NCBI GenBank assembly: GCA_018063125.1
Contig: JAGOQY010000004.1
Span: 1-33,531 of the forward strand
Origin: Patescibacteria group bacterium
GTDB taxonomy: Bacteria; Patescibacteriota; Patescibacteriia; 2-12-FULL-60-25
Reading direction: 5' to 3'
DNA length: 33,531 nucleotides
Part shown: one piece after another, positions 1-33,531 of the stretch
How positions within the stretch are numbered: position 1 is the stretch's first letter
How the letters are laid out: each line of letters begins with the position of its first letter
Translations under genes and position numbers: made by a program
The notes under the pieces: generated by a model
Seen by the model: the letters and a program-made list of their open reading frames with translations, nothing else
Database searches by the model: none
What the model was told of the DNA's origin: nothing

Positions 1-1143
1 TTGGAATTGAAAAAAGATTTGATGCGTGGCGAGATGGCGGAATTCACCGGAATGGCCCATTCCTCTCAAGAATCGACTGCCGGATATCAAACAACACTGA
101 AGCGACCAAAAACCTCAAAGGCGGAACTTCGTCGAGAAGAAGCGCGTCGCGATGACCGCATCGAATCCGGAAAGAGTGCAGAAGAACTCGAGAAAGAATA
201 TCTTGGTGAAGCGGCAGACAACTCCATCGAAGTCGATCTTTCTGAACTCGAAGAGGAGGAGCCGATCACGCTCGTAAAGATTAAAAAGCCAAAGAAGGAA
301 TCCGCCCCGTCATACGACGTAGACCTTTCTGAATTAGAAGCGGACGAAGAGCCAATCACACTCGTTCGAAAGAAGGAACTTCCGACCGTAGATATCAAGC
401 TCCCCAAAGAGATCTCAGATCTTGCAAAGAAGACCGTCAAAAAACTGGAAAAAGGTCACATTGCCCTGGAGCCCCGCCTGTATGAACTCCAAAAAAATAT
501 CAGTATCGACGAAGCTCAAAAACTTCTTCCAAATGCCGAGAAGCTGTGGGATCTCGTGAAGGGCGAGCTAAACAGCATGAAGAAGCAGGACGCCGAGCGT
601 TTCAACAAATTCGTTGATTCGTTTCAATCTTCACAAGATGCCGCACCGACAAAGTTCGTTTTTGAAGCTGCACGTCTTGAGAAAGCCAAACAGATGGGTG
701 CCGATGAGCGGACGATCAAGAAAATTCAAGATCAATTGGAGAAAGCGGCTGGCCAGCTCGGTCTTCACGACTCCCCCATGTTTCTTCGTATGAGCGATTC
801 GTCATTCAATGATGCGCTGAATCGCATTCCGCATGCGGATCAGCTCATTCAGCTCATCAACACACGCACGGGAATGGACAACTCGTATGTCGGCGTCACT
901 CCCGCGACACGTAACTATCTCGTCGCCATGGGTGAGTATCGCAAGATGGTGGATGAAGGAAATATCCTAGGCCAAAACGAAGCCTGGGAAAAAGTCAGTG
1001 AAATGAACAGCAACCTTGGCATCGAAGGAAACGCACTCGTACAGAGCCTGATCGGCGAGACAAAGCGCCCTCAAGATGTCATGCGTGGAACCAAGCAACG
1101 CCGTGAGTCTGTCGAACGAAGCAATAAACGAAACAAGTTCTAG
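1..1143 (+). CDS. Hypothetical charged, helical protein with an internal repeat (possibly 5'-truncated)
   Basis: The product is not recognised. The open frame begins with TTG at the first base of the window, so the true start may lie outside and the 380-residue length is a minimum. The protein is rich in Lys, Glu and Asp and is predicted to be soluble and mostly helical, with no signal peptide or membrane segment. Residues about 78-93 and 107-123 are two copies of one motif (VDLSELE, acidic residues, then EPITLV followed by a basic patch), which looks like a short linear binding motif duplicated in a disordered N-terminal arm. The C-terminal two thirds (about 130-360) looks like a folded helical domain, and the end is very basic. 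It stands alone on the + strand and is convergent with thrS, sharing a bidirectional terminator. Coding is supported by the uninterrupted frame and the terminator just after the stop; function is unknown. Confidence 0.75.
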   Translation: MELKKDLMRGEMAEFTGMAHSSQESTAGYQTTLKRPKTSKAELRREEARRDDRIESGKSAEELEKEYLGEAADNSIEVDLSELEEEEPITLVKIKKPKKESAPSYDVDLSELEADEEPITLVRKKELPTVDIKLPKEISDLAKKTVKKLEKGHIALEPRLYELQKNISIDEAQKLLPNAEKLWDLVKGELNSMKKQDAERFNKFVDSFQSSQDAAPTKFVFEAARLEKAKQMGADERTIKKIQDQLEKAAGQLGLHDSPMFLRMSDSSFNDALNRIPHADQLIQLINTRTGMDNSYVGVTPATRNYLVAMGEYRKMVDEGNILGQNEAWEKVSEMNSNLGIEGNALVQSLIGETKRPQDVMRGTKQRRESVERSNKRNKF

Positions 1144-1146
1144 CCT

Positions 1147-1197
1147 CAGAAACAACAAAAAACCTCGGATCATCTCCGAGGTTTTTTGTTGTTTCTG
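1147..1197. terminator. Perfect 22-bp bidirectional intrinsic terminator between the + strand gene and thrS
   Basis: Bases 1147-1168 and 1176-1197 are exact reverse complements (22 bp) around a 7-nt loop. The G+C core (CCTCGG/CCGAGG) is flanked by A-rich and T-rich arms, so the transcript of either strand ends the hairpin with a U-rich 3' arm. It starts 4 bases after the stop of the left gene and 3 bases after the thrS stop on the other strand. It can therefore serve both convergent genes. Confidence 0.9.
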
Positions 1198-1199
1198 GC

Positions 1200-2993
1200 T
1201 TATGACCGACGTTCGATATTTTCCGCGAGAAGAGATTCAATCAACGCATCCTTCGTAATCATCTCTTGCTCCTTGTTTCCACGGCGACGAACCGTAAGTT
1301 CTCCACCTTCGGCTTCCTTGTCACCCACGACGAGCATAACGGGAACTTTTCCAGACTCGGCGTTACGGATCTTCTTTCCAACCGTTTCGGCGGAGCGGTC
1401 GACTTCTGTACGAAATCCCTGTGCAGAAAGATCTCGTGCGAGCGCATCTGCAAAATCCTGATGACGATCGGCAACCGGAAGAACTCGGACCTGCTCCGGC
1501 GCGAGCCAGAACGGGAATGCACCGGCGTAATGCTCAATCAGAATTCCGAGGAATCGCTCGACCGAGCCGAGAATCGCGCGATGGATCATCACCGGACGGT
1601 CTTTCTCCCCTTCCGCGTTTGTATATTCCAATCCAAAGCGTTCTGGCTGGTTGAAGTCGAGCTGAATCGTGGCCAACTGCCATTCACGGCCAATCGCATC
1701 TTTCGAGATAAAATCGAGCTTCGGTCCGTAGAACGCGGCTTCACCTTCTCCGATTTCAACCTCACGACCGACGTCCTTCATGAGATCCGCGAGCGTCTGC
1801 TCGGCCTGATTCCACACGGCATCACTTCCGAGGTACTTTTCTGGATGTTCCGGATCGCGAACAGAGAGTCGAACGCGAAGCGGCATCTGAAACGCGGCGT
1901 AAAATCCTTCAATGATCTTGTACATCGCCATCGCCTCGGCCTTGATCTGATCCGGTCGGCAGAAGACATGCGCATCATCCTGCGTGATCGAACGGACACG
2001 AGAAAGACCCTGAAGCTGGCCCGTATTTTCATCACGATAAACCGTCGTTACTTCGCTGTAGCGAAGCGGAAGATCGCGATAGCTTCGTGGCTTGGACGCG
2101 TAAATCTGCGTGTGATGCGGACAGTTCATCGGCTTCAGCACAAACTGTTCATCCGTCTTTTTGCTGGAAACGTGAAACAGATCATCTTCAAATTTATCCC
2201 AGTGTCCCGACGTCTTATAGAGATCCGACTTTGCGAGATGTGGAATCCAGACACGGTCATAGCCATACGGCTTCATGAGGTCCCACACGAAATCCACAAG
2301 CATCTGACGAAGCAAAACGCCGCGTGGAGTGAAGAGCGGCAGACCGGAGCCAACCAATGGAGAGAATGTGAAAAGATCCAGCTCTGCGCCGAGTTTTCGG
2401 TGATCGCGCTTTTCTGCTTCAGACATCATCGTCTCGTAGGCAAAAAGTTCGTCCTTCGTGGCGAAACACAGGCCATAGATGCGCTGCATCTGCGGGTTCT
2501 CTGCATTGCCGCGCCAATACGCGCCGGCAATCTTGTTGAGCTTCCAGACGCCAATTTCTTTTGCGTGGTCCACGTGTGGGCCACGGCAGAGGTCCACGAA
2601 ATCGCCGGTTCGAAAAACCGTGACCGTGGAAACGTTCTTCACATCCAAATCGCCAGATTCTTCCGCAGAGAGCTTTGTCGTCCCTTTGGTCTTCAGATCC
2701 GTGAGAAGCTCGACCTTGTAGGGCTGATCGAGTTTCTTGAACATCGCAATCGCTTCATCGATCCCCATTTCCTCCCGCTCAAACGATGGGTTCTCTTTTA
2801 CGATCTTTTTCATTTCTGCCGCGATCTTTTCCAGATCTTCCGGCGTCACGGCGCGACCGATATCAAGATCGTAATAAAAGCCGTTATCAAGCGCCGGACC
2901 GACGCCGAACTTCGCCTCTGGAAAGAGACGCTTGATGGCCGCGGCCATCACGTGAGCCGCACTGTGGCGGCGAGTTTCGATTGGATGTTCCAT
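1200..2993 (-). CDS. thrS: Threonyl-tRNA synthetase lacking the N-terminal TGS domain
   Basis: This class II synthetase attaches threonine to tRNA-Thr in the cytosol. The 597-residue protein begins directly in the second additional (editing) domain. The editing zinc-site residues are visible as HSAAH (about 10-14) and CRGPH (about 136-140). The catalytic core carries the ThrRS zinc ligands: Cys in MNCPHH (about 292), His in TQDDAHVFC (about 342) and His in VMIHRA (about 471). Motif 2 is YRDENTGQLQGLSRVR and motif 3 is the region from HRAILGS through ERFLG. An anticodon-binding domain follows from about residue 500. Typical bacterial ThrRS has about 60 more residues at the N-terminus (TGS), and these are absent here. 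No Shine-Dalgarno sequence precedes the ATG. Expression is likely controlled by the T-box leader and promoter immediately upstream, so it probably forms its own transcription unit. Confidence 0.97.
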   Translation of the reverse strand: MEHPIETRRHSAAHVMAAAIKRLFPEAKFGVGPALDNGFYYDLDIGRAVTPEDLEKIAAEMKKIVKENPSFEREEMGIDEAIAMFKKLDQPYKVELLTDLKTKGTTKLSAEESGDLDVKNVSTVTVFRTGDFVDLCRGPHVDHAKEIGVWKLNKIAGAYWRGNAENPQMQRIYGLCFATKDELFAYETMMSEAEKRDHRKLGAELDLFTFSPLVGSGLPLFTPRGVLLRQMLVDFVWDLMKPYGYDRVWIPHLAKSDLYKTSGHWDKFEDDLFHVSSKKTDEQFVLKPMNCPHHTQIYASKPRSYRDLPLRYSEVTTVYRDENTGQLQGLSRVRSITQDDAHVFCRPDQIKAEAMAMYKIIEGFYAAFQMPLRVRLSVRDPEHPEKYLGSDAVWNQAEQTLADLMKDVGREVEIGEGEAAFYGPKLDFISKDAIGREWQLATIQLDFNQPERFGLEYTNAEGEKDRPVMIHRAILGSVERFLGILIEHYAGAFPFWLAPEQVRVLPVADRHQDFADALARDLSAQGFRTEVDRSAETVGKKIRNAESGKVPVMLVVGDKEAEGGELTVRRRGNKEQEMITKDALIESLLAENIERRS

Positions 2994-2998
2994 AGATG

Positions 2999-3167
2999 AA
3001 AATAAAAATACCCGACGATTGAGGCCTCAGAGGCTTTCTCGCCGGGACGACCACGTAGAAGACGAAATGTCTCACGTGGCCGCGGTTCCACCCGCGTTTC
3101 CTGATGATCTCAGGACACTTTTTCTTCCGTGTGTGGCGACCCTGGTTCGTTACGCCAGTTCACACCT
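2999..3167 (-). promoter_or_regulatory. T-box riboswitch leader of thrS, compact form
   Basis: On the - strand the conserved T-box core GGGTGGAACCGCG lies at 3081-3093. Its UGGAACC bulge sits between helix A1 (CGGG with CCCG) and a long helix A2 (GCG plus GCCACGU with ACGUGGU plus CGU, closing at 3044-3049), which is the canonical antiterminator. The competing terminator is at 3011-3046 (8-bp stem, then a run of mostly U) and reuses the same CCCG, so the two folds are mutually exclusive. Just 5' of the T-box is a perfect 6-bp hairpin (3099-3115) in the stem III position. The proximal hairpin (about 3131-3165) would be a very short stem I; it holds an ACC (3144-3146), a Thr codon that could be the specifier. 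Uncharged tRNA-Thr would stabilise the antiterminator and turn on thrS. The T-box and terminator are seen directly; the stem I fold and specifier are inferred. Confidence 0.88.
3011..3046 (-). terminator. Regulated intrinsic terminator of the thrS T-box leader
   Basis: On the - strand an 8-bp stem (3039-3046 with 3011-3018, one G-U pair) is followed by UAUUUUUAUUUU (3010-2999), just before the thrS start at 2993. Its 5' arm includes the CCCG that is also needed for antiterminator helix A1. This is the expected switch arrangement of a class I T-box. Confidence 0.85.
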
Positions 3168-3196
3168 AGTCTAGAAAATAGGAGACCTGCCGTCAA
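3168..3196 (-). promoter_or_regulatory. Sigma70-type promoter of the thrS T-box leader
   Basis: Reading the - strand, TTGACG (3191-3196) and TAGACT (3168-3173) are separated by exactly 17 nt and resemble TTGACA-N17-TATAAT. The predicted start is near 3161, at the very base of the proximal hairpin. This limits the leader to about 165 nt and explains the short stem I. The promoter lies just after the stop codon of the upstream gene. Confidence 0.7.
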
Positions 3197-3202
3197 CTCA
3201 AC

Positions 3203-4369
3203 CTACTCCACCTTCAACTCAATCCGATCTTCAGATTTTGGAAGACGATTGATCCAAGACGGTCGGATATTGATGTCTACTTCTTCGACACCTTCAATGG
3301 CCATGAGCTTTGTTCGCGCTTCGTCGAGACCGAGCCCGGCAATCGCCTCCTTGGAGAGCTGTCCGCTATTTGCCGTCAGACGCGTTGCCGCCTGCGCAGA
3401 GGCACCGATCTTTGCACGTTCAAGCTTTGGATCCGCGGATTCAATCTTGTAGACCACGGCTCCAGGGTCAAACGAAATAAACTCGCGACCTTCTGGAAGC
3501 TTATCCTTTAACCGATCACGAATGAGTGCATCCATATCCGCTTGCGGATAATAGACAGCCGTCACATCTAATTTTACGGATGCGAGAAATTGGTCTGACT
3601 GCTGGCCTGGATTCACGTTGCTCTTCTTTTCAAGAACTTTCTTGATATAGACCACACGCCACTCATCTCCGACCGCGGCTTCGGACTGAAGTGTTTTCTT
3701 TGCCTGCTCAAACACCGCTTCTTCCAACACGCTTTGCGCCTGCGTGACATCGACAGAGCTCACCACCTTGGAAATCTCCGTTCCGCCGCTAAACCCGGTC
3801 GTGCTTTCGGCGTAGATATGTTTCTGAAGATCGATCCAAAGTCCAGGAATCGTGAATTTCGTTCCGGCGGAAAGGACGTAGTTCGCGCCCGCTTCATCTG
3901 AATAGGCATCCACGACCACGCTTTCCTTGGGATCAACGGTCACGTTTTGATCAATGCGATACAAACGGCCGTCGCTCGTCAAAAGGCGCGTCGTCTTCAC
4001 GAGCGTTTGTGATTTGGAGTAGTTGTTTACGATCTTCACCTTCCCACGCACGATCGTATTTACGATCGGTGTAGAGGACGGCTCATCCTTCACCGCAAAC
4101 TCCTGGATTTTTTCGAAAACTCCCTGGACGACGCGTCCACGGAGCTGTCCCTGTTCCGGGCTCTGGGCGATATCAATGGAAGTCTGAAGTGTCGCGCTAT
4201 CCCGTTTCACTTTCACGGTCACGCGGGCATACACAGAAGTCACCCACAACGCTCCAATAATCACGACCAACGCCAAACCCGCAAACGACAAGGCAATGTT
4301 CCGATACGCCGAAGAGGACGGCGGCGGGGCAAAGGAATGTCGTGATTGAGGACGCGATCGGAGGACCAT
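3203..4369 (-). CDS. Single-pass membrane protein, possibly baseplate-J/gp47-like extracellular domain
   Basis: The 388-residue product has a basic, Ser/Pro-rich N-terminus, then one hydrophobic helix at about residues 25-48, and a long outer domain. The outer part is rich in beta strands and valine, with segments such as KTTRLLTSDGRLYRID and a following stretch reading VDAYSDEAGANYVLSAGTKF. Similar anchored proteins in Patescibacteria are often annotated as baseplate J-like; that link is from memory of the family and is tentative. The C-terminal region (about 330-388, with LGLDEARTKL and VEEVDINIRP) looks like a small alpha-beta module of the BON or secretin type. No catalytic motif is seen. 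An extended -10 element lies 11 nt before the ATG, suggesting its own near-leaderless transcript. It may be a cell-surface structural protein. Confidence 0.8.
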   Translation of the reverse strand: MVLRSRPQSRHSFAPPPSSSAYRNIALSFAGLALVVIIGALWVTSVYARVTVKVKRDSATLQTSIDIAQSPEQGQLRGRVVQGVFEKIQEFAVKDEPSSTPIVNTIVRGKVKIVNNYSKSQTLVKTTRLLTSDGRLYRIDQNVTVDPKESVVVDAYSDEAGANYVLSAGTKFTIPGLWIDLQKHIYAESTTGFSGGTEISKVVSSVDVTQAQSVLEEAVFEQAKKTLQSEAAVGDEWRVVYIKKVLEKKSNVNPGQQSDQFLASVKLDVTAVYYPQADMDALIRDRLKDKLPEGREFISFDPGAVVYKIESADPKLERAKIGASAQAATRLTANSGQLSKEAIAGLGLDEARTKLMAIEGVEEVDINIRPSWINRLPKSEDRIELKVE

Positions 4370-4380
4370 ACGTAGCCGTC

Positions 4381-4389
4381 AGTATAGCA
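4381..4389 (-). promoter_or_regulatory. Extended -10 promoter, near-leaderless start
   Basis: On the - strand TGCTATACT ends 11 nt before the ATG at 4369. No convincing -35 box lies 16-18 nt upstream, as is common for extended -10 promoters. The predicted start leaves a 5' leader of about 5 nt. The same motif and spacing recur at several other genes in the window. Confidence 0.6.
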
Positions 4390-4401
4390 CAATCTCTGGG
4401 G

Positions 4402-6768
4402 TTAGCCTGCGGCAATCTTTTGTCGCAGCCCCGCAATTTCGTCCCGGTTTTGACGCAGTTCCGCAATCTCTTGTTTTGCCGAGACCACTTTCTCGTGTTC
4501 ACGGCCCAGCGCCTCCTCGGCCCGTTCCAAATCGCTCTCCAAGTCTCGAATTCGAAGTCCCGAGAACGTATGTTCGAGTTCTTCGGAAAGTCGCTGAACC
4601 AGCTCGGCGGAGAATTGCACGTCTTCCTTCCCCTTTCGACGCAATTCCTCTGCAATAAACGGGGTCAGCTCCGTTTGCACGATTTCGGCGATCGTTTTTC
4701 GGGCAGAGATGATATCTCGCGTCCAAGCATCGATTTTTGCTCGACCAATGTTTCCAAAAATGGATTTCTCCGAATACGTCATCAGCGTACTCAGTGCGCC
4801 CGCTTCCGCCCCACGAGCCGCGGAAAGTGAGCGGCCGAGAAGAAACGCAAAGCGGTTCAGCGCTTTTTCTGATTCTACTGCCGCATCCGCCTCATGGTTG
4901 AGATGATCTGCGGCTCGACGACGTGCTTCGGCAGATGGTGGACCGGATTCTTCGTGAGATTCACCATGACGAGAGGCTGGAGCGATTCCGACATTAAATT
5001 GCAGAGATTCTGGCTGATAATTCGGCCCGGCGCCATCGTGAGCGGAAATCGGACCCACATCTTCTTCGGAATGTTTTCGCAGTAACTCGGGAACCAACGC
5101 CGCAATTGCAGGGTCTTCCGACTGGATCGTGAGCGAGAACTCATCGCCACCAACACGGAATGCTTCAACGGTAATTCCGTGTTTTTCCTGAATTTCACGA
5201 CGAACCGCATCCAAAATTCGGCCAGCCGCATGAATCGCCGCGTCCCCCGTCTTTGCCCCACCTTCTTTGTCGAAGAACTTCAGAAACGCCATATCGATAG
5301 CCACCGCAGTCATTGGCTGTTTCTTTTCCAAAGCGGATTCCAGTGTTTGAAAGTACACCCCACGACCATACAAACCGGTCGCACGGTCTCGTTTAGCCAG
5401 TTCCAGCGCGAGTTCACTTTTTGCCAATGCCATCTTTTTTTCCCCATTTGTCCCAGCTTCGGAAGAAAGGCGGTCGATCGCCAGCCGAAGCTCTGCGATC
5501 TTCTGTTCACCAGCGGTTGGACCGAGGGCCTGTATCCGCTCATTAAATGATTCGATCTCAGATTTTTCTGCTTTTCTCACATCTGGACGGTTTGAACTGG
5601 CCGCGGATTCTACTTCTGAGACCACTCGAGGCGAGAATCCGGCGCGATCTGCGAGTTTTTCATCAAACTCATCCGCCACCAGTTCGATAATTCGAGCTTC
5701 ATCGCCGAGCCGATCCGCGTTTCGAACATGAAATTGCTTCAGTGCTTCTTCACGCGCCACATTGAACACACGTTTGCGCCATTCATGCGGATGCTCCTCA
5801 TGTGCGCCCAACGTCTCAATCCGCATTTTAAATGATTCGAAATCAAGCGGCTCGGTTTCTCCGGATTCGAGGAACAGACTCCCGGTATATTTTTTCAAAA
5901 ACTCGTAGAGTTTTTCTGGGCTCATCTTTTCTCCACGTTCAGGACGAAGAGCGGACGCCATACGCTCGGCACGCGTACGAACTTTCTCAAAATCATTCAC
6001 CGTCTGAAGTTTTTCTCGCAGAACCGTAATCGTATCTCGACGATCCGCTTTCGGATCCGCCAACCGACGATCTAGATGGTTCAAAAATGAAACACCCTCT
6101 TCCAGTGTCACGCGGCTCGCGGAAAGTGGGATCGGATCTTGGTCGGATCGTTCTGCAGAAATATCGAGTGGCACGGAAAGCGCCTCACGAACGGTTTCGG
6201 CAAACACTTCATCTGCGTCTTTTAGGATCACAGAGAAATCGTTTCCGGCCGTTCGATAAATCTGGAACCGACCAAGAAGCTCGCTTTCATCGACCTCAGG
6301 ATTCGCCGCCTTCAACTTTTCCTGAATCGCGGATTGCACTCGTTCGAACGTCAGCTCCAATCCCCGATCTCCCAATGCGTGATCTCCAGAGGCATTTAAT
6401 CGATCAAGCTCCCCCATGTTCACCTGGAGCAAGTGCGTCCGTTTTCCGGCTTCTGGGTTCTTGAGAACGACCTGGCCTTCCGGCGTTCGCTCAATTCCAG
6501 ATTGATCAAGAATTCCCGCCAAATCTCTCCCAAACCGCTCACCTTTCCAAGCTCCGGTCGTATCATGCTCCCAGAAAAAACGTTCACGCTCCCGGAGAGC
6601 AAGATCTCGTTCAAGACGCGCAGACTCCAGCTCTTCTGGAGCGAGCCCTCCCCCGGATTCAATGACACGGAGACGGTCTTCCGCGACCTTGAGCTGGTCA
6701 TCAAATTTCTTGGTGCCCAGCTTTACGCGTTCGGTTTCTTTTATGCGGAGAGATTCGCGGAGGTCCAT
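4402..6768 (-). CDS. Tandem GGDEF-domain protein, first domain degenerate, with long coiled coils
   Basis: This 788-residue soluble protein has an N-terminal coiled coil (about 1-65). Next comes a GGDEF-like domain (about 110-200) whose signature has become AGNDF (174-178). A long helical linker (about 230-455) leads to a second GGDEF domain (about 458-605) with an intact GGDEF at 540-544, preceded by ATGLYGR in place of the usual LTGLxNR. A C-terminal coiled coil (about 735-788) ends the protein. GGDEF domains make cyclic di-GMP from two GTP, usually as dimers. The RxxD inhibitory site expected just upstream of GGDEF is missing, and the DxDxFKxxND-type metal motif is shortened and altered (IDMAFLKFFD), so activity is uncertain. 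No sensor domain or membrane anchor is visible. It may be an active cyclase, a c-di-GMP or GTP sensor, or a structural remnant. Confidence 0.85.
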   Translation of the reverse strand: MDLRESLRIKETERVKLGTKKFDDQLKVAEDRLRVIESGGGLAPEELESARLERDLALRERERFFWEHDTTGAWKGERFGRDLAGILDQSGIERTPEGQVVLKNPEAGKRTHLLQVNMGELDRLNASGDHALGDRGLELTFERVQSAIQEKLKAANPEVDESELLGRFQIYRTAGNDFSVILKDADEVFAETVREALSVPLDISAERSDQDPIPLSASRVTLEEGVSFLNHLDRRLADPKADRRDTITVLREKLQTVNDFEKVRTRAERMASALRPERGEKMSPEKLYEFLKKYTGSLFLESGETEPLDFESFKMRIETLGAHEEHPHEWRKRVFNVAREEALKQFHVRNADRLGDEARIIELVADEFDEKLADRAGFSPRVVSEVESAASSNRPDVRKAEKSEIESFNERIQALGPTAGEQKIAELRLAIDRLSSEAGTNGEKKMALAKSELALELAKRDRATGLYGRGVYFQTLESALEKKQPMTAVAIDMAFLKFFDKEGGAKTGDAAIHAAGRILDAVRREIQEKHGITVEAFRVGGDEFSLTIQSEDPAIAALVPELLRKHSEEDVGPISAHDGAGPNYQPESLQFNVGIAPASRHGESHEESGPPSAEARRRAADHLNHEADAAVESEKALNRFAFLLGRSLSAARGAEAGALSTLMTYSEKSIFGNIGRAKIDAWTRDIISARKTIAEIVQTELTPFIAEELRRKGKEDVQFSAELVQRLSEELEHTFSGLRIRDLESDLERAEEALGREHEKVVSAKQEIAELRQNRDEIAGLRQKIAAG

Positions 6769-6780
6769 AAAGATTGAAAG

Positions 6781-6789
6781 ATGGTATCA
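6781..6789 (-). promoter_or_regulatory. Extended -10 promoter for the GGDEF gene
   Basis: On the - strand TGATACCAT ends 12 nt before the ATG at 6768, within bases just after the dnaE stop codon. The TACCAT hexamer matches TATAAT at 4 of 6 positions, so this is weaker than the TATACT copies elsewhere. It could give the gene its own near-leaderless transcript besides read-through from dnaE. Confidence 0.4.
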
Positions 6790-6793
6790 CGAT

Positions 6794-9700
6794 TTACGTA
6801 GCGATTTTGACCGAGTCTTTTCCGAGAAGTTCTTCCAGCAATCTCACCACTTCTTCACTCCAGGCAATCTTGGATGATGTTTTGATTCTTCGCTGGCCAT
6901 CAAAATCATCGATGAGGAAATACACGGGATGTTGCCCTGCATGCGAATCAAAGATTTTTCGGAGACGAATCAGGATCGTTTCTGGAAGATTTGCGCGTAG
7001 ATGAATATTCACGGGATCTGCAGACGTCTCAACCGGCTTCGGCGCTTCTGGCTTCCAGCTGGATTCTTCCCGAGCGATTTCTGCTGCGTTTTCTTGCGTG
7101 AGAATAAATGCGGTCTCGACGAGGATCTTCATCTCTCCTTCTTTTTCCTGCGGACGCCCCATCACGACAAGCGGTGTGTCTACTTCCCAGCACCCCGGAA
7201 GGTCGGTCAGAACACGGGGAAACACGACGGCTTCCACGCTCCCCGAAAGATCTTCGATCTTTGCGAACACCATCGGTTCGTTGTTCTTTGTAAGAATCTT
7301 CTTCGAGAGCGTGAGCACGCCGCCAATGCGGACCTTCTTCTCTTTCTTAAATTCATGCAGTTTCGCGATCGGCGTGATGCGCTCCCCTAGCTGAACCGAG
7401 AACTCTCGGAACGGATGCTCACTAACATACAGGCCCAAAAGCTCTTTTTCCCAGGCCAACATGTCGCGTTTCTGCGCTGGCGGAGCCTTTTTGAGAATCA
7501 AGGAACCGCTCGAGACCTCGGCGGACGGCCCGGAGACCGCAAACAGGTTGAACTGACCCGAAGCTTCTTCGCGTTGGCGCTCTTTGTGGAACTGGATGAT
7601 CGTCTCCAAATTAAAGAGCAACATTCCTCGATCACCAAAACGATCCATTGCTCCAGATCGGATCAAACATTCCAACGACTTCCGGTTCACAGTTTTACCC
7701 GGCAAGCGAAGCACAAAATCCGCGAGGTCTTTGTACGGACCGTTCGTCTTTCGTTCTGCGATCATGTGATCAACCACATCTTCTCCGAGGCCCTTGATCG
7801 CGAGGAGCCCGAATCGGATGGTTTGGTTGCCCTTCAAGAGCTCGTCCTTCACGACAGAGAATCGACCGTATGATTCATTCACGTCTGGAGGAAGTACTGC
7901 GATGTTCATCTTGCGACATTCTTCGACTTCGATGGTGATGCGATCAATGTTTGTGCAGTCAGAATTCAGAAGACCAGCCATGAAGCACTCGGGATAGTGG
8001 GCTTTCAGGTACGCCGTTTGATAGGCGATCAGAGCGTAGCAAGCCGCGTGAGACTTGTTGAATCCGTAGGCCGCAAATTCCTCGAACTGCTGAAAAATAT
8101 CCGCGGCGGTTTTTTTCTCAACGCCATTTTTTTCTGAACCAGAAATAAACTTCTCACGCATCTCGGCCATGAGCTTGGCGATCTTCTTGCCCATGGCTTT
8201 TCTCAGCGTGTCAGCCTCACCACCGGTGAAGCCCGCCATATCTTTAGACACTTGCATGACTTGCTCCTGATACACGGGAATTCCATACGTGTTTCCAAGC
8301 GCATTTTTCAGCAACGGATGCATGTATGAAATGCGTTCTTTTCCGTGCTTTCGGGCAATAAACGACTCAATGAACTGCATTGGACCCGGACGATACAGCG
8401 CCACCATGGCGATAATGTCTTCGATGACCGTGGGCTTCAGTTCCTTGATGTACTTCTTCATCCCTTCGGATTCCAACTGAAAGACGCCCGTCGTCTTTCC
8501 TTGACCGAGAAGCTCGTACGTTTTTTGGTCGTCGAGCGGGATGGTATCAATATCAATCTTGTCACCATGGACCGCTTCGATGATCTCAATTCCATCACGA
8601 ATGATCGTGAGGTTTGAGAGACCGAGAAAGTCCATCTTGAGGAGACCTGCGACTTCAGATGAGTGCAGAGAATATTGGATAACCTGCGCCACGTCACCGC
8701 CCTGAGCCTTCTGCAGTGGCGCATATTCCACGAGTGGACGCGGCGCGATCACAATTCCACACGCATGTTGAGATGCGTGACGGGAAGTTCCCTCCAATTT
8801 GATGGCCAAATCAATGAGCTGTTTCACGCGTTGCTCCCCTTCGTACATAGCGCGCAGCTCGGGATTTTCTTTGATCGAAATCGCGAGTGGAATGTGTTTT
8901 CCCTGTACTGGCGGCGGGATTGCTTTTGCGACACGATCCACCTCCTGAAACGTCCACCCAAGCACGCGGCTCACATCTCGAACCGCCGCGCGTGCCGCCA
9001 TGGTTCCGAACGTGATAATCCCCGCCACACGATCTGCCCCATATTTCTCGCTGACGTATTGAATCACATCCTTGCGCTTTACATCATCGAAGTCCATATC
9101 CACATCCGGCATGGAGATACGGTCCGGATTCAGAAACCGCTCAAAGAGCAGACCGTACTTTAGGGGATCCAAGTTGGTGATGCGGAGAACGTACGCAACG
9201 ATAGATCCGGCCGCCGATCCACGGCCCGGACCCACCACCACCCCGTGATTTTTCGCCCAGTTCACGTAGTCCTGCACAATCAAGAAGTATGCCGCAAACC
9301 CCATGCGCTCAATCGTGGCCAATTCAAACTCGAGACGCTCTTTCGCCTCGGTTGTGGCTTCGGCTCCATATCGCTCTTCAAAACCAATGAAACAAAGCTC
9401 CCGGAGATACCCATCTTCTGTTTTTCCTTCGGGAACCTCGAAAACGGGAAGATGGTTCTTCCCCAACTCGATCTTCACATTGCATCGATCCGCAATCTTA
9501 CGCGTATTTTCGATGGCTTCTGGGAGATCCGCAAATGCGGCAATCATCTCTTCTGGGCTGGTCAAAGAATGATCCAAGCCTGCGATCGAAGAACGGTTGT
9601 TATCTGCCAATGTTTTCCCATCATGAATACACTGAAGTGCGTCCTGAGCATCGCTATCGTCTGGACGGAGATAGTGGACGTCTTTCGTCGCAACCAAAGG

Positions 9701-10330
9701 CGCTCCCGTCTTCTTTGAAAGCTCAACAATCTGATTATTCACGTCGATCTGGGATGCCGATTCTGGGTGATGCACCAATTCAAGAAAATAGTTCTCTTTT
9801 CCAAAAATCTCCTGAAACGTCCGAACGACCGTCTCCGCCTTCTCCGCATCATGCGAAGCTAATGCCTTTGAAACCTCGCTCTTCAAACAACCAGAAAGCG
9901 CGATAATCCCCTTTCCGTACATTCGGAAAAGGTCTTTATCCATACGCGGCTTGTAGTAAAACCCGTCGAGATACGAAATAGAAACCAGACGGAGGAGATT
10001 CTGATATCCCTCGTTGGTCTCTGCGAGCAACGTGATATGCGAAACGTACTCGTCGATACGCGGGCGCTTCTCGGTGTACTTATTGGGCGCGACGTACGCC
10101 TCAACGCCAATAATCGGCTTGATCCCCGCTTTTGTCGCCGCTTCAAAGAATTCGATCGCGCCGTAGAGCGCCGCATGGTCGGTCAACGCGATCGCGTCAT
10201 ATCCCTGCTCTTTTGCACGCGCCACAAGATCGCCAACATCCCCCATCGCATCCAACAGCGAATACATCGAGTGGGCATGGAGATGGACGAACGGGGATTT
10301 TGATATGACGTTTTCTACTTGATCTGACAT
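6794..10330 (-). CDS. dnaE: DNA polymerase III subunit alpha (replicative polymerase, DnaE1 type)
   Basis: This is the catalytic subunit of the replicative DNA polymerase, a C-family enzyme. In order it has an N-terminal PHP domain (FVHLHAHS near the start, ALTDHAALYG, later TKDVHY), palm and thumb with GPGRGSAAGS and the catalytic PDVDMDFDD motif (about residues 408-416 from this start), fingers with the conserved YRPGP, YQEQVMQ and AYGFNKSHA segments, a helix-hairpin-helix region, and an OB-fold (VRIGGVLTLSKKI). Length (1178 residues) is normal. I chose the ATG at 10330 because family proteins usually begin shortly before the PHP HLHxH motif and GTAAGAG precedes it. An ATG at 10357 (or TTG at 10360) would add about ten residues. 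HLHAHS shows a PHP metal site is at least partly kept; whether it proofreads cannot be told from sequence alone. Confidence 0.97.
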   Translation of the reverse strand: MSDQVENVISKSPFVHLHAHSMYSLLDAMGDVGDLVARAKEQGYDAIALTDHAALYGAIEFFEAATKAGIKPIIGVEAYVAPNKYTEKRPRIDEYVSHITLLAETNEGYQNLLRLVSISYLDGFYYKPRMDKDLFRMYGKGIIALSGCLKSEVSKALASHDAEKAETVVRTFQEIFGKENYFLELVHHPESASQIDVNNQIVELSKKTGAPLVATKDVHYLRPDDSDAQDALQCIHDGKTLADNNRSSIAGLDHSLTSPEEMIAAFADLPEAIENTRKIADRCNVKIELGKNHLPVFEVPEGKTEDGYLRELCFIGFEERYGAEATTEAKERLEFELATIERMGFAAYFLIVQDYVNWAKNHGVVVGPGRGSAAGSIVAYVLRITNLDPLKYGLLFERFLNPDRISMPDVDMDFDDVKRKDVIQYVSEKYGADRVAGIITFGTMAARAAVRDVSRVLGWTFQEVDRVAKAIPPPVQGKHIPLAISIKENPELRAMYEGEQRVKQLIDLAIKLEGTSRHASQHACGIVIAPRPLVEYAPLQKAQGGDVAQVIQYSLHSSEVAGLLKMDFLGLSNLTIIRDGIEIIEAVHGDKIDIDTIPLDDQKTYELLGQGKTTGVFQLESEGMKKYIKELKPTVIEDIIAMVALYRPGPMQFIESFIARKHGKERISYMHPLLKNALGNTYGIPVYQEQVMQVSKDMAGFTGGEADTLRKAMGKKIAKLMAEMREKFISGSEKNGVEKKTAADIFQQFEEFAAYGFNKSHAACYALIAYQTAYLKAHYPECFMAGLLNSDCTNIDRITIEVEECRKMNIAVLPPDVNESYGRFSVVKDELLKGNQTIRFGLLAIKGLGEDVVDHMIAERKTNGPYKDLADFVLRLPGKTVNRKSLECLIRSGAMDRFGDRGMLLFNLETIIQFHKERQREEASGQFNLFAVSGPSAEVSSGSLILKKAPPAQKRDMLAWEKELLGLYVSEHPFREFSVQLGERITPIAKLHEFKKEKKVRIGGVLTLSKKILTKNNEPMVFAKIEDLSGSVEAVVFPRVLTDLPGCWEVDTPLVVMGRPQEKEGEMKILVETAFILTQENAAEIAREESSWKPEAPKPVETSADPVNIHLRANLPETILIRLRKIFDSHAGQHPVYFLIDDFDGQRRIKTSSKIAWSEEVVRLLEELLGKDSVKIAT

Positions 10331-10395
10331 AACTCTTACGGGTTGACTTACTGTCATCAATCTGTTATCTTTTTGTCATCACGACGAGGGCAGGT

Positions 10396-10923
10396 TCACG
10401 GGGTTTCGTCCCTGTGTAATTGGCCCTCTTTGTGTTTTTGTAGCTTTTTTTGCAGTCCATTCATAAAATCAATTCGATCCGTTGCCACTGCTTTTAATAG
10501 AGCCGAATACTTTTTTACATGAGGAATTAATAGTCTGCCTAATTTCTTTTCTTTCAATAAATGCTGGACGAGGCATGCAAAATCACCGTCACCTGTGACA
10601 ATGACGGCTTCATCATAATTTGGCCATTCAATCATGGCATGTAGCACAAGCTCGGCATCAACGTTCCCTTTTACCGTCCCGTTGGGAAGGGTCAGTGTTT
10701 GTTTGAAAATGAGGATAAAACCAACTGACTGTAAATACGTGTATAACGGCTGATTTTTTGGAATGAGCCCTATAAATAAATAGGCTCGCTCGACAGCATA
10801 CTTTTCTTTTAAATACCGACGAAAGCGACCAAAATCTAAATCCCACCCCTGATCTTTGATAGCCAAATTAAGATTTTGACTATCAATAAATGCGTATCGG
10901 GTGGTCTTGATTTTATGAGTCAT
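10396..10923 (-). CDS. NYN-domain protein (PIN-like putative ribonuclease)
   Basis: The 175-residue product is one NYN (LabA/TIGR00288-like) domain. The acidic residues expected of the PIN-like metal site are visible: Asp in YAFIDSQNLN near the start, Asp in KGNVDAELV, and both Asp residues in VTGDGDF. The family is thought to cleave RNA or act in RNA processing; the substrate here is unknown. The tail is basic and polar (about 150-175), which would suit nucleic acid binding. The ATG at 10923 gives the compact form; a GTG at 10944 would add seven residues. The gene is clearly more AT-rich than its neighbours (about 35% G+C at 10441-10500), as is the small ORF upstream, which hints at recent acquisition. 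No strong Shine-Dalgarno sequence is seen. Confidence 0.85.
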   Translation of the reverse strand: MTHKIKTTRYAFIDSQNLNLAIKDQGWDLDFGRFRRYLKEKYAVERAYLFIGLIPKNQPLYTYLQSVGFILIFKQTLTLPNGTVKGNVDAELVLHAMIEWPNYDEAVIVTGDGDFACLVQHLLKEKKLGRLLIPHVKKYSALLKAVATDRIDFMNGLQKKLQKHKEGQLHRDETP

Positions 10924-11081
10924 ATTATATTCTGCTGACGGCACGAGGCCTGCAGAAATTCAGATACATCTACCTAACAAAAAACGGAGGATCCAATTTG
11001 GAGAGCTTGCACCTTTTGATGCATTATTTCAATAGAGCTAGCCAACTTTATCCCCATCCCAACTATTCTCAAAAAGTATGA

Positions 11082-11300
11082 CTATCGTCTCCCTATCTTT
11101 GCCAGCTCAAGATGATTCTCAATAATGGAAACTAACAAATTTTCGTATTTTTCGGAGGTCACCTCATCCCAAAGAATAGCCGCTTCAAGTGCTTTTAATC
11201 GAAAATCTTGATAGAGATCAAAAACTAATCTCTGATCTTTGTGCAAATCATGTAGCGCCTCAGTAGCTTCACTTAAGTTCATATGATGGAATGCGAGCAC
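11082..11300 (-). CDS. Small hypothetical helical protein
   Basis: The product is not recognised. The 72-residue frame is predicted to be entirely helical with no membrane segment, and it is rich in Leu, Glu and Ala (for example LKALEAAILWDEVTSEKYENL). The GTG at 11300 overlaps the TAG stop of the upstream gene (TAGTG), allowing translational coupling; an ATG at 11282 would give 66 residues. Composition is AT-rich like the NYN gene 160 bases downstream, and the two could form one acquired unit. A small partner of the NYN nuclease is possible but nothing in the sequence proves it. It may also be spurious. Confidence 0.5.
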   Translation of the reverse strand: MLAFHHMNLSEATEALHDLHKDQRLVFDLYQDFRLKALEAAILWDEVTSEKYENLLVSIIENHLELAKIGRR

Positions 11301-11623
11301 TACTCGTCGTCTTCGTCTGCCTTCCCCTTCTTTGATCTTCGTTTCTCTTTTTTCTCTTCGGAAGACTGGAGAAAGGAGAGGAGCGTTCGTCCACCTTCGG
11401 CGAGCATGCCGAGGTAGCCCACGGAGGATTCGAGGCGTTCTTTGATTCCCATCACCGCTTTCTCTACGCGTGTAATTTTTTCGCGTGTTTCTGTGACGGT
11501 CTGATTAGCTTGATGAAGAAGCTTCGCGAGCTCGTAGAGTGCCCAGGTGAGGAAAACCGCGACCCAACCGAGGGCGATAGCGGCGACGAGATAAAAAATA
11601 TCCTGTGTCGTAGCGAGTGTCAT
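11300..11623 (-). CDS. Small membrane protein with coiled coil (DUF948-like)
   Basis: The 107-residue product has one N-terminal transmembrane helix (about 8-32, IFYLVAAIALGWVAVFLTWALYEL). A coiled-coil segment follows (about 33-70, HQANQTVTETREKITRVEKAV), and the tail is highly charged (EEKKEKRRSKKGKADEDDE). This layout matches small DUF948-type or YtxH-type envelope proteins of unknown function. AGGAG lies just upstream of the ATG, but only 3 nt away. A possible extended -10 element and a strong hairpin sit directly upstream, separating it from the pheT operon. Confidence 0.82.
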   Translation of the reverse strand: MTLATTQDIFYLVAAIALGWVAVFLTWALYELAKLLHQANQTVTETREKITRVEKAVMGIKERLESSVGYLGMLAEGGRTLLSFLQSSEEKKEKRRSKKGKADEDDE

Positions 11624-11631
11624 ATGCTCCT

Positions 11632-11640
11632 ATGATAGCA
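11632..11640 (-). promoter_or_regulatory. Possible extended -10 promoter for the small membrane protein gene
   Basis: On the - strand TGCTATCAT ends 8 nt before the ATG at 11623 and directly follows the 11643-11668 hairpin. An AGGAG lies between the element and the start codon. A start 7 nt downstream would therefore leave almost no leader and cut through that AGGAG. Promoter or chance cannot be settled from sequence. Confidence 0.35.
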
Positions 11641-11642
11641 CA

Positions 11643-11668
11643 CACCCGACGCGTTTTGGCGTCGGGTG
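11643..11668. terminator. 10-bp GC-rich hairpin ending the pheT operon
   Basis: CACCCGACGC (11643-11652) pairs perfectly with GCGTCGGGTG (11659-11668) around a 6-nt loop, shortly after the stop of the small gene at 11673 on the - strand. No U-run follows on either strand, so it is either a non-canonical terminator or an mRNA 3'-end protecting hairpin. Confidence 0.5.
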
Positions 11669-11672
11669 GGAG

Positions 11673-11936
11673 TCAGGAGTCGATGATGGCGCATTGGCGC
11701 GCGACATCGTAAATGAACTGAACGGGACGAAACTCGTTCCCGATGATGAGACGGCCGTGCAGGAGAAAGTGATTCGGCTCTCGCTCGACTCGGTACGCCC
11801 CGTCGAGATGAACCTCGACCGGATATGACATCTCTTCCGCCCGAAACGACAGCATTCGCGGTCGTTCGGGCGTGTGGTCGAAAAGCGCAACGGCGAGACC
11901 CATGCGATCGGGCCCGCTCGTGATCGTCAAACGCAT
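11673..11936 (-). CDS. Small hypothetical protein at the end of the pheST operon
   Basis: The product is not recognised. The 87-residue frame has a mixed alpha-beta look, with alternating hydrophobic strands (RLTITSG, GLAVALFD, HFLLHGRLII, VQFIYDV), and no signal or membrane segment. It is predicted to be a small soluble domain. The start is well supported: GGAGGAGGA (11941-11949) precedes the ATG at Shine-Dalgarno distance, one of the clearest ribosome binding sites in the window. It is the last gene of the - strand run and lies 63 bases after pheT, with a hairpin on each side. Overlapping frames of similar length on the same strand lack such a site. Confidence 0.72.
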   Translation of the reverse strand: MRLTITSGPDRMGLAVALFDHTPERPRMLSFRAEEMSYPVEVHLDGAYRVEREPNHFLLHGRLIIGNEFRPVQFIYDVARQCAIIDS

Positions 11937-11950
11937 GAAGTCCTCCTCCG

Positions 11951-11967
11951 CCTTTCACCGTGAAAGG
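11951..11967 (-). other. Short hairpin between pheT and the downstream small gene
   Basis: CCTTTCA and TGAAAGG form a perfect 7-bp stem with a 3-nt loop, placed right before the GGAGGAGGA ribosome binding site. There is no U-run. It could stabilise the pheT 3' end or modulate translation of the next gene. Confidence 0.4.
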
Positions 11968-11999
11968 ACTCCCAAAGATGTCAGATTTTCCTCTTTTCG

Positions 12000-14393
12000 T
12001 CAACCCCGGACCTCGGCTTTGAAATGTTCTTTCAGCGACAGGATCGCTTTTTCCATGGCCGCATCAACTTCCTTACTTTCGAGCGTTCGATCCGCATGCG
12101 AGAAGGTCAGGTGCATCCCGAGCGATTTCTTTCCTTCTGGCAGATTTTTTCCTTCGTAGGTATCAAACCACTCCACCGCGATGATGAGCGGATCTGCGCG
12201 TCGAATTTCGCGTGCCACGTCGTCGTATTCCGCACGACGATCCACCACGACGGCGAGATCACGCTTCGCTTCGGGGAATGCGGGAATCGGAATGTATTGC
12301 TTCTTGTGAGATGCCTGTTTGATCACATGTTCCAATGGCATATCGACAAGCGCAACGCGGCCATCCAGTTTGAAATTCTTTGCGATGGTCGGCGAAACTT
12401 CTCCGACGGTGGCGATCAGTTTTCCATTGGAAAACGCTTGGACCGATCGACCGCCGTGCCAAAACGAATCATTCTGCAGACGGCGCCAAGCAATCTCAGA
12501 AATTCCCATCGTGTCGAATAAATGCTCCACGTAGCCTTTTGCTTCGCGCCACGGCTCCTTCATTCCCATGAACAATCCTCCAAGCTCCAGCTCTTCAGCT
12601 GGAAGCTCGCGATTCCCCTCCGACGGGTAGTAGACGTTCGCGACTTCAAAGAGACGTTCTTCGGAGAAACGTTCCTGATTCTGTGCGGCAACCTCGAGAA
12701 GAGATGGAAGAAGACTCGTGCGCATCACTTCGAAATCCGAGGAAAGCGGATTGGAGATCGCGAGCATGCGTTCCGGATCGTACCCGGCTTTTTTCGCGAG
12801 GGCTTTGGAGATAAACGAATAGGTATAGGTCTCCGTCATTCCGGCGCCCTTGGAGATACATCGAACATGTTTCTCCCACATCAATTCTGGATCACGCGGA
12901 CGGTTTGCGAGTCCAACGGGAAAAATAGCGGGGATGTTCGCGTAACCCTCCACACGTGCGATTTCCTCGACGAGATCGCGACCAGATTCAATGTCCTTAT
13001 CGCGCCACCACGGAACCCGTGCCGTAATTTTCTTTCCCGTCGTTTTCACGATAAATCCAAGACGACGAAGAATTGTCACCATTTCTTTCTGCGTCTTTGT
13101 CACTCCGATGAGCGAATTCGCTTCATCGGTCGTCACGCTGTACGAGACAGGCTTGTATTTCGTTTCTCCGACATCCGTCGCGCTCACCACTTTCCCGCCC
13201 GCAACTTCAAGAATCAATTCAACCATGCGAGCCAATGCAATCGGCGCAGATGCATTCGACAAGCCTTTTTCAAATCGCTGTTGTGCGTCTGTCTGAATGT
13301 TCAATTTACGTGCGCCTTTTCGGACAATCACTTCATCAAAATTTGCGGCTTCAACAATGACATCCGTTGTCGCATCAGAAACACCGGTCGCTTTTCCGCC
13401 GATGACTCCTGCAACCGCGATCGGATTTTTCTTGTCCGCGATCACGAGAATCGTATCGTCGAGTTCGTAGGTTTTTCCATCCAACGCTTCGATCTTCTCC
13501 CCAGCTCGTGCGAGACGGACATCAATCGAACCTTCAAACGTGTTCGCATCAAAAACATGCGTTGGCTGGGCAAGTTCCAGCATCACGAAGTTTGAGATGT
13601 CCACGAGATTGTTGATGGAGTTGAGACCGGCGGATGCCAAACGACGACGAAGCCACCACGGCGATGGGCCGACCTTCACCCCTTCGATCTTCGCGGCCAT
13701 GTATCGCGGGCAGAGTTTCTTCGCAGAAATTTTTGCCATCGCGTTCTTTCCAACTTTGACGGGCTTGGACGGCTTCCAGGTAAACGGAACGTCGAGGATC
13801 GCTGAAGCTTCCCGCGCCATTCCCACCATTCCCATCGCATCTACGCGGTTCGTCGTGACTTCAATATCCATCACGACGTCATCAGAGAGTCCCAAAGCAT
13901 CCGCGAGCGGCGTTCCAGCCTTCATCTTCAGCCCGGGAATCATCACACCCAAATCCAAAATTTCTCGATCGGCGTGCGGAAACGCATCAAAGAGGCCGAT
14001 CTCGTTTGCGGCGCAGATCATCCCCTCGCTCGCAACACCGCGGATCTCAATCGGTTCAAGGACAATCGGTTCCCCTTCTCCATGCCACTTCACCTTTGCT
14101 CCGACGAGCGCGACCGCAACCCACTGATCTTTCATTAAATTCGATCCACCGCACACGATCGTGACCTGTCTCGATCCGATATCTGTCACAGCCAAACGCA
14201 GCTTGTCTGCATTCGGATGCGGCTTCACTTCGATAACATGGCCAACAACCACTTTTTCAAGACCAGCTCCCTGCGGAATAATCTTCTCAACCGCCGGACC
14301 CGAAAGTGACATCCGACGCGCAAACTCATCCGGCGTGATCTTTTTGAGATCCGCGTATTGCTTCAACCAGTCGTAGGAGGCGAGAGAGTTCAT
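12000..14393 (-). CDS. pheT: Phenylalanyl-tRNA synthetase beta subunit
   Basis: This is the beta subunit of the alpha2-beta2 enzyme that charges tRNA-Phe. At 797 residues it is full length. The N-terminal EMAP/OB-fold tRNA-binding domain (about 40-150) includes VVVGHVIEVKPHPNADKLRL and IVCGGSN. The B3/B4 editing domain follows (about 210-380), then a B5 domain and the catalytic-like core (LLPSLLEVAAQNQ, LFEVANVYYP). A C-terminal FDX-ACB anticodon-binding fold (about 705-797) contains FPEAKRDLAVVVD. The start lies 3 nt after the pheS stop, so translation is probably coupled. No T-box core sequence precedes pheS or pheT, unlike thrS. Confidence 0.97.
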   Translation of the reverse strand: MNSLASYDWLKQYADLKKITPDEFARRMSLSGPAVEKIIPQGAGLEKVVVGHVIEVKPHPNADKLRLAVTDIGSRQVTIVCGGSNLMKDQWVAVALVGAKVKWHGEGEPIVLEPIEIRGVASEGMICAANEIGLFDAFPHADREILDLGVMIPGLKMKAGTPLADALGLSDDVVMDIEVTTNRVDAMGMVGMAREASAILDVPFTWKPSKPVKVGKNAMAKISAKKLCPRYMAAKIEGVKVGPSPWWLRRRLASAGLNSINNLVDISNFVMLELAQPTHVFDANTFEGSIDVRLARAGEKIEALDGKTYELDDTILVIADKKNPIAVAGVIGGKATGVSDATTDVIVEAANFDEVIVRKGARKLNIQTDAQQRFEKGLSNASAPIALARMVELILEVAGGKVVSATDVGETKYKPVSYSVTTDEANSLIGVTKTQKEMVTILRRLGFIVKTTGKKITARVPWWRDKDIESGRDLVEEIARVEGYANIPAIFPVGLANRPRDPELMWEKHVRCISKGAGMTETYTYSFISKALAKKAGYDPERMLAISNPLSSDFEVMRTSLLPSLLEVAAQNQERFSEERLFEVANVYYPSEGNRELPAEELELGGLFMGMKEPWREAKGYVEHLFDTMGISEIAWRRLQNDSFWHGGRSVQAFSNGKLIATVGEVSPTIAKNFKLDGRVALVDMPLEHVIKQASHKKQYIPIPAFPEAKRDLAVVVDRRAEYDDVAREIRRADPLIIAVEWFDTYEGKNLPEGKKSLGMHLTFSHADRTLESKEVDAAMEKAILSLKEHFKAEVRG

Positions 14394-14396
14394 AGG

Positions 14397-15458
14397 CTAG
14401 AACTGTTTCAAAAACCGAAGATCATTCTTATACAACATGCGGATGTCATCGAGCTGCATCCCCTCCTTCATCATATAGGTACGCTCAACCCCCCACCCGA
14501 ATGCGAGTCCGGAGTATTTCTTTGGATCCACTCCAGCGGCCTTCAAGACGTTTGGATGAAGCATTCCCGCGCCACCAAGCTCGAGCCAACCACGTTTGCA
14601 GGTGCGACATTTCTGTTTGTCCGCTCCAATGCCGGTTCCGTCACAGACGCCGCAAGACACGTCGATCTCAAATGACGGTTCGGTGAAACGAAAATGAAAC
14701 GGACGGAGGCGCGTTTTACGATCTGGTCCGAAAAAGGTTTTGGCGAAATATTCGAGAACGCCTCGAAGATGTGTGATCCCGATCCCTTCATCCACGATGA
14801 CGCCATCAAACTGGTGGAACATTGGGACGTGCGTGACATCAATCTGTCGACGATAGGTCTTCGCAATATTGATCGCACGAATCGGCAGTTTGTTCTCCGA
14901 AAGGATCCGCGCAGTTCCATTTGTTGCATGCGGAGTCAAAATCATCTTTCCAGACTCCGATGAGACGGGTGCGTCCATGAAGAACGTTTCCCATTCATCA
15001 CGAGCCGGATGCTCTTTCGGCATGTTCAATGCTTCGAATGCGTACCAGTCCCAATCAACTTCTGGATAGCGCGTGCGCGTAAAACCAACGCGTTCAAAAA
15101 TCGCCGAGATCTCGTTAATCGCCTGCGTGACGATATGAAGATGACCTTCCGCCGGACGAGCACCCGGTTCTGTCATGTCGACGCGTTCCAAATCAGCGAG
15201 ATTCGCCATGCGCGAATCTTCGATGCGATTTCGTGCAGATCCAATCAGCCGCTCCGCTTCGCGTTTTACCTCGTTTGCCAAAGCGCCCATCGCAGATCGT
15301 TCTTCTGGCGACATGGAAGCGAGACCTTTCAATAGCTCGGTGAGACGTCCTTTACGACCAAGAAACGCGATTTCCACGCGTTCAATATCTTCCATGGTTT
15401 TTGCGCTGGAAAGCTCCTGATCGATATCCAGTTTCAGCGCGTTGAGTTGGTCTTGCAT
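14397..15458 (-). CDS. pheS: Phenylalanyl-tRNA synthetase alpha subunit
   Basis: This is the catalytic alpha subunit that activates Phe and charges tRNA-Phe. The 353-residue protein has an N-terminal coiled-coil arm (about 1-85) followed by the class II core: RYPEVDWDWYAFEALN, THVPMFHQFDG (motif 2 region), FRFTEPSFEIDVSC, and motif 3 in GLAFGWGVERTYMM. The end NDLRFLKQF is typical of the family. A CxxC pair (CGVC and CRTC) inside the core matches a knuckle found in many bacterial PheS. I chose the ATG at 15458, 25 bases after the rseP stop. The upstream TTG at 15497 would overlap rseP and add an atypical His/Cys-rich extension. It is co-transcribed with pheT. Confidence 0.96.
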   Translation of the reverse strand: MQDQLNALKLDIDQELSSAKTMEDIERVEIAFLGRKGRLTELLKGLASMSPEERSAMGALANEVKREAERLIGSARNRIEDSRMANLADLERVDMTEPGARPAEGHLHIVTQAINEISAIFERVGFTRTRYPEVDWDWYAFEALNMPKEHPARDEWETFFMDAPVSSESGKMILTPHATNGTARILSENKLPIRAINIAKTYRRQIDVTHVPMFHQFDGVIVDEGIGITHLRGVLEYFAKTFFGPDRKTRLRPFHFRFTEPSFEIDVSCGVCDGTGIGADKQKCRTCKRGWLELGGAGMLHPNVLKAAGVDPKKYSGLAFGWGVERTYMMKEGMQLDDIRMLYKNDLRFLKQF

Positions 15459-15483
15459 AAGGTGTGGGCAGTGTAACAAATGA

Positions 15484-16638
15484 CTACATTCCGACAATTC
15501 CTTTTAATCCTCCAACAATCGTTCCGCCGTAGCGGCCAATATCTCGTAACGTGACGAGCAGAATTAGTGTGATCAAGAGAAGGAACGCGATATTATGAAT
15601 CGCGATTTCCAGCTTGCGACTGACGGGGCGACGACGAATCTTTTCGAGGAAGAGAAAGACGACGCGACCGCCATCCAACGCAGGGATCGGAAGAAAGTTA
15701 ATCACCGCGAGGTTCACCGAAAGCATGGCGGCAAACTGCATGAGCGGAATCAATCCCTGCTCCGCCACTTCGCCTGTCATGACGGCAATTCCCACGGGGC
15801 CGGAAACGTCCTGCGCGACCTGACGCGTCACGATGAGATCTCGGAATAAATCGAAGAATGCGAACGCGATGGCTTTTGTGAGTGCGCCCGTCATCCAAAT
15901 CGCGTTCCAAGCGGCGTCGAGGACACTAAACGACACGGAGCCCATGTCAGACAACGCAATTCCCAGTCCTGGACGATTGAGCTCTGCGATCATCTCTGGC
16001 GTTGCTTTGAGCGCAATTTCTTCCGTTCCGCGTCGTACGAGGAGAGAAATCTCGGATGTGCCGTGTGCCTGAATCGCGGCATGCACCGTATCTGCGCCGG
16101 TTACCGCGGACCCATCCATTTCAATCACACGATCGCCAGGAACGAGACCAGCCTTTGCCGCCGGAGAATCTTTGAGAACTTCAACAATGGAAACGTGGCG
16201 ATCTTCAACTCGCGCATTTTCAGGCAACCCATCAAGAACCGTCACCGCACCAGAAAGAAAGATGATGAAAAACAGGACGGCCGCCAAAATCCAGTTCATC
16301 ACGACACCGGCCGCGATAATGATGATTCTCTGCCAAATCGGCTTGGAGTGAAGTGAATCCTTATCATTGATCCCTTCTTCCGATTCTCCTTTAATCCGCA
16401 CAAATCCTCCCAGCGGAAGCCAGTTCAGTGACCAGATCGTGTTTTTATAGGATCCGTTGTCGGTTCGCTTCACGCGCTTCCATTTTCCCCCATCTTTCAC
16501 GAATCCGATGAGCCGCGGAGGAAACCCATATCCGAATTCATCCGCCTTCACACCAAAAAGACGTGCGGCAAAATAATGCCCGGCTTCGTGAATCAACACG
16601 AGGACGGAAAGAACGACCAGAAAAATCAGAAGAGTCAT
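15484..16638 (-). CDS. rseP: RseP-type site-2 membrane metalloprotease (M50)
   Basis: This is an intramembrane zinc protease that cuts membrane proteins, such as anti-sigma factors or leftover signal peptides, after a first periplasmic cut. Zinc ligands and catalytic Glu lie in LIHEAGHYF (first TM helix, about 16-24). A second TM (about 100-125) precedes one PDZ domain (about 140-220, with DSPAAKAGLVPGDRVIEMDG). The third metal ligand sits in NFLPIPALDGGR (about 315-326), and a last TM is near the C-terminus. At 384 residues with a single PDZ it is slightly shorter than E. coli RseP, which has two. It sits between murI and pheS in the operon. No anti-sigma factor gene is seen in the window, so the substrate is unknown. 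Confidence 0.94.
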   Translation of the reverse strand: MTLLIFLVVLSVLVLIHEAGHYFAARLFGVKADEFGYGFPPRLIGFVKDGGKWKRVKRTDNGSYKNTIWSLNWLPLGGFVRIKGESEEGINDKDSLHSKPIWQRIIIIAAGVVMNWILAAVLFFIIFLSGAVTVLDGLPENARVEDRHVSIVEVLKDSPAAKAGLVPGDRVIEMDGSAVTGADTVHAAIQAHGTSEISLLVRRGTEEIALKATPEMIAELNRPGLGIALSDMGSVSFSVLDAAWNAIWMTGALTKAIAFAFFDLFRDLIVTRQVAQDVSGPVGIAVMTGEVAEQGLIPLMQFAAMLSVNLAVINFLPIPALDGGRVVFLFLEKIRRRPVSRKLEIAIHNIAFLLLITLILLVTLRDIGRYGGTIVGGLKGIVGM

Positions 16639-16647
16639 TGCAGGAGT

Positions 16648-17415
16648 CTATCTGCCCAGGACAGCTTTTTCAAACGTGGTCGGTCGCCCCAGCCATCGGC
16701 TCGCGATCGTGGACGTATGCTCGGAGACATCTGTGGCGGTAAATCGTTGTTCGCCGGCTGGAAGATCCGGAATGGTGGAAAGGAGTTCGTTCACGACCGA
16801 GACCCCGGAATCGATGAGCGTAACCCGGTTCCCCATGTACCGCTGGATGATGGGAGCAAGAAGTGGATAATGAGTACATCCAAGAATCAATGTGTCGATC
16901 TGATTCTGACGCAATGGCGCAAGATAGTGTTTCACGATGCGTTTGGTTTCTGGATCATTCAGCCATCCTTCTTCAACGAGCGGGACGAATAAGGGACACG
17001 CCACAGACATCACATGAAGATCTGGCCGTGCAGAACGAAGAGCATTTTCATACACGCCGGAACCAACCGTCGCACGTGTCCCGATCATCCCGACGCGGCC
17101 CTGCGTCACCGCAAGTGCGCGACGAACCGCCGGCCCAATGACGTCGTAGATGGGAATATTCGGATATGCTTTTTTGAGTGCGTCGAGCGCGTGTGCGCTC
17201 GCCGTGTTGCAAGCGACAACAATCGACGTTGCGCCCTGACTTAAAAGATACGCCGCGTCATCCAACGCATACTCGATAATCGTGTCATGAGACTTGTTTC
17301 CGTATGGCGTTCTTGCGGTGTCACCGAGATACACAAACCCCGCGTTCGGCGTTGAACGCAGGAGCTCACGGACAACCGTGAGCCCTCCAATTCCAGAATC
17401 AAATAACCCGATCAT
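16648..17415 (-). CDS. murI: Glutamate racemase
   Basis: The enzyme converts L-glutamate to D-glutamate for peptidoglycan, in the cytosol and without a cofactor. All family motifs are visible in the 255-residue protein: GLFDSGIGGLTVVREL at the start, GDTARTPYG, the first catalytic Cys in VACNTASAHAL (about 69), and the second catalytic Cys with its His in LGCTHYPLL (about 180). The ATG overlaps the pmm stop by four bases (ATGA), so the two are probably translationally coupled. Its presence implies the cell makes its own peptidoglycan precursors. This fits with the candidate wall-cutting domains encoded further right. Confidence 0.96.
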   Translation of the reverse strand: MIGLFDSGIGGLTVVRELLRSTPNAGFVYLGDTARTPYGNKSHDTIIEYALDDAAYLLSQGATSIVVACNTASAHALDALKKAYPNIPIYDVIGPAVRRALAVTQGRVGMIGTRATVGSGVYENALRSARPDLHVMSVACPLFVPLVEEGWLNDPETKRIVKHYLAPLRQNQIDTLILGCTHYPLLAPIIQRYMGNRVTLIDSGVSVVNELLSTIPDLPAGEQRFTATDVSEHTSTIASRWLGRPTTFEKAVLGR

Positions 17416-18803
17416 TTTTTGATTTCCGTTGAGAGTTCTTCGATGCGTTTTTTGAGAGATCCTTCATCTCGCGCTTCGACGTTCAGACGGAGCAACGGCT
17501 CAGTGTTGGAAGCACGAACGTTAAACCACCAGTCGCTCGCTGGCTCAGACGGATTGCGGAACTCGATGCGAATTCCATCAATCTCGGAGACGAGGGACGC
17601 AGACGGGGCGTACTGCGATTTGAGACGAGCAATCGTTCCCGCCTTGTCCTCGACTTCGAAGTTAATCTCCTCGGAATGCGCATAGCGTCGAAGAGGCGCG
17701 ACCAACTCGGAAAGCGGCTTTTCTGAGCGGTGAATCAATCGTGCAATCAGTAACATCATCAGGTCTCCAGACTCACAGTTCCAAAGATCCTTAAAGTAGA
17801 AATGCATCGAGAGTTCACCTCCAAAAATCGCTCCGGTTTCGCGCATGAGACGCTTGATATTGGCGTGCCCAACTTTGCACATTTCTGCTCGACCACCAGC
17901 CTCTGTCACGATCTCCGGGACGGCCCAGGAAGAACGGACGTCGTAGTGGATCAACCCACCCGGAACATCGCGGAGCAGTTCCATTGCAGCAAGTGCCGTC
18001 AGAAGATCACCCGAAATCGGAACGCCTTTTTCGTCGACGAACCCCACGCGGTCCGCATCCCCGTCGAACGCCACGCCCATGATCGATTTTTCTTCCTTCA
18101 CGACCTCAATCAACTTCTCCAGCGTATCAACTTTCAGAGGGTTCGCTTCATGGTTTGGGAACGAACCGTCCGGATCGAAATAGAGTGGAGAGACATCAAG
18201 CCATGGAAGCTTCGAAATCAGTGTGGGAAGGATCGCGCCGCCCATCCCGTTTCCCGCATCGATCGCGAGTTTCATCTTTGGCATGTCGCTTGGGATACGT
18301 GCGAGCTTGATCACGTGTTCGACATATCGATCGAGTGCCCCCGGATCATCTTCCACGGAACCGATACGACCGCTGTCGATCGTTTTGGATGCGAGAAACG
18401 CGTCACGCAATTCTTCCATCCCACTCCCCTCGCCCACCGGTCGACAGTCTCCCATCGCAATTTTGAATCCGTTGTACTTTCCCGGGTTGTGGGAAGCCGT
18501 AATCATGATCCCCAAATCAAATCCCCCGTTCGACAATCCGAGCAGGATATTGAACATCGGAGTTGAACAAAGACCGATTCGGACAACGTCGACCCCAGAA
18601 GTGGTCAGTCCTTCGATGAGCGCGGCCTCGAGGGCTCCGGAAGTCAGGCGCATGTCGCGACCGACCATCACGCGCTTGGAACCGAAGTGCGCCGCGGCGG
18701 CCTGACCCAGGGTTCGGGCAAAGTCAGGATCAATCTCCTCTGGGGAGAGCGCGCGGATGTCGTAGGCTTTGAAAACAGATGCGAGTTTTGGGTCAGGGGC
18801 CAT
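17412..18803 (-). CDS. Phosphomannomutase/phosphoglucomutase (alpha-D-phosphohexomutase)
   Basis: The enzyme interconverts hexose 6-phosphate and 1-phosphate for nucleotide-sugar supply. The 463-residue protein has the four-domain layout. Domain 1 carries the phosphoserine loop MITASHNPGKYNGFK (Ser at about 107). Domain 2 holds the magnesium loop FDGDADRVGF (about 245-250). Domain 3 has the sugar-binding GELSMHFYF, the GE(M/L)S motif of PMM/PGM enzymes. Domain 4 has a phosphate-binding RASNTEPLLRL near the end. Whether mannose, glucose or both are used cannot be told from sequence; it resembles the dual-specificity AlgC group. I chose the ATG at 18803; a TTG at 18824 would extend into the lemA promoter. 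It is the first gene of the pmm-murI-rseP-pheS-pheT run. Confidence 0.94.
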   Translation of the reverse strand: MAPDPKLASVFKAYDIRALSPEEIDPDFARTLGQAAAAHFGSKRVMVGRDMRLTSGALEAALIEGLTTSGVDVVRIGLCSTPMFNILLGLSNGGFDLGIMITASHNPGKYNGFKIAMGDCRPVGEGSGMEELRDAFLASKTIDSGRIGSVEDDPGALDRYVEHVIKLARIPSDMPKMKLAIDAGNGMGGAILPTLISKLPWLDVSPLYFDPDGSFPNHEANPLKVDTLEKLIEVVKEEKSIMGVAFDGDADRVGFVDEKGVPISGDLLTALAAMELLRDVPGGLIHYDVRSSWAVPEIVTEAGGRAEMCKVGHANIKRLMRETGAIFGGELSMHFYFKDLWNCESGDLMMLLIARLIHRSEKPLSELVAPLRRYAHSEEINFEVEDKAGTIARLKSQYAPSASLVSEIDGIRIEFRNPSEPASDWWFNVRASNTEPLLRLNVEARDEGSLKKRIEELSTEIKK

Positions 18804-18806
18804 AGC

Positions 18807-18835
18807 TTTACAATTAGTCAGCAATTTTCTATGAT
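18807..18835 (+). promoter_or_regulatory. Sigma70-type promoter for lemA
   Basis: TTTACA (18807-18812) and TATGAT (18830-18835) are separated by exactly 17 nt, each matching consensus at 5 of 6 positions. The predicted start is near 18842, leaving a leader of about 30 nt before the lemA ATG with no clear Shine-Dalgarno sequence. It lies in the 68-base divergent gap with pmm. A weaker - strand pair (TTGTCA at 18862-18867, TACCCT at 18839-18844, 17 nt apart) could serve pmm. Confidence 0.7.
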
Positions 18836-18871
18836 TTTAGGGTAAAGATCTAACCATCCTCTGACAAGCCT

Positions 18872-19423
18872 ATGCTGACTGTTTGGATTCTCCTTGGTGC
18901 CCTCGTACTCATCGGTTTGTGGGCGATTGCGACATTTAATGGGCTTATTACGCTCAAGAATCGAACGGACGAAGCGTGGTCCGATATCGATGTTCAGCTG
19001 AAGCGCCGCTACGATTTGATCCCCAACCTCGTCGAAACCGTGAAAGGCTACGCCGGACACGAGTCTGCGACGATGGAAAAAGTGATCCAGGCTCGTAACA
19101 TGGCTATGGGCGCAAAGACCATGGGTGAGCACGTACAGGCCGAAAACATGCTTTCTCAGACCTTGAAGAGCTTGTTTGCCGTTTCAGAAGCGTACCCAGA
19201 TCTGAAGGCCAACACGAACTTTCTTCAGCTTCAGCAGGAGCTGACAGACACGGAAGACAAGATTCAGGCGTCTCGCCGCTTCTACAACGGCAACGTCCGC
19301 GACTTCAACACGAAGCTTCAGGTGTTCCCGACCAACATGATTGGTGGAATGCTCGGATTTACGAAACGCGAGTTCTTCGAAATTACTGAAGCGGAAAAAG
19401 CCAACCCTCAAGTGAAATTCTAA
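18872..19423 (+). CDS. lemA: LemA family membrane protein
   Basis: The 183-residue protein has one N-terminal membrane helix (about 3-22) and the helical LemA domain with its hallmark segments: DEAWSDIDVQLKRRYDLIPNLVETVKGYA, then LQQELTDTEDKIQASRRFYNGNVRDFN, and the end of the domain around FPTNMIGGMLGF. Function is unproven; LemA proteins are often next to M48 proteases or TPM-domain proteins and are linked to envelope stress. Here htpX follows at once, matching that common pairing. It has its own promoter and no visible ribosome binding site. Confidence 0.95.
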   Translation: MLTVWILLGALVLIGLWAIATFNGLITLKNRTDEAWSDIDVQLKRRYDLIPNLVETVKGYAGHESATMEKVIQARNMAMGAKTMGEHVQAENMLSQTLKSLFAVSEAYPDLKANTNFLQLQQELTDTEDKIQASRRFYNGNVRDFNTKLQVFPTNMIGGMLGFTKREFFEITEAEKANPQVKF

Positions 19424-19431
19424 CGAGTTCG

Positions 19432-19458
19432 AAAGAGGCGGGTGATCCCCGCCTCTTT
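19432..19458 (+). terminator. 11-bp hairpin between lemA and htpX
   Basis: Bases 19432-19442 and 19448-19458 are exact complements around a 5-nt loop. The 3' arm ends in CTTT and then GCTG, so the U-run is short. It may end part of the lemA transcripts, making LemA more abundant than HtpX, while the rest read through. Confidence 0.55.
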
Positions 19459-19471
19459 GCTGTCTATCTCT

Positions 19472-20359
19472 ATGTATTCCCACATTGATTCCAACCGACG
19501 AAAATCCTGGATCCTGATTTTTCTGTTTATCGGGATTCTGGCAATGGCGGGATACGTCTATGGTTACATCGTGAGCGACACCGGACCGTTTGGTTTGATC
19601 CTCGCACTCTCCATTTCGCTCGTCATGACACTCGTGTCGTGGTTTGCCGGAGACAAGATCGCTCTCGCGTCGAGTGGTGCACAGGAACTGACAGAGAAGG
19701 AAACGTTTCCAACATTGTGGAACGTGGTAGAAAATCTTTCGATCACGGCTGGAATCCCTCGTCCACGCATCTACGTCATCCAGGACGAATCTCCGAATGC
19801 GTTTGCGACGGGACGCGATCCAGAGCATGCGTCCGTTGCCGTGACGACCGGACTTCTCGCACGACTGGAGAAAATCGAACTCGAAGGCGTGCTCGCGCAC
19901 GAACTCTCGCACGTGAAGAATCTGGATATCCGCGTGATGATGTTGGTCATTGTGCTCGTTGGCGCGCTCACGATTCTCGGAGATTGGTTCATTCGCGCAA
20001 GCTTTAGCGGACGAGAACGAAAGAACGCCGGCCCCATCATGTTGATTGGAATCGCGTTCCTTATTCTCTCTCCCCTGATCGGGGAACTGATCAAGCTTGC
20101 GATCTCTCGAAAGCGTGAATATCTCGCAGATGCGTCTGGCGCATTGCTGACACGATATCCAGAAGGCCTCGCGAGTGCGCTTGAAAAAATTCGTGATGCG
20201 GCGATCCCGATGGAACGAACGTCTTCCGCGACAAATCATCTCTGGATTTCGGCGCCGGCAAAGGCTTCGTTCAGTTCAAAACTCACGGGACTGTTTTCCA
20301 CACATCCGCCGATTGATGATCGCATCGCCAAATTGCGTGCGATGGGAGATAATCACTAA
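19472..20359 (+). CDS. htpX: HtpX-type M48 membrane zinc metalloprotease
   Basis: This is a membrane protease of the quality-control family that degrades damaged membrane proteins. The 295-residue protein has two N-terminal TM helices (about 12-32 and 37-58), the zinc motif HELSH (about 142-146) and further TM segments (about 152-175 and 190-210). The third zinc ligand is in REYLADASGA (about 217-226). The C-terminal THPPIDDRIAKLRAM is characteristic. I chose the ATG at 19472; a GTG at 19442 would lie inside the hairpin and add an unlikely extension. It lies between lemA and the clpC-like gene, 5 bases from the latter, suggesting an envelope/proteostasis operon. Confidence 0.95.
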   Translation: MYSHIDSNRRKSWILIFLFIGILAMAGYVYGYIVSDTGPFGLILALSISLVMTLVSWFAGDKIALASSGAQELTEKETFPTLWNVVENLSITAGIPRPRIYVIQDESPNAFATGRDPEHASVAVTTGLLARLEKIELEGVLAHELSHVKNLDIRVMMLVIVLVGALTILGDWFIRASFSGRERKNAGPIMLIGIAFLILSPLIGELIKLAISRKREYLADASGALLTRYPEGLASALEKIRDAAIPMERTSSATNHLWISAPAKASFSSKLTGLFSTHPPIDDRIAKLRAMGDNH

Positions 20360-20364
20360 GAACC

Positions 20365-22842
20365 ATGCTTAACCCCGACCTTCTCGATCGATTTACGACA
20401 CACCTCAAGGAAGCGCTTCAAAAAGCGCTGAGTTTTTCGGTCATGAATGGCCGCGATCTTGTGGAGCCCGGAGATCTCATTGTCGGTTTGATGATGGAAA
20501 AAGGCTCTGTCGGCTCTGAGCTCCTCACGAAAGCTGGGCTCGACGTGAAAAAAGCGGAAGCGGCATTTCGTGGATTTCCGGCAACCACGGCGCGCATTGC
20601 GACGCCAGATCTTTCACTGGGTGTGAAACGCATCATCGAAAAATGTGTGTTGACCGCGCATCTTCATGAACACAAATACGTGGGAACGGAACATCTGCTC
20701 TCCGCGATTTTGGAGGGATCGTATCCGGACGTCACCGCATTCTTTGATGCGAACGGCGTGACACCGGGGCTTCTTCGCGAACAGGTTGTTCAAGTGTTGA
20801 AATCGACATCTCGTTTTCCAGAACTCGTGAACAGCGACGAACTGGAAGAACCGAACGACCAACGCCCGCCGGATGCGCCACGCGGGCCTCAGCCACCTCC
20901 ACCCGGACGCGCGCCGCGTGCTTCTGCGTTGGATTCGTTTACGCGTGATCTCACCAAACCAGAAACCGCAGAACAGCTTGATCCGGTCATTGGACGTGAT
21001 CGCGAATTGGAACGCGTGATCGAAATTCTGTGCCGTCGAAATAAAAACAATCCAATTCTTCTCGGAGAACCGGGTGTCGGAAAGACCGCAATCGTGGAAG
21101 GACTCGCCAAGCGACTTTCCGAAGGCGACGTGCCGGATGCGTTGCACGGAAAAAAACTTCTCTCGCTCGATCTTGCGCTGACGGTTGCGGGAACGATGTA
21201 TCGCGGAGAATTTGAAGCGCGACTCAAACAGATTCTCGATGAAGTTCGCAATGACGCGAACATCATCTTGTTTATCGATGAAATCCACAACATCGTTGGC
21301 GCGGGCTCAACAACCGGCTCGCTCGACGCCGCAAATATCTTGAAGCCGGCGTTGGCTCGCGGAGAAATTCGTTGTGTTGGGGCGACGACGTGGGCGGAAT
21401 ACAAGAAACACATTGAACCTGATGCCGCGCTCGAACGACGTTTTCAGCCTGTCACGGTGGAAGAACCATCACCGACGGCAACGCTTGGCATCATCGAAGG
21501 ATTGTTGGAGCACTACGCAAAATTTCATCGCGTCTCGTATGCCGCAGATGTGCCGGCGGCGTGTGTGAAATTTGCGGAACGCTATCTGACCGATCGTCAT
21601 TTCCCAGACAAGGCGATCGATCTTTTGGATGAAGCCGCGGCGTGTGTCATCGCGCGTCGACGTTCGCGTGAACGCATGGAACGACTTTCTGCGTTGGATC
21701 TCGCCATTCTTGCGGCAGATGAACTCAAGCAAGATTTTGTCGTCGAGGGAAAACTTGATGAAGCGGAAGTTTCTGCGCGTGAAGCAACACGATTGAAGAA
21801 AGAGCGAACGTCTCTCACCGCCGCCTACGAAAAACAACGCGAGAAGGATCAGCCCATCGTCACGATGATGGATGTTGCCGAAGTTGTTTCTCGCATGTCT
21901 GGTGTTTCGGTTCCCACGATTCTGGCAACAGAACGAGAACGAATCTCTACGCTGGGAGAGAATCTTCGTGGAAAAATTATCGGACAAGACGCCGCCGTGC
22001 TCGCGGTCGCAGACGTGGTTTCTCGCTCACGCCTCGGACTCTCAGATCCGAAGCGTCCAAAAGCGGCGATGCTGTTTGTGGGTCCATCGGGAACCGGAAA
22101 AACAGAAACCGCTCGCGCTCTTGCAATGGAATTATTTGGTCGGCCGGATGCGTTGATCAAACTCGACATGTCGGAGTTTTCGGAAGGACACACGGTTTCA
22201 AAACTTGTTGGCTCCCCTGCCGGATATGTCGGATATCGTGAATCCACAAAACTCACGGATGCGGTTCGCAAGCGTCCGCACGCGGTGGTGCTCTTCGATG
22301 AATTTGAGAAAGCCCATTCCGACGTACAAAATCTTCTCCTTCAAATCTTGGAAGACGGCACAATCTCGGATGGAACCGGCCGGCCTGTTTCATTCCGTCA
22401 CGCGTACGTCATCCTCACCTCCAACGTCGGAAGTGATCAGATCGGAAAGAAAACACTCGGGTTTGGCGGAGATGCCACGGACGCAAAAAATCTCATCAAG
22501 GACGAACTCGGACAACGCTTCCGCCCGGAACTTCTCAATCGATTGGATCGCACCGTAATCTTCCATCCGCTGGATCGTGAACCGCTGAAGGAGATTCTCC
22601 GCCGCGAAGTCTCGGAAATCTTGAATCGTGTCTCGAGTGTCCAAAACGTTGCATGCCACGCCGGAGACGATGTTCTCGAATGGCTCCTCGCACAGCCGCT
22701 TCCTCCGGAAGAAGGCGCACGAGCCGCACGAAGGCTTGTCGAACGTGAGGTGACCGCACTCATCGGAAGACTGCTCGCTGAACGTCCGCAGAAAAAAACG
22801 CTACAATTAAAAGCGACCGCCAAGGGACTGAGGATCATCTAA
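20365..22842 (+). CDS. clpC: ClpC-type AAA+ protein unfoldase
   Basis: This is a two-ring-domain ATPase that unfolds proteins, normally feeding the ClpP protease. The 825-residue protein has an N-terminal Clp-repeat domain (about 1-145), then a Pro-rich linker (about 165-190). The first AAA+ domain has Walker A GEPGVGKT (about 235) and Walker B ILFIDEIHN; a short coiled M-type segment follows (about 425-490). The second AAA+ domain has Walker A GPSGTGKT (about 574) and Walker B VVLFDEFEKAH. KKTLGFGG (about 694-701) matches the position of the ClpP-docking loop in ClpC, which suggests it works with ClpP, although clpP is not in the window. ClpB is less likely because the M domain is short and this loop is present. 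GATAAT lies 11 nt before the ATG and might be an internal promoter. Confidence 0.93.
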   Translation: MLNPDLLDRFTTHLKEALQKALSFSVMNGRDLVEPGDLIVGLMMEKGSVGSELLTKAGLDVKKAEAAFRGFPATTARIATPDLSLGVKRIIEKCVLTAHLHEHKYVGTEHLLSAILEGSYPDVTAFFDANGVTPGLLREQVVQVLKSTSRFPELVNSDELEEPNDQRPPDAPRGPQPPPPGRAPRASALDSFTRDLTKPETAEQLDPVIGRDRELERVIEILCRRNKNNPILLGEPGVGKTAIVEGLAKRLSEGDVPDALHGKKLLSLDLALTVAGTMYRGEFEARLKQILDEVRNDANIILFIDEIHNIVGAGSTTGSLDAANILKPALARGEIRCVGATTWAEYKKHIEPDAALERRFQPVTVEEPSPTATLGIIEGLLEHYAKFHRVSYAADVPAACVKFAERYLTDRHFPDKAIDLLDEAAACVIARRRSRERMERLSALDLAILAADELKQDFVVEGKLDEAEVSAREATRLKKERTSLTAAYEKQREKDQPIVTMMDVAEVVSRMSGVSVPTILATERERISTLGENLRGKIIGQDAAVLAVADVVSRSRLGLSDPKRPKAAMLFVGPSGTGKTETARALAMELFGRPDALIKLDMSEFSEGHTVSKLVGSPAGYVGYRESTKLTDAVRKRPHAVVLFDEFEKAHSDVQNLLLQILEDGTISDGTGRPVSFRHAYVILTSNVGSDQIGKKTLGFGGDATDAKNLIKDELGQRFRPELLNRLDRTVIFHPLDREPLKEILRREVSEILNRVSSVQNVACHAGDDVLEWLLAQPLPPEEGARAARRLVEREVTALIGRLLAERPQKKTLQLKATAKGLRII

Positions 22843-22846
22843 CGTC

Positions 22847-23845
22847 ATGGCAGAGCTTCAAGGAGGAACATCGGCCCCCGCACGACGTCGTGCGGGTGGT
22901 TCGCGTCCCGGAGCTCCACGCGGAGCGGGATTCAACCCCCAGCTCATGGCGATGAACATCGATGCACGAAAATCCATCTCTCGTCGGGATGGATCTTCTG
23001 CAGATCGTGAGTTTCAAGAAATTATGGGTGGAGATACCCAGCTCAGTGATGAAAGCTTGGGCGGCTCAGACGAACGCTCTGTTCTGGATGCCGTGCAGGC
23101 TCGAAGCTATACCGATGAGCAAAGTCTCGAAATCGAGGGACCGCTTGCTGGCGGTGGAATGATGTCTTCTCAGGTCGAGGAACTCGAAGCGGCACGACAA
23201 CGCGAAAGACAGATGCGACGCACACAATCGCAATTCACCGGTGAACATGCAGGCGGATCCTCAACTTCGGACACCGAAGAAGCTCAATCGCCGCAGAGAC
23301 AAGAATCGGGGGCCGCCGAGGCGGAGGAAGAAGCAGAAGAAGAGGAGGAAGAGGATCACGAACAACAGGCGGCGTTCGAAATGCAGCGCGCGCAGTCCCA
23401 AGCCGCGCAGGAGGTGAAGAACAAGGTCGCGGAAAATCTGAAAGAGCGTTTCCGTGTCAAAATGCAGAATCGGATGGCAAAGCGATCGGCAAACACAGGC
23501 GTACGCACCGGCGTGGAAGGAGCAGAGTTTGCCGGGTCAGAGGTCGTTGTCCCGCTCATCCTGTTTGTTCTCCAGCTCAACGTACAGATGGTCAACAAGT
23601 ACATCTTTACGCCGATGCTGTTCAAGGGCTGGAATGAACAGGCTGACGAAGCGATCGACGGCATGATGTTTTTTGATCAATCTTTTCCAGAAGATGTCCT
23701 CACGGTATTTGTCGATATCATCATCGCCATTGCGGTTTTCATGCTTTGTGCCACGTTTCTCATTATCGTGGCCGCTATTGCCATGAGTATTGATGGCGCC
23801 TTTCAGGTCGTTTCACAGATTGGTGATGCGGCCACCGGTCGATAG
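22847..23845 (+). CDS. Hypothetical two-TM membrane protein with acidic disordered arm
   Basis: The product is not recognised. The 332 residues begin with an Arg/Gly/Pro-rich basic stretch (1-30). A long low-complexity arm rich in Ser, Gln and Glu follows, with a run of almost only Glu at about 157-171, and then an amphipathic helix (about 175-215). The C-terminus has two hydrophobic helices (about 233-252 and 285-313) separated by about 30 residues (KYIFTPMLFKGWNEQADEAIDG). No signal peptide is present, so the long arm is probably cytoplasmic. It starts 4 bases after the clpC stop and leads the envelope cluster. It may be a scaffold or membrane partner of the pilin-like proteins downstream, but no family motif proves this. 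Confidence 0.8.
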   Translation: MAELQGGTSAPARRRAGGSRPGAPRGAGFNPQLMAMNIDARKSISRRDGSSADREFQEIMGGDTQLSDESLGGSDERSVLDAVQARSYTDEQSLEIEGPLAGGGMMSSQVEELEAARQRERQMRRTQSQFTGEHAGGSSTSDTEEAQSPQRQESGAAEAEEEAEEEEEEDHEQQAAFEMQRAQSQAAQEVKNKVAENLKERFRVKMQNRMAKRSANTGVRTGVEGAEFAGSEVVVPLILFVLQLNVQMVNKYIFTPMLFKGWNEQADEAIDGMMFFDQSFPEDVLTVFVDIIIAIAVFMLCATFLIIVAAIAMSIDGAFQVVSQIGDAATGR

Positions 23846-23864
23846 CACGAATCGAGGGTGAAAA

Positions 23865-23873
23865 TGGTATACT
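23865..23873 (+). promoter_or_regulatory. Extended -10 promoter, near-leaderless start of the propeller gene
   Basis: TGGTATACT ends 10 nt before the ATG at 23884, with no clear -35 box. The predicted start at about 23880 leaves 3-4 nt of leader. The intergenic gap is only 38 bases, so promoter and start site lie together. Confidence 0.6.
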
Positions 23874-23883
23874 CTTGGCGTAT

Positions 23884-25131
23884 ATGTCGGAACGTCTCAA
23901 GAAGATCCTTTTTGCGGTTGGATTCATTCTCCTTTCTATTGGAATGGGATATGGATTGTATCGACTGTTCTTTGCCGCACCGACACCCACAGCTCCGGGC
24001 GAAGAAGTGACACCTGGAATCGGCGGAGAGCTCCCCGGCTCTGGTCTTGGCGGACCGATTACGGGCGCGACACCGACGGAACCCGGCGAACTCCCGCTTG
24101 TTTTTGGAGATCCGGCTGGAACGCCAGACTCGACCGAAGTTGATACCACGGACTACGGAGCTAGCGTCAACATTCTTCAACGAAGCGTGACGCAAGCCGT
24201 CGTTCCTTCTTCGGATGGAGATGGCGTACGATTCTACAATCCCGAAGATGGACGCTTTTATCGCGTGAACGCAGACGGAACCATCACCGAGCTCTCTGGA
24301 CGTCAGTTCTTCAACGTCGAAGATGTTCAGTGGGGTAATTCCTCAGACCAAGCGATTTTGGAATTTCCAGATGGGACAAATGTCTTTTACGATTTTGACG
24401 CCAAACAACAAGTCACGCTTCCAAAACACTGGGAAGATTTCGAATTCGCTCCCGATGATACTCGAGTCGTGGCGAAAAGCATCGGAACAGACGAAGCGAA
24501 TCGTTTTCTTCTCACGGCAAACCCAGACGGTGGAGAAGCACAAGCCGTTGAGCCGCTGGGACGAAATGCGGATAAAGTCCACGTGAACTGGTCACCAAAC
24601 AGCCAGGTTATCGCCTACGCAGAGACAGGCGAATTGCGCAGTGGAAACGAGCAGGAAATCTTGATGGTCGGACAAAATCACGAAAATTTTCGATCCATCA
24701 TTGCTCCGGGACAGGATTTTCTTCCGAACTGGTCCCCCGCTGGAAAACAGATCGTCTTCAGCGTTTGGAATACGGATAATGGGAATCGTCCCAGCCTCTG
24801 GATCACCTCAGCAGAACCCGCAACCATGGGACAGAATCGCCGTCGGTTGAATCTCAACACGTGGGCCGATAAATGCACCTGGGCCTCAGAATCCGAAATC
24901 TACTGCGCGGTTCCACAGGGTCTTCCTTCTAATTCCGGACTTCAGCGCAATCTGTTCGCCACGCTTCCGGATGATATTTATCGCATCAACCTCGCGAGCG
25001 GCGTCTCGACAAAGATCAATCTTCCCAACCAAAATCGCCCTGTTCGACAACCCGTCCTCAATGCGGATCAAACGAAGCTCTTTTTCTCGGACGCTGAGAC
25101 TGGTCAGCTGATTAGCTACGATCTCCCATAA
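23884..25131 (+). CDS. TM-anchored beta-propeller (TolB/PD40-like) protein
   Basis: The 415-residue protein has an N-terminal membrane helix (about 8-28), then a Pro/Gly/Thr linker (about 32-80), and an outer domain made of repeated WD40/PD40-like units. Repeat signatures include WEDFEFAPDDTRVVAKS, VHVNWSPNSQVIAYAE, FLPNWSPAGKQIVFSV and PVLNADQTKLFFSD. The fold is like TolB or the DPP4-type propeller, used for protein-protein contacts outside the membrane. No enzyme motif is seen. I chose the ATG at 23884 rather than the TTG at 23875 because it is directly followed by the basic-plus-hydrophobic anchor and fits the promoter. It lies 3 nt before the DsbA-like gene and probably shares its transcript. 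Confidence 0.87.
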   Translation: MSERLKKILFAVGFILLSIGMGYGLYRLFFAAPTPTAPGEEVTPGIGGELPGSGLGGPITGATPTEPGELPLVFGDPAGTPDSTEVDTTDYGASVNILQRSVTQAVVPSSDGDGVRFYNPEDGRFYRVNADGTITELSGRQFFNVEDVQWGNSSDQAILEFPDGTNVFYDFDAKQQVTLPKHWEDFEFAPDDTRVVAKSIGTDEANRFLLTANPDGGEAQAVEPLGRNADKVHVNWSPNSQVIAYAETGELRSGNEQEILMVGQNHENFRSIIAPGQDFLPNWSPAGKQIVFSVWNTDNGNRPSLWITSAEPATMGQNRRRLNLNTWADKCTWASESEIYCAVPQGLPSNSGLQRNLFATLPDDIYRINLASGVSTKINLPNQNRPVRQPVLNADQTKLFFSDAETGQLISYDLP

Positions 25132-25134
25132 TCT

Positions 25135-25830
25135 ATGATGCATCGTACACGCCTCATCCTCCTTGTAAGCATCATCGGATTATTTATTTTGCTCACCGGA
25201 TGGCTTGTGTGGCGCGAAGTTGATCTTCGAATGAACTCGTTTGTTGCCGGTGCGCCGCCAGAAAATCTCCGCGAAGTGTTGCTCCCGCAAACCATCGACA
25301 TCAATCTGATGCGACCTCCGGCGCTTCGCCCGATCGATCCCGTGCGCTATGGCGATATCAATTCGCAGATGTCGGTCATTGAGTTCGGCGACTACGAATG
25401 TGAAGCGTGTCGTGCGAATGCGACCGCGATTCGAAATGTTCTCCCAGAATTTGATGGAAAAGTACGCTTCGTGTGGCGCGACATGCCGGTCACAGAAAGC
25501 CATCCTCACGCCATGAACGCGGCAATTTTTGCACGTTGCGCGGGATATCAAGGACGATACTGGGAAGCACATGATGCCCTCCTCAGTGCGGCGGCGCTCT
25601 CAAGCTCCGCGATTGATGCTCTCGCAAAACGATTAGACGTGAATCTCACCGCACTAGGCACCTGTCGGAATGACGGGGAAGTTCGACGAATTATCGAAGA
25701 AGATATCACCGCCGGTCGAGCCGATGGGGTGAACTCGGTTCCCCTCCTCTTCATCGGGACAAAAGCCTACAGCGGAACGCTCACAGAGGCTCAACTTCGT
25801 GAAGCTATTCGATCGTTTCTCGAATCATGA
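25135..25830 (+). CDS. Membrane-anchored DsbA/BdbD-like thiol-disulfide oxidoreductase
   Basis: The 231-residue protein has an N-terminal signal anchor (about 5-26) and a thioredoxin-fold domain with an inserted helical part (Thioredoxin_4/DsbA type). The active-site CxxC is in FGDYECEACRAN (Cys at about 87 and 90), and the cis-Pro loop is in GVNSVPLLFIG (about 203). It likely introduces or shuffles disulfides outside the membrane. One extra Cys pair (ARCAG and GTCRND) could form a structural disulfide. The stop overlaps the start of the next gene (ATGA), whose product is Cys-rich, and the two Cys-module proteins lie within 4 kb. This makes them likely substrates (inference). No DsbB or VKOR partner is in the window. 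Confidence 0.92.
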   Translation: MMHRTRLILLVSIIGLFILLTGWLVWREVDLRMNSFVAGAPPENLREVLLPQTIDINLMRPPALRPIDPVRYGDINSQMSVIEFGDYECEACRANATAIRNVLPEFDGKVRFVWRDMPVTESHPHAMNAAIFARCAGYQGRYWEAHDALLSAAALSSSAIDALAKRLDVNLTALGTCRNDGEVRRIIEEDITAGRADGVNSVPLLFIGTKAYSGTLTEAQLREAIRSFLES

Positions 25831-27263
25831 TCTCAAAGAAGTCCTCACAGAACATTGCTCGCCAATACCTCGCAAGTATCGGCGTTGGCGTTTTATGCGC
25901 AATCTCGATTGGATCTTTTTTCTACGGGGCAGAGGTTCTTGCCGCAGACACGCCAAAATTCATTGCTCCGCACTTGAATACGCCAATCCCCGGACTTAAT
26001 TTCAAAGATCATCCCATCGTCATTAACCCCACGGAAGGAACCGCAAAAATCACCTTTCTCAGTGCCTATATCGGTGCGGCGTACCGATATCTTCTGGGCG
26101 TCAGTATCGTTGCGGCGGCGGTCATGATTGTGTGGGGTGGGTTCAAATACATCATGGGATCGGTTTCGGATGTGCAGGATGGAAAAAACATCATCAAAGA
26201 CGCAATTATCGGACTCGTGCTCATCTTTGGAAGCTTTACGATTCTTGCGGCGCTGAATCCAACTTCGCTGACGGAGCTTAAACCTTTGACTGTCGAATAC
26301 GTGACACAAACTCCGCTTGAAGTTAGCAAGGTGTACAGCGAAGGCGTTCCGAACTCTGCCATGGCTTCCTGGGAAAAGAGCCCTCCGCAACAGGTTCCGC
26401 CACCGCCAGCCCCACCAACACCACCGACCGCCGATGGGAGTCAACCAGAACCAGCCCCCGCACAAACAGCCGTCGAAGGTTGCGGAGGTGCGGCATATCA
26501 ACCTGCTACGGCACTATGCAACTCTCAGGCAGATTGCGAACAACGATTTTGTAATCAAAAAGATTACACTCCTCCGGCGGGTCTTCCAGATCCAAGCACG
26601 TTAGTTGGCTTTATCGATATTTTTCCTCCAACACAAAAAGAGCAGATCATGGAAAAAGGAATTGGATTTTTTCCGGTTGGAGAACTCTGCTCCGGACCGA
26701 AAGGATGCGCAACAACAAAACTATTCAACATTACAACGCACGGACCGAGCGCGAAGCAAACGAACCTCGCTCGCATGCAAGGCGGAATGATTTTTCGCCC
26801 TGAAGTTCGTGATGGCCTTGTGAAAGCTGGTGCGGAAGCAAAGAAACGAGGATATTTTTTGATTGTCGGCGATGGCACACGAACGATCCCTGGCGTCGCA
26901 CAAGCCTGGTGTGCACGCGTGAAATCTTCGGGAGGTAGCCAGGGACTGGCGCGACCCGGCGCCTCTCCGCATCTTTTAGGCGTATCCGTGGATATTGCGC
27001 TCTATCAACTCATCGACGGCGGAACTCGCTACCGCCAACTCACCGTCGTTGGAATCTGCGGCCAAGTCGCAAACCAACAGGCGATCGGACTTGAACACAT
27101 GCGGACCATGGAAGAGATTATGACGTCAGCAGGCTTCAAACACATGTGCAGTGAAGTTCACCACTACAACTTCCGTGGTGTTTACTCCATTGACTGTACG
27201 CAGTGCGAATTTCCCGCAAAGTTCTGGGAAAAGGAATCTGAAAAAGCCTCGGGATGCAAATAA
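25827..27263 (+). CDS. TrbC/VirB2-like membrane protein fused to an M15/VanY-type peptidase domain
   Basis: This 478-residue protein has a signal peptide (hydrophobic about 16-36, cleavage after VLAA). The TrbC/VirB2-like module (about 50-162) has NTPIPGLNF, AYRYLLG, two TM helices with GGFKYIMG between them, and DAIIGLV. A Pro-rich spacer (about 188-215) and a short Cys cluster (four Cys at about 219-242) come next. The C-terminal domain (about 310-457) carries the zinc peptidase signature of VanX/VanY enzymes: His382 and Asp389 in SPHLLGVSVD, then Glu443 and His446 in EVHHYNF, with the same spacing as VanX. This predicts a D,D- or L,D-carboxypeptidase trimming cell-wall peptides, held at the membrane by a pilin-like module. 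Additional Cys pairs suggest disulfides. Whether the cut target is the own wall or a neighbouring cell is unknown. Confidence 0.88.
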   Translation: MISKKSSQNIARQYLASIGVGVLCAISIGSFFYGAEVLAADTPKFIAPHLNTPIPGLNFKDHPIVINPTEGTAKITFLSAYIGAAYRYLLGVSIVAAAVMIVWGGFKYIMGSVSDVQDGKNIIKDAIIGLVLIFGSFTILAALNPTSLTELKPLTVEYVTQTPLEVSKVYSEGVPNSAMASWEKSPPQQVPPPPAPPTPPTADGSQPEPAPAQTAVEGCGGAAYQPATALCNSQADCEQRFCNQKDYTPPAGLPDPSTLVGFIDIFPPTQKEQIMEKGIGFFPVGELCSGPKGCATTKLFNITTHGPSAKQTNLARMQGGMIFRPEVRDGLVKAGAEAKKRGYFLIVGDGTRTIPGVAQAWCARVKSSGGSQGLARPGASPHLLGVSVDIALYQLIDGGTRYRQLTVVGICGQVANQQAIGLEHMRTMEEIMTSAGFKHMCSEVHHYNFRGVYSIDCTQCEFPAKFWEKESEKASGCK

Positions 27264-27266
27264 TGA

Positions 27267-29084
27267 TTACGGATTCTCGTTGAGCGGCATACAACAGCGA
27301 AAGCTGTTTTCCGGAACCCGCTCGATGACATTGTGATGCGATCCCCCTCCCCAACGTTGCTGACATTTTGGATCCGCATTCTTGTTTGCGATGTGTGCAA
27401 TTGGGAAATAGAAAAAGTTCCCCCAGATATAATCTAGACCGACGCTTGATGCGGTATTTGAAGTCCGTTGCTCCACAGTTTTCTGCGCACCAGAATCGGT
27501 GAGCATGATCTCCTGCGCATTTCCGGAAAGATCGGCCACACCTTCGGGCGTAAAACAGCCCGGACGCGCTCCACTTGGTTGGAGCGCCGTTGCGGTCCGA
27601 GCTCTCTCCATCATCTCCTGAGTGGTTTTTGCATTCTGAGCTGTTTTTGAATTCGTGCTCTTTAATAACGCCGATCCACCAGCGGCTAAGAAACTATTCT
27701 CCGGTTTTGTCACCGCGCCACTGGAGGCGATCAAGGCTCCGGCTGCTTTTCCCTGAACTTCGAGGATGCTGAACGGCGTGGCGGCGCTTGGATTGTTATC
27801 GTAGTTGCAGGGCGCGGGAGGATTTGCCGTCTTTTCAACAGAATATTTGTCAGGAATGCGGGCATACACTCCATTAATCATGGTCGGGCCGTACTGATAT
27901 GTATTCTCTCCTTTCGGACCCAAGCAGGCGCGTGTCCATTCAGAATCTGCACACAGCCGCTTCCCCTGAGCCGCGCAATACCAATCCGCTTCAAATTGAG
28001 AGACGAGCTGAAATGGCTTTACTCCCTGTTGATTTGGCGCTTCAAAAATATCCATGCAAAATGACGGAACGATCTTTCCGGTCTTTTTCTGATATTCATC
28101 CGTTGCACGAATGGGAACCATCACATCCGGACAACGGCCCTGCGCCACAAAAACTCCATTCGCGTCTTGCACCACCGTTCCTGGCGCTGGTTTTCCCGGC
28201 TCAACAGGCGGTACTTTCGGGTCCGGAGGAACTTCAGGAGCGACCTTCCCGCCGGGGCCTTCCACATACACGGGAACTTCAACACCTGGACCCGACGGCT
28301 GTCCTGGAACCGTCGCGGCGGCCATCACGCGTTTTCGCTCTTCCACTAAATCCGTATACGATTTTTGAGCGATCACCGCAACTTTCAAGCCTTTAAAATC
28401 GACGAGCGCGGGATTCAGCGTGATCAGGATGACGTGAGCAGAGAGCACCATCACGAGCCCAATGATCGCATCTCGAATAATCTCTTTCCCGCGTTCAATG
28501 CTTGAGAGCGTTGTTCCGAGGATATAATGGAATCCTCCATAAACCACGGCGATCGACGCCGCCAGAAGAACGATCCCGAGCAAATATCGATACGCCGCAG
28601 AAACGTATTGCGCGAAAAATGGAATCACTGCCTCTCCCCCATCCACGACAACACGACTGGCGAAGGTGAGTCCAGGGATCGGAACATTCAACTTTGGAGG
28701 AAAAATGTCATCATCCGAAGGAGCCGCAGTTCCACCGGTGCTCGAAGAGCTCCCCGTATTTGCGCCGTATGATTGAGCGCTCACGGGAGGCGCGGAACAA
28801 ACTCCAGACCCCCCGCTTGCAATCGTCTGGCATTGCGCGTCGGTGAGCGTCGTCGGCTCACAAGTCACCCCTTCCAACGCGGAATTTGTGGTACTGGATA
28901 GAAGCTCTCCACATGTCGTCGCCTCTCCCGTCAAACAAATATTCTTCCCCGCATCACCCGTCTTCACACACTTACAGCACGCCGCTTGCGCCACCGACGT
29001 GGAAAAGATCGTCCCGACGAGAAACAGCGCCGTCGTAAGGCGTATTGCGGAAAGGAAAAATCGGACGGGACGATTCCGGTTCAT
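27267..29084 (-). CDS. TrbC/VirB2-like membrane protein with N-terminal eight-Cys module and C-terminal FGE-sulfatase (SUMF1) domain
   Basis: The 605-residue protein begins with a signal peptide (about 8-34, ending VAQAA). An eight-Cys module (36-96) has spacing C-C-x-C-x10-C-x7-C-x16-C-x9-C-x10-C. The TrbC/VirB2-like module (about 132-240) includes NVPIPGLTF, AYRYLLG, GGFHYILG and DAIIGLV. A Pro-rich spacer (about 260-303) leads to an FGE-sulfatase-like domain (about 315-600): FCMDIFEAPNQQG, AADWYCAAQGKRL-type segments (here SQFEADWYCAAQGKRLCADS), SEWTRACLG, VADLSGNAQEIM, and a final SFRCC. FGE-fold proteins may oxidise Cys in sulfatases or simply bind ligands; activity here is not predictable. 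About 70 residues near 440-510 form a Ser/Ala/Lys-rich insert unusual for the family. It is convergent with the M15 protein gene (3-base gap) and divergent from its closest paralogue. Confidence 0.88.
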   Translation of the reverse strand: MNRNRPVRFFLSAIRLTTALFLVGTIFSTSVAQAACCKCVKTGDAGKNICLTGEATTCGELLSSTTNSALEGVTCEPTTLTDAQCQTIASGGSGVCSAPPVSAQSYGANTGSSSSTGGTAAPSDDDIFPPKLNVPIPGLTFASRVVVDGGEAVIPFFAQYVSAAYRYLLGIVLLAASIAVVYGGFHYILGTTLSSIERGKEIIRDAIIGLVMVLSAHVILITLNPALVDFKGLKVAVIAQKSYTDLVEERKRVMAAATVPGQPSGPGVEVPVYVEGPGGKVAPEVPPDPKVPPVEPGKPAPGTVVQDANGVFVAQGRCPDVMVPIRATDEYQKKTGKIVPSFCMDIFEAPNQQGVKPFQLVSQFEADWYCAAQGKRLCADSEWTRACLGPKGENTYQYGPTMINGVYARIPDKYSVEKTANPPAPCNYDNNPSAATPFSILEVQGKAAGALIASSGAVTKPENSFLAAGGSALLKSTNSKTAQNAKTTQEMMERARTATALQPSGARPGCFTPEGVADLSGNAQEIMLTDSGAQKTVEQRTSNTASSVGLDYIWGNFFYFPIAHIANKNADPKCQQRWGGGSHHNVIERVPENSFRCCMPLNENP

Positions 29085-29092
29085 TCATGAGA

Positions 29093-29101
29093 AGTATAGC
29101 A
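29093..29101 (-). promoter_or_regulatory. Extended -10 promoter of the FGE-domain gene
   Basis: On the - strand TGCTATACT ends 8 nt before the ATG at 29084. A start 7 nt downstream would make this mRNA practically leaderless. It is divergent from the element at 29144-29152. Confidence 0.6.
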
Positions 29102-29143
29102 GTGAAAACGACCTCGCGGGAGATCCTCCGAGCGGCCTGCACG

Positions 29144-29152
29144 TGATACACT
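29144..29152 (+). promoter_or_regulatory. Extended -10 promoter of the lysozyme-like-domain gene
   Basis: TGATACACT ends 12 nt before the in-frame ATG at 29165, matching the spacing at other genes in the window. The TACACT hexamer is weaker than TATACT. It supports the ATG at 29165 over the GTG at 29153. Confidence 0.5.
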
Positions 29153-29164
29153 GTGCATGATTCG

Positions 29165-30808
29165 ATGGTTTCACGATCTAGGCTCATCTTTTCGATTGCG
29201 GGATTTCTGGCAAGCGTTTTTTTGTCGTTTTTCCCGAGCGTCGCCTCAGCCGCATGCTGCAAGTGTCACCCCGTAAATGCCCCATCCACAAACGTCTGTC
29301 TCACCGATCCGACATTTGATTGCCCACAGATCGTTTCCGGCTCTCAAAACGCGGCAATCCAAGGCTACACCTGCGAAACAGACGCTCTTTCGGATACGGC
29401 GTGCAAGGCGCTCAACTCAAATCCAAGTGCGGTATGCACCATCGGACCATCTCCCGCGCAAACCTATAAACCTCCAGCCGCGGGAACAGCTTCCGGTGAA
29501 GCGCCAGAAAAATTTGAAGAAATTAAATTCAATTTGAACGTTCCGATTCCAGGGCTCACATTTTCCCCCATCACGACGGTTGGTGCTGGAGGCGAAACAC
29601 GTCTGACAGTTCCATATTTTGCAGAATATGTGAGTGCTGTTTATCGATATCTTTTAGGCATCGTGGTATTCGCGGCCGGAATCATGGTGGTCTATGGTGG
29701 ATTCCACTACATTCTCGGAACCACGCTCTCGAGCGTCTCCAAGGGTCGACAGATTATCCGTGACGCGATCATCGGCCTCGTTCTCGCGTTCTCTGCGTAT
29801 ACGATTCTGACCGTTCTGAATCCCGCCACGACGACGCTGGATGCGATCAATATCTCGTACATCACACAACAGCCACATCTCACATCCGTTCCATCTGACT
29901 CCTATTTCAATGCTCTCAGAGCAGAAGGGAATGCGACGATCCCGGATGGACTCGGATCTTCGGGACAGCTCGAATCATCGCAAGGAGGATCTCCCCCAAA
30001 ATACAGCGGCTCAGGAACCATGCAGAGCGGAAGTTGCGAACTTGTGCTGAACCAAGCCGGGATTCCGACGGTCGAATCGCTGTATCAATGTGGAATCAAG
30101 GTTGCGAATGATGTGGGGATCCCACCCTGCTACACCGTCGTCGCAATCAATCATGAATCCTATCTCGCCCTTCCAAATCTTGCGGGACACGATGAGAACG
30201 TCACCGCAAAAGTTGGTAAAGGAGGTTCACTGATCTACGCGCGACAAAAATTTCTTGAATCCGGTGTCACCTACCAAGGAAAACCCATCACGGATGCCGG
30301 GATGATGAATGATGATACGATCGACTACACAAAAGAAGATTTAGGATTTGATAAACGTTTTTCACATGGTGGTGGAATCATGGGAATGACGATCCCCTGC
30401 ATCGCTGGAAAATGCTACTCCCAGCGAGATCGATTGGATCCATACAAAGGAATCGAAGGTCCAACGCTCGGCATTCGCGAAGCGATCAAAGCTTCAAAGA
30501 TGAGTGCGACGGATCCAGCGGCCGTCCGAAAAGTATGGGATCTGTATCGCGGCGTCGATCCGGCCGGACGCACAAAAGAGACGCTCGAGTGCTTCAAGAA
30601 AAAAAGCCCGATGGAGATGATCATTCCCATCCAATTTAATATTTGTCGCGGAGACCTTCCCCTGGATCCCGCAGGATGTAAATCCGCTGCTGCGGAGATG
30701 AAATCTCGTGGACTGCCGGTTCCCGAATCTGCGTGCGCTCCCGTTCTCAACTGTGCGGACAAACGCATGCCCATCAAAAAAGAAGATGGGAAGCTTCAAG
30801 TTCGATAA
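29165..30808 (+). CDS. TrbC/VirB2-like membrane protein with eight-Cys module and lysozyme/lytic-transglycosylase-like domain
   Basis: The 547-residue protein has a signal peptide (about 6-29, ending VASAA). The eight-Cys module (31-91) is spaced exactly as in the divergent neighbour. The TrbC/VirB2-like module (about 125-237) has NVPIPGLTF, VYRYLLG, GGFHYILG and DAIIGLV. A Ser/Gly-rich spacer follows. The C-terminal domain (about 290-495) has VVAINHESYLALPNLAGHD, where the Glu (about 331) sits like the catalytic Glu of lysozyme-type folds. It also has RFSHGGGIMGMT, like the G-x-M/G-L-M-Q motif of lytic transglycosylases, and later Cys pairs. This suggests peptidoglycan strand cleavage, but the assignment is by motif only and is less sure than the M15 call. 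The ATG at 29165 gives a clean signal peptide and fits the promoter spacing. Confidence 0.85.
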   Translation: MVSRSRLIFSIAGFLASVFLSFFPSVASAACCKCHPVNAPSTNVCLTDPTFDCPQIVSGSQNAAIQGYTCETDALSDTACKALNSNPSAVCTIGPSPAQTYKPPAAGTASGEAPEKFEEIKFNLNVPIPGLTFSPITTVGAGGETRLTVPYFAEYVSAVYRYLLGIVVFAAGIMVVYGGFHYILGTTLSSVSKGRQIIRDAIIGLVLAFSAYTILTVLNPATTTLDAINISYITQQPHLTSVPSDSYFNALRAEGNATIPDGLGSSGQLESSQGGSPPKYSGSGTMQSGSCELVLNQAGIPTVESLYQCGIKVANDVGIPPCYTVVAINHESYLALPNLAGHDENVTAKVGKGGSLIYARQKFLESGVTYQGKPITDAGMMNDDTIDYTKEDLGFDKRFSHGGGIMGMTIPCIAGKCYSQRDRLDPYKGIEGPTLGIREAIKASKMSATDPAAVRKVWDLYRGVDPAGRTKETLECFKKKSPMEMIIPIQFNICRGDLPLDPAGCKSAAAEMKSRGLPVPESACAPVLNCADKRMPIKKEDGKLQVR

Positions 30809-30815
30809 CTTTTTT
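30798..30815 (+). terminator. Weak AT-rich hairpin with T-run after the lysozyme-like-domain gene
   Basis: AAGTT and AACTT form a 5-bp stem with a CGAT loop, followed by a T-run ending at 30815. It overlaps the stop codon. The stem is short and AT-rich, so it would terminate only weakly before radA. Confidence 0.3.
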
Positions 30816-30863
30816 CCACAGATTGCACGGGTGTTGCGCATCTGCGAAGGTTGAAGAAAGACG

Positions 30864-32231
30864 ATGTCGAAATCCGCTCCCATGTACGGCTGTTCAAACT
30901 GTGATGCGCAGTTTTTGAAATGGGCCGGACGATGCACCGAATGTGGCGCATGGGGATCGCTCAAAGAATCTGGCGGAGACGCTGAAGGCGCAAAACCAGA
31001 GACCGGACGCGTTGCGGGAAAACCACAAACACCGATTCCGTTCACACAAGAAACAACGGTCAAAGCAGATGTCCGCGCCACGGGACTCGGATCTCTGGAT
31101 GGCGTACTTGGCAGCGGACTCGTCGATGGCTCTGTCACACTGATTGCGGGAGAACCGGGAATTGGAAAATCCACGCTCCTCGCACAAGCCGCTCTTGCCG
31201 CCGCGGCAACCGGACGAAGAATCGTGTACGTGACGGGAGAAGAATCTCCCATGCAGGTTCGTCGAAGACTGGAACGACTTTCAAAAACACTTCCGAACTC
31301 TCTCGCGTTTGTGAACCACACGGATGCGGGAATTTTGGCGGCCACGATCGAAGAAGTAAAACCGGATCTCACCATTATCGACTCCGTGCAGACACTCCGT
31401 TCGAATCATGTTGCCGGAGAACCTGGCGGCGCCAGTCAGGTCAAAGCGAGCGGTGCACAAATCACGGAAGCCGCAAAACGCGCGCACGTTTCCGTCATTC
31501 TCGTCGGTCAGGTGACGAAAGACGGAGATATTGCAGGACCGCGTGTACTCGAACATTTGGTAGACACGGTTCTTTTTCTCGAAGGAGATCGCGGTCATCG
31601 ATTTCGTCTTCTTCGTGCACTCAAACATCGATTTGGTCCAACAGATGAAGTCGCGGTTCTTGCGATGACGGAACTGGGATTGGAACCCGTGGAAGATCCA
31701 TCCAGCGAGCTATTGCGAGATCGTGCGCAAGGAATTTCTGGTTCTGCGATCACGTGCCTCATTGAAGGACACCGACCGTTGCTTTTGGAAATCCAATCAC
31801 TCGTCTCCCCTGCGGGATACGGAACTCCGGTGAGACGCACGACAGGAACAGACACGGCACGACTCGGAATGCTTCTGGCCGTGCTCGCGCGACGAAGTGG
31901 AATTTTTGCCCTTGATAAAGACGTCTACGCAAATGCCGCCGGTGGAATGGATGCACGAGATCCAAGTATGGATCTTGCGATCTGCTTAGCGATCGCGAGC
32001 GCCGTCAAAGACACACCACTCGATCCGCGTCTTGGTGTATTTGGAGAAGTTGGTCTTGCCGGTGAACTTCGTCCCGTTGGGCTCCCAGAACTTCGTCTCA
32101 AAGAACTTGGACGCATGGGTTTCGCCACCGCGATCGTCCCGCGTGGACAGTCAAAAGGCGCGCCAAAAGGAATGGAAGTGAAGGAAGCGGGAACGGTACG
32201 TGAGGCGCTTCAGATCGCGCGCGTTTTGTAA
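30864..32231 (+). CDS. radA: DNA repair protein RadA (Sms)
   Basis: This is a hexameric RecA-like helicase that helps extend D-loops in recombination and repair. The 455-residue protein has an N-terminal C4 zinc finger (CSNC then CTEC, 10 residues between). The RecA-like ATPase follows, with Walker A GEPGIGKST (about 93-101) and Walker B region LTIIDSVQTL. The RadA-specific motif is at about 251-255, and a Lon-protease-like C-terminal domain with the conserved ANAAGGMDARDPSMDLA segment ends the protein. The normally strict KNRFG motif reads KHRFG here, an Asn to His change that still leaves Lys and Arg. A weak purine-rich GAAGAAAG precedes the ATG. Its convergent neighbour recG also acts in recombination. 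Confidence 0.96.
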   Translation: MSKSAPMYGCSNCDAQFLKWAGRCTECGAWGSLKESGGDAEGAKPETGRVAGKPQTPIPFTQETTVKADVRATGLGSLDGVLGSGLVDGSVTLIAGEPGIGKSTLLAQAALAAAATGRRIVYVTGEESPMQVRRRLERLSKTLPNSLAFVNHTDAGILAATIEEVKPDLTIIDSVQTLRSNHVAGEPGGASQVKASGAQITEAAKRAHVSVILVGQVTKDGDIAGPRVLEHLVDTVLFLEGDRGHRFRLLRALKHRFGPTDEVAVLAMTELGLEPVEDPSSELLRDRAQGISGSAITCLIEGHRPLLLEIQSLVSPAGYGTPVRRTTGTDTARLGMLLAVLARRSGIFALDKDVYANAAGGMDARDPSMDLAICLAIASAVKDTPLDPRLGVFGEVGLAGELRPVGLPELRLKELGRMGFATAIVPRGQSKGAPKGMEVKEAGTVREALQIARVL

Positions 32232-32240
32232 TCCACCTTT

Positions 32241-32259
32241 TCCGTCATGCTGAACTTGT
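32241..32259. terminator. Palindromic hairpin between convergent radA and recG
   Basis: TGCTGAA and TTCAGCA form a 7-bp stem (32243-32249 and 32255-32261 within a base or two) in the 49-base gap. No T-run follows. The surrounding text (GTCATGCTGAACTTGTTTCA) resembles a short palindrome I remember as scattered in many bacterial genomes, where it often ends transcripts; only one copy is seen here. Confidence 0.4.
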
Positions 32260-32280
32260 TTCAGCACCAACCGCTGAGCC

Positions 32281-33531
32281 CTATTCCTGATGCGAAGATT
32301 CCCTGAGTTTCATGACGCGCTTCCGTAATTCCGGAAGCGTTTTGAGATCATCAACGAGAAGTTCTTGTGCCATCTCACGCGCGTCGGCCATGAGCGCAAG
32401 ATCATCCGCTTTTGCGGCGCGAAATGCCGCTTCCCCGCTCTGGTTCGTTCCTAAGAGATTTCCCTCTCCACGAAATTTTAAATCCGCTTCGGCGACAGCG
32501 AATCCGTCATTTGTTTGCTCAAGAACACGCAATCGACTGAGCGACATATCCGCAACGCCATCCGTGGGAGCGAGAAGACAATACGATGGTAGAGATGAAC
32601 GTCCGACACGACCGCGGAGCTGATGAAGTTGTGCGAGACCAAATCGCTCTGCACCTTCGATGAGAATGACGGTGGCGGTTGGAACATCCACACCAACTTC
32701 AACGACCGTTGTCGCAACGACGACATCGAGTTCTCCGGCGGCGAGCGATTCCATACGACCGTCTTTTTCTTTTGCGGAGAGTCGCCCGTGAAGTGCGGCG
32801 ATGCGAAGTCCACGCAACGGACCAGAAGAAAGTTTGCGTGTTTCCGTTTCCACACTTCGCACGCCACCTTCATCATCATCCTCAATCAACGGACAGACGA
32901 TAAACGCACGGCGACCCGCAGCAGCTTCTGTTCGAATCAGATCGTACGCACGTTCTCGACCTGCTTCGCCAATCGCGAGAGATGTTTTAATCGGGAGACG
33001 TCCTGCCGGTTTTGTCTTGATGATGGAAACGTCGAGATCACCAAAAAGCGTCAACGCAAGTGAACGCGGGATTGGTGTCGCAGACATCGAGAGAAGATGT
33101 GGAGATCTTCCATCCGCTCGCGTTTCCACGACAAGCGTCTCACGTTGAGCGACGCCGAATCGATGCTGTTCATCCACCACGGCTAGCGCGAGATCTGGCG
33201 GAGATTGTCCCTTTACGAGAAGCGCATGCGTTCCCACCGCAACGATCCGGCCAAGTTTCAAACGATCTTTTGCTTTTTCTGGGGTGAGCTTTGTTTCTTC
33301 TCCCCCTTCATACAAATAACGTGTAGACGAGGTGTAGAGCAGGACAGGAATCTGATGTGGAACCAGAAAACGCTTGAACGTTTCTGCGTGTTGTTTGGCG
33401 AGAAGATCAGTTGGTGCCATCACCGCCGCAGAAGAACCGGCACGAAACACCAACGCAGAAAGCATGGCCGCAACCGCGGTTTTACCGGTTCCCACGTCCC
33501 CTTGCAGGAGTCGGCGCATCGGCCGCTCGCT
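32281..33531 (-). CDS. recG: ATP-dependent DNA helicase RecG, C-terminal part (runs off the window)
   Basis: This is a branch-migrating helicase that remodels stalled forks and Holliday junctions. The visible 416 residues begin at the window edge with SERPMRRLLQGDVGTGKT (Walker A) and continue with the Walker B/DEQHRFG box, SATPIPRSLALTLFGDLD, and the second RecA-like domain (VATTVVEVGVDVP, ERFGLAQLHQLRGRVGRS). The C-terminal RecG wedge-clamp region (GEGNLLGTNQSG) follows. Full-length RecG is near 700 residues, so the N-terminal wedge/OB domain lies beyond 33531. No frameshift is seen in the visible part. It is convergent with radA. Confidence 0.95.
   Translation of the reverse strand, partial: SERPMRRLLQGDVGTGKTAVAAMLSALVFRAGSSAAVMAPTDLLAKQHAETFKRFLVPHQIPVLLYTSSTRYLYEGGEETKLTPEKAKDRLKLGRIVAVGTHALLVKGQSPPDLALAVVDEQHRFGVAQRETLVVETRADGRSPHLLSMSATPIPRSLALTLFGDLDVSIIKTKPAGRLPIKTSLAIGEAGRERAYDLIRTEAAAGRRAFIVCPLIEDDDEGGVRSVETETRKLSSGPLRGLRIAALHGRLSAKEKDGRMESLAAGELDVVVATTVVEVGVDVPTATVILIEGAERFGLAQLHQLRGRVGRSSLPSYCLLAPTDGVADMSLSRLRVLEQTNDGFAVAEADLKFRGEGNLLGTNQSGEAAFRAAKADDLALMADAREMAQELLVDDLKTLPELRKRVMKLRESSHQE

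What the first reader, a model, noticed from the sequence alone, without database searches (positions are those of the whole stretch)
25827..30808. Three paralogous pilin-like membrane modules, each carrying a different exported domain
Three neighbouring proteins share one module: a [ST/NV]PIPGL segment, AYRYLLG or VYRYLLG, two TM helices around GGF(H/K)YI(L/M)G, DAIIGLV and LNP. Each is then followed by a spacer and a different domain: M15/VanY-type peptidase, FGE-sulfatase fold, or lysozyme-like domain. TrbC/VirB2 pilin subunits are normally about 100 residues with no enzyme cargo. A cluster that swaps wall-active and other domains onto one pilin-like anchor looks like a modular surface-display or delivery system, possibly for attaching to or feeding on a host cell. 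The shared module and fusions are seen in sequence; the delivery role is inference.
Basis: partly seen in the sequence, partly recalled or inferred. Interest (0 to 1): 0.9.

Follow-up and report, generated by a model that had tools for sequence, protein, structure and literature searches.

The report
Pilin subunits carrying swappable wall enzymes
In a group of ultrasmall bacteria (Candidatus Uhrbacteria and relatives) a fixed spot in the genome, close to a type IV secretion machine, holds one to four proteins in which a pilus-subunit-like membrane hairpin carries an interchangeable exported domain, usually one that looks able to cut bacterial cell walls; this suggests a built-in tool kit for opening cell walls where the machine works.

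Summary
Three intact ORFs (25827-27263 +, 27267-29084 -, 29153-30808 +) share a ~120-residue module that matches Pfam T4SS_pilin and aligns with the genome's own short VirB2-like pilins (hhalign 97.8%, E 8e-13). Their C-terminal domains are unrelated: an M15 peptidase with all four catalytic/zinc residues, an FGE-fold domain, and a lysozyme-like domain (the last by motif only). It is a class-wide arrangement, not an oddity of one contig. In 33 genomes, 77 such proteins carry about 15 cargo families; the recognised ones are mostly wall hydrolases (NlpC/P60, C39, M15, glucosaminidase, SLT). They sit at one address, beta-propeller/DsbA-[1-4 cargo genes]-radA-RecG, 8-37 kb from virB4 in 9 of 12 near-complete genomes. 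Modules resemble each other within a genome far more than expected, while cargo families are shared between genomes: one module, exchangeable cargo. All seven FGE loci hold the same kind of trio as the window. Most likely these are cargo-bearing minor pilins, or pilin-derived anchors, of the Patescibacterial T4SS that display a wall-opening kit outside the membrane. Entry into a pilus, and whether host or own wall is the target, are inferred. I found no earlier description in the literature searched.

The parts
25827..27263 (+). P1: signal-type N-terminus, pilin module, Pro-rich spacer, M15 peptidase domain (478 aa)
   Evidence: start overlaps the stop of the DsbA-like gene by 4 bp (ATGA)
25968..26333 (+). 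pilin module of P1 (aa 48-169)
   Evidence: PF18895 E 3e-6
26754..27224 (+). M15/VanX-VanY-type domain of P1; H382, D389, E443, H446 match the family's zinc/catalytic residues
   Evidence: boundaries approximate
27267..29084 (-). P2: signal-type N-terminus, Cys-rich domain, pilin module, spacer, FGE-fold domain (605 aa)
28338..28697 (-). pilin module of P2 (aa 130-249)
27285..28088 (-). FGE-sulfatase-fold domain of P2 with a large insertion
   Evidence: PF03781 1e-8; family alignment; boundaries approximate
29153..30808 (+). P3: signal-type N-terminus, Cys-rich domain, pilin module, spacer, lysozyme/SLT-like domain (551 aa)
29528..29896 (+). pilin module of P3 (aa 126-248); AlphaFold2 gives a two-helix hairpin aa 155-188 / 192-222
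30023..30712 (+). lysozyme/SLT-like domain of P3 (motif level only; candidate Glu335)
   Evidence: boundaries approximate
25135..25830 (+). DsbA-like exported thioredoxin-fold oxidoreductase, regular upstream neighbour of the cargo genes
   Evidence: PF13462 2.7e-19; synteny
23875..25131 (+). TolB-like beta-propeller membrane protein, conserved upstream neighbour
30864..32231 (+). radA, conserved downstream border of the cargo bay
32281..33531 (-). recG (cut by the window end); in relatives virB4 lies beyond it

Best explanation
The three proteins are cargo-bearing paralogues of the VirB2-like (PF18895) pilins of the Patescibacterial T4SS. Each is exported by an N-terminal signal and inserts its pilin hairpin in the membrane with a short basic loop inside and both ends outside. 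The C-terminal, disulfide-rich domain is thus displayed on the outer face, folded with the help of the co-encoded DsbA-like oxidoreductase. The bay between dsbA and radA holds a species-specific set of such subunits, usually a peptide-cutter plus a glycan-cutter and sometimes an FGE-fold domain. Because the modules are kept alike within each genome whatever they carry, I think they dock on one common partner: the T4SS platform or its pilus, as minor subunits. There they open peptidoglycan locally, a VirB1 role built covalently into pilins, for the cell's own T4SS exit and/or the contacted host's wall. SHOWN: homology to pilins, unrelated exchangeable cargoes, M15 catalytic residues, fixed locus, virB4 linkage, within-genome likeness of modules. 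INFERRED: topology, incorporation into a T4SS or pilus, enzyme activity, target wall.
For: PF18895 hits in all three. Module profile vs the own genome's short pilins: hhalign 97.8%, E 8e-13 over 70 columns. The genome has 13 PF18895 proteins including a six-gene short array, virB4 near a pilin gene, and two VirD4-like ATPases. Of 3403 protein pairs, 3334 are similar in the module and 235 in the cargo at E<1e-4. Cargo Pfam tally: C39, FGE, M15/VanY, glucosaminidase, SLT, NlpC/P60, GDSL. Nearest module lies in the same genome for 34 of 69 (1.6 expected, maximum 8 in 2000 shuffles). Clearest case: genomes G002 and G016, whose two modules are 82%/79% identical within the genome with unrelated cargoes, while same-cargo modules are 44% across genomes; the DNA match stops about at the module edges. 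Fixed frame propeller-DsbA-[cargo]-radA. VirB4 8-37 kb away in 9 of 12 near-complete genomes, and continuous with RecG-radA in 5 of 6 loci read. All 7 FGE genomes carry FGE + (M15 or c4) + (c2 or c7); 0 of 10000 shuffles reach 7. Cargo averages 11.6 Cys, the module almost none. AlphaFold2 gives a confident hairpin in P2 and P3.
Against: No structure, localisation or activity data exist. A hairpin alone does not prove polymerisation, and the cargo is about three times the size of the pilin part, so at most a minority subunit is plausible. Within-genome likeness of modules can arise by neutral gene conversion between neighbouring paralogues. The lysozyme-like reading of P3 rests on a motif. The FGE-fold domain is not an obvious wall enzyme. 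Glycan plus peptide complementarity is only p = 0.027 with classes chosen afterwards. The short pilin array lies elsewhere in the genome.
Confidence: 0.55

Rival explanations
1. The module is a pilin-derived but non-assembling two-helix membrane anchor. The proteins are ordinary membrane-tethered exported enzymes (autolysins and a binding domain) for the cell's own wall; the T4SS link is historical.
For: Cargo families are common autolysin types; class-wide conservation fits housekeeping; the module adds an IPGL and LNP segment that short pilins lack.
Against: Linkage to virB4, strong species-to-species cargo turnover and within-genome homogenisation of the module are not needed for a plain anchor.
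Confidence: 0.3
2. The proteins are T4SS substrates (effectors) released into the host envelope, the pilin-like part acting as a transport signal.
For: VirD4-like ATPases present; wall-degrading T4SS effectors are known in other bacteria (own knowledge).
Against: Each has a signal-type N-terminus and a conserved membrane hairpin, which fits insertion in the own membrane, not T4SS translocation; I saw no candidate immunity genes beside them, though none were searched for systematically.
Confidence: 0.08
3. Within-genome module likeness reflects neutral gene conversion only and carries no information on a shared docking partner; the proteins need not work together.
For: The tracts are limited to the only DNA the paralogues share.
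Against: Does not explain the fixed address, the kind of cargo or the trio rule; otherwise compatible with the main explanation.
Confidence: 0.07

Closest known systems
VirB2-like pilin arrays of Patescibacteria (PF18895; PMC12102498; PMC12857230)
   Same: Same pilin family, paralogous arrays in the same phylum, T4SS in the same genomes
   Different: Those arrays are described as small pilins, 2-11 genes; the passages I read do not describe subunits that carry enzyme domains, nor a fixed dsbA-radA bay
VirB1-type peptidoglycan hydrolases of T4SSs (TrsG/CD419/VirB1; PMC12102498)
   Same: Wall hydrolase linked to a T4SS; in monoderms often two-domain
   Different: Not fused to a pilin; here the hydrolase kinds are many and exchangeable
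Minor or tip subunits of pili (VirB5, type IV pilus minor pilins; partly own knowledge)
   Same: Pilus-associated subunit carrying a functional head domain
   Different: Not VirB2-based in conjugative pili; no wall hydrolase kit
Peptidase and lysozyme genes downstream of virB4 in Ca. Southlakia epibionticum (as cited in PMC12102498)
   Same: Wall enzymes beside a Patescibacterial T4SS, essential for epibiotic growth
   Different: Described as homologues of peptidase and lysozyme; a fusion to pilins is not reported in the text I read and was not tested here

Membership tests
VirB2-like T4SS pilin (PF18895) | sequence match to the family profile | tested here: met
   3e-6, 5.3e-5, 1.1e-4 (only P1 over the curated cut-off there); all three over the cut-off in the genome search; hhalign with own short pilins E 8e-13
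VirB2-like T4SS pilin (PF18895) | two hydrophobic helices as a hairpin | tested here: met
   hydropathy; AlphaFold2 helices 155-188 and 192-222 in P3, 156-189 and 193-223 in P2
VirB2-like T4SS pilin (PF18895) | small subunit (~100-150 aa) without further domains | tested here: not met
   478-605 aa with large extra domains; hence a variant, not a plain member
VirB2-like T4SS pilin (PF18895) | cleaved signal peptide | tested here: inconclusive
   signal-type hydrophobic N-termini with AxA-like sites by inspection; no signal-peptide program available
VirB2-like T4SS pilin (PF18895) | assembles into a pilus | not testable with these tools
   needs microscopy or a structure
T4SS locus | VirB4 and VirD4 in the genome, linked to the genes in question | tested here: met
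   VirB4 on C9, VirD4-like on C8 and C45; linkage of the bay to virB4 seen in relatives; in the window genome itself virB4 is on another contig
M15 peptidase (P1 cargo) | SxHxxGxxxD and ExxH zinc/catalytic residues | tested here: met
   H382, D389, E443, H446; invariant in 5 homologues; PDB profile match
Formylglycine-generating enzyme (P2 cargo) | FGE-sulfatase fold | tested here: met
   PF03781 1e-8
Formylglycine-generating enzyme (P2 cargo) | catalytic/copper-binding cysteine pair near the C-terminus (own knowledge) | tested here: inconclusive
   C-terminal motif is FRCC, without the Cys pair I recall for true FGE; not structurally checked, so not filed as an active FGE
Lysozyme/SLT fold (P3 cargo) | SLT profile or fold match | tested here: inconclusive
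   no Pfam, PDB or PHROGs hit in P3; weak SLT hits in two homologues; model of the cargo poor

The most novel reading that the evidence does not exclude
A 'muralytic pilus': a T4SS fibre or base complex whose minor subunits are covalently armed with a species-specific, exchangeable set of peptidoglycan-cutting and ligand-binding heads, by which ultrasmall epibionts breach the wall of the host cell.
Probability: 0.28. Interest if true: 0.93.

Novelty: new variant of a known kind. Interest (0 to 1): 0.78.

Why it matters
The role of the T4SS in Saccharibacteria is described as completely unknown although it is essential in the one genetically tested case (PMC11665869, PMC12857230). A conserved, virB4-linked bay of pilins that carry wall hydrolases gives that question a concrete, testable handle (which bonds, whose wall, at which site). 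It would also be a rare example of a secretion-pilus subunit family used as an interchangeable enzyme carrier.

Tried and rejected
AlphaFold2 of P3 (pLDDT 68) and P2 (53.6) modelled the hairpin and N-terminal domain but not the cargo; Foldseek against PDB returned nothing significant for either. Sequence searches of the P3 cargo alone or as profile against PDB, PHROGs and Pfam gave nothing firm. The wide module alignment A1 was too variable for a contig scan; a narrower one worked. I considered a shufflon-like inversion that swaps cargo between the convergent P1 and P2 genes and rejected it for now: compared with G007 and G012 the M15 and FGE genes have changed places whole, with their N-termini, not by exchange inside the module. 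Misassembly or frameshift: rejected (open frames, same order in independent genomes). Diversity-generating retroelement acting on the FGE-fold domain: not tested. c4 as a relative of M15: profile comparison negative.
Full report
OBSERVATION. All match PF18895 T4SS_pilin. Pairwise, the ~120-residue module is 47-59% identical and the cargoes are unrelated. P2 and P3 are homologous over their first ~245 residues (Cys-rich N-terminus plus module) and then diverge completely.

IS IT A PILIN? A profile of the module aligns with the short pilins of the same genome over 70 columns, hhalign probability 97.8%, E 8e-13; the shared signature is roughly GGFxY...G...(V/I)..(G/A)(K/R)..I..AIIGL. An unrelated pair of profiles from this set (cargo c6 against c4) gave 0.1%. 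AlphaFold2 predicts a tight hairpin of two helices of 31-34 residues in P2 and P3. Every one of the three has a signal-type N-terminus, and the inter-helix loop is net positive (+1 to +3), so both ends are most likely outside; this is inference from the positive-inside rule, not a measurement.

CARGOES. P1: M15, with profile hits to D-Ala-D-Ala carboxy- and dipeptidases of known structure and the His/Asp/Glu/His set invariant in five homologues. P2: FGE-sulfatase fold, but the C-terminus ends FRCC and lacks the cysteine pair I recall for active FGE, so it may be a binding domain. P3: lysozyme/SLT-like on motif only; its cargo family c2 has an invariant Glu after a conserved PC motif, one member touches SLT at 0.019, another SLT_3 at 0.079, and it aligns weakly with family c7 (hhalign 48%, E 1.8e-4).

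GENOME. The window lies in a 906-kb, 77-contig genome (82% complete) with 13 PF18895 proteins: a short-pilin array (six hits on C40), a pilin near virB4 (C9), a 627-aa and a 3468-aa pilin fusion with Ig-like and Cys-rich repeats side by side (C53), a 661-aa fusion next to a second DsbA-like gene (C17), and the three here. VirB4 is on C9, VirD4-like ATPases on C8 and C45.

RELATIVES. 38 of 38 relatives have PF18895 proteins and 55 of 57 have module matches. In an even draw of 380 genomes of the phylum, all those of the same class that are listed (33 counting the own genome) match the module profile at E<1e-8; outside the class the hits are mostly to the pilin core. From loci of the own genome and its relatives I extracted 83 module proteins; 77 of them, from 33 genomes and with a cargo of more than 150 residues, were used in the tests below. 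Similar pairs at E<1e-4: module 3334 of 3403, cargo 235 of 3403. Pfam finds among the cargoes C39 (7), FGE (7), M15 (6), glucosaminidase (4), SLT (2), NlpC/P60 (2) and a GDSL esterase (1). I take the largest family, c1, as NlpC/P60-like from its conserved DC...FGD...H pattern; the table does not say which members gave the two NlpC/P60 hits. Families c4, c7, c9, c10, c12 and c16 stay unidentified.

ONE ADDRESS. The order beta-propeller, DsbA-like, [1-4 cargo genes], radA (then recG) recurs in most loci, including other families of the class; in a few genomes cargo genes also lie beyond radA or recG or elsewhere. P1 overlaps the DsbA-like stop by 4 bp. VirB4 lies about 8-9 kb (G029, G037, G039, G041), 13 (G002), 15 (G018), 20 (G010), 22 (G013), 37 (G012) or 85 kb (G044) from the bay; in G020 and G036 it is on another contig. 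In five of six loci read, VirB4-ComF-...-RecG-radA is continuous. In the window recG is cut by the contig end, so virB4 may be just beyond; that is not shown.

MODULE VERSUS CARGO. The nearest module is in the same genome for 34 of 69 proteins (1.6 expected), and carries the same cargo family for 19 of 75 (6.8 expected). In G002 and G016 the c3 and c9 proteins have modules 82% and 79% identical within the genome and 44% across genomes, while the c3 and c9 cargoes are 30-36% identical across genomes and unrelated within; the DNA match (78%) ends about at the module edges. This is concerted evolution of the module or repeated cargo exchange. It fits a constraint to dock on one shared partner, but neutral gene conversion would look the same.

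A TRIO. All seven genomes with an FGE cargo also carry one of {M15, c4} and one of {c2, c7}, as in the window (M15 + FGE + c2); 10000 label shuffles gave 0.53 on average and never more than 4. The rule was noticed first and tested afterwards, and the genomes are related, so the number overstates independence. A looser test, peptide-cutter plus glycan-cutter in one genome, gives 16 against 11.6 expected, p = 0.027, with classes partly inferred.

MECHANISM AND LIMITS. Best reading: minor, cargo-bearing VirB2-like subunits or pilin-derived anchors that put wall-opening enzymes on the outer face near the T4SS. In current T4SS models VirB2 is recruited at the VirB6 platform (PMC12857230), and VirB1 opens the wall (PMC12102498). 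In most Patescibacterial classes VirB1 is not tightly associated with virB4, and the authors suspect that other glycosidases may fill the role (PMC12102498); pilin-borne hydrolases would be such a solution. Use against a host is attractive given the epibiotic life of the phylum, but no evidence here separates it from use on the cell's own wall.

NOVELTY. PF18895 is named in one paper of the library, which treats small pilins and arrays of 2-11 genes; the passages read do not mention enzyme-bearing pilins, and further searches found none. Its supplements and figures were not read. Subscription papers, including the primary Southlakia genetics study, are not held.

Noticed in passing
G000:C53:9256-11139 and 11136-21542 (L022): Adjacent 627-aa and 3468-aa proteins, both with an N-terminal T4SS_pilin hairpin followed by Ig-like (Big_5, TIG) and Cys-rich repeats; many relatives have the same ~640 + 3300-4100 aa pair, and G002 has an open frame of 14266 aa with the hairpin. 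Possibly giant pilin-anchored adhesins.
   Followed up: partly
G000:C17:8842-10827 (L019): 661-aa Cys-rich pilin-hairpin protein of a separate conserved family (c14), preceded by a second DsbA-like gene.
   Followed up: partly
G000:C9:1479-4063 (L020): VirB4 appears split in two neighbouring genes (226 and 633 aa), and the split recurs in six relatives.
   Followed up: partly
G000:C40:5005-8117 (L018): Array of about six short VirB2-like pilins, some with Cys-rich N-terminal parts, beside a solute-binding protein gene.
   Followed up: no
window 4402-6768 (-) and 3203-4369 (-): A 788-aa protein with a GGDEF match and a 388-aa protein with a weak Baseplate_J match beside DNA polymerase III alpha.
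   Followed up: no
window 27267-29084 and relatives: The FGE gene is convergent with its M15 or c4 partner in most loci (FGE> <M15 or <c4), with the pair reversed in the window.
   Followed up: partly
L103:1360-4884: A 1175-aa protein with two pilin modules in one chain.
   Followed up: no
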